NCBI GenBank assembly: GCA_002256345.1
Contig: NKIY01000001.1
Span: 62,001 to 126,000 of the forward strand
Source: Bradyrhizobiaceae bacterium PARB1
GTDB taxonomy: Bacteria; Pseudomonadota; Alphaproteobacteria; Rhizobiales; Xanthobacteraceae
Direction: 5' to 3'
Length of the DNA: 64,000 bases
Shown: piece by piece, positions 1-64,000 of the stretch
How positions within the stretch are numbered: the first letter of the stretch is position 1
How the letters are laid out: the number at the start of each line of letters is the position of its first letter
Notes under the pieces: generated by a model
Databases searched by the model: none
Seen by the model: the letters and a program-made list of their open reading frames with translations, nothing else
Told to the model about the DNA's origin: nothing
Made by a program: the position numbers and the translations under genes

Positions 1-250
1 CATTGGGAACGTCGACCGTGATCAGCATGCTGTCGCCAGCGCTCAGGATCAGGCTCTCGGTGCCGACGGTGACCTGTTTGGCGCCCTGCAGGACCAGGCA
101 CACCAGCGGCTGGTAGATGGCGTGAATGAGCCCGCTGGGCTCGGCGACGCGGATGACCGTGAGGCCGGGGACGGGCGTTTGGGCAAGGCCGGCGGTGTCG
201 CCATGGGTGTCCACATAGCGGCGGACAGTGTCGCGCAGGGTGTCGGTCAT
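1..250 (-). CDS. AraC-family transcriptional regulator, N-terminal part (cut by window edge)
   Basis: The reverse strand opens at an ATG (250-248) and stays open to the window edge, giving 83 residues. The start MTDTLRDTVRRYVDTHGD and the later stretch IYQPLVCLVLQGAK match the cupin-like N-terminal domain of AraC regulators (AraC_N). The DNA-binding helix-turn-helix half lies outside the window. It is divergent from the SDR at 389, with about 140 bp between them. This family often controls a divergently transcribed dehydrogenase, so the SDR is the likely target; that is inference. Confidence 0.8.
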   Translation of the reverse strand, partial: MTDTLRDTVRRYVDTHGDTAGLAQTPVPGLTVIRVAEPSGLIHAIYQPLVCLVLQGAKQVTVGTESLILSAGDSMLITVDVPN

Positions 251-388
251 GCGGTCACTATAACCCAATCCCGGCGGTGGCGGGCGTCATTCGGAGGATT
301 AGGCAAATAGCGTCGAGGTTCCGGCAACGACGGCCGGAGTGAGGAGCAATAGGTCAGGGGCACTCCGAAATCCCTCGAGGAATGCTCC

Positions 389-1156
389 ATGACCAATGCC
401 ACCACCAAGCTCGCGATCGTCACCGGCGCGAGCCGCGGCCTCGGCCGCAACACCGCACTCGCCATTGCCCGCCATGGCGGGGACGTCATCGTCACCTATC
501 AGAGCCGTATCGAGGATGCGCGGGCTGTCGTCGCCGAGATCGAAGCCATGGGCCGCAGAGCGGTCGCCTTGCAACTCGACATCGGCGATGTCGCGGCGTT
601 TCCCGGCTTCGTCGAACGGCTGCGCGCCGCGCTGAAAGCTAGTTTCGGCCGCGACAGTTTCGATCATCTCGTCAACAATGCCGGTCATGGCGATTACGCG
701 CCGCTTGCCGAGACTACCGAAGCCTCTTTCGACCGGCTGGTGAATGTTCACTTCAAGGGTATGCTGTTCCTCACCCGGGCGCTGCTGCCGATCATTGTCG
801 ATGGCGGGCGCATCGTGAACCTGTCCTCCGGACTGACCCGCATGACGCTGCCGGGCTATGGCGCCTATTCGGCCATGAAGGGTGCTGTCGAGGTGCTCAC
901 GCGCTATCTGGCCAAGGAGCTGGGCGGACGCGGGATTGCCGTGAATACGGTTGCGCCGGGCGCGATCGAAACGGATTTCGGCGGCGGTGCCGTACGCGAC
1001 AATGCCGAGATCAACAAGCACATTGCCGGCATCACGGCGCTCGGCCGTGTCGGCGTGCCCGACGATATCGGGCCGATGATCGCGAATCTGCTGTCGGAGG
1101 ACAACCGCTGGATCAATGCGCAGCGGATTGAGGTGTCGGGCGGTCAGGGGCTTTGA
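389..1156 (+). CDS. SDR-family NAD(P)-dependent oxidoreductase
   Basis: This 255-residue protein is a classical short-chain dehydrogenase. It has the nucleotide-binding motif TGASRGLG near residue 13, the NNAG motif, a catalytic Ser in NLSSG, and the Tyr-x3-Lys pair in YSAMK. The C-terminus (SGGQGL) is the usual SDR end. It is a cytosolic oxidoreductase of unknown substrate. It lies divergent from the AraC regulator at the window edge and is probably controlled by it. The class is certain; the reaction cannot be read from sequence. Confidence 0.9.
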   Translation: MTNATTKLAIVTGASRGLGRNTALAIARHGGDVIVTYQSRIEDARAVVAEIEAMGRRAVALQLDIGDVAAFPGFVERLRAALKASFGRDSFDHLVNNAGHGDYAPLAETTEASFDRLVNVHFKGMLFLTRALLPIIVDGGRIVNLSSGLTRMTLPGYGAYSAMKGAVEVLTRYLAKELGGRGIAVNTVAPGAIETDFGGGAVRDNAEINKHIAGITALGRVGVPDDIGPMIANLLSEDNRWINAQRIEVSGGQGL

Positions 1157-1179
1157 CCGTCTGCCGACTGCTCTGCCAG

Positions 1180-1277
1180 TCATCCTCCGCGAAAGCGGAG
1201 GATCCGGTGCACGATGTCGGTGGTAATCAAGCGCAGACGCTGGCGTTCAACCGGTTGCCCGGACGAGCCGGGCAACG
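1180..1277. repeat. Pair of short hairpins in an intergenic repeat
   Basis: Two perfect stem-loops lie between the SDR and the convergent small membrane protein gene. The first is ATCCTCCGC-GAAA-GCGGAGGAT at 1182-1203. The second is GTTGCCCGG-ACGAG-CCGGGCAAC at 1254-1276. Such hairpin pairs resemble the dispersed intergenic elements of Nitrobacteraceae. They could also end transcription from both sides, although neither is followed by a T-run. Confidence 0.6.
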
Positions 1278-1286
1278 ACAGACGAG

Positions 1287-1538
1287 TCAGCCCTTCCGCG
1301 TAAACGGTTCGATACGGTGGGCGGTGCGCAGGAATGCGGCCATGATGGCGACGCCGCTCAGGAACAGTACGATCTGCAGGATGTGCTCGCCGATCGTATC
1401 GAGGCCGAACAGGATCGACAGCGCCCAGCCGCCGGCGAAAGCCGCGCCAAAAACTTCGGCGCCGATCAGGATCGCCGCCGAGATGACGGTGATGACGTTG
1501 GGCCAGACGATGCGGCGGGATCCGGTGGAGGTGGTCAT
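1287..1538 (-). CDS. Small two-helix membrane protein, function unknown
   Basis: An 83-residue protein with two hydrophobic spans: ITVISAAILIGAEVFGAAFA around residues 16-35, and a second around residues 52-70. The N-terminus is short and polar and the tail is basic (RIEPFTRKG). No enzymatic motif is visible. It is transcribed divergently from the M3 peptidase gene downstream. I do not recognise the family. The even hydrophobicity and clean start make it a probable real gene. Confidence 0.6.
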   Translation of the reverse strand: MTTSTGSRRIVWPNVITVISAAILIGAEVFGAAFAGGWALSILFGLDTIGEHILQIVLFLSGVAIMAAFLRTAHRIEPFTRKG

Positions 1539-1670
1539 AATCTAAATAGTCCTATTTGAGCGCCGCAATCTCTCCGAAAATGCCCGCTGCGGCAAGCGGT
1601 AAAGGGCCCAAAAAAGCCCCATGCATGGTATATCTCGGAACATGATTTGGGACGAAAAGCAGGATTTATA

Positions 1671-3752
1671 ATGTCGGATACGCAGGTTTCGCCGGTTGCG
1701 GCGAAAGGTCTCGATAACCCCCTTCTGCGGCCCTGGCAGACCCCGTTCGAGACACCCCCGTTTGACGAGATCGAGCCGGACCATTTCATGCCGGCCTTCG
1801 AGCAGGCCTTTGCCGACCATGCCGGCGAGATCGCGGCCATCGTCAACGACCCGTCGGCGCCCGATTTCGCCAACACGATCACCGCGCTGGAGCGCTCCGG
1901 CAAGCTGCTGTCCAAAGTCGCGGCGGTGTTCTACGACCTCGTTTCGGCGCATTCCAATCCGGCGATCCTCGAGATCGACAAGGAAGTGTCGCTGCGGATG
2001 GCGCGGCACTGGTCACCGATCATGATGAATGCGGTTCTGTTCGGCCGCATCGCCGCGCTGCGCGACAAGCGGGCCGAGCTGCACCTCAAGCCCGAGCAGG
2101 CGCGTCTGCTGGAGCGGACCTATACGAACTTTCATCGCGCCGGCGCCGGCCTCGATGATGCGGCCAAGGCGCGGATGGCTGACATCAACGAACGTCTCGC
2201 CCATCTAGGCACCAGCTTCGGCCACCACCTGCTCGGCGATGAGCAGGAGTGGTTCATGGAGCTCGGCGAGAACGACCGCGACGGGCTGAGCGACAGCTTC
2301 GTCGCCGCGGCCAAGGCGGCGGCCGAAGAGCGCGGCATGGCGGGCAAGGCGATCGTCACCACGTCGCGCTCGTCCATGGAACCGTTCCTGCAGAGCTCGA
2401 CCCGGCGCGACCTGCGCGAGAAGGCCTACAAGGCCTTCATCCAGCGCGGCAACAACGGCAATGCCAACGACAACAACGCGACGATCACCGAAATCCTGAC
2501 GCTGCGCGAGGAGCGCGCCAAGCTACTGGGGTATCCCACCTTTGCGGCCTATCGCCTGGAAGACTCCATGGCGAAGACGCCGGCGGCGGTACGCGACCTG
2601 CTGGAGCGTGTCTGGAAGCCGGCACGCGCCCGCGCGCTGGCGGATCGCGATGCGCTGCAGGAGCTGATTGCGGAGGAGGGCGGCAACTTCAGGCTCGCCG
2701 CCTGGGACTGGCGCCATTACGCCGAAAAGCTGCGGCAGCGCCGCGCCAATTTCGACGATGCGGCGATCAAGCCCTATCTCGCGCTCGATAACATGATCGC
2801 GGCGCAGTTCGACGTGGCAACCAGGCTGTTCGGCGTCACCTTCCACGAGCGCAAGGATGTACCGGTCTGGCATCCCGACGTGCGCGTCTGGGAGGTCAAG
2901 GACGCCAAGGGCGAGCACAAGGCGCTGTTCTATGGTGATTACTTCGCGCGTTCCTCGAAGCGCTCCGGCGCCTGGATGACCTCGCTGCGCGACCAGCAGA
3001 AGCTCGACGGCGATATCGCACCCCTGGTGCTGAACATCTGCAATTTTGCCAAGGGCACGAATGGCCAGCCGGCGCTGCTGTCGCCGGACGATGCGCGCAC
3101 GCTGTTCCATGAATTCGGCCACGGCCTGCATGGCATGCTGTCCAATGTCACCTATCCGTCGCTGTCGGGGACCTCGGTTTTCACCGATTTCGTCGAACTG
3201 CCGTCGCAGCTCTATGAGCACTGGCAGGAGCGTCCGGAAGTGCTGCAGCAATTCGCGAAGCACTACCAAACCGGCGAGCCGCTGCCAGACGATCTGCTCA
3301 AGCGCTTCATTGCCGCCCGCAAATTCAACCAGGGCTTTGCCACGGTGGAGTTCGTGTCCTCGGCGCTGATCGATCTCGAATTCCACACCCAGCCGGCGTC
3401 GGCTTCCGTAGATGTCGCTGCCTTCGAGAAGAAGGAGCTGGAAAAGATCGGCATGCCCGAGGAGATCGCGCTGCGGCACCGGCCCACGCAATTCGCGCAT
3501 ATCTTCTCCGGCGATCATTATGCATCCGGCTATTACAGCTACATGTGGTCGGAAGTGATGGATGCCGATGCGTTCGGCGCGTTCGAGGAAGCCGGCAATA
3601 TCTTCGATCCCGCCACGGCCAAGCGGCTGCATGACGATATCTATTCGTCGGGCGGCTCGGTGGATCCGGAAGCGGCCTATGTCGCCTTCCGCGGTCGCCC
3701 GCCGGAGGCGGACGCGCTGCTGCGGCGGCGCGGTCTGCTGGATGCAGCGTGA
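1671..3752 (+). CDS. dcp: M3-family metallopeptidase (peptidyl-dipeptidase Dcp / oligopeptidase A type)
   Basis: A 693-residue cytosolic zinc peptidase that cleaves short peptides. The zinc-binding motif HEFGH is at residues 480-484. The family signature SGDHYASGYYSYMWSEV follows in the C-terminal catalytic part. Length matches Dcp and OpdA (about 680). The ATG at 1671 was chosen because AGGA lies just upstream; a TTG eight codons earlier is also in frame. The stop is followed directly by the DUF1007 gene, so the genes may be co-transcribed. Dcp and oligopeptidase A cannot be told apart from sequence alone. Confidence 0.93.
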   Translation: MSDTQVSPVAAKGLDNPLLRPWQTPFETPPFDEIEPDHFMPAFEQAFADHAGEIAAIVNDPSAPDFANTITALERSGKLLSKVAAVFYDLVSAHSNPAILEIDKEVSLRMARHWSPIMMNAVLFGRIAALRDKRAELHLKPEQARLLERTYTNFHRAGAGLDDAAKARMADINERLAHLGTSFGHHLLGDEQEWFMELGENDRDGLSDSFVAAAKAAAEERGMAGKAIVTTSRSSMEPFLQSSTRRDLREKAYKAFIQRGNNGNANDNNATITEILTLREERAKLLGYPTFAAYRLEDSMAKTPAAVRDLLERVWKPARARALADRDALQELIAEEGGNFRLAAWDWRHYAEKLRQRRANFDDAAIKPYLALDNMIAAQFDVATRLFGVTFHERKDVPVWHPDVRVWEVKDAKGEHKALFYGDYFARSSKRSGAWMTSLRDQQKLDGDIAPLVLNICNFAKGTNGQPALLSPDDARTLFHEFGHGLHGMLSNVTYPSLSGTSVFTDFVELPSQLYEHWQERPEVLQQFAKHYQTGEPLPDDLLKRFIAARKFNQGFATVEFVSSALIDLEFHTQPASASVDVAAFEKKELEKIGMPEEIALRHRPTQFAHIFSGDHYASGYYSYMWSEVMDADAFGAFEEAGNIFDPATAKRLHDDIYSSGGSVDPEAAYVAFRGRPPEADALLRRRGLLDAA

Positions 3753-3762
3753 GGTGCGCAAC

Positions 3763-4401
3763 GTGATCCAGCGTCTTCTCGGATTGCTCGCTATCGTGGC
3801 GGTGTCGTTGAGCGGCATCGCCGCTGCATCCGCGCACCCCCATGTGTTCGTGGCGGCGCGCAGCGAACTGATCTATGCGCCGGACGGCACCATCACCGGC
3901 GTGCGCCACGCATGGACCTTCGACGACATGTTCTCCACCTACGCGCTGCAGGGCATCCCGAGCAAGACGCCGGGCACCTATACGCGCGAGGAACTGGCGC
4001 CGCTGGCACAGACCAATGTGGAGTCGCTGAAGGAATATGCCTTCTTCACCTTCGCCAAGGCGGACGGCAAGAAGGAACGCTTCAACGATCCCGTCGATTA
4101 TTATCTGGAAAAGACCGATCTCGGTCTGACCCTGCATTTCACGCTGCCGTTCAAGACGCCGTTCAAGACCAAGAAGCTGGCGCTGGAAGTTTTCGATCCG
4201 TCCTTCTTCATCGACTTCAGTCTGGAGAAGAAGGATCCGATCAAGCTCGTCGGTGCGCCCGCCGCCTGCACGATGGGAATCCAGCGGCCGTCCGACGGCG
4301 CCGCCAAGGCGCAGACCATGAATGAAGACACGTTCATGAATGGCGAGAACAGCAATTTCGGCGCGATGTTCGCCAACAAGGTGACGGTGGACTGCCCATG
4401 A
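3763..4401 (+). CDS. DUF1007-family periplasmic protein
   Basis: A secreted protein of about 212 residues with a signal peptide (LLGLLAIVAVSLSGIAAASA) followed by the family hallmark AHPHVFV. DUF1007 proteins usually sit beside NicO-type nickel/cobalt transporters and are thought to assist metal export or handling in the periplasm. GTG at 3763 was chosen for the GAGGTG Shine-Dalgarno six bases upstream; an ATG at 3742 overlapping the peptidase gene is the alternative. The stop overlaps the next start as ATGA, so the two are translationally coupled. Confidence 0.85.
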   Translation: MIQRLLGLLAIVAVSLSGIAAASAHPHVFVAARSELIYAPDGTITGVRHAWTFDDMFSTYALQGIPSKTPGTYTREELAPLAQTNVESLKEYAFFTFAKADGKKERFNDPVDYYLEKTDLGLTLHFTLPFKTPFKTKKLALEVFDPSFFIDFSLEKKDPIKLVGAPAACTMGIQRPSDGAAKAQTMNEDTFMNGENSNFGAMFANKVTVDCP

Positions 4402-5483
4402 GTTCGCATATCTCTCCACGTCATGCCCGGGCTTGTCCCGGGCATCCAGCTTTGGCTGTGCCGGACTCGCAGGTCGGCGGCATCGTCGGCTGGCTGCTGA
4501 CCAAACAATCCGAATTCTATCGCGCGATCTCCACGACGATCCGCGCCGCCAAATCCGATGGCAGCGCGGTATGGACCCTGCTTGGCATCTCCTTCCTCTA
4601 CGGCATCTTCCATGCCGCTGGTCCCGGTCATGGCAAGGCGGTGATCTCGTCCTATCTCGTCGCCAATGAGGAGACGGCCAAACGCGGCATCGTGTTGTCT
4701 TTCGTCTCGGCGCTGATGCAAGCGCTGGTGGCCGTGCTGATCGTCGGCATCGGTGCGTGGCTGCTGAACGTGACAGCGCGGACCATGTGCAGCACCGAAC
4801 GCGTGGTGGAGATCGCCAGCTACGGCCTGATCGCCGCCTTCGGCGCCCGACTGGTCTGGATCAAGGGGCGCGGTTTCTTCCGCGCGATCAGGCCCTCGCT
4901 CGGTGCGAGCGGTCCGCAACTGGCGGTGGCGCATGCATCCGCCCATGCGCACAGCCACACCCACGATCGCGGGCATGATCACCACCATCACCATGATCAC
5001 GGCCATGCGCATGCCCATGCGGCGCATGCGGAAGCTCACGCCCATGCCCATTATGGTCACGCCGACCACCATCATGCCCATGACGAGGACTGCGATCATT
5101 GTGGCCACTCCCATGGCCCGACGCCGGATCAGCTCGCCGGCCCTGGCGGCTGGGCGCGTGGGCTGTCGGCGGTGCTGACCGTCGGCATCCGGCCGTGTTC
5201 GGGGGCGATCCTCGTGCTGGTGTTCGCGCTGGCGCAGGGCCTGTTCTGGGCCGGCATCGCCGCGACTTTCGTGATGGGCCTCGGCACCGCCATCACGGTG
5301 GCCACCATCGCGGTCATCGCCGTCTCCGCCAAGGGCCTGGCCAACCGGCTCGCGGGCAGCCGCGAAGGCTCCGGCGCGCTGGCGATGCGCGGAATCGAAT
5401 TCGGCGCAGCGGCTTTGGTGCTGGTGTTCGGCGTCGGCCTGCTGCTCGGCTATCTCGGCACCGAACCCGTAAGGTGTTTCTAA
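4398..5483 (+). CDS. NicO-family nickel/cobalt transporter with histidine-rich loop
   Basis: A 361-residue polytopic membrane protein of the RcnA/NicO family, which exports Ni2+ or Co2+. Family motifs visible are GIFHAAGPGHGKAVISSYL near residue 70 and VGIRPCSGAILVLVFALA after the loop. Between them, roughly residues 175-240, is a loop with about 27 histidines that likely binds metal. It is coupled to the DUF1007 gene by an ATGA overlap. The first 20 or so codons hold a palindromic repeat in frame (4419-4447) where relatives have a hydrophobic leader, so the true N-terminus is uncertain. TTG 4452 and GTG 4458 are internal alternatives. Confidence 0.88.
   Translation: MSSHISPRHARACPGHPALAVPDSQVGGIVGWLLTKQSEFYRAISTTIRAAKSDGSAVWTLLGISFLYGIFHAAGPGHGKAVISSYLVANEETAKRGIVLSFVSALMQALVAVLIVGIGAWLLNVTARTMCSTERVVEIASYGLIAAFGARLVWIKGRGFFRAIRPSLGASGPQLAVAHASAHAHSHTHDRGHDHHHHHDHGHAHAHAAHAEAHAHAHYGHADHHHAHDEDCDHCGHSHGPTPDQLAGPGGWARGLSAVLTVGIRPCSGAILVLVFALAQGLFWAGIAATFVMGLGTAITVATIAVIAVSAKGLANRLAGSREGSGALAMRGIEFGAAALVLVFGVGLLLGYLGTEPVRCF
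4419..4447. repeat. REP-like palindrome inside the NicO reading frame
   Basis: ATGCCCGGG (4423-4431) and CCCGGGCAT (4437-4445) form a perfect 9-bp stem with the loop CTTGT. It is flanked by CGTC and CC, the form taken by a common dispersed element of Nitrobacteraceae. It lies in frame as residues 8-17 (RHARACPGHP) of the transporter. Confidence 0.8.
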
Positions 5484-5521
5484 TTGACAAGCCTGGGCCA
5501 AAGCGCGAAGCCAGCGGTATC

Positions 5522-6559
5522 ATGAACGACGCTGTTTCTCTCGAGAAAACTCCGCCCGCCGTTGCCGATCTGCCGGAGCGCGTCGGCGTGCTGCTCGTCA
5601 ATCTCGGCACGCCCGACACCGCCGATGCCAAGGGCGTTCGCGTCTATCTCAAGGAATTCCTGTCCGACGCCCGCGTGATCGAGAATCAGGGGCTGATCTG
5701 GAAGCTGGTGCTGAACGGCATCATCCTGAATACGCGGCCGCGCAAGAAGGCCAAGGACTACCAGAAGATCTGGAACACGGAGAAGAACGAGTCTCCGCTG
5801 AAGACGATCACCCGGGCGCAATCTGACAAGCTGTCGGCAGCGCTCGGCAGTCATACACATCTCGTTGTGGACTGGGCGATGCGCTACGGCAATCCGTCGA
5901 TCCGCTCCCGCATCAAAGCGCTGACCGAACAGGGCTGCGATCGCATTCTGGTGGTGCCGCTCTATCCGCAATATTCCGCGGCGACCTCGGCCACCGTCTG
6001 CGACGAGGCGTTCCGCGTGCTATCGGCCATGCGTGCGCAGCCGACGCTGCGTGTCACGCCGCCTTATTATGACGAGCCGGACTATATCAATGCGCTCGCC
6101 GTCTCCATCGACAAGCATCTGGCGACGCTGGACTTCACGCCGGAGATGATCGTGGCCTCGTTCCACGGCATGCCGCAGAAATATATCGACAAGGGCGATC
6201 CCTATCGGGCGCAATGCGTTGCGACCACCGAGGCACTGCGCAAGCGGCTGGGACCGAACGCGCCGAAACTGCTGCTGACCTTCCAGTCGCGCTTCGGCTT
6301 CGACGAATGGCTGCAGCCCTATACGGACAAGACCATCGAGCAGCTCGCCAAGGATGGCGTGCGACGGATTGCCGTGGTGATGCCGGGCTTCTCGGCAGAC
6401 TGCCTGGAAACGCTCGAGGAAATCGCGCAGGAGAATTGCGAGATCTTCCTGCACAATGGCGGCGAGAAGTTCTCCGCGATCCCCTGCCTCAACGACAGCG
6501 AAGAGGGGATGGATGTGATCCGCCAGCTGGTGCTGCGCGAATTGCAGGGCTGGATTTAG
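5522..6559 (+). CDS. hemH: Ferrochelatase
   Basis: A 345-residue enzyme that inserts Fe2+ into protoporphyrin IX, the last step of protoheme synthesis. Visible motifs are VGVLLVNLGTPD at the N-terminus, VPLYPQYSAAT, the active-site histidine in SFHGMP, LTFQSRFG, and PGFSADCLETLEEI with the metal-site glutamate. The ATG at 5522 fits the family start; the frame also opens further upstream. It begins 38 bp after the NicO gene, so a metal-handling transcript is possible. Confidence 0.97.
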   Translation: MNDAVSLEKTPPAVADLPERVGVLLVNLGTPDTADAKGVRVYLKEFLSDARVIENQGLIWKLVLNGIILNTRPRKKAKDYQKIWNTEKNESPLKTITRAQSDKLSAALGSHTHLVVDWAMRYGNPSIRSRIKALTEQGCDRILVVPLYPQYSAATSATVCDEAFRVLSAMRAQPTLRVTPPYYDEPDYINALAVSIDKHLATLDFTPEMIVASFHGMPQKYIDKGDPYRAQCVATTEALRKRLGPNAPKLLLTFQSRFGFDEWLQPYTDKTIEQLAKDGVRRIAVVMPGFSADCLETLEEIAQENCEIFLHNGGEKFSAIPCLNDSEEGMDVIRQLVLRELQGWI

Positions 6560-6579
6560 TTCGCGCCCCACACACTCCG

Positions 6580-6684
6580 TCGTCATACTGAGGTGCGAGC
6601 GACGCGAGCCTCGAAAGATGAGTGGTCATCGCCCAAGGCCCATCCTTCGAGACCGTCACAAAGTGACGCACCTCAGGATGATGG
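6580..6684. repeat. Imperfect inverted repeat, intergenic
   Basis: The left arm CGTCATACTGAGGTGCG is matched by CGCACCTCAGGATGATGG on the right, with internal complementary pieces (CCTCGAAAGATG and CATCCTTCGAGA). This is the form of a dispersed intergenic element common in Bradyrhizobium and relatives. It fills most of the gap between hemH and the SPFH gene. Confidence 0.7.
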
Positions 6685-6799
6685 CAAAGTATGTGGCGAT
6701 CATCCTCGCTTTTCCCGGCGTCGAACCCTAAAATCCCCGAACACGACAAAACAGCAGGCGCGATGCGTCACGCATCCATTTCGTCGTAGGGAGATACCG

Positions 6800-7783
6800 A
6801 TGTCCGGTTTCGACATTTTTGCCATTGCCATCGCACTGCTGATCATCTTCACGCTTTTCGCCGGCGTGAAGACGGTGCCGCAAGGCTATGACTGGACCAT
6901 TGAGCGCTTCGGCAAGTTCACCCGCACGCTGTCGCCCGGCCTCAATATCATCGTTCCCTATTTCGATCGCGTCGGCCGCAAGGTGAACATGATGGAGCAG
7001 GTGATCGAGATTCCCGAGCAGGAAGTCATCACTGCGGACAATGCCACCGTTGGCGTGGACGGCGTCGCCTTCTTCCAGGTGTTCGATGCGGCAAAGGCGA
7101 GCTATGAAGTCTCCAATCTGCAGCAAGCCATTGTCGTGCTCACCATGACCAACATCCGCTCGGTGATGGGCTCGATGGATCTCGACAAGATGCTGTCGCA
7201 TCGCGACGAGATCAATGAGCGCCTGCTGCGCGTGGTCGATGCTGCCGTGGCGCCATGGGGCATCAAGGTCAATCGCATCGAGATCAAGGATATCGCACCG
7301 CCGGCTGACCTCGTGGAGGCGATGGGGCGGCAGATGAAGGCCGAGCGCGTCAAGCGCGCCGAGATTCTCCAAGCGGAAGGCCAGCGTCAGTCAGAAATTC
7401 TCCGCGCGGAAGGCGCGAAACAGGCGCAGATTCTGCAGGCCGAAGGTCGCCGCGAAGCCGCTTTCCGCGATGCGGAGGCACGCGAACGTTCGGCCGAGGC
7501 CGAAGCCAAAGCGACGCAGATGGTATCGGAAGCGATCAGCCGCGGTGATGTGGCGGCGTTGAACTACTTTATCGCCGACAAATATATCAAGGCGTTCGGC
7601 TTGCTGGCAGAATCGCCGAACCAGAAAGTCGTTCTGCTGCCGATGGAGGCCACCAGCATGCTCGGCTCGCTTGCGGGTATCGGCGAGATCGCCAAGGCGA
7701 CTTTCGGGGAAAGTGCAGCATCCGCGCAGGCCGCCGCTCGCCGTGCTGGCTCGGTGCCGCCGACCACGCCGCCGAGGGCGTAA
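6800..7783 (+). CDS. qmcA: SPFH/band-7 domain membrane protein (QmcA/stomatin-like)
   Basis: A 327-residue membrane-anchored scaffold protein. An N-terminal hydrophobic span ([17 protein letters not shown]) is followed by the band-7 domain ([15 protein letters not shown], then [19 protein letters not shown]). A long charged helical segment around residues 175-240 has repeats of the type ILxAEGxRQ. Family members assemble into oligomers and support membrane protein quality control. ATG 6800 has AGGGAGA just upstream. It is followed 10 bp later by its usual partner, an NfeD protein. Confidence 0.93.
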
Positions 7784-7793
7784 GGATCTCACC

Positions 7794-8237
7794 ATGGCAG
7801 AGATGTTCGTCACCCTCGGCACCTGGAACTGGCTGATCTTCGGTGTGCTGCTGATGGCGCTGGAGCTGCTGGCGCCCGGCATCTTCCTGTTCTGGCTCGG
7901 GCTCGCGGCGTTCCTGGTCGGTATGCTGTCCTTCATCGTCACGCCGTCCTGGCAACTGCAGATGCTGATGTTCGCCGTGTTCGCTGCTGCCGCCGTGCCG
8001 ATCTGGCGCCGCGTTGCCCGGCAGAAGCCGGGAGCGAATCCCAATCCGTTCCTGAACCGGCGTGCCGATGCGCTGGTCGGCCGCGTCTTCACCTTGGACC
8101 GCCCGATCGTCGATGGCTCCGGTATCGTCCGCGTCGATGACACCGTCTGGCGCGTCAGCGGGCCCGATGTGCCGGCGGGGACGAAGGTGAAGATCGTAAA
8201 GGCGGATGGCGCGAGTTTGACGGTGGATGTGGCTTAG
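7794..8237 (+). CDS. NfeD-family protein (YbbJ-like), partner of the SPFH protein
   Basis: 147 residues with three closely spaced hydrophobic segments in the first 75 (WNWLIFGVLLMALELLAPG, then FWLGLAAFLVGML, then MLMFAVFAAAAVPI). A C-terminal OB-fold-like domain includes LVGRVFTLDRPI and VWRVSG. Short NfeD proteins pair with SPFH proteins and help their oligomers at the membrane. ATG 7794 has AAGGA upstream, and the 10-bp gap to the SPFH gene implies one operon. Confidence 0.92.
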   Translation: MAEMFVTLGTWNWLIFGVLLMALELLAPGIFLFWLGLAAFLVGMLSFIVTPSWQLQMLMFAVFAAAAVPIWRRVARQKPGANPNPFLNRRADALVGRVFTLDRPIVDGSGIVRVDDTVWRVSGPDVPAGTKVKIVKADGASLTVDVA

Positions 8238-8270
8238 TGAGACGGATCTGGTGGCGCTGGGTCGAGCAGC

Positions 8271-8678
8271 TCAGCCCCAGGACTTCAACTCAAATACCAC
8301 TCGGGAGAAGTCGATCCCCGCCGTTGAATCGTCCCCATTGCAATAGCCTTCAATCATTGAAAGGCGCCCATCCTTTAGAAAAACGATGAAGCCCATCCCT
8401 TCGTTGACCCCGGCCACATTTCCGTAAGCTGCATCCAGATACGACTTTTCTTCCAGAAGCGGAGTGGTCGCTGCGACTGTCAAATCGGAGAAAAATCCAG
8501 AGCCGCTGTTCTCGTAGCTGACAACATAAGCTGTGCTGATTTGTTGGCGAATTGTCTCAGCCGAAGCAGGATACGCCGCTGCAGCAATCGCCAGAATCTC
8601 CTGTTCGATGGGCCAGAGTGTACGCATCGTCGATCTGTCGCGCGCCGGATATACAACCGAAAGAGTTTCGTCGGTCAC
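8271..8678 (-). CDS. Orphan small protein, function unknown
   Basis: 135 residues from a GTG at 8678; the ATG at 8627 (MRTLWPIEQEIL) is an alternative with no better ribosome site. No signal peptide or membrane span is seen. The C-terminal half has GFIVFLKDGRLSMIEGY, a strand-turn-strand pattern I have seen in small cytosolic proteins of unknown role. Base composition is visibly less GC-rich than its neighbours, which suggests an accessory gene. It stands alone between nfeD and kdsD. Confidence 0.55.
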   Translation of the reverse strand: MTDETLSVVYPARDRSTMRTLWPIEQEILAIAAAAYPASAETIRQQISTAYVVSYENSGSGFFSDLTVAATTPLLEEKSYLDAAYGNVAGVNEGMGFIVFLKDGRLSMIEGYCNGDDSTAGIDFSRVVFELKSWG

Positions 8679-8697
8679 TCTTGACGGCGTTTGCCAG

Positions 8698-9705
8698 TTA
8701 AGCCACGCCGGCCCGGAGCAGGTCGTGCAGGTGCACGATCCCCACAGGCTTCTTCGCGTCGGTCACCAGCAGCGCGGTGATCTTGGCAGAGTTCAGAATC
8801 TCCAGCGCCTCGCCGGCGAGCAGGTCGCGGCCGATCGTCTTTGGATTTTTCGTCATCACTTCGTCGACCGACACAGTCATCAGGTCGGCGCGCATGTGGC
8901 GGCGCAGGTCGCCGTCGGTGACGATGCCGACCACATGGCCGTTGCCATCGACGATGCCGACGCAGCCAAACCCCTTCGACGACATTTCCACCAGGGCATC
9001 GGACATCTTGGTCCCGAGCGGTTTCAGCGGCACCGAGTCACCCGAGTGCATGAGGTCGCGGGTGTATTTGAGCATCGCGCCGAGCTTGCCGCCGGGGTGA
9101 AGCACGCTGAAATCTACCGAGGTGAAGCCGCGGCCTTCGAGCAGCGCAATCGCCAGCGTGTCGCCCATCGCCAGCATCATCAGCGACGAGGTCGTGGGCG
9201 CGAGATTATGCGGGCAAGCCTCGCGCGCCTTCGGCAGTGTCAGTGCAACATCGGCGGCCTCGGCCAGCGTCGAGCTGGCCTCCGAGGTGATCGCGATCAC
9301 GCCGATCTTGAAGCGCTTGGCATAGGTGATGAGGTTCTTCATCTCCGGCTGCTCACCTGACCACGACAGCGCCATGATGACGTCGTCGGGCGTGATCATG
9401 CCGAGATCGCCGTGGCTGGCTTCCGCAGCGTGGACGAAGAAGGCCGGCGTGCCGGTCGAGGCGAAGGTCGCGGCGATCTTGCGGCCGATATGGCCGGACT
9501 TGCCGAGGCCTGTGACGATCAACCGACCCTTGGCCTTGAGGATCAGATCGGCGGCAGCGACGAAAGCCGGGCCGAGGTCGGATTGCAGCGCAGCGGCCAG
9601 AGCGGTGACCCCGCTGGCTTCCGCGTCCAGCGTCCGCAGGGCCGAGGCGATCGTCTCGCTGGCCTGATCGCTCATGGTCGAAGTGGGAGTTCTGGAAAGT
9701 GCCAT
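8698..9705 (-). CDS. kdsD: D-arabinose 5-phosphate isomerase (KpsF/GutQ family)
   Basis: 335 residues: a SIS sugar-isomerase domain followed by two CBS domains. The SIS part shows GRLIVTGLGKSGHIGRKIAA, SHGDLGMI and LSWSGEQPE. The CBS pair starts near DLMHSGDSVPL and ends with VGIVHLHDLLRAG. It interconverts ribulose 5-phosphate and arabinose 5-phosphate, the first step toward Kdo in lipopolysaccharide. ATG 9705 has AGGA at good spacing; ATG 9675 is an in-frame alternative. kdsB, another Kdo gene, lies at 50.2 kb in this window. Confidence 0.94.
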   Translation of the reverse strand: MALSRTPTSTMSDQASETIASALRTLDAEASGVTALAAALQSDLGPAFVAAADLILKAKGRLIVTGLGKSGHIGRKIAATFASTGTPAFFVHAAEASHGDLGMITPDDVIMALSWSGEQPEMKNLITYAKRFKIGVIAITSEASSTLAEAADVALTLPKAREACPHNLAPTTSSLMMLAMGDTLAIALLEGRGFTSVDFSVLHPGGKLGAMLKYTRDLMHSGDSVPLKPLGTKMSDALVEMSSKGFGCVGIVDGNGHVVGIVTDGDLRRHMRADLMTVSVDEVMTKNPKTIGRDLLAGEALEILNSAKITALLVTDAKKPVGIVHLHDLLRAGVA

Positions 9706-9803
9706 TGGTCGTGTCCTGCGGCCGGATGCCCGGCCATTTGAGCTGTCCTTTAGCACGCGGCAGTGCCGGAAGCGAAACGCAGGCCGGGTATCTCAACGGC
9801 CCA

Positions 9804-9833
9804 TTAACCATAACGGTTTTAACTCCCTTAACC
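9804..9833 (+). promoter_or_regulatory. TTAACC half-site cluster upstream of the barrel gene
   Basis: TTAACCAT appears at 9804 and again at 9828, with TTTTAA between them at 9817. TTAACC is the half-site of the alphaproteobacterial cell-cycle regulator CtrA, but the spacing here is 5 or 11 bases rather than the canonical 7. It is therefore a weak candidate for regulation of the barrel gene or kdsD. Confidence 0.25.
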
Positions 9834-9912
9834 ATGAGTTGTCGCCCGGCCGCCCGCCGCGGATTTCGACGGACTCATTCAAGAATTTGATATCGTTGGA
9901 GTTTTTGTAATT

Positions 9913-11601
9913 GTGAGGATGCGTCGGGCAGACCGGACGAGGAACCGCGCGCGGGCAACCGGCGCGATTTCGGCATGTCTGTGCGCCGCGCTCGCTGCGC
10001 CATCCCCCGCTTTCGCGCAGGCTTTGACCTCCGATCTGCTGGCGCCGGTTCCGGGCGGCTTCGTACAACCCGAGAATCTGCCGTCGCGCCGCCCCGGCAG
10101 CAACGTCCTGCAGTCGCGAGGCTCGCTGCAGACCAACCTGTTGTCTCCGGAGCGGACGCAGCAGTCGATTATCACGCCACCGACTCCCGCAGCATCCGGC
10201 GCTGCGGTGACCGGCTACGACGCGCTCAACCGCAAGCGCCAGCAGGTCAAATATTATCCCGGCCAGCAGAAGCCGAAGCGTCCGGTCGGACCCGGCAGCC
10301 CGCCGCCGCCGCTCGTGCCGGAGACGCGGCCGGTGCCGCCATCGGCCAAGGCGGCGAAGCCTCCGGTCGCGCCTGCCATTGCCGGCACTGTGATCGGCCA
10401 GCCGGCGCGGAAACGCCTGCCGATCGATCCGGATCCATATGCACCCACCGGCATCCGTGTCGGCAGCTTTCTGGTCAAGGGCGCTGTCGAGATCATGGGC
10501 GGCTATAGCGACAACCCGGCGCGGTTGCTGCAGCCGAAAGGCTCGTCGCTGTATCAGATCGCGCCCGAGCTGCTGGCGGCCTCCAACTGGTCCCGGCATT
10601 CGGTGGTCGTCGATCTCCGCGGTTCTTTCACAGGCTACGAGAAGACGTTCCCGTCGGCGATCTCGCAGGTCTCGCCGTCGCCCGAGAATGTCGACCGCGC
10701 CGAATTCAACGGCAAGATCGCCGCGCGCATCGATGTGACTCGCGACACCCGCATCAATACCGAAGCGCGCATGCGCGTCGGTTCGGACAATCCCGGCAGC
10801 CCGAACAATACAGCCGGTATGAAGGAATTCCCGCTCTTCACCACCACTGGCGGCACCGTCGGATTTGAGCAGGACTTCAACCGCCTCCAGTTGAAGATGG
10901 ACGCGCTGGTAGATCGCACGGTCTATCAGGATTCCAAGCTGACCGACGGAACGACGACGCCGAACAAGGATCGAAACTTCAATCAATATGGCGGCGTCGG
11001 TCGTGTCAGCTACGAACTGCTGCCGGGTCTGAGACCGTTTGCGGAAATCCAGGGCGATGTGCGCATCCACGACCAGTCGCCGGATCGCTTCGGCTATCTG
11101 CGCGACTCAAGCGGTGGCTATATCAAGGCGGGCACCACCTTCGAATTCACACGCATGCTTACCGGCGAAGCCTCGATCGGCTATCTCGCGCGCAAATATG
11201 ACGATCCGAATCTTGAAGTACTCAAGGGCCTGCTGACCTCGGCGTCGCTGGTGTGGACTGCAACGCCGCTGACCACCGCGCGCTTCACCACGACCACATC
11301 GATCGACGAAACCACGGTACCCGGTGTCCCCGGCGTGCTGACACGGCTTTACACCGTGCAGGTCGATCACGATTTCCGCCGCTGGCTCACCGCTGTTGGC
11401 AAGTTCACCTACGGCACGCAGGATTATCAGGAGAACTTCCGCTCGGATAAGATCTATTCGATCGAAGCCAACCTGATCTACAAGATGAGCCGCGAGGTCT
11501 GGATCAAGGGACAGGTTCGCCGTGACATTCTCAATTCGAATGTCGATGGCGCCAGCACGGCTGCCACTGTCGTGATGCTCGGCGTCCGGCTGCAGCGCTA
11601 G
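9913..11601 (+). CDS. Outer-membrane beta-barrel protein (BBP2 type)
   Basis: 562 residues. A basic N-terminus and hydrophobic stretch (AISACLCAALAAPSPAFAQA) form a signal peptide. A proline-rich linker fills roughly residues 40-165, then a long C-terminal region of alternating strands starts at VGSFLVKGAVEIMGGYSDNPARL and ends with the aromatic-poor LGVRLQR. This matches the beta-barrel porin 2 family common in Nitrobacteraceae, whose cargo is not known. GTG 9913 is preferred because GGAG lies 11 bases upstream; ATG 9919 is possible. It is divergent from kdsD. Confidence 0.8.
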   Translation: MRMRRADRTRNRARATGAISACLCAALAAPSPAFAQALTSDLLAPVPGGFVQPENLPSRRPGSNVLQSRGSLQTNLLSPERTQQSIITPPTPAASGAAVTGYDALNRKRQQVKYYPGQQKPKRPVGPGSPPPPLVPETRPVPPSAKAAKPPVAPAIAGTVIGQPARKRLPIDPDPYAPTGIRVGSFLVKGAVEIMGGYSDNPARLLQPKGSSLYQIAPELLAASNWSRHSVVVDLRGSFTGYEKTFPSAISQVSPSPENVDRAEFNGKIAARIDVTRDTRINTEARMRVGSDNPGSPNNTAGMKEFPLFTTTGGTVGFEQDFNRLQLKMDALVDRTVYQDSKLTDGTTTPNKDRNFNQYGGVGRVSYELLPGLRPFAEIQGDVRIHDQSPDRFGYLRDSSGGYIKAGTTFEFTRMLTGEASIGYLARKYDDPNLEVLKGLLTSASLVWTATPLTTARFTTTTSIDETTVPGVPGVLTRLYTVQVDHDFRRWLTAVGKFTYGTQDYQENFRSDKIYSIEANLIYKMSREVWIKGQVRRDILNSNVDGASTAATVVMLGVRLQR

Positions 11602-11614
11602 TCGAGCGCTGGGC

Positions 11615-11887
11615 TTACTTCCACTTCCGCAAAAACTTCGCTGTCTTCCGGTTGAACTTCACGCCCGATCCGTCGGGCAGGCGCGTCGCCACGAAGCCGG
11701 TCGCGATGCATGCCTCACGCTGGGGCATCTGCTCTTCCGGCGCCCGGTCGGTTTCCCACCACGACGCCCGCTGCGACGCACGTGGCAGCGCGTCGTCGAT
11801 GATCTCCTCGATCGCGTCCATGGTCAGGACGAATTCGTCCTTGGTCTGGGCTGCCAGATAGGCGCGCAAGAGATCGTAGTCGGGCAC
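11615..11887 (-). CDS. Small DUF7662-like protein
   Basis: 90 residues from a GTG at 11887, chosen because GAGGA sits eight bases upstream; an ATG at 11989 would add 34 poorly conserved-looking residues. The pattern YDLLRAYLAAQTKDEFVLT, then IEEIIDDALPRASQ, then a Trp pair (SWW) is that of the small DUF7662 domain. Its function is unknown. The basic tail (FNRKTAKFLRKWK) could contact nucleic acid. It is convergent with the barrel gene, 13 bp away. Confidence 0.55.
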   Translation of the reverse strand: MPDYDLLRAYLAAQTKDEFVLTMDAIEEIIDDALPRASQRASWWETDRAPEEQMPQREACIATGFVATRLPDGSGVKFNRKTAKFLRKWK

Positions 11888-12094
11888 GGATGGGGTCCTC
11901 GGAGTTGAGACGTCGAGATCGTCATACGCGGCTATTGAGCCTTGCGCCACCTTCGCTTTCGGTAGCTCCGCACCGTAGCCGCCGATCATTCTGATTCTGG
12001 CAATGCTTCGTTAACGCCGTGAGGAACCAGCATCGGGTATTTAAGTGCTCGGCAAGCTTTCGCGTGCGATGCGTCGCAGCGGGAGTTTTATTTT

Positions 12095-13588
12095 ATGAAT
12101 TTTTGGAAGCCAGTGATTTGGATGCGACGGTGGCCGTCATCGGCAAAGCTGTTGATTCTGTCGTCGCTGGTCACGATCGTCAGCTTTTCTGCTATTTGCG
12201 GCAGCGTGATGCTGGATATGCGTCACGGCGAACAGGCCTTGGCCAAGCAGACCAGCGAGAATCTCGCCACCTCCATCGATTCCGACATCGGCCGCACAAT
12301 CGAACAATATGACCTGTCGTTGCGTGCGGTAGTATCCGGTATCAATACGCCGGAGATCGGTCAGCTTAGCCGGGAACTGCGGCAGCTGATCTTGTTCGAC
12401 AAGGCCGCCTCGTCCGCGCAGTTCGGTGCCATCCAGGTCTTCGATGCCGAAGGCGACCTTACGATCGAGGCGGGGTCGCTCGATCCGGCGAGGGAAAACA
12501 GGGCGAGCGAGGATTTCTTCAAAGTTCATCAACTGGACGGTGAACGCGGCCTGTTCATCAGCGTGCCCAGGATGCATCGCGGGGCGTATTCGATCGTGCT
12601 CAGCCGTCGCATCACCGACTCCGAAGGCAATTTCGCCGGTGTGGTCGCCGGCTCGATCCGTTTTTCCTATTTCCTCGATCTGTTCGACAGGCTTCGCCTC
12701 AATCCCGGCGAGACGATTACCGTGGTTCGGCGCGACGGCGTCGTGATCATGCGAGCGCCGTTCGATCTGAACGTCATCGGCAGGGATCTCAGCAAGACGC
12801 CGGGCGTTATGCGCGTGCTGGCGCGCGCCAATGGCAGCTATTCCGGCGTCGGCGCGGTCGACAAGATCATGCGCCTGTTCGTTTGGCGTGACAGCGGACG
12901 GCCCTTGATCGTCATCGTTGGAAGGCCGTGGGACGGCATCTATACGCTGTGGCAGAAACAGGTATGGCGCGTCGGCGCTATCATGCTGGCACTGATCGCC
13001 TTCATTAGTGTTGGAACGGTGTTTCTTGCTCGCGAGATCGGCCGCCGTGCCCGCGCCGAAGATCGGTTGGAAGAACTTGCCACCACCGATGCGCTCACGG
13101 GCCTCCGCAATCGCCGCAAGTTCGATGTGGCAATCGAACAGGAATGGCGCCGTGCCATCCGTACCGCAAAGCCGATCGCCCTGCTGTTGGTGGATGCGGA
13201 CTATTTCAAGATCTTCAACGATACTTTCGGGCATCAGGCGGGCGATCAGGCGCTGATCGCCATCGCCGGCTGCATATCCGCAGCTGCGAAACGTGCAGGC
13301 GATTGCGCCGCGCGCTATGGCGGCGAGGAATTTGCCGTATTGCTGCCGGGTGCATCGGAGCGCGATGCGCGTGAGGTTGCCGAAAACATCCGCCAGCGTG
13401 TCGAGGGCGTTCCCGCCGATCCTGCTCAATTGTCGGTCAGCATCGGTATCGCGAGCATGCGTCCGCTGGTGACCATGGAATGGACCGAACTGGTGGAAGC
13501 TGCGGACAAGGCGCTCTATGCGGCCAAAGCGGCAGGCCGCAACCAGTGCGTCCTCGCGGAAGACACGCACCGTTCGCTGGCGGCGTGA
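12095..13588 (+). CDS. Membrane-bound diguanylate cyclase
   Basis: 497 residues. An N-terminal transmembrane helix (AKLLILSSLVTIVSFSAICG), a periplasmic Cache-like sensor region, and a second helix near residues 295-315 precede a cytosolic GGDEF domain. The active site reads GGEEF at residues 409-413. An RxxD inhibitory site (RAGD, 400-403) sits five residues before it, so product inhibition by c-di-GMP is likely. The protein should make c-di-GMP from GTP in response to a periplasmic ligand. It is a single gene with a long A/T-rich leader. Confidence 0.92.
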   Translation: MNFWKPVIWMRRWPSSAKLLILSSLVTIVSFSAICGSVMLDMRHGEQALAKQTSENLATSIDSDIGRTIEQYDLSLRAVVSGINTPEIGQLSRELRQLILFDKAASSAQFGAIQVFDAEGDLTIEAGSLDPARENRASEDFFKVHQLDGERGLFISVPRMHRGAYSIVLSRRITDSEGNFAGVVAGSIRFSYFLDLFDRLRLNPGETITVVRRDGVVIMRAPFDLNVIGRDLSKTPGVMRVLARANGSYSGVGAVDKIMRLFVWRDSGRPLIVIVGRPWDGIYTLWQKQVWRVGAIMLALIAFISVGTVFLAREIGRRARAEDRLEELATTDALTGLRNRRKFDVAIEQEWRRAIRTAKPIALLLVDADYFKIFNDTFGHQAGDQALIAIAGCISAAAKRAGDCAARYGGEEFAVLLPGASERDAREVAENIRQRVEGVPADPAQLSVSIGIASMRPLVTMEWTELVEAADKALYAAKAAGRNQCVLAEDTHRSLAA

Positions 13589-13599
13589 CTCCGAACCGG

Positions 13600-13682
13600 T
13601 AGGATGGGTTGAGCGCCGAAGCGACAACCCATCACAACAAAGCGCGGGATTAACGGGTTTTCAGTTCGCTCAACCCATCCTG
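13600..13682. repeat. Intergenic inverted repeat (GGATGGGTTGAGCG family)
   Basis: The arms AGGATGGGTTGAGC and GCTCAACCCATCCT enclose about 55 bp. Related sequences occur at 49266-49313 and, more divergently, at 28053-28142. It separates the convergent diguanylate cyclase and galU genes and could act as a two-way terminator. Confidence 0.75.
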
Positions 13683-13687
13683 CATTT

Positions 13688-14572
13688 TCACTTTCCGAGA
13701 TAACGCAGCATGTCCGCGCGCAGGGTCTCGTTGAGGTCCGCGCGCTGCAGGCCATAGGCAATGTTTGCGCGCAGGAAGCCGGCCTTGGAGCCGCAATCGT
13801 GGCGCTCGCCTTCAAACTTCACACCGAAGAAGGGCTGGTTCTGGGCAAGGCCGATCATGGCGTCGGTGAGCTGGATCTCGCCGCCGGCGCCGCGCTCCTG
13901 GGTCTCCAGTATCTCGAAGATTTCCGGCTGCAGGATGTAGCGGCCGGTGATCGATAGGTTGGACGGCGCGGTGCCCTTCGGCGGCTTCTCCACCATCCCG
14001 TCGATGCTGTAGGCGTTGGCGTGGGACGGGTGACGTCCGCTGACGCTGCAGATGCCGTACTGATGCGTCATTTCCATCGGCACTTCCTCGACGGCGACGA
14101 GGTTCGAATTGGCGTCGAGACCGCTGGCGATATCGACCATCTGCTTCAGGGCGCCCGGCGAATTGAGCACCAGCTCATCCGGAAGCACCACAGCGAAGGG
14201 CTCGTTGCCGACGATGTGACGGGCGCACCAGACGGCATGGCCGAGGCCGAGCGGGGCCTGCTGACGGGTGAAGCTGGTCTCGCCGGCGCCGGGCTGGAAG
14301 CGCGCGAGCTGCTCCATTTCGGCGGTCTTGTTGCGGCCCTTCAGTGTTTCGTCGAGTTCGAACATCCGGTCGAAGTGGTCTTCGATGACGCCCTTGTTGC
14401 GGCCGGTGACGAAGATGAAATGCTCGATGCCGGCTTCGCGCGCCTCATCGACCACGTACTGAATCAGCGGTCGATCGACGATGGTCAGCATCTCCTTCGG
14501 CATCGCCTTGGTGGCGGGAAGAACACGGGTGCCAAGACCAGCGACGGGGAAGACGGCTTTGCGAATTTTCAT
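13688..14572 (-). CDS. galU: UTP--glucose-1-phosphate uridylyltransferase
   Basis: A 294-residue enzyme making UDP-glucose for lipopolysaccharide, exopolysaccharide and trehalose synthesis. The N-terminal nucleotide-binding stretch AVFPVAGLGTRVLPATKAMPKEML is clear, as are PLIQYVVDEA, LGLGHAVWCA and VEKPPKG. Length matches GalU (about 290-300). The ATG at 14572 gives the canonical MKIRKAVFP start. It ends against a repeat shared with the convergent diguanylate cyclase gene. Confidence 0.96.
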   Translation of the reverse strand: MKIRKAVFPVAGLGTRVLPATKAMPKEMLTIVDRPLIQYVVDEAREAGIEHFIFVTGRNKGVIEDHFDRMFELDETLKGRNKTAEMEQLARFQPGAGETSFTRQQAPLGLGHAVWCARHIVGNEPFAVVLPDELVLNSPGALKQMVDIASGLDANSNLVAVEEVPMEMTHQYGICSVSGRHPSHANAYSIDGMVEKPPKGTAPSNLSITGRYILQPEIFEILETQERGAGGEIQLTDAMIGLAQNQPFFGVKFEGERHDCGSKAGFLRANIAYGLQRADLNETLRADMLRYLGK

Positions 14573-14809
14573 CGGGAGCTTTGCAGTGAGCTGGAAGGGA
14601 AGGGCGTGCAGGCAACACAACGAGGATTGCGCGCCATGGTTCCCTTTGCAAGCGGTAACAAAGGCGGATGTATGTCGCGGGCACGGCGATTGTCGGTATT
14701 CCCGGCGATGGTGCGATCTGACTTTGCCACCGGAATCGGACTAATATTAAGCGGATCGAAAGCCTTCACCGGCCTTTTGTCATCACACCGTTACGATGGG
14801 AATTTCCGG

Positions 14810-16213
14810 ATGACGACTACACGGATGAGCCGACGCCAACAGATCGCCCGCCGCACGCGATTGGCCGCGATGATCGTCGGTACCGCGCTCGCCGTGTCAC
14901 CAGCTGCTGTGCAGGCCCAATCGGGTAATCCGCTTAATTTCCTCGACAACATCTTCAACAATTCGGGCCAGCGTCCGGCTCAGGCGCCGAGCGCGCCGAC
15001 GCCAGGCTCCAGCGCGCCGCAGCCATGGAGCGGTGAAGACGGCGCGTCCGGCCATCCGCTGATGACCGCAGCGGCGATCCGCGAAGCCGCGGCGAATTTC
15101 GACAACTGCATTGCCGGCCTGTGGCCCGATGCCGCACGGCGCGGTATCTCCGAACAGAACTATCGCGACATCACCGCCGGCCTGACGCCCGATCTGCGAT
15201 TGATGGACCTGATGGATTCGCAGCCGGAATTCACCAAGGCGATCTGGGACTATCTCGATATCCTCGTGAACGACAACCGCGCGGCCAAGGGCCGCGAGGT
15301 CCTGGCGCAGTACAAGACGATCTTCGATGCAGCCGAACGCGCCTATGGTGTCGATCGCTATATCGTCGCTTCCATCTGGGGCATCGAGTCCAACTACTCG
15401 ACCATGATCGGGGATCGCGACGTGGTGCGTTCCACGGCGACGCTTGCCTGCGTCGGCCGTCGTCAGGCCTATTTCAAGGACGAATTCCTCACCGCCGTCG
15501 AGATCCTGCACCGCGGCGATCTGCGCCGCGAGCAGCTCAAGGGCTCATGGGCTGGCGCGTTCGGGCCGACGCAGTTCATGCCGACGGCGTTCAAGCGCTT
15601 CGCTGTCGATGGCGACGGCGATGGGCGCCGCGACGTGGTCGATAACCCGACCGATCTGATTTTCTCGACGGCCAACAACCTGAAGAAGGATGGTTGGCAG
15701 AGCGGACAACCTTGGGGCTACGAAGTCGTCGTCCCGCAAGGCTTCAACTACATGCAGGCCGATCGCGCCAAGATGCTCACGCTGGCGCAGTGGGAGCAAA
15801 TGGGCCTCAAGCGTGCCAACGGTCAGCCGTTTCCGCGCGGCAGCGAGAAGGCCTATCTACTCGCGCCCGCTGGCGCGCAGGGGCCGGGTTTCCTGATGAT
15901 GCAGAATTTCCGCGTGATCATGAAATACAATCCGGCCGAAGCCTATGCGCTCGCGATCGGCCATTTTGCCGACCGGCTGCGCGGCGGCCCGCCTTTCGTT
16001 CAGCCCTGGCCGCGCCAGGAGCGCGTGCTGTCGCGTGCCGAACGGCTTGAACTGCAGCAATTGCTGGTTCAGCGCGGCCTCTACAAAGGCACACCGGACG
16101 GCCAGTTCGGCAGCATGACGCGGGAGGCATTGCGCAACTTCCAGGCATCTATCGGCGCACCGGCTGACGGCTTTGCAACCTCGGAAGTGCTGGATCGCTT
16201 ACGCGGCAGATAA
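14810..16213 (+). CDS. Lytic murein transglycosylase (MltB-type) with peptidoglycan-binding domain
   Basis: 467 residues with a signal peptide (basic stretch, then MIVGTALAVSPAAVQAQ). The SLT_2 catalytic domain spans roughly residues 85-390, with the catalytic Glu193 in WGIESNYS, then AGAFGPTQFMPTAF. A C-terminal peptidoglycan-binding domain runs about 400-465 (LQQLLVQRGLYKGTPDGQFGSMTREALRNFQ). It cleaves glycan strands in the periplasm with formation of 1,6-anhydro ends. ATG 14810 was taken; ATG 14825 is five codons downstream. Confidence 0.93.
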   Translation: MTTTRMSRRQQIARRTRLAAMIVGTALAVSPAAVQAQSGNPLNFLDNIFNNSGQRPAQAPSAPTPGSSAPQPWSGEDGASGHPLMTAAAIREAAANFDNCIAGLWPDAARRGISEQNYRDITAGLTPDLRLMDLMDSQPEFTKAIWDYLDILVNDNRAAKGREVLAQYKTIFDAAERAYGVDRYIVASIWGIESNYSTMIGDRDVVRSTATLACVGRRQAYFKDEFLTAVEILHRGDLRREQLKGSWAGAFGPTQFMPTAFKRFAVDGDGDGRRDVVDNPTDLIFSTANNLKKDGWQSGQPWGYEVVVPQGFNYMQADRAKMLTLAQWEQMGLKRANGQPFPRGSEKAYLLAPAGAQGPGFLMMQNFRVIMKYNPAEAYALAIGHFADRLRGGPPFVQPWPRQERVLSRAERLELQQLLVQRGLYKGTPDGQFGSMTREALRNFQASIGAPADGFATSEVLDRLRGR

Positions 16214-16258
16214 GCGAGGCGCAGGTGCAACAGCCTCTGCAGATTTGTGCGATCTTGT

Positions 16259-16600
16259 CTAAAGGATCGCAACCTTCAGCGACGTGTTGATGGCTCCCTT
16301 GACGATGTTCAGAACCGAGTCGATGAATTTCTGAACCTGCACCAGCATGATCTGGGCGGTGTTCGCAATGCCTTGAACGAGGAGCAGGCGAGCATTCAGC
16401 AGATACAGCTTTGCGTCAGCCTTCGTGATCTCGTTGGCCAGGACCCCTGCGGCGATGTCGAGAAGGTTTTGCGAGAAGCCGCGAATATAGAGCGGAGCAG
16501 ATTTCTGGATCTTGCTCCAGGTCTCGCCACCGATTGTTGTCGCTTGCGCGATGATCTGATTGGCGATCGAAGCTAGGTCCGCCGTGATGTCCGTGGGCAC
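16259..16600 (-). CDS. Small helical protein, function unknown
   Basis: 113 residues, almost entirely predicted alpha-helical and rich in Ala, Ile and Leu, with no Cys, no signal peptide and no known motif. It follows the lipoprotein gene by 18 bp on the same strand, so the two are very probably one transcript. Repeated amphipathic runs (LLDIAAGVLANEITKADAKLYLLNARLLLVQGI) suggest that it associates with a membrane or with its partner. I do not recognise the family. Confidence 0.6.
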   Translation of the reverse strand: MPTDITADLASIANQIIAQATTIGGETWSKIQKSAPLYIRGFSQNLLDIAAGVLANEITKADAKLYLLNARLLLVQGIANTAQIMLVQVQKFIDSVLNIVKGAINTSLKVAIL

Positions 16601-16618
16601 GATGAGCGCTCCAGTGGT

Positions 16619-17155
16619 TTAGGTCGCGGGTTTGTTCGCGATGAAGGTTTGGATGCTGCCGAGGATCGAGGTCTGCAAAATCCCGCCGGCCGCCTTCGCT
16701 TCCGAGCGGTTGAGGACGCCGTCGTTCTTGTGTGCATATTCGAGCTGGGCGACGTAAATGCGGACCGCGGCCAGCTGATACTCCCGGCAATCGAATTTCA
16801 GATATTCGTCCGGCAGATTCACCTTGATGGGGCCGGTTTCGCTGAAGTCTTTCAGCGTGGCATTCGTCGGGCAGGCGACCAGCCCGCGACTGAGGCGTGC
16901 GCGCTCGCTGAGGCGATCGAGCAGATTATAGGCCGATGCATAATAGGTGACCGCCTCCTTGGACGCATAGCTGCGTTCGCTGGATCCTGCCGATGCAGCC
17001 GCGACGAACTTTGCCGTGTCTTCGGAGAATTTGTTCAGCGACTGATCGAAGGTCGCGTCGTAGATCGATACGAGCGATCCGCAGCCCGTCAGCAAGAGGG
17101 ACGCGCACAACAACGCGCCCGTGAAAACACGCGACAGCACAAACATCTTACTCAT
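16619..17155 (-). CDS. Lipoprotein of unknown function
   Basis: 178 residues with a lipoprotein signal peptide ending in the lipobox LLTGC (Cys25). The rest is mostly helical, with two further Cys residues (VACPTN and FDCREY) that could form a disulphide in the periplasm. The family is not recognised. It is the first gene of a two-gene unit with the small helical protein downstream (18-bp gap). Upstream is an A/T-rich segment (about 17160-17210) that probably holds the promoter. Confidence 0.7.
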   Translation of the reverse strand: MSKMFVLSRVFTGALLCASLLLTGCGSLVSIYDATFDQSLNKFSEDTAKFVAAASAGSSERSYASKEAVTYYASAYNLLDRLSERARLSRGLVACPTNATLKDFSETGPIKVNLPDEYLKFDCREYQLAAVRIYVAQLEYAHKNDGVLNRSEAKAAGGILQTSILGSIQTFIANKPAT

Positions 17156-17263
17156 CCCCAGCCCGAGCTAAGCTAAGCAAAACGCCCTTTGATTGTAAAC
17201 ATGTTTTGCACTCGCTGAGTGTGCGCGGCGGCCGGCGACGCTCCTTTTACCGGCCGCATCGCC

Positions 17264-18049
17264 TCACGCATTGCGTGCCATCAGCCCGCCATCGACGGGA
17301 ATGACCGCGCCCGTGATGTAGGACGCAGCGGGCAGACACAGGCTCACGGTCATATGCGCGACCTCTTCGGGATCGCCGTAGCGGCGCAGTGCCGTGCGGC
17401 GCTTGGCGAAGATGACCTTGTGCTCGTCGCTGATGCGCGCGGTGATGCCGGTTGTGATCGGACCGGGACAGATGCAGTTCACGGTGATGCCTTCGCGGCC
17501 GAGCTCGACGGCGAGCGAGCGTGTCAGACCTGTGACGCCAGCCTTCGCCGCGGAATAGGGGCTGTGGAGCGCCGTTGCGCCGAGCGCTTCGGTGGAGGCG
17601 ATATTGACGATGCGCGGGCATGGCGACTTGCGCAGATAAGGCAGTGCGGCGCGGATGATGCGCTGATGCGAAGTCAGCATGACCGCGATGGCGCGATCCC
17701 ACGTGGCGTCGTAGCCGTCCTTGTCGATCTCGGTGGAAGCCGACATGCCGGCATTGTTGACGATGATGTCGAGTCCGCCGAAATGCGCCGCGGCTTCATT
17801 CACCACTGTTTTGATCCGTTCGGGATCGGCGACATCGAGCGTCCAGGCGCGTGCGCTGCCGCCATGTGCGGTGATGGCGTCCGCGACAGCGGCTGTCCCG
17901 TCTGCCGAAATATCGGTGACGGCGACATGGGCGCCTTCCTCGCCGAACACGCGCGCCGTCGCGCGGCCCATGCCGCTAGCGGCGCCAGTGACGAGAACGG
18001 TGAGGCCGCGCACCGAGCGGCTGAGTGGCTTGTAGTCGGACACGCGCAT
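17264..18049 (-). CDS. SDR-family oxidoreductase
   Basis: A 261-residue classical SDR with the cofactor motif TGAASGMGRA near residue 21, IIVNNAGMS, catalytic Ser in NIASTEA and Tyr-x3-Lys in YSAAK. The C-terminus ITGAVIPVDGGLMA is typical. Asp in VTDIS after the second strand favours NAD(H). The substrate is unknown. It is divergent from a second SDR at 18152, so the pair may share control or act in one catabolic route. Confidence 0.9.
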   Translation of the reverse strand: MRVSDYKPLSRSVRGLTVLVTGAASGMGRATARVFGEEGAHVAVTDISADGTAAVADAITAHGGSARAWTLDVADPERIKTVVNEAAAHFGGLDIIVNNAGMSASTEIDKDGYDATWDRAIAVMLTSHQRIIRAALPYLRKSPCPRIVNIASTEALGATALHSPYSAAKAGVTGLTRSLAVELGREGITVNCICPGPITTGITARISDEHKVIFAKRRTALRRYGDPEEVAHMTVSLCLPAASYITGAVIPVDGGLMARNA

Positions 18050-18151
18050 TCTCCCGTGGCTGCGCCTTCATGATGAGGCTTGCGCGAAGGCTTGCATCGA
18101 TTGCCGGCGCGGTCAAACATGCGCGAGCAAAAAATCAAGAAGGATACAGGG

Positions 18152-18886
18152 ATGAACGAACTCGATTTCTCAGGGCAGCAAGTGCTGATCGTCGGCGGCT
18201 CGAGTGGCATCGGCAACGGCATGGCGCAGGCGTTTCGCAAGCGCGGCGCCAGGGTCGATGTCTGCGGCACGCGCGCGAAGGCGGGCGATTATTCCATTGA
18301 GGACGGTTCGAATCTCGAGGGGCTCACCTATCATCAGCTCGACGTCAGTAGTGCATCGGCCATCGAGGCGTTCGATCCGAAGCTTGATCGGCTCGATGTG
18401 CTGATCCTCGCTCAGGGTGCGGTGATCTATCGGCGCGGCGAGTTCGAGATGGATGGCTTTCGCAAGGTGATGGAGGTCAATCTCATGAGCCTGATGGGCT
18501 GCGCGTCGAAATTCCATGCGCAACTGAAAGCGAGCAAGGGACGTCTGATCATCGTCAGCTCCACGGCTGCCTATCATGCGACCAAGGGTAATCCGTCCTA
18601 CAACGCATCGAAGACTGGTGCAGTCGGCCTCACGCGTACGCTTGCGCAAGCCTGGTCCGAAGACGGCATTCGCGTCAACGGGATCGCGCCCGGACTCGTC
18701 GATACCAAGATGACGAAAGTGACAACCGGCAATCCGCAGCGGCTCGAAGGCGCGCTGTCGCGGATTCCGTTGCAGCGTCTCGGCACGCCTGACGATATGG
18801 CCGGCGCAGCGCTGTTCCTGGCATCGCCGCTGTCGTCCTATGTGTGCGGTCACACGCTTGTCGTCGATGGCGGACTGATCCTTTAA
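18152..18886 (+). CDS. SDR-family oxidoreductase
   Basis: A 244-residue classical SDR with the cofactor motif VGGSSGIGNG, catalytic Ser in VSSTAAY, Tyr-x3-Lys in YNASK and the end VCGHTLVVDGGLIL. The middle of the nucleotide-binding domain is shorter than in its divergent neighbour. The ATG at 18152 has AAGGA at proper spacing; an upstream ATG at 18119 in the same frame lacks one. The substrate is unknown. Confidence 0.9.
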   Translation: MNELDFSGQQVLIVGGSSGIGNGMAQAFRKRGARVDVCGTRAKAGDYSIEDGSNLEGLTYHQLDVSSASAIEAFDPKLDRLDVLILAQGAVIYRRGEFEMDGFRKVMEVNLMSLMGCASKFHAQLKASKGRLIIVSSTAAYHATKGNPSYNASKTGAVGLTRTLAQAWSEDGIRVNGIAPGLVDTKMTKVTTGNPQRLEGALSRIPLQRLGTPDDMAGAALFLASPLSSYVCGHTLVVDGGLIL

Positions 18887-18968
18887 TACGCGGCGGCGGC
18901 ATTCGCGCGGAACCTGCAAGCCGCTCACGCATTACACCGGCGAGAGTTTCCCTCACGGAGTGATCGAT

Positions 18969-19331
18969 ATGGATAAGGACCGCATTGCAGGTGCCGCAAA
19001 GGATGCCGCCGGCAAGGTTGAGAGCGTTGTCGGCAAAGTCACCGGCGACGAGCGCACCGAAATGTCCGGCCGCACGCGCGAAGCGGAAGGCACCATGCAG
19101 AATCTTTATGGTCAGGTAAAAGACGGTGTGCGCGATGCGTCGGATAAAGCTGCCAGCTACGCCAAGGACGCGCTCGACAGCGACGTCTATCGCGATGGCA
19201 CGCAGGCGCTGACCGACAAGGTGCGCGACAATCCGCTTGGCTCACTGCTGATCGCAGGCGGCATCGGCTTTGCGCTGGCCATGCTGATGACGCGTCCGCC
19301 GCGTCGGCGCCCCAACCGCTTTGGCTACTAA
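18969..19331 (+). CDS. CsbD-like stress protein with C-terminal membrane helix
   Basis: 120 residues. The first 60 form a CsbD-type domain (MDKDRIAGAAKDAAGKVESV, then KVTGD). A helical linker follows, then one glycine-rich hydrophobic span (LGSLLIAGGIGFALAMLM) and a basic tail (PPRRRPNRFGY). CsbD proteins are abundant general-stress proteins of unknown mechanism. ATG 18969 was chosen for the GGAG eight bases upstream; a GTG at 18960 is in frame. A strong terminator follows. Confidence 0.85.
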   Translation: MDKDRIAGAAKDAAGKVESVVGKVTGDERTEMSGRTREAEGTMQNLYGQVKDGVRDASDKAASYAKDALDSDVYRDGTQALTDKVRDNPLGSLLIAGGIGFALAMLMTRPPRRRPNRFGY

Positions 19332-19357
19332 GAGATTGATCTAGCTAAGTAAAAGAC

Positions 19358-19390
19358 GCCTCGCCAGCGAAAGCCGGCGAGGTATTTTTA
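19358..19390 (+). terminator. Rho-independent terminator after the CsbD-like gene
   Basis: CCTCGCC (19359-19365) pairs with GGCGAGG (19376-19382) and is followed by TATTTTTAT. It lies 27 bp past the stop codon at 19331. Confidence 0.8.
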
Positions 19391-19407
19391 TGCATGAAAA
19401 TTTGCGA

Positions 19408-21102
19408 TCAGCGGAAGAAGAAGCCGGAGGGGGCGGAGGCGGCGGGGCCGACATTGGCCGGCGGGCGCGGGGCGCCCTGCTGCTGACGGGGCCGCTGGGG
19501 GGCCTGCTGCTGCGCCGGACGGCGCGGCTCGTCATTGCCGAAAAAATTGCCGAAGAAGGACGGCGTTTCCGTGACGACCGGTGTCTTTTTCTTCGCCTGC
19601 TGCTTTGGCGGAGCCGACGGTGCCATCACAGGCACGATGCCATCGGGCGAGGCCACGGCCGTCGCATTGCCTGAGGCGGAAGACGACGGCGTCACTGCTG
19701 CCATCGGCACGTCGCTCTTCGGCGGTTCTTTGGCCGGTTCGCGGCCGATCTCGCGGCGCGGCCAGGCGAAATCGTCGGCACGGCCGGGCGGCGCACTCAG
19801 CGGCTCGCCCTTTGCCAGCGTCTTCGCGACCAGCGGATCGACATTCAGCGTCTTGGCGCCGGGGCCGCCGAGCAGCGTGTCGCCGCCGATGGAGGCGGCA
19901 ACCAGTGGTACGATCGGACCTGCCAGCGGACGCGGCGGCGGCGCGCCGGGCACGACATTGACGTCGGGCTGTGCCGGTTCGGTCGGCAGCGCCACGGGCG
20001 CGGCGCGGCCGGAGAGCAGGCGCGTGATCTCGCGCTCCACATAATGCGCCATCTTGCGGGCGCCGGCCTTGGTGAAATAGACGCCGTCCGGTGTGCGCAG
20101 CCGGCGGATCTGGCCTTCGAAATCCGGGCCCTGCTGCAGGAAGCGGCCGGATTCATCGACAAAGCCGTCCCAGATATCGACATAGGTGATGCCGGCTTTG
20201 CCGGCGGCATCGCGATAGAGATTGTTGAGATAGACCATGTCGGCCATCGCCTTCGGCCCGCGCACGGCGGGCAGGCCGACCCAGAGCACGGGCACGCCAC
20301 GGCTCTTGGCGATGTTGATCATCTCCTCGATCTTCTTCTCGTAGAGTTCGCCCCAGCGATCGTCGCGGAATTCCACCATGCCGCCGCCGCTGCGCGCGCC
20401 GCGCTCGTTCACGATGGAGCCGGGATCGTTGACATCCGCATCGTCGGCGTCGGCATTGTCGGCCGGCTTGTCGCCGGGCTTCACATCGGCGGCGCCGTCC
20501 TTCTTGTCGTCTTTCCTGGCGGCCTTCTTGTCGGGCTCGCGAAGCGGGATGCGGTCATTGAGGCCGAGCATGATGACAATGGCATCGGCCTTCTCATTGG
20601 CGAGAATGCCTTTGGCGGCCGCCGCCCAGTCGGATGGTTCGCCCTTCGGCTGATAGCGCAGCAGGCCGGAGACGGTCTTGTGCTTGCGGATCACGCCCAT
20701 GTCGGGCTGTTCGGAATAGGCGTCTTCGAGGCCATAGCCGAGCCAGTCGGCCATGCTGTCGCCGAGCACCAGCACATTGCGTTCGGCCTGGCTGTCGCGC
20801 TTGTCGGACTGCGGGGCGCGGGAATAATCCTCGCGGCGGCGCGGCGCCTGCTGTTGCGGCGCCTGTTGCTGGAACGGCTGGAAGAAATCGCCGCCGAACC
20901 AGCCGCCGCCGAAACCGCCGCGTTGCTGCTGCGGACGTTGCTGCGGCGGCGGGCCGCCGAAGCCGAAGAACTGCGCCGAAGCCGTGCCGGCGATGCCGAC
21001 CAGCAGCGCCAGCGCGGTGATACCGATAGCCAGCACCAGCCGTTCGCGGCGCCACAGATCGGGCCGCCATCGGGCTTTCGGTGCTTTCGGCTTGTCGGAC
21101 AT
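19408..21102 (-). CDS. DUF459 SGNH-hydrolase-fold protein
   Basis: 564 residues. A single hydrophobic span near residues 22-43 anchors or exports it. A Gln/Gly/Phe-rich low-complexity stretch (about 44-85) precedes an SGNH/GDSL domain with Ser116 in LVLGDSMADW and GLND at 180-183. The expected D-x-x-H end reads DGVY (339-342), so the catalytic His may be Tyr or lie elsewhere. An acidic and Lys-rich insert (about 190-230) and a Pro/Ala-rich tail follow. ATG 21102 gives MSDKPKAPKARW. The role is likely in the envelope, perhaps glycan deacylation; this is not certain. Confidence 0.8.
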   Translation of the reverse strand: MSDKPKAPKARWRPDLWRRERLVLAIGITALALLVGIAGTASAQFFGFGGPPPQQRPQQQRGGFGGGWFGGDFFQPFQQQAPQQQAPRRREDYSRAPQSDKRDSQAERNVLVLGDSMADWLGYGLEDAYSEQPDMGVIRKHKTVSGLLRYQPKGEPSDWAAAAKGILANEKADAIVIMLGLNDRIPLREPDKKAARKDDKKDGAADVKPGDKPADNADADDADVNDPGSIVNERGARSGGGMVEFRDDRWGELYEKKIEEMINIAKSRGVPVLWVGLPAVRGPKAMADMVYLNNLYRDAAGKAGITYVDIWDGFVDESGRFLQQGPDFEGQIRRLRTPDGVYFTKAGARKMAHYVEREITRLLSGRAAPVALPTEPAQPDVNVVPGAPPPRPLAGPIVPLVAASIGGDTLLGGPGAKTLNVDPLVAKTLAKGEPLSAPPGRADDFAWPRREIGREPAKEPPKSDVPMAAVTPSSSASGNATAVASPDGIVPVMAPSAPPKQQAKKKTPVVTETPSFFGNFFGNDEPRRPAQQQAPQRPRQQQGAPRPPANVGPAASAPSGFFFR

Positions 21103-21272
21103 TCGGACTGATGGCCTCGACCGCTGGACGGGCGCAAAGGCCCAGGTTCCATCCAGATTATACCCGGATTCGGGCTGCAAGCGGGCAGCCTCGTTGCCCG
21201 CCATCAAGCCTTGCGGGCCGCGAAGGTCAAGCTGTCCCGCGATCTTTTCGGAAAAGGGTTAGCGCGTATCCG

Positions 21273-21395
21273 TGTCCCGGGCGCAATGCGGTGCGAAGTG
21301 CCGCTCTGCAGAACCGGGACCGCCCGAAAGTTCCGAGATCGATACGGTCCCGGCTCTGCGAAGCAGCACTCCGTGCTGCGTCGCGTCCGGGACAA
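21273..21395. repeat. Long imperfect palindrome (about 120 bp)
   Basis: TGTCCCGGGCGCAATGCGG at the left end mirrors GCTGCGTCGCGTCCGGGACA at the right. The inner arms GCAGAACCGGGACCG and CGGTCCCGGCTCTGC also pair, so the whole can fold as one long hairpin. This is a dispersed-element form common in Bradyrhizobium. It lies between the DUF459 and DUF930 genes. Confidence 0.75.
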
Positions 21396-21400
21396 GGTGG

Positions 21401-21808
21401 CTACTTCCAGAGCCCGTAGGATGCCCATTTTGCGGGCGGAATCGCCGCGCCGGTCTTGTAGCTGAAATCCAGCACGGTCTTGTGGTCCGGCGTCGCCTTG
21501 CAGGTGAAGGACATCTGGTACCATTTGCCGCCGGCCCGGAACGCGCCGCCCTTGGCCACCAGCATATTGCCGAGATGCTGCGGCGGCATGATCACGTCCG
21601 ACTTGGCGCGATCGACCCGCGCGCCGGCCGATTTGCTCTGGCTCATTCGCCGCATCGCCTCGAGATCGCAGATCTGTTCCAGCCGGGTTTTCGGATCGAG
21701 CTTGTCGAGCGCGCGGAGGAAGCGTGCATCGGGCCCGGCCGAGACAGGCGCCGAGATGACAGGCACGGCGATCGCGGCGAGCGCCAGCGTGAGAGCAGGT
21801 GACTTCAT
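21401..21808 (-). CDS. DUF930-family exported protein
   Basis: 135 residues with a signal peptide (MKSPALTLALAAIAVPVISAPVSA). The DUF930 core follows: FLRALDKLDPKTRLEQICDLEAMRRM, then a second Cys in SFTCKATPDHKTVLDF. Two conserved Cys may form a disulphide. It is periplasmic with unknown function. The ATG at 21808 starts the signal peptide; the frame stays open upstream into repeat DNA. Confidence 0.8.
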   Translation of the reverse strand: MKSPALTLALAAIAVPVISAPVSAGPDARFLRALDKLDPKTRLEQICDLEAMRRMSQSKSAGARVDRAKSDVIMPPQHLGNMLVAKGGAFRAGGKWYQMSFTCKATPDHKTVLDFSYKTGAAIPPAKWASYGLWK

Positions 21809-22130
21809 GAGGCGATAAAGCAGGTCGGAGAAATGAAGGTGAGAGGTGTCCGTTAGCGCAGCCGCGCCATGCGCGCCAGCGACTGAGGGTTTCAGGGCGG
21901 TGCAACGTCGCGCGAGGCGAGTCGCGGCCTCTGCTATTGCCACGCACTCACTGTCATCACCGGGCCTGACCCGATGATCCATCGTGAACCCGGAGCGCGC
22001 GGCCAGGGATGGATACGCGGGCCTTCGCCGCGCCGAAACGGCTTCGGCCGCGCAGGCGGGTCAAGCCGCGTACGATGTGCAGAGCATGGTGCCAATTCGG
22101 GTGTATCATTTCATCCGCCCACGCGCCGTC
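21809..22130. other. Non-coding stretch with repeat fragments
   Basis: No gene is supported here. It contains pieces of dispersed repeats such as CCGGGCCTGACCCGATGATCC near 21960 and the GC-rich, partly self-complementary stretch CGCGCCGAAACGGCTTCGG near 22028. It leads into the larger element at 22130. Confidence 0.6.
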
Positions 22131-22565
22131 CTTGTCGCGTTCGCAGCGCGAAGTGGACTTCCCTGTGTTCCCCTTCAGGATGAGGGGGATGACGCGCCAA
22201 GAAGCGCATAGTCGGGTAGTCCTCGCGATGGGAGCCGGCTGAAACGTCAGCCTTCCCCGCCGCGCAACGCCTCTCGGCGCGCCATCACGGCGATTTTGGG
22301 CTGGAGGACCGCTCTGTCGCACACCGGCACGTCCCGTACTCCTCCGATTCACGGAGTTTCGGTTTCGCTGATCCCGACGGTTTTCCCGCCGTTCGCCTGC
22401 GCCGTCGCAGCCGACCTATCGGCTCCCCCTCGTAATGGGGAGGGACGGTGGCCCCCAGCCTCCCGAGTCCTGCTTGCGAGGCAAGCCGCGGGCGCCGTCG
22501 TCCTCCTCCACCCTCAAGACGCCCTCGAGAAGCGCCCCTCGTGAGAAGGATGGAAAGGAATATAA
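22130..22565. repeat. Large dispersed repeat abutting the tcmP/DUF5131 insert
   Basis: About 430 bp without a credible gene. It has a recognisable order of short motifs: CCCCTTCAGGATGAGGGGG, ACGGCGATTTTGGGCTGGAGG, GATCCCGACGGTTTTCCCGCC, GCCGACCTATCGGCTCCCCC and a GTGAGAAGGATGG end. From memory this motif order recurs many times in Bradyrhizobium genomes. A sharp change to A/T-rich DNA follows at about 22560. Confidence 0.55.
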
Positions 22566-22675
22566 GCCGAAATGTGTATTTGTCAATGGAAACGCCCTTA
22601 AGTAGAAATTGCGACCGGTTGCCGCTAGTCTTCCAACGGGGGAGCGTGAGTGTGTCGTCACGTTGGGGAGTTTAG

Positions 22676-23572
22676 ATGGTCGATCATGAGTTTGGCGGAC
22701 AGCATACCGAACTCAAGCTGTCTATCGTCGAAGGATACTTACAAGCCTTTACAACTGCATTACGGCCGCACTTCAAGCATCTCTGGTACATAGATGCATT
22801 TGCTGGAACTGGCAGCCGCACGGTGCGAACGGAAAGTAAGGGAGCTACATTAGTCGAAGCTCCAGCGGCTGAGATTGTTGAGCATCGTCGTGGTTCGGCG
22901 CGAATCGCAATTGATGTTCGTCCCCGATTTGATTTCCTCGTATTTATCGAAAAGAACGCAAATTACATCGCGGCTTTGAATGATCTGGCAGCGCACAACT
23001 TGCAACGTTCTATTGTCGTCGCGAAGGAAGATGCGAATACGGCATTGCAGCGGTTGGTTGGGACCAATCGTTGGGACGATAAGCGAGCGGTCGTATTTCT
23101 CGATCCGTACGGAATGGAGGTCGAATGGGCTACATTGGAGGCGCTTGCGTCGACCGAGGCAATTGATGTCTGGTTTCTATTCCCGTTGGCGGGATTGTTT
23201 AGGCAGGCCACACGTCGTCTAACAGATATCGATGAGTCCAAACGTGCCGCGCTCACACGCATGTTCGGCTCATCGGCATGGGAAGAAGAGCTGTATCCGG
23301 TCGAAGATGCGGACTTGTTGGGGGCTATACCTGAACGACGCAGGGATTTGGACCCTCGAGGTTTGGAGGCCTATGTTCAAAAACGGCTGAGCACCATATT
23401 CGGAAAAGTACTTAAGCCGCTTGCACTGCCCGTTCATAGAGGCCCGCAGATGTTCTCCCTATTCCTCTGCATCTCGAACAAGACGCCTAAAGCAACGGCG
23501 TTGGCGATGAGGATCGGGAATCACCTCTTAGACCCGAAGCGGCATCTCATCAAAAGTTCTGCCACGAAGTAG
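22676..23572 (+). CDS. tcmP: Three-Cys-motif partner protein TcmP
   Basis: 298 residues of the TcmP family (tcm_partner), which accompanies DUF5131 proteins on mobile segments. The hallmark GGQHTELKLSIVEGYL is at residues 7-22. DAFAGTG (40-46) resembles motif I of class I methyltransferases and FLDPYG (141-146) resembles the catalytic motif IV, so a SAM-dependent modification role is plausible but unproven. ATG 22676 has GGGGAG upstream. GC is clearly low for this genome (48% in 22681-22740 by hand count). Its last 45 bp overlap the convergent DUF5131 gene. Confidence 0.88.
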   Translation: MVDHEFGGQHTELKLSIVEGYLQAFTTALRPHFKHLWYIDAFAGTGSRTVRTESKGATLVEAPAAEIVEHRRGSARIAIDVRPRFDFLVFIEKNANYIAALNDLAAHNLQRSIVVAKEDANTALQRLVGTNRWDDKRAVVFLDPYGMEVEWATLEALASTEAIDVWFLFPLAGLFRQATRRLTDIDESKRAALTRMFGSSAWEEELYPVEDADLLGAIPERRRDLDPRGLEAYVQKRLSTIFGKVLKPLALPVHRGPQMFSLFLCISNKTPKATALAMRIGNHLLDPKRHLIKSSATK

Positions 23573-24277
23573 GCGGCCAGCTCTCTTTTTATTCTTCCCG
23601 CCCCATTGTTTGAAGAAGAATGCAGCGCCCGATTTGCGGCACATGAATTCGATTTCATCGACCCACTCTGGCTTCATCTCGCGCGCACGCGGGCCGCTTT
23701 CGCCACCCACAATGACCCAGTGAATATCGCGCAGGTCACCGCCAGCAACGGATCCGATAAGTGGCTCCATCGAAACGAAACGGACTGCAGCCGGAACAGC
23801 TCTGATTGCGTCGAGCCGGTTAAGAACTCTGCTGTCCTCTATACTTGTTCCAAGCCATACATTTGGAAGTACGGGAAAGCGAGCACCGCTCAGGACTGCA
23901 GCCATGCGTTCAGGGCGTTTAGACAGAATTTGGTAAGTGTGATGCGGCGTTTCTCGCATTACAGCCCAAACCCGATAGATAAAATCGACTGGGACATCCT
24001 CGTGGAAAAGGTCCGACATTGAGTTGACGAAGACCTTGCGAGGTTTTGCCCAGGAACGCGGGGTATCGAGTGAAGATTCGTCTATTCGAATTTCCCCAGT
24101 CCAGACCGTTCGACCGCCACTCTTGCGGGTAAGTCCTTGGTACTTCTCAAGACCCATGGCATCGAGCCGGGCTGCCATCCGCATCGCATAACAATTCGTG
24201 CATCCAGCAGTCAGCACAGTGCATCCAGCAACTGGATTCCAAGTCGCGTCGGTCCACTCGATCGATGTGTCAGCCAT
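23528..24277 (-). CDS. DUF5131 (phage Gp37/Gp68-type) three-Cys-motif protein
   Basis: 249 residues of the DUF5131 family. It opens with MADTSIEWTDATWNPVAGC and carries Cys19, Cys26 and Cys29 (C-x6-C-x2-C), the three-Cys motif for which TcmP is named and a likely Fe-S site. Further family blocks are VFVNSMSDLFHEDVP, ILSKRPERM, NVWLGTSIE, VSMEPLIG, VIVGGESGPRAR and FFKQWGG. A radical-SAM-like activity has been suspected for this family. ATG 24277 has GAGG just upstream. It faces tcmP, and the two coding ends overlap by 45 bp. Confidence 0.9.
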   Translation of the reverse strand: MADTSIEWTDATWNPVAGCTVLTAGCTNCYAMRMAARLDAMGLEKYQGLTRKSGGRTVWTGEIRIDESSLDTPRSWAKPRKVFVNSMSDLFHEDVPVDFIYRVWAVMRETPHHTYQILSKRPERMAAVLSGARFPVLPNVWLGTSIEDSRVLNRLDAIRAVPAAVRFVSMEPLIGSVAGGDLRDIHWVIVGGESGPRAREMKPEWVDEIEFMCRKSGAAFFFKQWGGKNKKRAGRLLRGRTFDEMPLRV

Positions 24278-24481
24278 AGGAGCCTCGTAAGTTCCTATAG
24301 AATCTCAAGAAAGAGGTTAAATTTAGTTACTTGATCTTTTGTTTCAACTGACGGTGATTGCTACCTTTTCAAGGATGCACATCATCGCCGCATTCTCCTC
24401 ACCTCACCGCCCCATCGCCTCCAGACCTTCCGCACACTTCCGGGTTACCGCTGGTCGTCCAATCAATGGAAAGGACAGACC
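24278..24481. other. A/T-rich gap at the right end of the tcmP/DUF5131 insert
   Basis: About 200 bp between the DUF5131 start and the small exported protein gene. The first 80 bp are A/T-rich (AGGTTAAATTTAGTTACTTG) and likely hold the minus-strand promoter of DUF5131. GC rises again after about 24370, marking the probable right edge of the insert. No repeat or attachment site is visible. Confidence 0.5.
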
Positions 24482-24832
24482 ATGCGCACCATGACAGCTC
24501 TCGCTCTCGCCGCCACGCTTTCCCTCGGCACGCCCGCGCTCGTGATGGCGCAAGGGACAGGCGCCGCCAAGGACACCAGCGCGCCGAAATCCACCGTGCA
24601 GATCAACAAGATCCAGGTGATCGACGTCAAAACGCTGCCCGATGCCGTGAAGACGCAGGTCGATGAGGTCGTGTCGAAGACCAGCGAGGAGGACATGAAG
24701 GGCCTGCGCGCCTCCATCGATGCCTCGCCGGCCGCCGCCAATGCGCTGAAGGAAAAGGGCGTGACATCGGCGCATGTGGTCGCGGTGAATATCGCGGACG
24801 GCGTGCTGACAATGTTCACGAAGGCGGCGTGA
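24482..24832 (+). CDS. Small exported protein of unknown function
   Basis: 116 residues with a signal peptide (MRTMTALALAATLSLGTPALVMAQ) and a helical mature part (VKTLPDAVKTQVDEVVSKT, then LRASIDASPAAANALKEKGV). No cofactor motif and no Cys. It is probably periplasmic. It is a single gene just to the right of the tcmP/DUF5131 insert, with normal GC, so it belongs to the host backbone. Confidence 0.7.
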   Translation: MRTMTALALAATLSLGTPALVMAQGTGAAKDTSAPKSTVQINKIQVIDVKTLPDAVKTQVDEVVSKTSEEDMKGLRASIDASPAAANALKEKGVTSAHVVAVNIADGVLTMFTKAA

Positions 24833-24838
24833 GGACCT

Positions 24839-24927
24839 GTAGCCCGGATGGAGCGCAGCGTAATCCGGGAATCAGAGCTTCCGCATATCGCCGGTCCCCG
24901 GATTGCGCTGCGCTCCATCCGGGCTAC
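24839..24927. repeat. GTAGCCCGGATGG inverted repeat, copy 1
   Basis: The 89-bp element begins GTAGCCCGGATGGAGCGCAG and ends with its complement CTGCGCTCCATCCGGGCTAC; ATCCGGG and CCCGGAT form a second inner pair. Related copies lie at 34428-34517 and 48662-48784. Confidence 0.85.
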
Positions 24928-24928
24928 G

Positions 24929-24963
24929 AAAAGCGGATGACGCTGCTGGCGTCATCCGCTTTT
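24929..24963. terminator. Bidirectional rho-independent terminator
   Basis: AAAAGCGGATGACG and CGTCATCCGCTTTT form a perfect 14-bp stem with a 7-base loop. The A-run and T-run at the ends serve both the small exported protein gene and the convergent binding-protein gene. Confidence 0.9.
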
Positions 24964-24968
24964 GCAAC

Positions 24969-26192
24969 TTAACCCGCCGAATCATCCTCGATGATCGGGC
25001 CGAACAGCTCCCAGCGCTCGCCGTTGAACTTCTGCATCTGCAATTGCTTGTTGACGCGGTAGTCGGTGGGCGAGGTGGTGAGCTTCATGCCGGGCAGGTG
25101 CAGGTCGGTCTCCAGACCGGACAGGCTGGTGGCCTGCTTCATCACATTGGCGCGGGTGAGATCGTCGCCGCAGCGCTTCAGGACTTCCACCATCACCTGG
25201 GCATTGCCATAGCCATAGGTGTTGAAGTTCGAGTTCTTGTCGCCGTCCGGATAGTATTTTTCCATGAAGGCGAGATAGCGCTTCATGCCGGCATCGTCCT
25301 TCCACTGCGGATCGAGCGGGTCCTTGCCGTAATTGGTCGAGATGAGACCCTTGCTGTTGTCGAGACCCGCCGGCACCAGCACCGCGCCCACCGAGGTGGC
25401 GTTGATGTCGACGATGTGGACCGGCTTCCAGCCGAGATCGGCGACCTTCTTGATCGCCTGCGCGGCGAATTTCGGCGTCGAGGCGTTGAACAGCAGATCG
25501 GCGCCGGAGGACTTCAGCTTGACGATCTGCGAGTCGATGGTGGGGTCGGCGAGTTCGTAGCTCGCGTCCGAGACGATCATCGACGCGGCCTTGTCGCCGA
25601 GGCCGGCCTTCATGCCGTTGAGATAGTCGCGGCCGAGGTCGTCGTTCTGCCAGAGGATGGCGATCTTGGCGTTCGGGTGATTCTTGAGAATGTACTTGGC
25701 GTAGATCCGGCCTTCGGTGTGGTAGTTGGGATTGTAGCCCATGGTCCACGGAAAATTCTTCGGATCGGAGAAGCGCGTGGCGCCGGTGGCGGCGAACAGC
25801 TGCGGCACCTGCTTGGTGTTGAGATATTTCTGCACGGCGGCGTTGGACGGGGTGCCGACGAGCTGGAAGGTGAAGAGGACCTCGTCCGACTCCACCAGCT
25901 TGCGCACCTGCTCCACGGCCTTGGGCGGCGAATAGGCGTCGTCATACTGGATCAGGTTGATCTTGCGGCCGTTGATGCCGCCCTGATCGTTGATCATCTT
26001 GAAATAGGCCGCCTGGGTCTTGGCGATGGAGGAATAGGCCGAGGCGGGGCCGCTGAACGGGGCGGTCTGGCCGATCTTGATTTCGGTGTCGGTGGCGCCC
26101 GGATCGTATTTCTTCTGCGCATGGGCCGCAGTGGCCGATAGCGCGGTCGCCAGCACGGATGTGGCGATCCAATGAACGAGCTTCACTCTCAT
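24969..26192 (-). CDS. Branched-chain amino-acid-type ABC transporter substrate-binding protein
   Basis: 407 residues of the LivJ-type periplasmic binding protein family. It has a signal peptide (IATSVLATALSATAAHAQ), then IKIGQTAPFSGPASAYS, INDQGGINGRKINLIQYDD and the hinge region WQNDDLGRDY. In this family ligands range from amino acids to aromatic acids and amides, so the substrate is open. No permease or ATPase gene is adjacent, so it must work with components coded elsewhere. ATG 26192 has GGGAG upstream. Confidence 0.92.
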   Translation of the reverse strand: MRVKLVHWIATSVLATALSATAAHAQKKYDPGATDTEIKIGQTAPFSGPASAYSSIAKTQAAYFKMINDQGGINGRKINLIQYDDAYSPPKAVEQVRKLVESDEVLFTFQLVGTPSNAAVQKYLNTKQVPQLFAATGATRFSDPKNFPWTMGYNPNYHTEGRIYAKYILKNHPNAKIAILWQNDDLGRDYLNGMKAGLGDKAASMIVSDASYELADPTIDSQIVKLKSSGADLLFNASTPKFAAQAIKKVADLGWKPVHIVDINATSVGAVLVPAGLDNSKGLISTNYGKDPLDPQWKDDAGMKRYLAFMEKYYPDGDKNSNFNTYGYGNAQVMVEVLKRCGDDLTRANVMKQATSLSGLETDLHLPGMKLTTSPTDYRVNKQLQMQKFNGERWELFGPIIEDDSAG

Positions 26193-26299
26193 ATCGTCGT
26201 CTCCCTGATGATGTGTAACTCGACGGTCTTCCCGCGCGGGCGCCGCCGTTATCAGGGAGTGTGAGGTAAGGTTGTGGGATTGGCAAGGTTCGCGGTGTC

Positions 26300-26330
26300 C
26301 TTCACCTCTCCCCGGTGGGGAGAGGTGAAG
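26300..26330. terminator. Perfect 14-bp hairpin between two minus-strand genes
   Basis: CTTCACCTCTCCCC, loop GGT, then GGGGAGAGGTGAAG. It lies 14 bp downstream of the DUF1304 gene and upstream of the binding-protein gene. It lacks a T-run, so it may be an attenuating or 3'-end hairpin or a small repeat rather than a classic terminator. Confidence 0.5.
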
Positions 26331-26344
26331 GGAAGCGCTTCGTT

Positions 26345-26710
26345 CTATCTTGCGAGGATCAGCACCAGCAGCGCCAGCGCGGCCGGCGCGGCCTGAACGT
26401 AGAGGATGCGCTTGCTCACGCTGTAGGCGCCATAGACACCGGCCGCGATCACGCAGGCCAGGAAGAACGCCTTGATCTGGAAGGCGAAGGCGGCGTCGGG
26501 ATGCAGCAGGCCCCAGATCAGGCCGGCGGCGAGGAAGCCATTGTAGAGACCCTGATTGGCGGCGAGCACGGCGGTGATCTCGGCCTTTTCCGGCGTGTTC
26601 CTGAACGTCTTCAGGCCCTGCGGCTTCTGCCAGAGAAACATCTCCAGCACGAGGAAATAGACATGCAGCAGTGCCACCAGCGCGGTCAGTCCATTACCCA
26701 ACACAGTCAT
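26345..26710 (-). CDS. DUF1304-family membrane protein
   Basis: 121 residues with four predicted membrane helices. Family features include LVALLHVYFLVLEMFLW at the N-terminus and VLAANQGLYNGFLAAGLIWGL in the middle. The function of DUF1304 is unknown. It is a single gene followed by a perfect hairpin. Confidence 0.88.
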   Translation of the reverse strand: MTVLGNGLTALVALLHVYFLVLEMFLWQKPQGLKTFRNTPEKAEITAVLAANQGLYNGFLAAGLIWGLLHPDAAFAFQIKAFFLACVIAAGVYGAYSVSKRILYVQAAPAALALLVLILAR

Positions 26711-26849
26711 GGCAATCCCCCGATCATGATCCCCTTACCGGATGGCTCTAGCATGCTGCCGCTGGCCGCAGTAGCCGTTTGCGACGGATCTGTGTTGTGG
26801 CCGCATGCGCAGCCGGCCTATAGTCGGTGATGTCCATCGAGTTTGCCAT

Positions 26850-28031
26850 GTGACCGATTTGCCTCCCGCCTTTGAGACCGATATCGCGGCGGTGCAGCGG
26901 ATCGAGGCCGTGCCGAAGATCCTCGAAGTCGTGTGCCGCACCACGGGCATGCGTTTTGCCGCGGTGGCGCGGGTGACCGACAGTCGCTGGATCTGCTGCG
27001 CGGTGCGCGACGAGATCGCGTTCGGGTTGGTGCCCGGCGGCGAGCTCCAGGTCGAGACCACGCTGTGCCACGAGATCCGCCAGCATCGCGAGCCGGTGGT
27101 GATCGACCATGTGGCCACAGACGCCGTCTATAGCGGCCATCACACGCCGGCGATCTACGGGCTGCAGAGCTATATCTCGATGCCGATCTTCCTGGCCGAT
27201 GGCAGCTTCTTCGGCACGCTCTGCGCGATCGATCCGGAGCCGCATGTGCTGAACACGCCGGAGACGCTCGGCATGTTCAAGCTGTTCGCCGAGCTGATCG
27301 CGTTCCATCTCAATGCCGCCGACAAACTCGCGGTGAGCGAGGCCGATCTGTCGAGCGAGCGCAAGACCGCGGATCTGCGCGAGCAGTTCATCGCGGTGCT
27401 CGGCCACGACCTGCGCAATCCGCTGGCCTCGATCGCCGCGGTGGCGCGGCGCCTGCGCAAGGCGGCGCTGAGCGAGGAGGAGTTCGGCTATCTCGATCTG
27501 ATGCAGAACAGCGTGCGCCGGATGGCCGGACTGATCGACAATGTGCTGGATTTTGCTCGCGGCCGGCTCGGCGACGGGCTGACGCTGACCCGCACGGCGC
27601 AGGATCTGGCGCCGGTGTTGCGGCAGGTGGTGGGCGAGCTGCAGGCCCATGCGCCGGGGCGGCAGATCGATCTGCTGCTTGATCTCAAACTGCCGGTGGA
27701 TTGCGATCCCGCGCGGATCGGACAGCTATTGTCCAATCTGCTCGGCAATGCGCTCGCTTATGGTGATCCGGCGCGCCCGATCACGGTCAGCGCGCAGACC
27801 GGGCTGCAGCAGTTCGAGCTGTCGGTCACCAATCACGGCGCGCCGATCCCGCCGGCGATTCTGGACAAGCTGTTCTTGCCGTTTTCGCGCGGCGCCGGGC
27901 AGGACAAGCAGGAGGGGCTTGGTCTCGGTCTCTACATCGCGTCCGAGATTGCGCGCGCCCATGGCGGCATGCTGAGCGCGACATCGACAACCGATGAGAC
28001 GTGTTTCGTGTTTCACATGCCGCTGGTATGA
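26850..28031 (+). CDS. GAF-domain sensor histidine kinase (orphan, soluble)
   Basis: 393 residues. A GAF domain (about 25-160) is followed by a HisKA/HATPase kinase core. The H-box reads FIAVLGHDLRNPLASI, the N-box LLSNLLGNALAYGD and the G-box GLGLGLYIA. There is no membrane helix, so it senses a cytosolic signal; the GAF part is like those of phytochrome-related kinases but lacks an obvious chromophore Cys. GTG 26850 was chosen as matching the usual family start; ATG 26805 is in frame upstream. No response regulator is adjacent. Confidence 0.85.
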   Translation: MTDLPPAFETDIAAVQRIEAVPKILEVVCRTTGMRFAAVARVTDSRWICCAVRDEIAFGLVPGGELQVETTLCHEIRQHREPVVIDHVATDAVYSGHHTPAIYGLQSYISMPIFLADGSFFGTLCAIDPEPHVLNTPETLGMFKLFAELIAFHLNAADKLAVSEADLSSERKTADLREQFIAVLGHDLRNPLASIAAVARRLRKAALSEEEFGYLDLMQNSVRRMAGLIDNVLDFARGRLGDGLTLTRTAQDLAPVLRQVVGELQAHAPGRQIDLLLDLKLPVDCDPARIGQLLSNLLGNALAYGDPARPITVSAQTGLQQFELSVTNHGAPIPPAILDKLFLPFSRGAGQDKQEGLGLGLYIASEIARAHGGMLSATSTTDETCFVFHMPLV

Positions 28032-28052
28032 GCGCGGGTCACAGGGCCGTAG

Positions 28053-28142
28053 GTGGGGTAGAGCGGTAGCGCCGGAGCGAACCCATCATTCCATCGATCC
28101 GGGGGGCTGGCCGACGCGTCTCGCTGCGCGCCACCCATCCTA
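28053..28142. repeat. Degenerate copy of the GGGTTGAGCG/CAACCCATCC repeat
   Basis: GGTGGGGTAGAGCGGTAGCG at the left, AGCGAACCCATCATTCCATC in the middle and CGCCACCCATCCTACG at the right form imperfect arms. It separates the convergent histidine kinase and GGDEF/EAL genes. Confidence 0.5.
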
Positions 28143-28147
28143 CGGCC

Positions 28148-29857
28148 TCAGCGTATGGCTGGTTGTTGTAATGCAGTATCGAGCCATGGCCGCTCCGCAG
28201 ACGCTAGCCCCGTGAGGCGGCCCTGGATGTAGTTGCAGCCCCAGTCGCGCAGCATCGATGCGCTCGTTTCGTCCTGCACCCATTCGGCGACGGTCTGGAT
28301 CTCCAGGCGGTGGCAGAGATCGATCAGCGTCTGCACGAAGGCGCGGTCATCGGCGGAATGGGCGATGTTCTGCACGAAGGCGCCGTCGATCTTGACGATG
28401 TCCACGGCCAGCTTGCGCAGATTGCGGAACGAGGTGTAGCCGGCGCCGAAATCGTCGATGGCGATGCGGCTGCCGAGCGCCTTCAGGCGATTGACGAAGC
28501 TCCTGATGTCGTCGAGGTCGTGGATCGCCACCGTCTCGGTGATCTCCACGATCAGCCGCTGGGCGACGCCGGGATGCGCGCGCATCATGGATTCGATGGT
28601 CGCCCACCAGTCCGGGTCCGTGGTGGTGGCCGGCGAGATGTTGAGCGAGAGCTGCACATGCGGTGCGGCGGCGAGCTCGGCGATGACCAGCTCGAGCACG
28701 CGGTGATCGACCATGCGGATCAGGCCGAGCCGTTCGGCCACCGGCACGATGTCCGGCGCCAGCAGCAGCTGGCCGTCATCCTGCTTCATGCGCACCAAAG
28801 CTTCATAGAAGGCCGGGCCGCTGCGATTGGCATGCACCACCGGTTCGAAGGCACAGACGATGCGGCGCTCGTTCAGCGCGGTGACGATCTCGTCGGTGAC
28901 GCGGATATTGACGCGGCGTTGGGCGTCGCGCTCCACATTCGGTCGCCACAGGTTGAAGCTGCCGCGGCGGCGGCGCTTGGCGCTATCCAGCGCTTCCTGC
29001 GCGCGGTTGACGGCCTCGTTGATGTCGCGGCCATAGCGCGGAATGCTCACCGCGCCGATGGTGGCGGTCACGGAGACCGGGCCTGATTTGGTCGGGATCA
29101 CCTCGTCACGAATGCCGGCGAGGAAACGCTCGGCGGCGACATTGGTGTCGTCGGCGGTACAGTTCTTCAGCACCAGGCCGAATTTGTTGCCGGAGAAGCG
29201 CCCCATGATATCGCCGCCGCGCAGCCGCAGGCGGATGCGTTTGGCGAGGTCGGCGATGACGTCGTCGGCGACGTCGAATCCGAACGCATCGTTGATGCGG
29301 CCGAGATGATCGATGGCGATCAGCATGAACGCAAAGGAGGCGCGGAAGCGCGTGGCTTCCTCGATGCTTTCGGCCAGAGCGGCAAGCAGATGCGTGCGGT
29401 TCAGTTCGCCGGTGACGGGATCGCGCTGCGAGAGCTTGACCAGTTGCTCGTCATGGGCATGGCGCTCGTTATTGATGCGCACGATGCCTTCGACGTGAAG
29501 CGGGCGGCCGTCGGAGCCGGTGCGGACGCTGCCGCTTTCCTCGATCCACAACAGCGGCGCGGTGGTGGAGGCGCGGACGCCGTAATCGATGCGATAGGTG
29601 CCGCCGGATTGCAGCGCCGAGACCAGCGCCTCGCTGCGCACGGCGCGGTGCGGTTCGATCAGCGCAGCGAAATCGCTGCCGCGCATGAGCGTTTCACGGG
29701 GAATGTCGGCGAAGATCGCTGTCGCTGCGCCGGTCCAGGCGATGGTGTCGCTGGCGATGTCCCAGACAAAGGCGCTCTGGCCGAGACGCGCCAGGATGTC
29801 CCCTTCGGAAATCGCGGGTTGCCCGGCTGGAGTCTGATCGGATGGGGCGGATGTCAA
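28148..29857 (-). CDS. c-di-GMP phosphodiesterase with degenerate GGDEF domain
   Basis: 569 residues: a PAS-like N-terminal fold (about 20-130), a GGDEF domain whose active site has decayed to SGNKF, and an intact EAL domain. The EAL part keeps YEALVRM, SLNIS, VEITETV, IDDFGAGY, VKIDGAF, AEW and YIQGRL, so hydrolysis of c-di-GMP is expected while cyclase activity is not. There is no membrane span. The start is a TTG at 29857 with GAGG five bases upstream; no upstream ATG is in frame. Confidence 0.88.
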   Translation of the reverse strand: MTSAPSDQTPAGQPAISEGDILARLGQSAFVWDIASDTIAWTGAATAIFADIPRETLMRGSDFAALIEPHRAVRSEALVSALQSGGTYRIDYGVRASTTAPLLWIEESGSVRTGSDGRPLHVEGIVRINNERHAHDEQLVKLSQRDPVTGELNRTHLLAALAESIEEATRFRASFAFMLIAIDHLGRINDAFGFDVADDVIADLAKRIRLRLRGGDIMGRFSGNKFGLVLKNCTADDTNVAAERFLAGIRDEVIPTKSGPVSVTATIGAVSIPRYGRDINEAVNRAQEALDSAKRRRRGSFNLWRPNVERDAQRRVNIRVTDEIVTALNERRIVCAFEPVVHANRSGPAFYEALVRMKQDDGQLLLAPDIVPVAERLGLIRMVDHRVLELVIAELAAAPHVQLSLNISPATTTDPDWWATIESMMRAHPGVAQRLIVEITETVAIHDLDDIRSFVNRLKALGSRIAIDDFGAGYTSFRNLRKLAVDIVKIDGAFVQNIAHSADDRAFVQTLIDLCHRLEIQTVAEWVQDETSASMLRDWGCNYIQGRLTGLASAERPWLDTALQQPAIR

Positions 29858-30092
29858 TGTCGCCTCGTTTCGGGACGCCGCTTGCGGTGATTCGTGTCAC
29901 GACAATACGGCCTGACTGCTCAAAAAAGTTAGTCGAAGTACCCATATGACGAAGAAATCGTAGCGGTGTGGCACGTTTAAGCAAGACCCGCGTAAGCTGA
30001 TACAACTGTGGAGAGCAGCGGCACGAGACTTGCGACAGTGGTACCGGATGGACCACCGTCCGTCCTGATTTGAGACGCGAGCGCGCTTAACC

Positions 30093-30419
30093 ATGTCGAT
30101 CACGGCGACCAGCCGCATATCCCCCACCACGTCGCATCCGATGCGACGGGCGGGCGATATCGTGATCGAACGGGAGCCGCAGCAGTCAGGTCACGCGATC
30201 ACGCCGACAGAACCGGTATCGCGCGCCATTCCGGCCTCGTTGCGCATCGCGCGGCCCGATCCATCCTTCATCACGCATCTGATCGCGACTGCGGAGCAGG
30301 TACCGCAGACGCGGACGCTGCGGCGTGCCGAGATTGCCGACGTGGAAGCGGCGTATCGGAAGGTGGTGGATGTATATGCAGCGGGATCAGTGGCCCACCG
30401 TATGACACGGGTGGCCTGA
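30093..30419 (+). CDS. Small conserved hypothetical protein
   Basis: 108 residues. The N-terminal half is polar and probably disordered. The C-terminal part reads PDPSFITHLIATAEQVPQTR, then LRRAEIADVEAAYRKV. From memory, short proteins with the pattern HLIATAxQxPQTRxLRRA are frequent orphans in Bradyrhizobium. No signal peptide, membrane span or cofactor motif. Function unknown. Confidence 0.65.
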   Translation: MSITATSRISPTTSHPMRRAGDIVIEREPQQSGHAITPTEPVSRAIPASLRIARPDPSFITHLIATAEQVPQTRTLRRAEIADVEAAYRKVVDVYAAGSVAHRMTRVA

Positions 30420-30470
30420 TCTTTTTTCCATCCCCGGAGCGTAGCGAATGGGAGAGGGAGGAGAGAGACC

Positions 30471-31169
30471 TCAGCTCTTCGGCTTCTCCGGCGTCGATCC
30501 ATCCGGCTGTAGATCAGGCGAGGTGATCTGCGGCGAGGTGTGGGAGATGACTTCGGGCGGCACCGGCTTGCTGTCGATCTGCGGTTCGACCTTCTCGATC
30601 TTCGGCTCCATCCTGGGCTCGATGCGCTCAAGCTTCGGCTCCGCCTTCTCGGTCAGCACGGATTCGGCGACCGAAGCCGCCGCCGGCACGGGGGCAGGGG
30701 GCGGTACAGGCGCCGGCGTCGGCGCGACGGGCGGCGGCGCGGGCTGGTGATAGTGCGGAGCGGGCTCCGGCGCGTAGACCGGCGCAGCGACACGGCGCGG
30801 ACGGCGGGCGCGCAGCGAGACGCCAGCGAGGAAATCCACCAAAGCGACCAGGGTGATGGTGAAGAAGGTGGCATTGCCGAATTTCGGCAGCATCGCAAAT
30901 TCATAGGCGGCGCCGGCAAACACCAGCAGCGATAGCAGATGATCGGTGAAATATTTCGACGCCGGCCGTGCCGCGCGCATCACCTCGAGCAGCAGCAACA
31001 GTATCGACAGCGAAACCAGTACGTCCTTCAACGAGATATAGAGGACGTCCTGTGACGGCAGGGTGATGGAGAAAAGCTGCACCGGGCCTGCCAGCGACAG
31101 GTCGGGCATCAGGAAAACGATGATGTTGCAGATCGCTACCGGAATCAGCAGCAGCGGAAAACCGATCAT
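30471..31169 (-). CDS. Membrane protein with proline-rich and charged repeat tail
   Basis: 232 residues. Three or four membrane helices lie in the first 125 residues (LLLIPVAICNIIVFLM, VLVSLSILLLLLEVM, FFTITLVALVDFLAGV). A Pro/Ala-rich stretch follows (about 130-165). The tail has an irregular charged repeat built on KLERIEPRMEPKIEKVEPQ. Function unknown; the cytosolic tail may be a docking region. It lies alone, with a long gap upstream. Confidence 0.65.
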   Translation of the reverse strand: MIGFPLLLIPVAICNIIVFLMPDLSLAGPVQLFSITLPSQDVLYISLKDVLVSLSILLLLLEVMRAARPASKYFTDHLLSLLVFAGAAYEFAMLPKFGNATFFTITLVALVDFLAGVSLRARRPRRVAAPVYAPEPAPHYHQPAPPPVAPTPAPVPPPAPVPAAASVAESVLTEKAEPKLERIEPRMEPKIEKVEPQIDSKPVPPEVISHTSPQITSPDLQPDGSTPEKPKS

Positions 31170-31485
31170 CGGGGGAGCCTTCTTCGCGCGAGTAAAACGA
31201 ACGCGTGACGATGCGGGCGCATCATCCGGGAAACGCGTTGGCGCTAGTGTTGAAGCGAATTCGGGCGGAAGTACAGTTCAGAAATGAACTTATGGTGCGG
31301 TACGCTAACCGGGAGCGAGCATCCCGCGCCCGCTGCCGCTTTGCGCGGCCCTGGTTGCAACCATCGCTGGACGGAGGCTGCCGGATATCTGTTGCAACAA
31401 AAGACAAACCCCGCCGAAGGCGGGGCTTGGATATCTGCCGAGGGACGAGGCGGAGCCGCGTGGGCGGCTTGCCTTCCAGTCTGAA
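31170..31485. other. Intergenic region between the membrane protein gene and rpmF
   Basis: About 315 bp. Its right half holds the minus-strand terminator of rpmF. The rest probably carries the promoter of the minus-strand membrane protein. No gene is supported. Confidence 0.6.
31400..31428 (-). terminator. Rho-independent terminator of rpmF
   Basis: Read on the minus strand, CCCCGCC-TTC-GGCGGGG (31425-31409) is followed by TTTGTCTTTTG. It lies about 60 bp past the rpmF stop. Confidence 0.85.
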
Positions 31486-31671
31486 TCAGGCGTCCTTCTT
31501 CACCTTCAGAACCTGACGGCCCTTATACATGCCGGTCTTCAGGTCGAGGTGGTGCGGACGGCGCAGCTCGCCGGAGTCCTTGTCCTCGACATAGGCAGTG
31601 CTCTTGATCGCGTCAGCCGAACGACGCATGCCACGCCGCGACGGCGATGTTTTTCTTCTCGGAACGGCCAT
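31486..31671 (-). CDS. rpmF: 50S ribosomal protein L32
   Basis: 61 residues beginning [20 protein letters not shown], the standard L32 start, and continuing [19 protein letters not shown]. It lacks the zinc-binding Cys pairs, as is usual for alphaproteobacterial L32. It is a structural protein of the large ribosomal subunit. ATG 31671 has AAGGA at eight bases. It ends in a clear terminator. Confidence 0.97.
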
Positions 31672-31851
31672 AGCAGTATTCCTTGCAACTTCTCTTGCCA
31701 GAAGGTCTGGGCGGTGTTTTCGATCGCTGCCCGGTTCCGGGCGGCCAGCACAAAGCGCGCGGGCAAAATCGCTGATAAGGCCGGGCTTATAACGGATGCG
31801 TGACGCCAATGCTAGGGCGGGGAGGGTGGAAATTTCGGGGAATCCGAAACT

Positions 31852-31968
31852 CGTCGTTCCGGGGCGCGGACGGCGTCAGCCGGTAGCGAGCCCGGAACCT
31901 CGCGCGGCTCTATCATGACGAGAATCCGGGTTCGCGCCTCCGGCGCGCCCCGGAATGACAGCCTAGCT
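31852..31968. repeat. Imperfect inverted repeat (TCGTTCCGGGGCGCG family)
   Basis: GTCGTTCCGGGGCGCG on the left mirrors GCGCGCCCCGGAATGAC on the right, with inner arms CGAGCCCGGAA and GAATCCGGGTTCG. It lies at the 3' end of mtgA and fills the gap to rpmF. Confidence 0.7.
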
Positions 31969-32628
31969 GTCCCAGCACCGTCCCAGTTCGGCCGACTGGG
32001 AGCGCGCCACATAGCGCGAGGCCAGCCGACGGACGCCCGGACCTGGCGTTTTGGCACTTCTGGTGACCGGATTGGGCAGAATCGCGGCCAAAAGGGCGGC
32101 TTCCCGTGCCGAAATGTTTGAAACCGATCGCCCGAAGGCGAATCGGGAACCGGCTTCGGCGCCGAACTGCCCGCTCGGACCCATTTCAGCGATGTTCAGG
32201 TAAAGTTCCAGAATCCGCTGTTTACTGAGAACGAAATCGATCCACATGGCCAGCGGGATCTCCAGCCCCTTCCGGATGAAACTGCGGCCCGGCCACAGGA
32301 ACAGGTTCTTGGCCACCTGCTGGGTGATGGTGGAGCCGCCGCCGGAAATCTCGCCCTCCTGGGCGTCGTCGATGGCGCTCTGCAGCGAGTTCCAATCGAT
32401 ACCGCGATGGTTGCAGAATTTGGCATCCTCCGATCCGACCACGCTGCGTGGCATGGCCGGGGACATGTCCTTCAGGTCCACCCAGGTCCGTTCCACCGGG
32501 GCGCCGGTGATCCAGCGCCAGATCATCAGGGTCGAGACTGGCTGGCCGGCCGCATAGAGCGGAGTGAGCAGATAGGGGATCAGGATGAGCAGGAGCCCGA
32601 TCAGGATGAGGCGGCGGACGAGGCGCAA
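31963..32628 (-). CDS. mtgA: Monofunctional biosynthetic peptidoglycan transglycosylase
   Basis: 221 residues: one N-terminal membrane helix ([20 protein letters not shown]) and a family 51 glycosyltransferase domain. The catalytic Glu lies in [14 protein letters not shown], followed by [15 protein letters not shown], the FIRKG motif and ELYLNIAE. It polymerises lipid II into glycan strands at the inner membrane. The start is a TTG at 32628 with AGGA upstream. The C-terminus runs into repeat DNA. Confidence 0.94.
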
Positions 32629-32796
32629 AGGCGGGTTTCCTGCTCACAGCTATCCCGCTGATAAAGCGGGGTTTCGGTGCTGTTTTCAAGGCGGTTAAGC
32701 TTGCCGCGACCAATCGCGGCGGGGTGCCGCAGGCGCAATTGACGTGGGCACTGCCATAGAGGATTGTCCGGCCAAATTGATCTGGAGCTATTCTTA

Positions 32797-33723
32797 ATGT
32801 CGACCGGTGCTTCCACCAAAGATTTTGCCTCCCGCCTGGACCAGACCGCAGACGATACCGAAGCCGTCCTCACCAAGGTGCTTGGCGATGGCGTATTGCC
32901 GGACGAAATCGCGCGGCCGAAGCGGCTGATGGACGCTATGCGCTATTCGTCGCTCGGCGGCGGCAAGCGGCTACGCCCGTTCCTGGTGGTGGAGAGCGCG
33001 GCGGTGTTCGGCGTGCATCGCGAGCCGGCGCTGCTGGTCGGTGCGGCTCTCGAATGCATCCACTGCTATTCGCTGATCCATGACGACCTGCCGGCCATGG
33101 ACAACAGTGACCTCCGCCGCGGCCGCCCGACCCTGCACAAGGCCACCGACGATGCGACTGCCATTCTTGCCGGTGACGCACTGCTGACCCTGGCTTTCGA
33201 CATCGTGACGCGCGACGAAATTCATTCCGACGCCAATGTGCGCCTGCTGCTCACCCGTGCGCTGGCGCGCTGCGCCGGTCTCGGCGGCATGGTCGGCGGC
33301 CAGATGCTCGATCTCGCGGGCGAGGGCCGTTTTGGCGATACCGGTCCGGTGGACGTGGCCCGTGTGCAGCAGATGAAGACCGGCGCGCTCTTGCGCTATG
33401 GCTGCATCGCCGGCGCGCTGCTCGGCCAAGCCACGCCGAAGGAGTACAAGGCGCTGGACGATTACGGCCGCGCGCTGGGTGAAGCCTTCCAGATCGCCGA
33501 CGATCTGCTCGACGTCGAAGCCGATGCCGCCACGCTCGGCAAGCCGGCCGGCGCCGACGCTGCGCTCAACAAGACCACCTTCGTGACCCAGCTTGGCGTC
33601 GATGGCGCCAAGAAGCGGGTCGCCGATCTGATTGCGACGGCGGATGCGTCGCTGTCGATCTTCGGCAACAAGGGCGACGTGCTGCGCGCCGCGGCCCGCT
33701 TCGTGGCCGAGCGCAAGAACTAA
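32797..33723 (+). CDS. ispA: Polyprenyl synthetase (farnesyl diphosphate synthase type)
   Basis: A 308-residue trans-prenyltransferase with GGGKRLRP near residue 55, the first Asp-rich motif in HDDLPAMD (Asp96-Asp97 to Asp102) and the second in IADDLLDVE. The residues before the first motif (CYSLIH) are those of short-chain bacterial FPP synthases. It condenses IPP with DMAPP and GPP. ATG 32797 has GGAG upstream. ispG of the MEP pathway is 3 kb downstream on the other strand. Confidence 0.92.
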   Translation: MSTGASTKDFASRLDQTADDTEAVLTKVLGDGVLPDEIARPKRLMDAMRYSSLGGGKRLRPFLVVESAAVFGVHREPALLVGAALECIHCYSLIHDDLPAMDNSDLRRGRPTLHKATDDATAILAGDALLTLAFDIVTRDEIHSDANVRLLLTRALARCAGLGGMVGGQMLDLAGEGRFGDTGPVDVARVQQMKTGALLRYGCIAGALLGQATPKEYKALDDYGRALGEAFQIADDLLDVEADAATLGKPAGADAALNKTTFVTQLGVDGAKKRVADLIATADASLSIFGNKGDVLRAAARFVAERKN

Positions 33724-33733
33724 GCGAGCTGAC

Positions 33734-34420
33734 ATGACGGAGACGGGCAGGGATCTCGACGAACTCCTCGCCCGTTTCCGGAAAATGCCGCTGGCCTGGC
33801 GCCTCGTCTATGGACGGCCACGCACCTTTGCGGCGCTTGCCATCGGCATTGTCGTCTGCCTGCTGCTGCCGTCGTCGCTGCGGCTGGTGACGCGGCTCTT
33901 GATCGGCTGGGACACGTTCATCGCCGTCTATCTGCTGCTGGTCTACGGCATGATGCTGCGGGGTGGCAGCCAGCACATTCGCCGCAACGCCGCGCTGCAG
34001 GACGATGGCAGTCTCGTCATCCTGATGGTGGCGGCGTTCGGCGCCTTTGCCAGCATCGCGGCGATCGTATTCGAACTCGGCGCCAGCAAGAATGCGGCTG
34101 AACTCGCGCTTGCGATGGTCACCATCGCATCGTCCTGGGCCGCGGTGCATACGACCTTTTCGCTGCACTATGCGCATCAGTTCTATCGCGGACCGAAGCC
34201 CGGCGGACTGGCCTTTCCCGCAGGCGACAAGCCCGAGAATCCCGATTATTGGGATTTTGTCTATTTTGCCTTCGTCATCGGCATGACCGCACAAACCTCC
34301 GACGTCGGTATTACCGACAAGAGTATCCGCCGCACCACGACGGCCCACGGCATCGTGTCGTTCATCTTCAACACGGCGCTTGTGGCGCTGATGGTGAATA
34401 TTGCGGCGAGTGCGATTTGA
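33734..34420 (+). CDS. DUF1345-family membrane protein
   Basis: 228 residues with about five membrane helices. Family features include WDTFIAVYLLLVYGMM, then SWAAVHTTFSLHYAHQFY and DFVYFAFVIGMTAQTSDVGI. The function of DUF1345 is unknown. It starts 10 bp after the prenyltransferase gene and is probably co-transcribed with it. Confidence 0.9.
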   Translation: MTETGRDLDELLARFRKMPLAWRLVYGRPRTFAALAIGIVVCLLLPSSLRLVTRLLIGWDTFIAVYLLLVYGMMLRGGSQHIRRNAALQDDGSLVILMVAAFGAFASIAAIVFELGASKNAAELALAMVTIASSWAAVHTTFSLHYAHQFYRGPKPGGLAFPAGDKPENPDYWDFVYFAFVIGMTAQTSDVGITDKSIRRTTTAHGIVSFIFNTALVALMVNIAASAI

Positions 34421-34427
34421 CGGCCTC

Positions 34428-34517
34428 GTAGCCCGGATGGAGCGTAGCGCAATCCGGGAGCCGGCGTTTCAATCGAATCTATGGTCCCCGCATTGCGCTG
34501 CGCTCCATGCGGGCTAC
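34428..34517. repeat. GTAGCCCGGATGG inverted repeat, copy 2
   Basis: A 90-bp element with the arms GTAGCCCGGATGGAGCGTAG and CTGCGCTCCATGCGGGCTAC. It is the same family as 24839-24927 and 48662-48784. Confidence 0.85.
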
Positions 34518-34579
34518 GCGGAGCACATTGACCTCCCTATCCATCCGCGCAAAGTAACTTCGCAACAGGTGCCGCCCGC

Positions 34580-36184
34580 GTGGAAGCCAAGTTCTCCATA
34601 TTCCTCACTTTGATCGCCGCGCTGGCCGCCACCGCGCTGCTGGCCAAGCGGATCAATATCGCGCCTGCCATCCTGCTCCTTCTCGTCGGCATCGCGCTCG
34701 CTTTCGCGCCCGGCATGCCCGCGCTCGAATTGTCGCCGGACGTGGTGCTGCTCGGCGTCCTGCCGCCGCTGATCTATTCGGCCGGCGTCGCCATGAGCTG
34801 GCGCGAATTTCGCTTCAGTCTTCGGCTGATCACGCTGCTCGCCGTCGGCTGCGTGATCTTCACCGCCTGTCTCGTTGCCACCGCCACGCATTATCTCATT
34901 GGTCTGCCTTGGGGCGTTGGTTTCCTGCTCGGCGCTATCGTCGCGCCGCCGGATGTGGTCGCGCCGCTCGCGGTGGCGCGAAAACTCGGCTTGCCGCGGC
35001 GGTTGCTCGTGGTGCTGGAAGGCGAGGGGCTCGCCAATGATGCCACCACCCTGATCCTGTATCGTTTCGCTGTCGCCGCTATCACCACCGGCGCGTTTTC
35101 GTTGCCGAAAGCGGCCGGCACCTTCGTAGCCATCCTCGCCTGCGAACTGGCTTTCGGCCTCGCCATCGGTTGGCTCAGCCTTCGCCTGCGCCACTGGGCA
35201 CGGGATCCGCAGGTGGAGATCACGCTGTCGCTGCTGACGCCCTATGTCGCCTATCTCATTCCCGAACATTTCGGCGGCTCCGGCGTCATCGCCACCGTCG
35301 CCTGCGGGCTCTACATTTCCTGGAATGGTCCCCTGCTGATCTCGGCCGCGACGCGTCTGCAGGGCATCTTCTTCTGGGATTTGGTGATCTATCTCGTCGA
35401 GGGGCTGTTGTTTCTGATGACCGGCTTCCAGATGCGGGCGCTGATCGAAAAATCCAAAGCGTTTCCGCTCGCCGAGATCGTCACTGCGACGGCGCTGGTC
35501 ATGGCCGTGATCATCGCCGCGCGCTTCATCTGGGTCTATGCGGCGATCTATGTGCCACGGATGTTGAGCGCCGATCTGCGCAAGCGCGATCCCGCGCCGA
35601 ACTGGCGCTGGACTTTTGTCGTCGCCTTCACCGGTGTGCGCGGGGCCGTGTCGCTCGCCGCCGCGCTGGCGCTGCCGTTTACGATGATGTCCGGCGAGGC
35701 CTTTCCGGCTCGCGATCTGATCCTGTTCGTCTCGTTCAACGTGATCCTGATCACGCTGGTCGGATTCGGCCTCGGCCTGCCGCTGGTGGTGCAATGGATG
35801 AAGATCGGCGAGATTGGCCACCGCGAGCATATCGCCGAGCACGAGGCCGAACTGCAGGCACGCCGCGAAGCGCTGGCCCGCGCGCTGGCCTCGCTGGATG
35901 CCATGACCGACGACCGAGAGTTATCGGATGAAGTCGTGAAAATTCTTCGTGCACGGCACGAGAGCCGTTCGAACCAGCTGCCGGACGAACTCGATCCCGA
36001 AGTCGATGTCTCCGCACTCGGCACCGATCTGGTGCGAGAACTGATCAAGGAAGAGCGCAAGTTCATCCACATGCAATTGCGCGACGGCAAGATTACGGAT
36101 GAAAGCCGCAGAAGGATCGAGCGCGATCTCGATCTCGAAGAGGCGGGGTTGATCAACCGGGAATATCGACGGATGCCGTTATAA
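34580..36184 (+). CDS. Na+/H+ antiporter (CPA1 family)
   Basis: 534 residues with about twelve membrane helices up to residue 410, then a charged helical cytosolic tail of about 120 residues. The ion-site region reads GAIVAPPDVVAPLAV and the next helix LEGEGLANDATTLILYRFA; the exchanger motif TGVRGAVSLAAALALP is present. It swaps cytosolic Na+ for H+. The start is a GTG at 34580 with AGGTG eight bases upstream. The terminator at 36206 follows. Confidence 0.92.
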   Translation: MEAKFSIFLTLIAALAATALLAKRINIAPAILLLLVGIALAFAPGMPALELSPDVVLLGVLPPLIYSAGVAMSWREFRFSLRLITLLAVGCVIFTACLVATATHYLIGLPWGVGFLLGAIVAPPDVVAPLAVARKLGLPRRLLVVLEGEGLANDATTLILYRFAVAAITTGAFSLPKAAGTFVAILACELAFGLAIGWLSLRLRHWARDPQVEITLSLLTPYVAYLIPEHFGGSGVIATVACGLYISWNGPLLISAATRLQGIFFWDLVIYLVEGLLFLMTGFQMRALIEKSKAFPLAEIVTATALVMAVIIAARFIWVYAAIYVPRMLSADLRKRDPAPNWRWTFVVAFTGVRGAVSLAAALALPFTMMSGEAFPARDLILFVSFNVILITLVGFGLGLPLVVQWMKIGEIGHREHIAEHEAELQARREALARALASLDAMTDDRELSDEVVKILRARHESRSNQLPDELDPEVDVSALGTDLVRELIKEERKFIHMQLRDGKITDESRRRIERDLDLEEAGLINREYRRMPL

Positions 36185-36205
36185 GGTTGACGGGCGGCTA
36201 AACGA

Positions 36206-36236
36206 AATCGGCCGGGCAATGCCCGGCCGTTTCGAT
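36206..36236 (+). terminator. Rho-independent terminator after the antiporter gene
   Basis: GGCCGGGC (36210-36217) and GCCCGGCC (36221-36228) form a perfect stem with the loop AAT, followed by GTTTCG. The convergent ispG gene may also use it. Confidence 0.75.
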
Positions 36237-36257
36237 TCAGCTATAAATGGACCGTGC

Positions 36258-37541
<1,284 letters not shown>

Positions 37542-37554
37542 GGGGTCTCGAATA

Positions 37555-38505
37555 TCAGGTTTTAGTGACATTCAGCAATGCGTTAGTGGCTGCGGAGCGC
37601 GCCGGTCGGTTAACGAGAACCAGCCCGGCGATGACCAGAAGCGCAGCCAGCCCGAAGGCGGGGGTGAGCTGATCTCCAAGGATCAAATAGCCTCCCACAA
37701 CGCCGAATAAAGGGGTGATGAAGGTGAAAGCCGCCAATTTGCTGGCAGAGTAGGTCTTGATCAGGCTGAACCAGAGCAAAAAGGTGAGGCCGACCACCCA
37801 GAACGCCTGAAATGCCAGCAGCGATACGGTCAGCGTACCGGGAACCGCCGGGATTCGCTCGCCGGCCACCAGCGCAGCGATACCGAGGATCGGGACCGAC
37901 AGGCCGACCTGGTATCCCAATGCCTTTTCAGGCGCGGCAGTAATAAGCTTGGTGCGCTTTACCACCAGCGTCGTCGCTGCCCACATGGCCGCGCCGGCGA
38001 TCATCAGCAAGTCGCCGAACAGGACGCTTGTGGTGACATTTGGCTGTGGGACGCCGATGGCGACCGCGACGCCGGCGAAGCTCACCGCGAGGCCGGCCCA
38101 TTGCGCGGCGCGAAGCCGTTCACCGAGCAGCTGGTAGGCGCCGAAGGCGACGAAGAACGGCATCGTATAGAGAAACACCACGGCGCGGCTCGCCGAAGTC
38201 AGTTCGAGCCCGTGATAGATCAGCAGGAATTCGAAGCCGAAGATTGCGCCGACAAACAGGCCGGCGCCCAGCGTGCCGTCGCGCTCGAACAGTTTGACGC
38301 CGCGAAACCTGGCGATGGCGAGAATCACCAGCAATGCACCGGCGGAGCGGATCGCCGCCTGCGTGTAAGGCGGGATTTCGCGCAGAACCAGCTTGATGGC
38401 GATCTGGTTGAAGCCCCAGGTCAGGCACAGCATCAGCACGAGAAGGATCGCGCCGACGGTCAGCGGACGTCCGACGGGCGGGATGGGACTTGGCTCTGCC
38501 GACAT
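37555..38505 (-). CDS. EamA-family DMT transporter
   Basis: 316 residues with ten predicted helices in two EamA repeats. The first begins [20 protein letters not shown] and includes [14 protein letters not shown]; the second includes [19 protein letters not shown]. Such proteins export small metabolites; the substrate is unknown. It ends just before ispG and starts about 40 bp from the zur-like gene on the same strand, so a three-gene transcript is possible. Confidence 0.9.
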
Positions 38506-38546
38506 TCGACCTCGGTCCGGCTTGTCGCCGTGTTGTTATGGGTGGC

Positions 38547-39032
38547 TCAATGCTGGCAGTGAGCGCAGGTACCTGTGATCTCCACCACAGAGAGCTTCGG
38601 GGTGAAGCCTGTCAAGCGCGCGGCGTCGTTCAGGCTCTGCGCCACCTGTGCCGCCGGCACTTCGCCGACCGATCCGCATTTGTCACAGATCAGGAAGGCG
38701 ACCATCGATGTCGTGCCGTGATCATGGGCGCAGGCCAGAAAGGCGTTGCGGCTCTCTATGCGGTGGACGAGGTCATTGGCCATCAGGAAATCGAGCGCGC
38801 GATAGATCGTGATGGGCGCCGGGCGCGACACGGTCTTGGCCAATTCCTCGATGATTTCATAAGCGCCGAGCGGCCGGTGACTGGCCAGCAGTGCCTCGAA
38901 CACCTGACGGCGGATCGGGGTCAGCTTCTGTGAGCGCTTGGCGCAGACCTGCTCAGCATGACGAAGCGCGTCCGCTGTGCAGCGGTCGTGGTCATGGTCC
39001 GGGGCGGGAAATGTGGGCTTCGGCGCGTTCAT
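38547..39032 (-). CDS. zur: Fur-family regulator, Zur-like
   Basis: A 161-residue Fur-superfamily repressor. The DNA-binding helix region reads LTPIRRQVFEALLASHRPLGAYEI. The His-rich metal site is ACAHDHGTT, and the structural zinc ligands are CDKCG and the C-terminal CAHC. Two CxxC pairs and the early histidines (PDHDHDRC) favour Zur over Fur, MntR-like or Irr. It should repress zinc uptake genes when Zn2+ is ample. It is divergent from marR. Confidence 0.85.
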   Translation of the reverse strand: MNAPKPTFPAPDHDHDRCTADALRHAEQVCAKRSQKLTPIRRQVFEALLASHRPLGAYEIIEELAKTVSRPAPITIYRALDFLMANDLVHRIESRNAFLACAHDHGTTSMVAFLICDKCGSVGEVPAAQVAQSLNDAARLTGFTPKLSVVEITGTCAHCQH

Positions 39033-39163
39033 TGCTCGTAATGTAGTCGCTTTGTGGTCGTTCGCCCATGGCGGCCAGGCAAAAGCTCAACAAGAAGACG
39101 TGGAAGCTCCGTCCATGCGTCCAGCGCATGTCTGCGACACTTTAGCACAGGGTAGTCGAGAAT

Positions 39164-39177
39164 ATAAGCTAGCTTAT
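39164..39177 (+). promoter_or_regulatory. Palindromic operator candidate for the MarR regulator
   Basis: ATAAGCTAGCTTAT is a perfect 14-bp palindrome 26 bp before the marR start. It sits in an A/T-rich gap after a GC-rich stretch, and a partial second copy (CCAGCTTAAG) lies just after it. MarR proteins bind palindromes of this size, so self-repression of the marR-emrA-emrB operon is the likely use. Confidence 0.6.
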
Positions 39178-39203
39178 TTTATGCCAGCTTAAGGAGCTTT
39201 TCG

Positions 39204-39683
39204 ATGTCGTCCCAGTCTGACACTGGCACCGATTTTCTGTCCGCCTTGTTCGAAACCCAGCGCATGCTGCGGCAGCTTGCCGACAAGAAAGCGCGCCATC
39301 TCGGCATGACCCGCGCCCAATGGGCGGTGCTGGCCAAGGTCGAGCGGAATGAAGGGCAGAAACAGACCGACCTCGCCGACGCCATGGAGATGGCGCCGAT
39401 CAGCCTGACGCGGCTGATCGACAAATTGTGCGACAGCGGCCTCATCGAACGCCGCAATGACGATACCGACCGCCGCATCAAGCGGCTGTATCTCACCGAG
39501 GCCGCGCGTCCGCTGATGGCGAAGCTCGGCGTGTTGCGCGGCGATCTGATGCAGGTCGCATTCGCGGGACTAAGCGAAGCCGACGTGCACCAGCTCGTCG
39601 ATCATCTCGAAACCATCAAAGACAACATCCGCGTTGCGCTGAATCCCGCAGCCGCCAAGACCAAGGAACAAGCTTATGGCTGA
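39204..39683 (+). CDS. MarR-family transcriptional regulator
   Basis: 159 residues with the winged-helix core: TRAQWAVLAKVERNEGQKQTDLADAM, then ISLTRLIDKLCDSGLIERR and the wing DDTDRRIKRLYLT. It heads an operon with an EmrA-type adaptor (overlapping it by 8 bp) and an EmrB-type exporter, so it most likely represses drug efflux until a phenolic or other ligand binds. A perfect palindrome lies just upstream. Confidence 0.92.
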   Translation: MSSQSDTGTDFLSALFETQRMLRQLADKKARHLGMTRAQWAVLAKVERNEGQKQTDLADAMEMAPISLTRLIDKLCDSGLIERRNDDTDRRIKRLYLTEAARPLMAKLGVLRGDLMQVAFAGLSEADVHQLVDHLETIKDNIRVALNPAAAKTKEQAYG

Positions 39684-40830
39684 GCCCGTGTTGAAATTTC
39701 CCGACAAAGACGCCCCCGAAGGTGGAGGCGAGGGGACCGCTACCAAACAGCGTCAGGGCATGAAGGGCTTTCTGACGCGCTATCGCCGGCCATTGCTGCT
39801 GATCGTGCTGCCGGCGGTCGTTCTCGTTGGCGGTTTCGCATTCTATCTCTCGGGTGGTCGCTATGTCGGCACCGACGATGCTTATGTCGGTGCGCAAAAA
39901 GTGCTGATCACGCCTGAGATCGCCGGCAAGGTGTCGCGCGTCGTGGTGCGAGAGGGCCAGCATGTCAATGCGGGCGATACGTTGTTCGAGATCGATCCGG
40001 TCCCGTTCCAACTCGCTTTGCAGCAAGCTCAGGCGAAGCTGGATGATGCCAAGGTGTCGTTCGCGACGCTGAAATCCAACATCAAATCCTACGGTGATAT
40101 GCTCGAACTCGCGCGCCAGGGCGTCGAGCTGAAGCAGCGCGATGTCGAACGCAAGACGACGTTGGTGAGGTCGTTGTCGGGTTCGCAGCTTGATCTCGAC
40201 ACCGCGACCACGAACTATGTCGTCGCGCGTGCGCAGCTCGAACTGCTGCAACAGCAACTCGCCAATTCGAACGACAAGCTGCTCGGCAATCCCGATCTGC
40301 CGCTTGAGCAGTTCCCGGCCTTTGTGCAGGCCAAGGCGGCGCTCGGCGACGCCCAGCGCAATCTCGATCACACTGTCCTGAAGGCGCCGATCTCCGGTGT
40401 GGCGACGCAGGTCGACAACATTCAGCTCGGGCGCTTCGTCGCCGCCTCGACGCCGATCCTCACGGTGATCGACGATGCACGCCCGTGGGTCGATGCGAAT
40501 ATGAAGGAATCCGATCTGACCTATGTGGCCGTCGGCCAGAAGGTGGATATCGAGGTCGATGCTTTCCCGAACCATGCCTTCAAGGGCACGGTCGGCTCGC
40601 TCAGCCCGGGCACTGGCGCGCAGTTCGCGATCCTGCCGCCGCAGAATGCGACGGGCAACTTCGTGAAAGTCGTGCAGCGCGTGCCGGTGCGTATTTATCT
40701 CGACTACACCGATCCGGCGGTGAAGAGACTCAAGGCCGGCATGAGCACCTATACGACCATCGACACCGAACATCGCCGTTCGCTGGCGGCTCTGTTCGGC
40801 GCATCGTCCGCGAAGGCAGCACAGGACTGA
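39676..40830 (+). CDS. emrA: HlyD/EmrA-type membrane fusion protein
   Basis: A 384-residue periplasmic adaptor. It has one N-terminal membrane helix (LLLIVLPAVVLVGGFAFYL), then VGTDDAYVGAQKVLITPEIAGKV, a long coiled-coil hairpin (about 110-215) and the lipoyl/beta-barrel part LDHTVLKAPISGVA. It links the EmrB pump to an outer-membrane channel. It overlaps marR by 8 bp and is followed 4 bp later by the pump gene. Confidence 0.93.
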   Translation: MAEPVLKFPDKDAPEGGGEGTATKQRQGMKGFLTRYRRPLLLIVLPAVVLVGGFAFYLSGGRYVGTDDAYVGAQKVLITPEIAGKVSRVVVREGQHVNAGDTLFEIDPVPFQLALQQAQAKLDDAKVSFATLKSNIKSYGDMLELARQGVELKQRDVERKTTLVRSLSGSQLDLDTATTNYVVARAQLELLQQQLANSNDKLLGNPDLPLEQFPAFVQAKAALGDAQRNLDHTVLKAPISGVATQVDNIQLGRFVAASTPILTVIDDARPWVDANMKESDLTYVAVGQKVDIEVDAFPNHAFKGTVGSLSPGTGAQFAILPPQNATGNFVKVVQRVPVRIYLDYTDPAVKRLKAGMSTYTTIDTEHRRSLAALFGASSAKAAQD

Positions 40831-40834
40831 TCCT

Positions 40835-42406
40835 ATGAGCACGCCGGTGGCATCATCCAGCGCAGTCCCAGGCTTTCGCCGCAACATGGTGACGGTCTGC
40901 GCCATGACCGCCACTATCATGCAGGCGCTCGACACCACGATCGCCAATGTAGCGCTGCCCTATATGCAGGGCTCGCTGTCGGCGTCGCAGGATCAGGTCA
41001 ACTGGGTGCTGACGTCTTACATCGTCGCCGCGGCGATCATGACCGCGCCGGTCGGCTTCATCGCCAACCGGTTCGGTCGCAAGAAGGTGTTCATCGTCTG
41101 CTCGGCGGGCTTTACGCTGGCTTCGGTGCTGTGCGGTCTCGCGCAAGACATCACGCAGATGGTCGGCTTTCGCCTGCTCCAGGGCGTTTTCGGCGCGGCT
41201 TTGGTGCCGTTGTCGCAGGCTGTGATGCTTGACTCCTATGCCTTGCACGAGCGTGCCAAGGCGATGTCGATCTGGGGCATGGGCGTAATGCTCGGTCCGA
41301 TCATGGGGCCGTCGCTCGGCGCCTGGCTCACCGAGACCTATTCCTGGCACTGGGTGTTTTTCGTCAATCTGCCGTTCGGCATCGTCACGGTGGCCGGCCT
41401 CATGATCTTCATGGACGAGACCGAGCTGAACCTGAAGATGAAGTTCGACTGGTTCGGCTTCATTGCCCTCGCCGTCGGCATCGGTTCGATGCAGCTCGCC
41501 CTCGATCGCGGCGAGCAGCTTGGCTGGCTGGAATCGAACGAGATCGTCATCGAGGCGATCGTCGCCATCGTCGGTTTCTACTATTTCTTCGCGCATTCTT
41601 TCACGACCTCGCGGCCGTTCATCCAGTTCGCCATCTTCAAGGACAAGAACTTCGTCGGCGGCTGCATCTTCATGTGCGTGATGGGCCTTGTGCTTTATTC
41701 GACCATGTCGCTGTCGTCGCCGTTCCTGCAGAACGTGGTCGGCTATCCGATCCTGACGGCCGGCTTGCTGTTGGCGACGCGCGGCTCCGGCACCTTCGTG
41801 GCGATGATGCTGGTCGGCCGCATGATGAAATACATCGAGGCGCGGACGCTGATCATGACCGGCATGACGCTGCTCACCGTGTCGATGTATTTCACAGCGA
41901 AATGGACCGATCAGACCGGCGTGCCGGAATTCATCATCGTCAGTGTGGCCCAGGGATTCGGACTGGGGCTCGTCTTCGTACCGCTATCGACAGTGGCGTT
42001 CCTGACGCTGCCCAATCACTTGCGGACCGACGGCACGGCAATGCTGACGCTGCTCCGTAATGTCGCGAGTTCGGTGGGCATTTCCATCGTGATTGCCAAC
42101 CTGACCTCGGGCACGCGAATGGCGCATGCGGTGCTGGTCGAACACATCACGCCGTTCAACAATGCGCTGCAGATGCCGAATGTAGCCGGGGCGATCAATC
42201 TGGCGACGGATACTGGCCGCGCGATGATGGATGCGATCGTGACCCTGCAGGCGACGATCATTGCGTTCGGGCTGGATTATCAGCTGATCATGCTGGTGAC
42301 GCTGGCGGCGATCCCGATGGCGCTGATCATCGGCTCATCGAAGGCGCAGCTCCGCGCGCAAGCGGCGAAGCCGGGCGGGGACGAACATCCGGCGGTGATG
42401 GAGTGA
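40835..42406 (+). CDS. emrB: DHA2-family multidrug efflux MFS transporter (EmrB-like)
   Basis: 523 residues and 14 predicted helices of the DHA2 drug:H+ antiporter family. Motif D1 (LDTTIANVALP), motif A (NRFGRKKVF) and motif C (GMGVMLGPIMGPSLGAWL) are visible. With the EmrA adaptor it should pump hydrophobic drugs or uncouplers from the cytosol to the outside. It is the last gene of the marR operon; a weak dyad (GATCCAGACATGATCC) follows. Confidence 0.93.
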   Translation: MSTPVASSSAVPGFRRNMVTVCAMTATIMQALDTTIANVALPYMQGSLSASQDQVNWVLTSYIVAAAIMTAPVGFIANRFGRKKVFIVCSAGFTLASVLCGLAQDITQMVGFRLLQGVFGAALVPLSQAVMLDSYALHERAKAMSIWGMGVMLGPIMGPSLGAWLTETYSWHWVFFVNLPFGIVTVAGLMIFMDETELNLKMKFDWFGFIALAVGIGSMQLALDRGEQLGWLESNEIVIEAIVAIVGFYYFFAHSFTTSRPFIQFAIFKDKNFVGGCIFMCVMGLVLYSTMSLSSPFLQNVVGYPILTAGLLLATRGSGTFVAMMLVGRMMKYIEARTLIMTGMTLLTVSMYFTAKWTDQTGVPEFIIVSVAQGFGLGLVFVPLSTVAFLTLPNHLRTDGTAMLTLLRNVASSVGISIVIANLTSGTRMAHAVLVEHITPFNNALQMPNVAGAINLATDTGRAMMDAIVTLQATIIAFGLDYQLIMLVTLAAIPMALIIGSSKAQLRAQAAKPGGDEHPAVME

Positions 42407-42459
42407 TCCAGACATGATCCACAAGATGCCAGTCTTGTGGATCATGCTCCGCAGGATCA

Positions 42460-46332
<3,873 letters not shown>

Positions 46333-46351
46333 GATTTCAAGCAGCCTTGAT

Positions 46352-47248
46352 TTACGCAGCTTTGCGCGCGCTGTTGGGGCGGAAGCCCAGCAGATGACTG
46401 ATCGCGAAGACCAGATCGGCGCGGTTCATGGTGTAGAAATGGAAGTCGTTGACACCGGCCTTGGCGAGCTTTTGCACCTGGCCGGCCACGACGGTGGCGG
46501 CGACCAGTTTTCGCGTTTCCGCATCGTCGTCGAGACCGTCGAACTTGTCGGCGAGCCAGTTCGGCACGGTGGTGCCGGCGCGGGTGACGAAATTGCGGGC
46601 CTGCTTGAAGTTATGCATCGGCATGATGCCGGGCAGCACCGGAATATCGATACCGCGGGCGCGGACCTTGTCGAGATAGCGGAAGTACAGGTCGTTATCG
46701 AAGAACACCTGGGTGATGGCGCGCGTCGCGCCGGCATCGACCTTGGCTTTCAGTACATCGATATCGGCGTCGAAGTCGGCGCTTTCCGGATGCTTCTCCG
46801 GATAGGCGGAGACGGTGACGTCGATCTCGGGATAGCGGTTGCGGATGCTCGCGACGAGGTCGGCGGAGGTCTGGTAGCCGTCGGGATGCGCCGCATACTG
46901 GGTGCCGATGCCGGTGGCCGGGTCGCCGCGCAGCGCCACGATGTGGCGTACGCCGGCCTCGTGATAGCGGGCGACGACATCGTCGATCTCTCCGCGCGGC
47001 GCGCCGACGCAGGTGAGATGCGCCGCCGGCGTCAGGTTCGTTTCCTTCAGGATGCGGACGATGGTGGCGTGGGTGCGCTCGCGGGTCGAACCGCCGGCTC
47101 CATAAGTCACCGAGACGAAGGAGGGAGAGAGAGGTGCCAGCCGCTCGATGGTCTCCCACAGCGTGCGGTCCATCTCCTCGGTCTTTGGCGGAAAGAACTC
47201 GAAGGAAATGTTGGGAAGGTTTGGGGTGGCCGGGGTCGTCTCGGTCAT
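46352..47248 (-). CDS. metF: Methylenetetrahydrofolate reductase
   Basis: A 298-residue flavoprotein that makes 5-methyltetrahydrofolate for MetH. Motifs are [48 protein letters not shown] and [19 protein letters not shown] 47248 has GGAG six bases upstream and gives the usual length; the frame stays open upstream into non-coding DNA. It is the first gene of the metF-metH operon. Confidence 0.96.
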
Positions 47249-47666
47249 CTCGAACTCCACCGCCGCATCAGGCGGCACCGGTTGCTGGATCGTGGGACAG
47301 GCTGCAGCCCGTTTGGCTGCACTGCACAAAATATGCGAAGGCGTTCCGATAAAATAGCCCATCGACGAGCAGCATAGTGTGGGAATTGGCCCAATACCTT
47401 GCCAGTATGTTGGGTAAAATCGTCATTTTTTGGCATGAGTGGGCAGGCGCTAATCGTCTCAACTAACCGATGAGGTCTCGATTAATATATTGATAAAATT
47501 ATATAATATCTAAATATCGTAACGTCGATCGTATGATTGCCTCAGTGGGCATTTCTGGCGAAATCATCAAATTCTAGAGTTTTAGCCCATTCCCTAAAGC
47601 CATTTGGCGTAGCCCTAAATCCGATCCGTCGCTTGCTGTCCCGTCTGGACGCACTAGCCTGTCGAC
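47249..47666. other. Divergent promoter region of metF and the LLM flavoprotein gene
   Basis: About 418 bp without a gene. It includes a strikingly A/T-rich block at 47481-47518 (3 G or C in 38 by hand count). I saw no SAM-II, SAH or cobalamin riboswitch core on either strand. The minus-strand promoter of metF and the plus-strand promoter of the flavoprotein gene must lie here. Confidence 0.6.
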
Positions 47667-48665
47667 ATGATCCCGTTGTCCATTCTTGACCTCTCGGTCG
47701 TCACCACAGGCACGCCGCCTTCGTCGGCCCTGCATAACAGCATCGACCTTGCCCGGTATGCGGATGGCCTTGGCTATGTCCGTTACTGGCTGGCGGAGCA
47801 TCACAACCTCGCTTCCGTCGCCAGTCCGGCGCCGGAGATCATGATCGGCCAGATTGCGGCGGCGACGCAGCGCATTCGCGTCGGCTCCGGCGGCGTGATG
47901 TTGCCGAATCACGCGCCGCTGATGGTTGCCGAGCGCTTCAAGATGCTGGAGGCGCTGTTTCCCGGCCGGATCGATCTCGGCCTCGGCCGCGCGCCCGGCA
48001 CCGACGGCGCGACAGCCTATGCGTTGCGCAACCGGATGGCCGGACGCGAGGGCGACGATTTTCTCGAAAGGCTCAGTGAATTGATCCTGTGGGAGACGCG
48101 GCGTTTTCCGGAGGGGCATCCGTATAATAATGTCGTCGCTATGCCGGACGACGTGCCGTTGCCGCCGATCTGGCTGCTTGGCTCCAGCGATTTCAGCTCC
48201 GATCTTGCTGCGCAGGTGGGAATGGGCTTTGCATTTGCCCATCATTTTGCGTCCCACGATGCAGCCGATGCGATGGTGCACTATCGTGCGCGCTTCAAGA
48301 CGTCCTCATGGCTGCAGGCGCCATATGCGATCCTCGCGGTCGCCGTGATTTGCGCCGGGACCGATGAGGAGGCGGAGAGACTAGCCTCATCGGCCGACCT
48401 CAATCGCCTGCGCCGCGACCGTGGTGAATATGCGCCGCTGCCCAGTGTGGAGGACGCGCTGGCCTATCCCTACAGCGATGCGGAGAAGATAAAGATTGCC
48501 CGTAACCGCTCGCGGCTATTCGTCGGCAGCCCGGCGTCGGTGCGGGAAAAGCTACAGCCGCTGATCGCGGGGACGCGGGCGGACGAGCTGATGGTGGTCA
48601 CCGCGATGTACGACCATGAGGCGCGAAAGCGGTCGTATGCGCTGCTGGCGGAGGCGTTCGCGTAG
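47667..48665 (+). CDS. LLM-class flavin-dependent oxidoreductase
   Basis: 332 residues of the bacterial luciferase-like monooxygenase superfamily. The N-terminus IPLSILDLSVVTTG and later WLAEHHNLASVASPAPEIMI, GGVMLPNHAPLMVAERFKML and RIDLGLGRAPGTDG are typical of the YhbW-like branch. It probably uses FMNH2 from a separate reductase; the substrate is unknown. It is divergent from metF. Confidence 0.92.
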   Translation: MIPLSILDLSVVTTGTPPSSALHNSIDLARYADGLGYVRYWLAEHHNLASVASPAPEIMIGQIAAATQRIRVGSGGVMLPNHAPLMVAERFKMLEALFPGRIDLGLGRAPGTDGATAYALRNRMAGREGDDFLERLSELILWETRRFPEGHPYNNVVAMPDDVPLPPIWLLGSSDFSSDLAAQVGMGFAFAHHFASHDAADAMVHYRARFKTSSWLQAPYAILAVAVICAGTDEEAERLASSADLNRLRRDRGEYAPLPSVEDALAYPYSDAEKIKIARNRSRLFVGSPASVREKLQPLIAGTRADELMVVTAMYDHEARKRSYALLAEAFA

Positions 48666-48784
48666 CCCGGATGGAACCAACAGGGCGCGCAAAGGGCGCC
48701 CGATGATAAACTCCGCGCAATTCGGAAGCCGGCGTTTCAGCTATTCCGACATCCTCGTATTACACTGCGCTCCATGCGGGCTAC
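48662..48784. repeat. GTAGCCCGGATGG inverted repeat, copy 3, with nested insertion
   Basis: The arms GTAGCCCGGATGGA and CTGCGCTCCATGCGGGCTAC match copies 1 and 2, but about 33 extra bases (around 48677-48715, containing GGGCGCGCAAAGGGCGCCC) interrupt the left arm. The inner part GGAAGCCGGCGTTTCA is shared with copy 2. Confidence 0.75.
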
Positions 48785-48847
48785 GATGTCGGAATTTGGC
48801 TATGGCGAACGTCCTTGAGGCGGCGCCACCAAAAATGAGGATGATTC

Positions 48848-49258
48848 ATGCTTTATGCAATTCTGGCCTATCATGTCGAAGACGTCGTCGTGTCCTGGAC
48901 AGCCAATCAGGACACGGCCGTTATGGCCAATCTGCACGAGATCCACGAAAAGCTGACAGGCGAGGGCACGATGGGCCCCGCGGCGCGGCTGGGCGGCACG
49001 AAAGGCGCGTTCACGCTGCGTGGGCCGGGTGCTGGCGTCATCATCGACGGGCCGTTTGCCGAGACCAAGGAGCAGTTGCTTGGCTTCTATGTGGTCGATT
49101 GCGACACGCGCGAAGACGCCATCGCGGTCGCCCGTGACCTGCGCCGCGTGAACCCGACGGCTGTATATGAGATCCGTCCGGTGCAGCTATTTCTACCAGG
49201 GGCGCCCAAGGAGGCGACGCATAGTCTCGCAGATCATGTGCGGAGTGCGCAGTCGTAG
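48848..49258 (+). CDS. YciI/DGPF-family protein
   Basis: A 136-residue small alpha/beta protein. It has the family core MLYAILAYHVEDV, then IIDGPFAETKEQLLGFYVVD (the DGPF motif) and a typical end ending near EIRPV. Proteins of this type often sit beside sigma-factor or dioxygenase-like genes, but none is adjacent here. Function unknown. Confidence 0.88.
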   Translation: MLYAILAYHVEDVVVSWTANQDTAVMANLHEIHEKLTGEGTMGPAARLGGTKGAFTLRGPGAGVIIDGPFAETKEQLLGFYVVDCDTREDAIAVARDLRRVNPTAVYEIRPVQLFLPGAPKEATHSLADHVRSAQS

Positions 49259-49265
49259 CTTTGTG

Positions 49266-49313
49266 AGATGGGTTGTCGCTTCGGCGCTGACGCGCCTGCG
49301 CTCAACCCATCCT
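49266..49313. repeat. GATGGGTTG/CAACCCATC inverted repeat, short copy
   Basis: GATGGGTTGTCGCTTCGGCG and GCGCTCAACCCATCCTG form imperfect arms, as at 13600-13682. It separates the convergent YciI-like and pheA genes and may end both transcripts. Confidence 0.65.
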
Positions 49314-49320
49314 GCGGCCT

Positions 49321-50193
49321 TTACGAGGTCGGTTCGCCAAATGTCGCGCGGAATGGATGTGCGGGATAGACGCCCACGATCCGGAATTCGCGCGAGAAGA
49401 ACTTCAGCTCTTCGAGCGCGAAGGCGAGGTTGCGGTCGTCCGGATGGCCGTCGACATCCGCATAGAACTGGGTGGCGAAGAACTCGCCATCGACCATGTA
49501 GCTTTCCAGCTTGGTCATGTTGACGCCGTTGGTGGCGAAGCCGCCCAGTGCTTTGTAGAGCGCGGCGGGCAGGTTGCGCACCCGAAATACAAAAGATGTC
49601 ACCAGCGGTGCGGAGCCTTGATCGGCCCACTTGGCGTTCTTTGACAGCATCACGAAACGTGTGGTGTTGTGGCTCTCGTCCTCGACATCCTCGGCCAGAA
49701 TATCCAGCCCGTAAATTTCGGCCGCAAGGCGCGGTGCAAGCGATCCGCAGCTCTTGTCACCGCGCTCGGCGACGATGCGGGCCGAGCCGGCCGTATCGGC
49801 GGCAACGATGGACTTGACGCCGAGCCTGCGGATCAGGCGGCGGCACTGGCCGAGCGCGTGAACATGGCTTTCGATGGTCTTGAGATCCTCGATCTTCGCG
49901 CCGCGCGGCGCCATCAGCTGATGATGGATCGGCATGAACCACTCGCCGATGATGTGGAGGCCCGATGCAGGCAGCAAATGATGGATGTCGGCAACGCGGC
50001 CGGCGATCGAGTTCTCGATCGGAATCATGCCGAGATCGGCCTCGCCGGACGAGATCGCCGCCAGCGCATCCTCAAAAGTTGCGCAGGGCAGCGGCTCGGC
50101 GTTCGGAAACGCTTCGGCGATCGCATTGTGGGAATTGGCGCCGGGCTCGCCCTGGAAGGCGATTTTCATGATCTGGTCTCTGGGTATGGTCAT
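49321..50193 (-). CDS. pheA: Prephenate dehydratase
   Basis: A 290-residue monofunctional enzyme of phenylalanine synthesis. The catalytic domain includes IAFQGEPGANSHNAI, IPIENSIAGRV, AADTAGSAR and DESHNTTRFVML. The C-terminal ACT domain (FVFRVRNLPAALYKALGGFA, then NMTKLESYM) senses phenylalanine for feedback inhibition. ATG 50193 has AAGG upstream; ATG 50169 is an alternative. It lies 21 bp after kdsB on the same strand. Confidence 0.96.
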   Translation of the reverse strand: MTIPRDQIMKIAFQGEPGANSHNAIAEAFPNAEPLPCATFEDALAAISSGEADLGMIPIENSIAGRVADIHHLLPASGLHIIGEWFMPIHHQLMAPRGAKIEDLKTIESHVHALGQCRRLIRRLGVKSIVAADTAGSARIVAERGDKSCGSLAPRLAAEIYGLDILAEDVEDESHNTTRFVMLSKNAKWADQGSAPLVTSFVFRVRNLPAALYKALGGFATNGVNMTKLESYMVDGEFFATQFYADVDGHPDDRNLAFALEELKFFSREFRIVGVYPAHPFRATFGEPTS

Positions 50194-50214
50194 GGCGGGC
50201 CTTGTAGCAGTCGC

Positions 50215-50955
50215 TTAGTGTTTTGCCAGCAGCCGGCGGGCGGTTTCGAGGTCGTCGGGGGTATCGACGCCCAGCGGAACGGAGCCCACGATGGCGGCGT
50301 CGATCCGCATGCCGGCTTCCAGCGCGCGCAGTTGTTCGAGCTTTTCGCGCTGTTCCAGCGTCGACGGAGCCAGCTTGACGAAGCTTTCCAGCGCGGCGCG
50401 GCGATAGGCATAGAGTCCGATATGGTGATAGCGCGGACCATCGCCATAAGGCGCGGTGGCGCGGGTGAAATAGAGCGCGTGCAGCCGGTCCGGGCCGATG
50501 GGAGAGCCGATCAGCTTCACCACATTGGGATTCGTGTGTTCCTCGTCCTTGCGGATTTCTGCGGCCAAGGTGGCGATATCAACTTTTGGATTATCCAGCA
50601 CGCGTACGGCCGCGGCAATGTCGCCGGGTGGAATGGTGGGCAGGTCGCCTTGCACATTGACGATGGTCTGCACCGTTTGGGACGGGTCGAGCTTTCCCAG
50701 CGCCTCGAAAATCCGGTCCGAGCCCGATGGATGGTCCGGCGAGGTCATGACAGCCTCGAAACCGTGGGCCGTTACGGCTTCGGCGATCTCCGGCGTATCG
50801 GTGGCGACAGCCACCCGGCCGATGGCGGCCTCGCTGGCGCGCCGGGCCACATGCACGATCATGGGCAGGCCGGCAATGTCGAGCAGCGGCTTGCCGGGCA
50901 GGCGGGTCGCGGCCATGCGGGCGGGAATGAGCACGAGGGTGCGGGGATCGGTCAT
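50215..50955 (-). CDS. kdsB: 3-deoxy-manno-octulosonate cytidylyltransferase
   Basis: A 246-residue enzyme that makes CMP-Kdo for the lipopolysaccharide inner core. The CTP-binding N-terminus reads [21 protein letters not shown], followed by [16 protein letters not shown] and [11 protein letters not shown] 50955 gives the expected length. It is co-directional with pheA and divergent from cycM. Confidence 0.96.
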
Positions 50956-51187
50956 GGCTGAACGGTTTGGCAAAATCGGTTCGAATTCCGTCTGTCGGAC
51001 CCGGAAAACCATGATGCAGATCAAGGGCAAACCCGGGAGCGCGGCGTTTATACGGGTTGCCAGAACTAGGGCAAACCGTTATCTCGATTGGGCGGGCTGA
51101 CTGGGCCTGTAGACGCGATTCATGGGCGCGTCGAGGCCGTGGGAGCGGCCTTCCAATGACCTAAAACGGGCGTGGGGCTTACCGAAT

Positions 51188-51736
51188 ATGGACTCTTTCG
51201 AACTCAACAAGATCATGGGGGCCATTCTCGGCACCTGCCTCGTACTGATGGCGACGAACTTTACCGCCCAGGCTGTATTCACCCCGAAGCATCTGGAAAA
51301 GCCCGGTTACGATATCGCCGTGAAGGAAGAGGCTGCCGGCGGCGCCAAGGCGGCGGCCGCGCCCTCCGAACCCATCGAGAAGCTGCTGCAGACCGCCTCG
51401 GTCGAAAAGGGCCAGACGGCTGCCAAGAAGTGCGCCTCGTGCCACACCTTCGAGAAGGGCGGCCCGAATCGGGTGGGTCCGAATCTCTACGGTGTCATCA
51501 ACGATCACGTCGGTCAGGGCCGGGGCGGCTTCAATTTCTCTGCGGCCATGAAGGCCAAGGGCGGAAGCTGGGGTTTTGAGGAGCTCAACAAGTTCATCGC
51601 CAATCCGAAGGGCACCGTGCCTGGCACCGCGATGGGCTTCGCCGGCATCCAGAAGGACAGCGAGCGCGCCGACCTGATCGCCTATCTGGCGACTCTGGCC
51701 GACACGCCGGTGCCGTTGCCGACCGCTGCGAAGTAA
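51188..51736 (+). CDS. cycM: Membrane-anchored cytochrome c (CycM type)
   Basis: 182 residues. An uncleaved N-terminal anchor (MGAILGTCLVLMATNFTAQAV) is followed by an Ala-rich linker and a class I cytochrome c domain with Cys82-Ala-Ser-Cys85-His86. The probable axial Met is in GTAMGFAG. It carries electrons from the bc1 complex to the aa3-type terminal oxidase at the periplasmic face. Its place beside kdsB and pheA is characteristic of Bradyrhizobium-type genomes. Confidence 0.92.
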   Translation: MDSFELNKIMGAILGTCLVLMATNFTAQAVFTPKHLEKPGYDIAVKEEAAGGAKAAAAPSEPIEKLLQTASVEKGQTAAKKCASCHTFEKGGPNRVGPNLYGVINDHVGQGRGGFNFSAAMKAKGGSWGFEELNKFIANPKGTVPGTAMGFAGIQKDSERADLIAYLATLADTPVPLPTAAK

Positions 51737-51780
51737 GTCGCGCTTAGCGCGTTTTCGTCACATTCCTTGTTTGATCAACG

Positions 51781-51812
51781 GCCGGGCCATCAGCCCGGCT
51801 GTTGTCGTTTGA
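51781..51812 (+). terminator. Terminator-like hairpin after cycM
   Basis: GCCGGGC (51781-51787) and GCCCGGC (51793-51799) pair with the loop CATCA, followed by TGTTGTCGTTTG. It lies 45 bp past the cycM stop. Confidence 0.65.
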
Positions 51813-51966
51813 CGCATTACCAAAGCTTAAGCGGGACGTTTGGCCGCAACGGGCTAGGATGCAACCGGAGTGACGGGTGGTATCTTGCGGAAAAGCCGGC
51901 ATAATTGGTCGAACCCTCGCCTCATATGACCGTTCTACTTGCTCCCGGTTCACAGGATTCAGCACT

Positions 51967-53871
51967 TTGACAATCTCCCGCCGCCGCCTTCTGAAGACGT
52001 CCGCTTTTGCCGCCCTGACGCCCGTGCTGGGCGGAGTCGGCAGTCTCCCGGTGATCGGAGCGGCAGAGGCGCAGCCCGCCGCAGCCGGCGGCGCGGAGTG
52101 GCAGCACGCGTTGTCGCTGTTTGGGGAGATCAAGTACCCCGCCGGCTTCAAGCGCTTCGACTACGTCAATCCGGATGCGCCGAAGGGCGGCACCGTGCGA
52201 CAGATCGCACTCGGCACCTTCGACAATTTCAACATCGCGGTGGCCGGTGTGAAAGGCAATATCGCCGGCGCTGTCGGACTGATCTACGAGTCCCTGACGA
52301 CAGCCTCGCTCGACGAAGTCTCGACCGAATACGGTCTGCTGGCCGAGTCCGTCAGCCATCCCGACGATTATTCCTGGGTGACCTATCGCCTGCGCGCCGA
52401 AGCGAAGTGGCACGACGGCAAGCCCGTCACGCCTGAAGATGTGATCTTCTCGCTCGACTCGTTCAAGAAATATTCGCCGCAATATTCCGCTTACTACAGC
52501 CATGTGGTGAAAGCCGAGAAGGTCGGCGATCGCGACGTGAAGTTCACGTTCGACGGACCGGGCAATCGCGAATTGCCGCAGATCGTCGGCCAGCTCACGG
52601 TGCTGCCGAAGCATTGGTGGGAGGGCACCAATGCGTCCGGCCAGAAGCGCGATATCGGCAGCACGACGCTCGAATTGCCGCTTGGCAGTGCGGCCTATCG
52701 CATCAAGGATTTCGCACCGGGGCGCAATGTCGTTGTCGAACGCGTGAAGGACTATTGGGGCGCAAAGCTGGCCGTGAATGTCGGCAAGTACAATTTTGAT
52801 GAGATCCGCTACGAGTATTTCCGCGACGGTACGGTCGCGCTCGAAGCATTCAAGGGAGATCAGGTCGACTGGCGCACCGAGAACAGCGCGAAGAACTGGG
52901 CAACCGCCTATGACTTCCCGGCCGCGACCGAAAAGCGCGTGCTTCTCGAGGAATTCGCCAATCGCTCCTCGGGCGTCATGCAGGGCTTCGCGATGAATAT
53001 TCGTCGCGACAAGTTCAAGGACGCGCGCGTTCGCCGTGCGCTGAACTTCGCATTCGATTTCGAGGAGATGAACAAGCAGATCTTCTTCGGTCAGTACACG
53101 CGTATTGCGAGCTATTTCGAAGGTACCGAACTGGCATCCTCGGGCCTGCCGGAAGGCAAGGAACTGGAAATTCTGGAAGCGGTGCGCGCCGAGGTGCCGC
53201 CGGAGGTGTTTACCAAGCCATACACCAACCCCGTTGGCGGCAACGCGGAGAATGTCCGGGCCAACCTGCGCGAAGCGACGCAGCTGTTCAAGGCCGCCGG
53301 CTACGAGGTTCGCGATCGCAAGCTCGTCAATGCCAAGACCGGTGCGCCATTCGAGATTGAATTGCTCGGGGAAGACCCGAGTTCCGAACGTATCGCTCTA
53401 TTCTTCAAGCCGTCACTGGAACGGCTCGGTATCAGCGTCACCGTCCGCACCATCGATGCGACGCAATACGAAAACAGGCTGCGCAGTTGGGATTTCGACA
53501 TCGTAGTGGCCTTGTGGCCGGAGTCGCTGTCACCCGGCAACGAACAGCGTGAATTCTGGGGCTCAAAGGCTGCGGATCAGCCCGGCTCGCGCAATGTGAT
53601 CGGCATCAAGAATCCGGCTATCGACAAGTTGATCGAGCGCGTGATCTTCACCAAGGATCGCGCCGATCTCGTTGCCGCGACCAAGGCGCTGGACCGCGTC
53701 CTGCTCTGGAATCATTTTGTCGTTCCGCAGTTCACCTATAACAAGATCCGCACCGCGCGCTGGGATCGCTTCGGTCGGCCACCTGAGTCGCCGAAATATG
53801 GCCAGTCCGGATTCCCTTCGATCTGGTGGTGGGATGCGGAGAAGGCGGCCAAGACGGGCGGCCGCTCTTGA
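51967..53871 (+). CDS. Family-5 peptide ABC transporter binding protein (YejA/YepA-like), first copy
   Basis: 634 residues. A twin-arginine-type leader (ISRRRLLKTSAFAAL) precedes a family-5 solute-binding domain: YVNPDAPKGGTVRQIALG, YRLRAEAKWHDGKPVTPEDVIFSLDSFK, LGSAAYRIKDF and FNFAFDFEEMNKQIFFGQ-like blocks. These proteins capture oligopeptides in the periplasm. The start is a TTG at 51967 with AGGA upstream. It ends 14 bp before a second, related binding-protein gene of the same operon. Confidence 0.88.
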   Translation: MTISRRRLLKTSAFAALTPVLGGVGSLPVIGAAEAQPAAAGGAEWQHALSLFGEIKYPAGFKRFDYVNPDAPKGGTVRQIALGTFDNFNIAVAGVKGNIAGAVGLIYESLTTASLDEVSTEYGLLAESVSHPDDYSWVTYRLRAEAKWHDGKPVTPEDVIFSLDSFKKYSPQYSAYYSHVVKAEKVGDRDVKFTFDGPGNRELPQIVGQLTVLPKHWWEGTNASGQKRDIGSTTLELPLGSAAYRIKDFAPGRNVVVERVKDYWGAKLAVNVGKYNFDEIRYEYFRDGTVALEAFKGDQVDWRTENSAKNWATAYDFPAATEKRVLLEEFANRSSGVMQGFAMNIRRDKFKDARVRRALNFAFDFEEMNKQIFFGQYTRIASYFEGTELASSGLPEGKELEILEAVRAEVPPEVFTKPYTNPVGGNAENVRANLREATQLFKAAGYEVRDRKLVNAKTGAPFEIELLGEDPSSERIALFFKPSLERLGISVTVRTIDATQYENRLRSWDFDIVVALWPESLSPGNEQREFWGSKAADQPGSRNVIGIKNPAIDKLIERVIFTKDRADLVAATKALDRVLLWNHFVVPQFTYNKIRTARWDRFGRPPESPKYGQSGFPSIWWWDAEKAAKTGGRS

Positions 53872-53885
53872 GGAGGCTGTCGCGC

Positions 53886-55745
53886 ATGGCGCAGCTCAAT
53901 CGTCGGCACGTGCTCGGCCTCGGTATCGGCGCCATTGCCGCATCCCGCTTCAGCCGGGCGCTCGCGCAGGGCGCTAGCGAAGCGCATGGCATGTCCGCGT
54001 TCGGCGATCTGAAATATCCCGAGGGATTTCCGCATTTTGATTATGTGAATGTGAAAGCGCCGAAGGGAGGGATGTTTTCGACCATTCCGTCGGTGAAGGC
54101 CTACAATCAGTCGTACCAGACCTTCAATTCGCTGAATGCTTATGTGCTGAAGGGCGATGGCGCGCAGGGCATGGGGCTGACCTTCACATCGTTGATGGCA
54201 CGCGCTGCCGACGAACCAGATGCGATGTACGGACTAGCCGCAAGGTCCGTGCAGATTTCCGCGGATGGCCTGACCTATCGTTTCATCATGCGCCCCGAGG
54301 CTCGCTTCCATGACGGCAGCAAACTCACGGCGAAGGATGCCGCCTGGTCGCTGACCACCCTGAAAGAAAAAGGGCATGGCAACATCGTCACGCAAATGCG
54401 TGACGTGGTGAAAGCCGAGGCGATCGACGACGCCACGCTCGTGGTGACCTTTGCCGAAAAGCGTGGCCGCGATGTGCCGCTTTTCGTCGCGAGCATGCCG
54501 ATTTTCTCGCAAGCTTATTACGCCGGTCGTGTGTTCGACGAAACGACTCTCGAGACACCGTTGGGCAGCGGGCCTTACAAGGTCGGCCGCTTCGAGGTCG
54601 GACGTTTCATCGAGTTCGATCGTGTGAAGGACTGGTGGGGCGCCAATCTTCCCGTCTGCCGCGGACTCTATAATTTCGATGTCGTGCGTTTCGATTTCTA
54701 TCGCGACCGTGACGTTGCTTTCGAAGGCTTTACGGGGCGCAACTATCTGTTTCGTGAGGAATTTACGTCGCGAATCTGGAATACGCGTTACGATTTTCCT
54801 GCCATCAAGGACGGACGCGTCAAGCAGGAGGTTCTCCCGGACGATCGACCATCAGGGGCGCAAGGATGGTTCATCAATACGCGACGTCCCAAGTTTCGGG
54901 ATCCGCGCGTGCGCGAAGCGCTCGGCAATGCGTTCGATTTCGAATGGACCAACAAGACCATCATGTATGGCGCCTATGAGCGCACGGTCTCGCCATTCCA
55001 GAATTCCGATCTGATGGCGGTGGACGCGCCGTCGCCGGAGGAACTCGCTTTGCTTGAGCCATTCCGCGGCAAGGTGCCGGTGGAGGTGTTTGGCAAGCCG
55101 TATGTGCCGCCGGTGTCCGATGGCTCGGGGCAGGATCGCGCGCTGCTGCGCAAAGCGATCCAGTTGCTCAACGAGGCCGGCTGCGCGATGAAGGATGGCA
55201 AGCGCATGACGGCGCAGGGCGAGCCGTTCAAAATTGAATTCCTGCTCGATGAGCCGAACTTTCAGGCTCATCACATGCCGTTCATCAAGAATCTCGGCAC
55301 GCTCGGCATCGAAGCAACCTTGCGTCTGGTCGACCCCGTCCAGGAACAGGCACGGCGCAACGATTTCGATTTCGATATGATTATCGAGCGCTTCAGCTTT
55401 TCGACCGTTCCCGGAGACTCGCTGCGTCCGTTTTTCACGGCTCAGGCGGCGTCGGTGAAAGGCTCATACAATCTGTCGGGCATCGCAGATCCGGTGATCG
55501 ATACGCTGATCGAGCAGGTAATCGCTGCGGAGAGCCGCGCCAAGCTGGTCTTCGCCGCACGCGCGCTCGATCGCGTGATCCGCGCCGGTCGCTACTGGGT
55601 CCCGCAATGGTATTCGAGCAAGCACCGGCTGGCCTATTGGGATGTGTTCGGCCATCCGGCCGAGTTGCCGAAATATCTCGACATGATCGCGCCCGATCTC
55701 TGGTGGGCCGAGGCCAACAAGACGGCGACCGAGCAGGCGAAATAG
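53886..55745 (+). CDS. Family-5 peptide ABC transporter binding protein (YejA/YepA-like), second copy
   Basis: A 619-residue paralogue of the gene before it. A twin-arginine-type leader (LNRRHVLGLGIGAIAASR) is followed by YVNVKAPKGGMFSTIPS, YRFIMRPEARFHDGSKLTAKDAAWSL and LGSGPYKVGRFEVGRFIEFDRVKDWWG. ATG 53886 follows the GAGGAGG at 53870-53876. The permease yejB starts directly after its stop. Two binding proteins feeding one Yej transporter suggest two ligand classes. Confidence 0.9.
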   Translation: MAQLNRRHVLGLGIGAIAASRFSRALAQGASEAHGMSAFGDLKYPEGFPHFDYVNVKAPKGGMFSTIPSVKAYNQSYQTFNSLNAYVLKGDGAQGMGLTFTSLMARAADEPDAMYGLAARSVQISADGLTYRFIMRPEARFHDGSKLTAKDAAWSLTTLKEKGHGNIVTQMRDVVKAEAIDDATLVVTFAEKRGRDVPLFVASMPIFSQAYYAGRVFDETTLETPLGSGPYKVGRFEVGRFIEFDRVKDWWGANLPVCRGLYNFDVVRFDFYRDRDVAFEGFTGRNYLFREEFTSRIWNTRYDFPAIKDGRVKQEVLPDDRPSGAQGWFINTRRPKFRDPRVREALGNAFDFEWTNKTIMYGAYERTVSPFQNSDLMAVDAPSPEELALLEPFRGKVPVEVFGKPYVPPVSDGSGQDRALLRKAIQLLNEAGCAMKDGKRMTAQGEPFKIEFLLDEPNFQAHHMPFIKNLGTLGIEATLRLVDPVQEQARRNDFDFDMIIERFSFSTVPGDSLRPFFTAQAASVKGSYNLSGIADPVIDTLIEQVIAAESRAKLVFAARALDRVIRAGRYWVPQWYSSKHRLAYWDVFGHPAELPKYLDMIAPDLWWAEANKTATEQAK

Positions 55746-56855
55746 ATGACCGCATATATCGCACGCCGCGTGCTGCTGATGTTTCCCACGCTGCTGGGCA
55801 TCTTGTTCGTGTCCTTTGTCGTGGTGCAATTTGCGCCCGGCGGCCCTGTCGAGCGTGTCATCGCGCAGATGAGCGGTGCCGATACCGGAGCATCGCGCGC
55901 ATCCGGCGGCGGTTCGGGCGGCGATTTTGGCAACCGGGCCCAGCCGGGCGCCGGTGCCGATGCGGTGAATTCGAAGTACCGCGGCGCGCAGGGGCTGGAT
56001 CCGGCCTTTATCAAGAATCTCGAAAAGCAGTTCGGCTTCGACAAGCCGGCACCTGAGCGTTTCCTGCTGATGGTGTGGAATTATGCCCGCTTCGATTTCG
56101 GCAAGAGCTATTTTCGCGATACGTCGGTGGTGCAGCTGATCAAGGAAAAGCTGCCGGTCTCGATGTCGCTCGGCATCTGGATGATGCTCATCAGCTATCT
56201 CATCTCGATCCCGCTCGGCATCCGCAAGGCGGTTGCGGACGGATCGAGATTCGACACCTGGACCTCGGCGGTGATCATCATCGGCTTTGCGATCCCGGGC
56301 TTCCTGTTCGCGATCCTGTTGATCATCCTGTTCGCGGGCGGTTCGTTCTGGAGTCTCTTTCCGCTGCGCGGACTGACCTCGGACGGCTGGAGCCAGTTTC
56401 CGTGGTATTGGAAGATCATCGATTACTTCTGGCACATCACGCTGCCGCTGGTGGCGATGGGGCTCAGCGCCTTCGCGACGACGACGCTGCTGACCAAGAA
56501 CTCGTTCCTCGATGAAATCCGCAAGCAATATGTGATGACCGCGCGCGCCAAGGGCTGCACCGAACGGCAGGTGCTCTACGGCCACGTCTTCCGCAATGCC
56601 ATGCTGATCGTCATCGCCGGTTTTCCCGGTGCTTTTATCGGTGCGTTTTTCTCCGGCGCGCTGCTGATCGAGACGATCTTCTCGCTCGACGGCCTCGGCC
56701 TGCTGGGCTTTGAGAGCGTTCTCAACCGCGACTATCCCGTGGTGTTCGGCACGCTGTTCATCTTCTCGCTGATGGGACTGATCGTCGGCCTGATCTCCGA
56801 TCTGGCCTACATGTGGGTCGATCCGCGGATTGATTTCGAGGCACGGGAAGTCTGA
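55746..56855 (+). CDS. yejB: Peptide ABC transporter permease YejB
   Basis: A 369-residue inner-membrane permease. It starts with VLLMFPTLLGILFVSFVVVQFAPGGPVE and has the Gly/Ser-rich periplasmic insert (about 43-80) and NSKYRGAQGLDP typical of YejB. The coupling helix region is MTARAKGCTERQVLYGHVFRNA. It begins at the base after the second binding-protein stop and overlaps yejE by one base. Confidence 0.95.
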   Translation: MTAYIARRVLLMFPTLLGILFVSFVVVQFAPGGPVERVIAQMSGADTGASRASGGGSGGDFGNRAQPGAGADAVNSKYRGAQGLDPAFIKNLEKQFGFDKPAPERFLLMVWNYARFDFGKSYFRDTSVVQLIKEKLPVSMSLGIWMMLISYLISIPLGIRKAVADGSRFDTWTSAVIIIGFAIPGFLFAILLIILFAGGSFWSLFPLRGLTSDGWSQFPWYWKIIDYFWHITLPLVAMGLSAFATTTLLTKNSFLDEIRKQYVMTARAKGCTERQVLYGHVFRNAMLIVIAGFPGAFIGAFFSGALLIETIFSLDGLGLLGFESVLNRDYPVVFGTLFIFSLMGLIVGLISDLAYMWVDPRIDFEAREV

Positions 56856-58033
56856 TGACCGTCACAGCACCCATGCCCGTCGAAACCACTACGCAGACGC
56901 CGCTCGGCGAAGCTGTGCCGCCGTCGCGTCGTCCACTCGGCCTTTCGCCGCTCAACAAACGGCGCTGGCAGAATTTCAAAGCCAACCGGCGCGGCTACTG
57001 GTCGCTCTGGATCTTCTCGTTTCTTTTTCTGATTTCACTGTTCGCCGAGGTGATCGCCAATGATCGCCCGTTCCTGATCAAGTTTGACGGCAAGCTGTAT
57101 TTTCCTTCCGTCGTCACTTATTCCGAGACAACGTTCGGCGGCGATTTCGAGACGGCGGCGGATTATCGCGATCCGTTCTTGCAGAAGCTGATCGCGGACA
57201 AGGGTGGCAGCATCTACTGGCCGCCGATCCGCTATTCCTATGACACTCACAATCTAGATCTGCCGACGCCGGCGCCCTCCAAACCGACATGGATGCTCAC
57301 TGAAGAGCAATGCAAGCCGGTGGTCGAGAAGAAGGGCCTCAAGGGCTGCAGCGATCTCGAATATAACTGGCTTGGCACCGACGATCAGGGCCGCGATGTG
57401 GTCGCGCGCCTGATCTATGGTTTCCGCATCTCCGTGCTGTTCGGCCTGACATTGACGATCCTGTCCTCGATCATCGGCGTCGCCGCCGGCGGCGTGCAGG
57501 GCTATTTCGGCGGCTGGGTCGATCTCGCCTTCCAGCGCTTCATCGAAATCTGGAGCTCGATCCCGTCGCTCTATCTGCTGTTGATCCTGTCCGCCGTGCT
57601 GGTGCCGGGCTTCTTCGTGCTGCTCGGCATCCTGCTGCTGTTCTCGTGGGTTTCTCTGGTCGGCCTCGTCCGCGCCGAGTTCTTGCGCGGACGTAATTTC
57701 GAATATGTCACCGCTGCGCGGGCGCTAGGCGTCTCCAATCGCAGCATCATGGTGAAGCATCTGCTGCCCAACGCCATGGTCGCGACCATGACGTTCCTGC
57801 CCTTCATCGTCTCGTCCTCGGTGATGACGCTGACGGCGCTGGATTTCCTCGGTTTCGGCCTGCCGCCTGGCTCGCCGTCGCTCGGCGAGCTGCTATCGCA
57901 GGGCAAGGCCAATGTGCAGGCACCCTGGCTCGGCTTCACCGGCTTCTTCGCGGTGGCGATCATGCTGTCGCTGCTGATCTTCATCGGCGAAGCGGTACGA
58001 GACGCTTTCGATCCGCGCAAGACGTTCAGGTAG
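56855..58033 (+). CDS. yejE: Peptide ABC transporter permease YejE
   Basis: A 392-residue second permease of the transporter. The N-terminal helix WIFSFLFLISLFAEVIAND is followed by a long periplasmic segment with YNWLGTDDQGRDVVARLIYGFRIS, then five helices. The coupling region reads VTAARALGVSNRSIMVKHLLPNA. It overlaps yejB by one base and is followed 9 bp later by yejF. Confidence 0.95.
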   Translation: MTVTAPMPVETTTQTPLGEAVPPSRRPLGLSPLNKRRWQNFKANRRGYWSLWIFSFLFLISLFAEVIANDRPFLIKFDGKLYFPSVVTYSETTFGGDFETAADYRDPFLQKLIADKGGSIYWPPIRYSYDTHNLDLPTPAPSKPTWMLTEEQCKPVVEKKGLKGCSDLEYNWLGTDDQGRDVVARLIYGFRISVLFGLTLTILSSIIGVAAGGVQGYFGGWVDLAFQRFIEIWSSIPSLYLLLILSAVLVPGFFVLLGILLLFSWVSLVGLVRAEFLRGRNFEYVTAARALGVSNRSIMVKHLLPNAMVATMTFLPFIVSSSVMTLTALDFLGFGLPPGSPSLGELLSQGKANVQAPWLGFTGFFAVAIMLSLLIFIGEAVRDAFDPRKTFR

Positions 58034-58042
58034 GGCTCGGAC

Positions 58043-59680
58043 ATGGACGCCATCAATCAACCCTTGCTCGACGTGCGCGATCTCTCGGTCGCCTTCCATC
58101 AGGGCGGCAACACGTCGGTCGCCGTCAACAAGATCTCGTTCGACATCAAGCGCGGTGAATGCATCGCGCTGGTCGGCGAATCCGGTTCGGGAAAATCGGT
58201 CAGCGCGCTGTCAGTTCTGAAGCTGTTGCCTTATCCGATGGCCTCGCACCCGTCGGGCGCCATCCGCTTCAAGGGGCACGAGCTGCTCGGCATGTCCGAG
58301 AACGATATCCGAGCCATTCGCGGCAACGATATCTCGATCATCTTCCAGGAGCCGATGACCTCGCTTAACCCGCTGCACACGATCGGTGCGCAGATCGGCG
58401 AAATCCTTCAGCTCCACAACGGTATGCGTGGCCAAGCGGCGCGCGCGCGCGTCCTCGAACTGCTGACACAGGTGGGGATTCTCGATCCGGAGACGCGGCT
58501 CGGCAGCTATCCGCATCAGCTCTCGGGTGGCCAGCGCCAGCGCGTGATGATCGCAATGGCACTCGCCAATGAGCCGGATCTGCTCATCGCCGACGAGCCG
58601 ACCACGGCGCTCGACGTCACGGTGCAAGCGCAGATCCTTGCGTTACTTGCCGATATCCGCCAGCGGCTCGGCATGAGCCTGCTCTTCATCACCCACGATC
58701 TCGGTATCGTCCGGCGTATCGCCGAGCGGGTTTGCGTGATGAAGAATGGCGAGATCGTCGAGCAGGGGCCCGTCGAACAGGTCTTCACCTCGCCGCGGCA
58801 TCCCTACACCAAGGCGCTGCTCGCTGCCGAACCGAAGCCCGACCCTGCGCCGCCGCAGCCAGATGCCCCGGTGGTGATGTCCACCGATGATCTCAAGGTC
58901 TGGTTCCCCATCAAGCGAGGACTGCTGCGCAAGACCATCGGGCATGTGAAGGCGGTCGATGGTGTCAGCGTCAAAATTCGCAAGGGCGAGACGCTCGGCG
59001 TGGTCGGTGAATCCGGGTCGGGGAAGACGACGCTCGGCCTTGCGCTGCTGCGCCTGATTTCGTCGCAGGGACCGATCGTGTTTCTCGGCAAGGACATCCA
59101 GGGCCTGCAGTTCAAGCAGATGCGCCCGTTCCGGCGCGACATGCAGATCGTGTTTCAGGATCCCTTCGGTGCGCTCAGCCCGCGTATGTCCGTCGGCGAT
59201 ATCATTGCTGAAGGGCTCAGTGTTCATCAGCGCTCGTTGTCGGAGGACGAGCGCGAGGCACGCGTGGTGAAGGCACTTGTGGATGTCGGTCTCGATCCGG
59301 CGACGCGCTTCCGTTACCCGCATGAGTTCTCTGGTGGCCAGCGCCAGCGCATCTCAATCGCCCGCGCTGTCGTGCTGGAGCCGAGCTTCGTGGTGCTTGA
59401 TGAGCCGACCAGCGCGCTCGATATGCTGTTCCAGGCGCAGATGGTTGATCTCCTGCGCGAATTGCAGCGCAAACGCGACCTCACCTACATGTTTATTTCC
59501 CACGATCTCCGGGTCGTCGCCTCGCTGGCGAGCCACCTGATCGTGATGCGCCATGGCAAGGTGGTGGAAGAAGGCCCGGCCGCGGAGTTGTTCAAGAATC
59601 CGAAGTCCGACTACACCCGCGCGCTGTTCGCCGCTGCCTTCCGTATCGAGGCGGTGCCGGGCGATGCGGCGTCGCAGTAG
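58043..59680 (+). CDS. yejF: Peptide ABC transporter ATPase YejF (two nucleotide-binding domains)
   Basis: 545 residues with two fused ATPase domains. Walker A is [12 protein letters not shown] near residue 48 and [12 protein letters not shown] near 325. The ABC signatures are [12 protein letters not shown] and [12 protein letters not shown]; Walker B reads [12 protein letters not shown] and [12 protein letters not shown]. It powers import through YejB and YejE. It is the last transporter gene; a NUDIX gene follows 4 bp later. Confidence 0.96.
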
Positions 59681-59684
59681 CATC

Positions 59685-60329
59685 ATGACTGCCGAAGACA
59701 AGGACGAGATCGCGGACCGCGTCATGGACGTCGCGGTGTCGCCGCCGGTGACGATTGCGAAGGGCTACCTGCCTTACGAGCGCTATGACGTCGCGATCAT
59801 TCGGGCCCATGACGAAACCTTGCGGCAGCAGCGCGATGTCCTGCGCGGCGGGCGTGTCGCGGCCGTTCTGCCGGTCGATCTTGGGCGCGGCGAGATCGTG
59901 TTGCTGCGCCAGTTTCGCCTGCCGGCGCATCTCGCCACAGGGCATGGCGAGATGGTCGAAATTGTCGCCGGGCGTATCGATAATGGTGAGAGTGCTATCG
60001 CTGCGGCCGCGCGGGAATGCCGTGAAGAGATCGGCGTCGTGCCGGATCGCCTGATCGAGCTCTACAGCGTGCTGCCGACGCCGGGTATTACCGACGAATT
60101 CGTGACCTTCTTTCTCGGCTTCATCGACAGCAGCAAGGTGCCGCTGCGTGCGGGTCTAGCCCAAGAGCACGAAGATACGCGCCCCTTCGTCGTCTCCATC
60201 GATGCTGCGATCGCCGCGCTCGATCGGGGGCAGATGTTCAACGGCCTGATGGTCGGGGCCCTGCAATGGCTGGCGCTGCACCGGGGTCGCCTGCAGGATT
60301 ATTTCGACTGTGCTAATCCAGCCGCTTGA
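59685..60329 (+). CDS. NUDIX hydrolase (ADP-ribose pyrophosphatase-like)
   Basis: 214 residues with a complete NUDIX box at 96-118: Gly96, Glu102, Arg110-Glu111, Glu114-Glu115, Gly117. The N-terminal region (KGYLPYERYDVAIIR) and LLRQFRLPAHL before the box fit the ADP-ribose or nucleotide-sugar pyrophosphatase branch. The ATG at 59685 is 4 bp past yejF, so it is co-transcribed. Its end overlaps the convergent NlpC/P60 gene by 17 bp. Confidence 0.9.
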   Translation: MTAEDKDEIADRVMDVAVSPPVTIAKGYLPYERYDVAIIRAHDETLRQQRDVLRGGRVAAVLPVDLGRGEIVLLRQFRLPAHLATGHGEMVEIVAGRIDNGESAIAAAARECREEIGVVPDRLIELYSVLPTPGITDEFVTFFLGFIDSSKVPLRAGLAQEHEDTRPFVVSIDAAIAALDRGQMFNGLMVGALQWLALHRGRLQDYFDCANPAA

Positions 60330-61155
60330 TGCTCGTCACCTTGCTGCCAGTAGTTGCGATCCGTGCGATGGCGCCTTTCGTATTCTCGATCGCCGTCATC
60401 ATGTGATGCGCATTGGCGTGCACAATGGTGTCTGCATCGCGCACAATGGCGACATGGCCGTTCCAGAAAATCAGATCGCCGCGTTTGAGTGTCTGCATCT
60501 CGCCTTGCGATAATGCACGGCCGAGACCGCTTTCCTGCATGTCGCTATCGCGTGGGCAGCCGGTACCGGCAGCGGTCAGCGCGATTTGCACAAGGCCCGA
60601 GCAATCGATGCCGAGGCTGCTCTTGCCGCCCCAAAGATAGGGCGTGCCGACGAAACGCTCGGCAACAGCGACGAAGTCAGGTTCGACGAAGGTGAGTTCG
60701 GCCACGTGCTGTTTCGGGATGTGATGGCCGTTGCTGGCGACGGCGAAAGAGTCTGTCATTTTCGCGATGGACAGTTGCGTGCCGAGCGGCAGCGTGTCCA
60801 TCGGCGGGATTTTGATCGACGGGCCGGGAAAGGCGAAAGTACGCAGGGCCGTGACCTTATGCGTCGGTGCTGGGCCAGGCGGATAGAGCGCCAGATCCGA
60901 AATCCAGCCGACATAACCGTCGGAATTGAGCTGACCCCAGGCCCAGCCTTCGTCATTGCGGTCGTAGATGGTGACGCGCTCGCCGCGCAGCGCTTGTGTA
61001 TCGAGCATCGCGCCTGCGAAAGGATCGCGGCGAACCGAGGTCACGCCGTCGGCGATCTCGAATTCCTCGCCGGTGACGAAACGAGCGGCTTCAACTTTGC
61101 TTTCGAGATACTTGGCGGCGACATCGGGCCGTGCGGGGGTCAGACGCTTATCCAT
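60313..61155 (-). CDS. NlpC/P60 (C40) cysteine peptidase with SH3-like domain
   Basis: 280 residues and no signal peptide, so it is probably cytosolic. An SH3-like N-terminal part (RGERVTIYDRNDEGWAWGQ, then GYVGWISDLALY) precedes the NlpC/P60 domain. The catalytic Cys is in GIDCSGLVQ, the His in WNGHVAIV, and a third polar residue in VHANAHH. The layout resembles YkfC, which splits gamma-D-Glu-diaminopimelate bonds of murein peptides. It overlaps the upstream M17 peptidase gene by 8 bp and is translationally coupled. Confidence 0.9.
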   Translation of the reverse strand: MDKRLTPARPDVAAKYLESKVEAARFVTGEEFEIADGVTSVRRDPFAGAMLDTQALRGERVTIYDRNDEGWAWGQLNSDGYVGWISDLALYPPGPAPTHKVTALRTFAFPGPSIKIPPMDTLPLGTQLSIAKMTDSFAVASNGHHIPKQHVAELTFVEPDFVAVAERFVGTPYLWGGKSSLGIDCSGLVQIALTAAGTGCPRDSDMQESGLGRALSQGEMQTLKRGDLIFWNGHVAIVRDADTIVHANAHHMMTAIENTKGAIARIATTGSKVTSIKRLD

Positions 61156-62530
61156 ATCGTTGGCTCAGCAGTGCATAGATTGCACGCGCAGCCTGGCATT
61201 CGCCGCCTTCCGGGCGTGCTGGCTTGGCCGAGGGTGTCCAGCCATAGATGTCCACATGCAGCCAGCTTGCGGCGGATTCGACGAAGCGCTGCAGGAACAG
61301 TGCACAGGTGATGGAGCCGGCGAAGCCTCCGGGCGGCGCGTTGTTGATGTTGGCGACTTTCGAATCGAGCCATGCGTCATACGGCGCCCATAGTGGCAAT
61401 CGCCACAGCGGGTCATTCTGCTCTTTTGCGGCCCGTGCGACATCAAGGGCAAGCGCTTCGTCATTGGTATAGAACGGCGGCAAATCCGGCCCGAGCGCGA
61501 CACGAGCGGCACCGGTGAGGGTGCCGAGATCGATCAGCAGCTCCGGCTTCTCCTCATCGGCCAACGCAAGCGCGTCGGCAAGCACGAGACGGCCTTCGGC
61601 ATCGGTGTTGCCGATCTCGACCGTTGGGCCCTTGCGCGATTTGAAGATATCGAGCGGGCGAAACGCATTGCCAGCGACGGCGTTCTCGACCGCCGGTATC
61701 AGCACGCGCAGGCGAACCTTCAGCTTCGCATCCATGATCATTAGCGCGAGTGCGAGCACATTGGCCGCGCCGCCCATGTCCTTCTTCATGATCAGCATGC
61801 CGGACGATGGCTTGAGATCGAGCCCACCGGTGTCGAAACAGACGCCCTTGCCTACCAGCGTTACTTTCGGATGCGCCGGATCGCCCCAGGTAAAATCGAT
61901 CAAGCGTGGCGCCCGGGTCGAGGCCATACCGACAGCGTGGATCAACGGAAAATTTTGCGCGGCGAGATCGTCACCGGTGATGCAGTCGAAGTCTGCGCCG
62001 AAGCGGTTGGCGAGATCCTGCGCAGCCTTCGCCAGTTCTTCCGGCCCCATATCGTTGGATGGCGTGTTGATCAGATCGCGCGCTAGCGCGGCGGCCTCCG
62101 CAACGCGGCTGATTTCTGCGATATCCACGCCTTCGGGCGGCAACAGCCTCGCCTTCGGCGCCTCGTTGCTGCGATAACGGCCGAAGCGATAGCTGCCGAG
62201 CGCGAAAGCGAGGGTGGCGAGACGCGTATCGTGTGGGGCATTGGCATAACGATAGGTGCCGGGCGGCAGTAGGCCGGGCAGTGAGCCTGCCCGAAACGGG
62301 TCGCGATGTTTCGCGCCGGAGTCTTCGAGGCCGAACAACATCTGTGCTATCGCGCCGTTGGCATCGGGAAGTGCCAGCGAGGCGCCAGGCTTGCCGCTGA
62401 ATCCATTCGCCGCGGCGAACGCCTTCGCGGGAGCGGGCAGGGTCGCCGCGATCTCGGGCCAGGTGCTTCTGGTCACAAATGTGATCGGGATCGCCGGCGA
62501 GGTCGGGGAGGCGTCGAAGGCAGAATGCAT
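61148..62530 (-). CDS. Leucyl aminopeptidase family protein (M17)
   Basis: 460 residues of the M17 di-metal aminopeptidase family, which removes N-terminal residues from peptides in the cytosol. The catalytic region is VTLVGKGVCFDTGGLDLKP, then MKKDMGGAA and NTDAEGRLVLADAL. ATG 62530 was chosen (MHSAFDASP); the open frame upstream is not family-like. It leads a two-gene transcript with the NlpC/P60 peptidase, convergent with the Yej-NUDIX operon. Confidence 0.93.
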   Translation of the reverse strand: MHSAFDASPTSPAIPITFVTRSTWPEIAATLPAPAKAFAAANGFSGKPGASLALPDANGAIAQMLFGLEDSGAKHRDPFRAGSLPGLLPPGTYRYANAPHDTRLATLAFALGSYRFGRYRSNEAPKARLLPPEGVDIAEISRVAEAAALARDLINTPSNDMGPEELAKAAQDLANRFGADFDCITGDDLAAQNFPLIHAVGMASTRAPRLIDFTWGDPAHPKVTLVGKGVCFDTGGLDLKPSSGMLIMKKDMGGAANVLALALMIMDAKLKVRLRVLIPAVENAVAGNAFRPLDIFKSRKGPTVEIGNTDAEGRLVLADALALADEEKPELLIDLGTLTGAARVALGPDLPPFYTNDEALALDVARAAKEQNDPLWRLPLWAPYDAWLDSKVANINNAPPGGFAGSITCALFLQRFVESAASWLHVDIYGWTPSAKPARPEGGECQAARAIYALLSQRYG

Positions 62531-62617
62531 GGCGAGGCTCGCAACTGAAGGGAGGGCCGTTATGCGGCCGAACGCGTCAAGAGGTCGTAACCCGGGATAT
62601 GGCACCGGATGGGCCGA

Positions 62618-62632
62618 TTAACCAGCCATTAG
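62618..62632 (+). promoter_or_regulatory. CtrA-like box upstream of the TadD-like gene
   Basis: TTAACCAGCCATTAG has the CtrA spacing TTAA-N7-TTAg with one mismatch in the second half, and GGTTAAC follows at once. It lies 65 bp before the tadD-like start. tad pilus genes are CtrA-controlled in several alphaproteobacteria, so this is a plausible but unproven site. Confidence 0.4.
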
Positions 62633-62696
62633 GGTTAACACTCTATTGCTGGCGGAGTCGGCCCGATCGTTCGCATCACCGTTGAGTCAAAGTGCC

Positions 62697-63509
62697 ATGC
62701 GTCAGCCCCTATGTCTTGCGCGGTTTCTCGTGACTGCAGCCACGACGGCAATTTTGGCCGCCGGTCTCGCCGGCTGCAAGACCACGGGCATGTCGGACAT
62801 TACGGGTTCCGTCGGTGCGCGCGCCGAAGCGCCGCCACCGGCGAGCTCGCCTGCCGATTCCGCGCGCGACATCGAGGCCTATGGCGAACGCTTCCGCGCC
62901 AATCCGCGCGATGCGGATGCGGCGATGCGTTACGGCCAAGCCCTGCGCGCCAACGGCCAGCGCGCGCAAGCCGTCTCGGTGTTCGAGCAGGCCACACTCA
63001 ACAATCCCGGCAACAAGGCGCTGATGGCCGGCTATGGCCGTGCCCTCGCCGACGCCGGCAATTTCGAGCGCGCGTTCGAAGTGCTCGGCACCGCGCATTC
63101 GCCGGCCAATCCGGACTGGCGCATTCTTTCGGCGCAGGGTGCGGCGCTCGACCAGATGGGGCGGCACGACGAAGCGCGACGTTATTACGCCAATGCCTTG
63201 AAGCTCCGGCCCGAAGAGCCGTCGGTGCTGTCGAATCTCGGTCTGTCTTACATGTTGTCGAAGGATCTACCGCAGGCGGAAGCGACGCTGCGCCGCGCGC
63301 AGCAGGGACGCGGCAATGTCGATCCGCGCGTGCGGCAGAATCTCGGGCTCGTCGTCGGCCTGCAGGGCCGTTTCAGTGAGGCTGAAGCGATCGTCCGTGC
63401 CGATCTGCCGCCGGACGAGGCGGCGGCCAATGTGGCCTATCTCAAGCAGATGCTTAGCAACAAGGGTAGCGCGCGGTTCAGCGGCCAGGACGACGCGAAG
63501 CGCTCGTAA
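62697..63509 (+). CDS. tadD: TPR-repeat lipoprotein, TadD-like pilus assembly protein
   Basis: 270 residues. The lipoprotein signal ends in LAGCKTTG; tetratricopeptide repeats follow (RYGQALRANGQRAQAVSVFEQA, then GAALDQMGRHDEARRYYANAL and LGLSYMLSKDLPQAEATLRRA). TadD pilotins help insert the tad secretin RcpA in the outer membrane. ATG 62697 was used; ATG 62646 is in frame but adds a stretch unlike a signal peptide. It is convergent with a tadC-like gene 12 bp away. Confidence 0.82.
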   Translation: MRQPLCLARFLVTAATTAILAAGLAGCKTTGMSDITGSVGARAEAPPPASSPADSARDIEAYGERFRANPRDADAAMRYGQALRANGQRAQAVSVFEQATLNNPGNKALMAGYGRALADAGNFERAFEVLGTAHSPANPDWRILSAQGAALDQMGRHDEARRYYANALKLRPEEPSVLSNLGLSYMLSKDLPQAEATLRRAQQGRGNVDPRVRQNLGLVVGLQGRFSEAEAIVRADLPPDEAAANVAYLKQMLSNKGSARFSGQDDAKRS

Positions 63510-63521
63510 GCGCTTCATCGC

Positions 63522-64000
63522 TCACTGCATCGCTGCGACCTTGATGCCGGTCGGCCCGAGAATGACGACGAACAGCACCGGCAGGAAGAACAGGATCATC
63601 GGCACCGTCAGCTTCGGCGGCAGGGCCGCGGCCTTCTTCTCGGCTTCGTTCATGCGCATGTCGCGATTTTCCTGCGCCATCACGCGCAAGCTCTGTCCGA
63701 GGGGCGTGCCGTAGCGCTCGGACTGCATCAGCGCCAGACAGACCGACTTCACACCTTCAAGTCCGGTGCGCTTGGCCAGGTTCTCATAGGCGACCTTGCG
63801 GTCCTGCAGATAGGACAGTTCGGCCGTAGTCAACGTGAATTCCTCTGCGAGTGGCACCGACTGCGAGACGATCTCGATGGAGACGCGGCGGAATGCGACC
63901 TCGATGGACATGCCGGATTCGATACAGATCAGCAGCAGGTCGAGCGCATCGGGAAAGGCGCGCCGGATCGAAAGCTGGCGCTTGGCGATGGCATTCTTGA
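63522..64000 (-). CDS. tadC: TadC-like type II/IV secretion inner-membrane protein, C-terminal part (cut by window edge)
   Basis: The last 158 or so codons of a type II secretion F-domain protein. Reading in from the edge, RQLSIRRAFPDALDLLLICI is the helical F-domain start; ALMQSERYGTPLGQSLRVMA and a final membrane helix (VPMILFFLPVLFVVILG) complete it. This is the tad pilus platform protein TadC. The N-terminus lies outside the window. The neighbouring TadD-like gene supports a tad locus. Confidence 0.85.
   Translation of the reverse strand, partial: KNAIAKRQLSIRRAFPDALDLLLICIESGMSIEVAFRRVSIEIVSQSVPLAEEFTLTTAELSYLQDRKVAYENLAKRTGLEGVKSVCLALMQSERYGTPLGQSLRVMAQENRDMRMNEAEKKAAALPPKLTVPMILFFLPVLFVVILGPTGIKVAAMQ

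Follow-up and report, generated by a model that had tools for sequence, protein, structure and literature searches.

Pairs of a TcmP-like protein with a DUF5131 protein are listed in PADLOC-DB as the candidate defence systems PDC-M41 and PDC-M30, whose entries give neither mechanism nor activity. Our literature search found no paper on the tcmP/DUF5131 pair, on DUF5131, or naming PDC-M41, and no phage assay of the pair was found in the literature searched. The NCBIfam name of TcmP already contains the pairing. At the Hna locus of Sinorhizobium meliloti, a tcmP gene (SMa2243) is listed beside the phage-defence gene hna (SMa2245) (PMC12445080). With regard to genomic setting, the closest described sites are the Pseudomonas aeruginosa hotspots cDHS1 and cDHS2, which have conserved flanks, exchangeable defence cargo of median length 26 and 6 kb, a tRNA or tmRNA gene as the non-coding RNA at the border, and often no mobility gene (PMC10250203).

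The closest described relatives of the two proteins by fold are RlmJ, the 23S rRNA A2030-N6 methyltransferase, for TcmP, and spore photoproduct lyase and other radical-SAM enzymes for the DUF5131 protein. RlmJ is an rRNA-modifying enzyme in ribosome biogenesis and requires K18 and D164 (PMC3814359). Here we describe a tcmP/DUF5131 pair from Bradyrhizobiaceae bacterium PARB1 that was probably gained by horizontal transfer and forms, in a chromosomal defence hotspot, a two-enzyme cassette of the PDC-M41 type with a probable anti-phage role. To the database entries the locus adds a hotspot with a candidate structured-RNA border and fold assignments for both proteins.

Results and Discussion

A convergent gene pair in a low-GC block

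The window, a 64,000-nucleotide stretch of contig NKIY01000001.1, contains a block of ~1.8 kb with a GC content of ~0.52 (0.51-0.55 over positions 22500-24249), while the 3-kb flanks on either side lie at 0.60-0.70. GC profile and comparison with relatives delimit the low-GC cassette to 22566-24378 as variable hotspot cargo. A preliminary description had reported a low-GC block between higher-GC genes holding only TcmP and DUF5131 genes, and its coordinates and gene content both proved right: tcmP (22676-23572, forward strand, 298 aa) was called as an open reading frame and matched TIGR04474 and PDC-M41A, and the DUF5131 gene (23528-24277, reverse strand, 249 aa) was likewise called and matched PF07505 and PDC-M41B. 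The genes converge and overlap at their 3' ends by 45 bp (23528-23572), as do the corresponding reading frames in genome G016 (locus L038). Neither the overlap nor the hotspot nor the structured RNA candidate figured in that description.

On the left the block directly adjoins a ~450-bp multicopy element (22115-22565). The right junction is sharp (24378/24379), homology with seven relatives beginning exactly there, five of them cassette-bearing (G014, G001, G015, G004, G007) and two cassette-free (G002, G009). Beyond it lie a 116-aa gene (24482-24832, forward), for which no blastn match was found at the corresponding place in G016, G012, G006, G013 and G008, and a 407-aa core gene (24969-26192, reverse) labelled as ABC-transporter substrate-binding-type by sequence reading, not by family search. 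No integrase or transposase of the cassette's own was found; tcmP and DUF5131 fill the block, and the other listed reading frames overlap them. The locus was accordingly rejected as an integrative mobile element, for which an own integrase or transposase in the low-GC block was the criterion, and also as a tRNA-associated island, there being no tRNA within the window. Because the block holds only these two genes, homologous recombination between conserved flanking sequences is the probable route of exchange.

Family membership and predicted folds

TcmP scores 181.3 bits against TIGR04474 (curated cut-off 53) and has the three-cysteine DUF5131 partner adjacent, as that family expects; it matches PDC-M41A with E=2.6e-80 and PDC-M30A weakly. 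The DUF5131 protein matches PF07505 (E=1.3e-94), PDC-M41B (E=7.5e-104) and PDC-M30B (E=6.7e-96). With strong matches to both PDC-M41 proteins and adjacent genes, the window pair is of the PDC-M41 type. The candidate defence module put forward in the preliminary description gains support from its context, namely hotspot cargo and the neighbours of such pairs elsewhere, but not as a new idea, since the pair is already the candidate system PDC-M41 (A/B) in PADLOC-DB. Two other memberships were rejected, that of the DUF5131 protein in TIGR04471, radical SAM mobile pair protein A (61.8 bits, cut-off 355), and that of TcmP in RsmD/Cons_hypoth95 (PF03602; 18.2 bits, gathering cut-off 24).

The motifs noted earlier are all present, DAFAGTG as motif I of TcmP (aa 40-46, 22793-22813, forward), FLDPYG (aa 141-146) with the motif IV tetrad DPYG (23102-23113, forward), and C19-x6-C26-x2-C29 of the DUF5131 protein (24191-24223, reverse). 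K14 (22715-22717, forward) and D143 of TcmP are invariant in 53 of 53 aligned proteins, and among DUF5131 proteins 200 aa or longer 188 of 189 keep CX6CX2C, a conservation across relatives which argues that these motifs are not due to chance.

Structure prediction bore out the methyltransferase-like character that the preliminary description had proposed for TcmP. The model (pLDDT 93.3) has a SAM-methyltransferase fold, and its best 13 PDB matches are all RlmJ/DUF519 proteins (RlmJ: 7p9o, 4blv), with TM-scores of only 0.45-0.55. RlmJ and its DUF519 relative are also the sole sequence-profile matches of TcmP below E=0.3, with E values from 6.2e-5 up to 3.2e-3 and the alignment covering positions 36-141 of a 352-position profile. 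K14 and D143 correspond to the catalytic lysine (motif X) and aspartate (motif IV) of RlmJ; D143 sits in the profile-aligned DP, and the equivalence of K14 is by position only. Unlike RlmJ, TcmP has DPYG in place of the motif IV DPPY, shows no RlmJ family match in a Pfam scan at E≤1, is accessory rather than housekeeping, and shares 13-16% identity. From DPYG and the missing Pfam match it follows that TcmP is RlmJ-like but not RlmJ. By prediction, TcmP accordingly belongs with the class I SAM methyltransferases of N6-adenine type, as an RlmJ-like (rRNA m6A) enzyme.

For the DUF5131 protein, the radical-SAM-like character suggested earlier was likewise recovered by structure prediction. Its model (pLDDT 94.5) combines a partial TIM-barrel fold with the three-cysteine cluster motif, and the best 12 PDB matches are all radical-SAM enzymes (E 4.4e-4 to 1.1e-2), headed by spore photoproduct lyase (4fhc). 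The query TM-scores of these matches are 0.38-0.50 with E never better than 4.4e-4, matches of lower rank are largely other TIM barrels, and the sequence profile gave no match to PDB chains at E≤10. The usual radical-SAM cysteine motif is CX3CX2C, and the CX6CX2C spacing of DUF5131 is unusual. The protein resembles spore photoproduct lyase and other radical-SAM enzymes in fold and in its three clustered cysteines, and differs from them in its smaller size, its cysteine spacing and its methyltransferase partner. For DUF5131 we predict a compact enzyme of the radical-SAM superfamily, most similar to spore photoproduct lyase.

Viperin (5vsm, E=4.9e-3) is among the fold matches, and DUF5131 might by analogy make a modified nucleotide that stops phage polymerases, with TcmP as an accessory methylating step. 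This seems quite improbable, given that spore photoproduct lyase, LipA and MiaB all outrank viperin and that the RlmJ-like partner suggests a polymer rather than a free nucleotide as substrate. In the anti-phage cassette that we favour, TcmP and DUF5131 would act successively, or as a complex, on one nucleic acid, RNA being somewhat likelier than DNA in view of the rRNA hairpin that RlmJ methylates. The radical-SAM enzyme would attack an unreactive C-H or base, the methyltransferase would then finish or license the product, and the mark may either spoil phage nucleic acid or shield host RNA against a phage enzyme. An unexplained gene pair thereby becomes a hypothesis that can be tested at specific residues, that of an RlmJ-like methyltransferase and a radical-SAM partner.

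Pairing, phage context and selection

Of the 28 TcmP loci retrieved at class level with scores above the cut-off, 27 have DUF5131 inside their 1.5-kb flanks. Starting from DUF5131, 72 of 80 genome loci had a TcmP match within 300 bp, as did 33 of 80 viral loci (66 and 31, respectively, when the match had to span at least 200 aa); the loci that served for this count had also been used to iterate the TcmP profile. The pairs occur in three arrangements, with varying gene order, and the TcmP and DUF5131 distance matrices correlate (Mantel r 0.34, 0/999 permutations, 93 of 105 pairs). The Hna stretch of S. meliloti pSymA has two tcmP genes against one in the window, DUF5131 starting 1.3 kb past the first; SMa2243 may be either of the two, the sequence carrying no annotation.

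The pair also occurs in phages. Gordonia phage Fairfaxidum has the two genes in convergent orientation between its integrase and its immunity repressor, the TcmP protein matching the profile with E=1.8e-47. DUF5131 was found in 159 of 50,697 phage records and a close TcmP in 2, although TcmP diverges faster and a single-query search misses distant TcmP. TcmP went undetected beside DUF5131 at 47 of 80 viral loci, and the 102 proteins flanking such TcmP-less genes include four C5, one N6/N4 and one D12 DNA methylase match (best 25 of 40 families). Since phage DUF5131 often stands without a detected TcmP, it also fits a phage-serving role. All three observations, the frequency in phages, the TcmP-less viral loci and their DNA methylases, would suit a pair that serves mobile elements by modifying phage or prophage nucleic acid against host restriction or other defences, the chromosomal copy being a leftover. 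We regard this as possible but rather unlikely, as the pair is mostly complete in genome records (the 72 of 80 above), the chromosomal pair is under purifying selection, and the block has no other notable gene and lies within a hotspot of known defence systems.

The selection is evident in comparison with G016, where pN/pS is 0.11 for both tcmP and DUF5131, indicating that the window and G016 copies are under constraint. Together with intact reading frames and invariant active-site residues, this makes it most improbable that the genes merely ride along in decayed prophage or plasmid sequence with no selected function, a view in favour of which stand the incomplete DUF5131 genes of G006 (with internal stops) and G014 (partial). 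In the same comparison pS reaches 0.86 and 0.74 for the cassette genes and 0.32 for the core gene alongside, a difference to which composition may contribute through differing synonymous rates. With cassette pS far above core-gene pS, the window and G016 cassettes were most simply acquired separately, and vertical inheritance of the cassette at the site is held unlikely.

A defence hotspot at the site

Presence of tcmP is patchy. A conserved position with normal GC in all relatives, named in the preliminary description as evidence against a mobile module, was looked for and not found: tcmP is present in 3 of 18 genus genomes and, over the cut-off, in 29 of 385 class genomes, and its lack in 15 of the 18 genus genomes shows that it is dispensable. 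A low-GC cassette occupies the same site in 12 of the 15 genus genomes in which the site was resolved. The ten cassettes other than tcmP/DUF5131 comprise five with strong defence-model matches (DRT2, CBASS, KAP/PifA-like, AbiU-like and PDC-S14), one with a TIR piece and four without a strong PADLOC match (an HWE histidine kinase, a ParA-like and an 8xMP-like cassette, and the unscanned G006 cassette with a chemoreceptor-like gene and a transposase). PDC-S14 is itself merely a candidate defence system. The site thus shows what defines a core defence hotspot, with common flanks, differing cargo and several known defence systems alongside PDC-M41. Neighbours of the pair elsewhere match Hachiman, Septu, AbiE, restriction-modification and Mads models; PADLOC returned 221 models among 125 proteins beside pairs and 23 among 97 more than 6 kb away, counting models and not proteins.

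That some cargo of the site, such as the HWE kinase, is not known defence, and that RlmJ itself serves ribosome biogenesis, would be in keeping with a pair that modifies RNA in an accessory role, adjusting translation or stress tolerance, unrelated to phages and merely sharing a recombination hotspot. The patchy distribution, the carriage of the pair by phages and the defence systems among its neighbours render this unlikely.

A structured RNA candidate at the border

The multicopy element at the left edge is a structured RNA candidate of ~450 nt (22115-22565, reverse) that shows covariation, reads leftward, away from the cassette, and is preceded by a sigma70-type promoter, TTGACA-16-TATATT (22559-22586, reverse; 11 of 12 consensus positions). 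It borders this site and a second hotspot, and low GC is found only on the promoter side of its copies. A known RNA family was rejected, as Rfam 15 gave no match at E≤1 in 21900-24700 and none at gathering score in five element loci. A plasmid or phage repeat was also rejected, the element having no match in plasmids and its 22-base core no exact match in viral contigs. The element profile had no match in 173 other loci, 80 genome DUF5131 loci among them. By comparison with cDHS1 and cDHS2, the site here holds low-GC cassettes of ~1.5-3 kb, and its RNA candidate belongs to a multicopy family without an Rfam listing, present at two or more sites, instead of being a tRNA or tmRNA gene.

We propose that cargo would be exchanged beside the 5' side of the resident structured-RNA gene. 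More tentatively, the RNA could itself function as a landing platform in a new kind of defence-cassette system, with resident copies at several chromosomal sites, across genera of one family, each collecting a 1.5-3 kb anti-phage module on its promoter side without a recombinase of its own; tcmP/DUF5131 would be one such cargo, writing a new two-step nucleic-acid modification (radical-SAM plus N6-adenine-type methyl). We put this forward as a speculative and rather unlikely extension. Two strict forms of the association fail. Not every copy with the promoter end has a cassette, 18 of 46 promoter-end copies having no low-GC side, including the ten short copies (L088-L097); nor can every cassette-free site have lacked the element from the start, for G009 keeps a 45-nt piece of the element's 3' end at the left site edge (E=1.1e-5), from which it appears that the element was probably lost there.

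The RNA candidate, which is not listed in Rfam, can be used as a signpost to small defence cassettes. Cargo beside it with no strong match to a defence model, a ParA-like three-gene cassette, the HWE kinase, an 8xMP-like gene and a PIN gene, yields a handful of further candidates for new defence genes.

A low-GC cassette of two predicted enzymes

The low-GC block at window positions 22566-24378 (GC ~0.52 versus 0.60-0.70 in the flanking 3 kb on each side) holds two convergent genes whose ORFs overlap by 45 bp, tcmP (22676-23572, + strand, 298 aa) and a DUF5131 gene (23528-24277, - strand, 249 aa). Both family assignments of the preliminary description were confirmed: TcmP scores above the cut-off of NCBIfam TIGR04474, and the DUF5131 protein matches PF07505 with E=1.3e-94. 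Both proteins match PDC-M41, a candidate defence system of PADLOC-DB (TcmP E=2.6e-80; DUF5131 E=7.5e-104), so the pair is already registered as a defence candidate, with no chemistry on file; the newer part is the hotspot together with its bordering RNA.

The AlphaFold2 model of TcmP (pLDDT 93.3, 53 sequences) has as its top 13 PDB matches only RlmJ or a DUF519 relative (E 3.5e-7 to 1.1e-5, TM 0.45-0.55), and the sequence profile leads to the RlmJ family too (E 6.2e-5 to 3.2e-3, profile positions 36-141), with no other family below E 0.3 in that search. In PMC3814359, RlmJ is described as monomethylating N6 of A2030 in 23S rRNA, its activity being abolished when K18 or D164 is replaced by Ala. 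In TcmP, K14 and D143 are kept in 53/53 sequences and P144 in 48/53, and the motif is DPYG in place of the DPPY of RlmJ. The Pfam scan of TcmP did not match the RlmJ family. Judging from these models, TcmP looks as if it functions like RlmJ, yet it is not classed as RlmJ.

The DUF5131 model (pLDDT 94.5, 78 sequences) has radical-SAM enzymes as its top 12 PDB matches, led by spore photoproduct lyase (E=4.4e-4) and followed by LipA, MiaB, viperin and DesII; query TM-scores are modest (0.38-0.50), and from rank 13 onward the matches are largely other TIM barrels. Of 189 relatives that are 200 aa or longer, 188 keep the C-x6-C-x2-C motif, and the sequence profile found no PDB chain at E<=10. The best reading is a predicted radical-SAM enzyme with a putative cluster, and the methyltransferase-like and radical-SAM-like characters first suggested for the two proteins are thereby both upheld at the level of predicted folds.

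Pairing and distribution

Within the genus, tcmP is present in 3/18 genomes and some form of DUF5131 in 5/18, two of the latter having only a partial gene. These incomplete genes, at G014:C90:110621-110971 (partial) and G006:C1:2850501-2850611 (internal stops), point to gain and loss. Across the class, TcmP exceeds the cut-off in 29/385 genomes, and DUF5131 lies within the 1.5-kb flanks of 27 of the 28 retrieved loci above cut-off, the remaining one being at a contig start. With a TcmP profile iterated on these same loci, a match lies within 300 bp of DUF5131 in 72 of the best 80 of at least 582 confirmed genome loci (upstream on the same strand in 41, downstream on the same strand in 18, convergent in 13) and in 33 of the best 80 of at least 597 viral loci, with none in the other 47; requiring a match of at least 200 aa gives 66/80 and 31/80 of these best loci, respectively. 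Pairwise distances of TcmP and DUF5131 correlate (Mantel r 0.34, 0/999 permutations, 93/105 pairs with usable lengths), part of which shared phylogeny alone could yield.

A defence hotspot

The chromosomal place of the cassette (site 1) was resolved in 15 of the 18 genus genomes (all but G005, G010 and G011), and 12 of these carry a low-GC cassette, with tcmP/DUF5131 in two, the window's own genome G000 and G016. Five of the other ten cassettes have strong defence-model matches: DRT2 in G014 (E=2e-118), a KAP/PifA-like gene in G017 (1.1e-99), an AIPR/AbiU-like gene in G001 (1.2e-35), PDC-S14, likewise only a candidate, in G015 (2.1e-77), and a CBASS cyclase with 2TM effector in G013 (2.6e-104, 3.7e-68). 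In G012 there is a TIR piece, matched by Pfam at 3.7e-13 but by PADLOC at no better than 4e-5. The four without a strong match hold a ParA-like gene plus two genes (G003), an HWE histidine kinase (G007), a membrane gene with Pfam 8xMP (G004), and a chemoreceptor-like gene with a transposase (G006, labels by eye only). Site 1 is a defence hotspot; the histidine kinase and 8xMP-like cargo (L032:10423-11958; L036:9569-11171) have no defence explanation. No low-GC cassette occurs in G002, G008 and G009 (interval GC 0.60, 0.62 and 0.57). A small endonuclease-like gene, which we take to be DUF559, recurs toward the right end in four genomes (L034:10816-11322, L036:11246-11767, L037 and L030), also where the cassette is absent.

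Between the window and G016, TcmP and DUF5131 are each ~85% identical with pN/pS 0.11, the final 16 codons of each gene being excluded because the ORFs overlap. The cassette shows saturation of synonymous differences (pS 0.86, 0.74), unlike the flanking core gene (pS 0.32, dS 0.41). Most simply, G000 and G016 acquired related cassettes independently at this one position.

Seven relatives, five with other cassettes (G014, G001, G015, G004, G007) and two with none (G002, G009), have homology starting at the right end of the window block; the alignments of G017 and G003 begin 7 and 44 bases further in. The 116-aa gene of the right flank was not found by blastn in G016, G012, G006, G013 and G008, where common sequence resumes only with the core gene at 24969-26192, and the right edge therefore differs among genomes. 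The left flank up to the bordering element (~14000-21925) is shared by blastn, among retrieved loci, with G014 and G009 only, hence a rearrangement breakpoint near the hotspot; most other loci have there a region with a penicillin-binding-protein-like gene (label by eye).

A bordering structured RNA candidate

Directly left of the cassette lies an element of ~450 bp (22115-22565, - strand) with 14 full or partial matches in its own genome by DNA search. In a minus-strand alignment of 22 copies (alignment A8), a conserved sigma70-type promoter lies on the cassette side; in the window it reads TTGACA-16-TATATT (11/12 consensus positions). RNAalifold predicts 89 pairs, 97.5% of cells pair on this structure, and both sides change in 23 pairs and 97 cells, values favoured by prediction from the same alignment of related copies; 0/500 shuffles reach them, and slid versions do not exceed 15 pairs and 30 cells. 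Compensatory changes are strong in putative helices 2, 6, 8 and 9. An Rfam search gave no match.

All 12 cassette genomes have the element at site 1; the three cassette-free ones lack it, except that G009, which probably lost element and cassette together, retains a 45-nt piece from the 3' end at the site's left edge (L037:13007-13051). The association of element and low-GC block is repeated at a second orthologous site in a tally leaving out G010: both occur in G000, G001, G003, G004, G006, G007, G008, G012, G015 and G017, as well as in G005 at a contig end, and neither in G002, G011, G013 and G016, where a profile search likewise did not find the element; G014 is borderline (0.56), and in G009, whose contig is rearranged, the element is present and low GC absent. 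Cargo was scanned in ten genomes (G014 and G015 left out), five of which (G001, G006, G017, G007, G008) gave matches at E<=2e-30, comprising PD-Lambda-5, PDC-S15, an OLD-like gene, a reverse transcriptase (best match a generic model) and a methyl-directed restriction enzyme; G000, G003, G004, G005 and G012 gave nothing at that threshold. At this second hotspot, the G000 copy adjoins a low-GC PIN-domain gene of 338 aa (L079:5023-6549; G000:C1 ~351-352.5 kb) without a PADLOC match at E<=0.001. At a third site (L078, L080) no low-GC cargo accompanies the element, so it can occur alone.

Family-wide, DNA search found matches to the element in 36/119 genomes (five of its own genus) and 19/47 genera. 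Among 20 stretches retrieved from other genera, the element adjoins a tcmP/DUF5131 cassette in G425, a gene with a dCTPase-model match (E=6.9e-161) in G449, and, in G439, a ParA-like cassette of three genes encoding proteins with 74, 37 and 66% identity to their G003 counterparts. The ParA-like cassettes of G003 and G439 (L035:9641-11775; L338:2858-4889), from two genera and with no strong PADLOC match, are a candidate new defence system. For 59 copies examined, the promoter-side kilobase is below 0.56 GC in 28/46 with an intact 5' end and 0/12 without, and the opposite side in 0/47 and 0/12; since copies were partly picked as hotspots and the threshold was set post hoc, the sound part is the asymmetry between sides.

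Possible mechanism and wider context

The cassette probably enters by exchange between conserved flanks, or beside the RNA gene. Its two enzymes would act on one nucleic acid in a two-step modification that could harm phage nucleic acid or shield host RNA. By analogy, RlmJ would favour RNA as substrate; spore photoproduct lyase and neighbouring DNA methylases favour DNA, C5 methylase matches occurring in 4/102 proteins flanking TcmP-less DUF5131 genes, mostly of phage. When neighbours of the 72 genome pairs were tabulated for defence genes, 125 proteins matched 221 PADLOC models at E<=1e-8, with Mads, Septu, PsyrT, Hachiman, AbiE, restriction-modification and dCTPase among the matches listed; 97 proteins lying beyond 6 kb matched 23, a rough contrast because one protein can match many models.

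In Gordonia phage Fairfaxidum the pair, of which gp43 fits the TcmP profile (E=1.8e-47), is flanked by integrase and immunity repressor, and Synechococcus phage Ssp-JY39 also has a convergent overlapping pair. On the pSymA plasmid of S. meliloti, DUF5131 and two tcmP genes adjoin an ORF of 852 aa, possibly hna; PMC12445080 gives SMa2243 tcmP beside SMa2245 hna. A link of TcmP to Hna defence is possible. In this plasmid region (L258, strain 1021, 5322-11142), one tcmP lies by the 852-aa ORF and the other by DUF5131.
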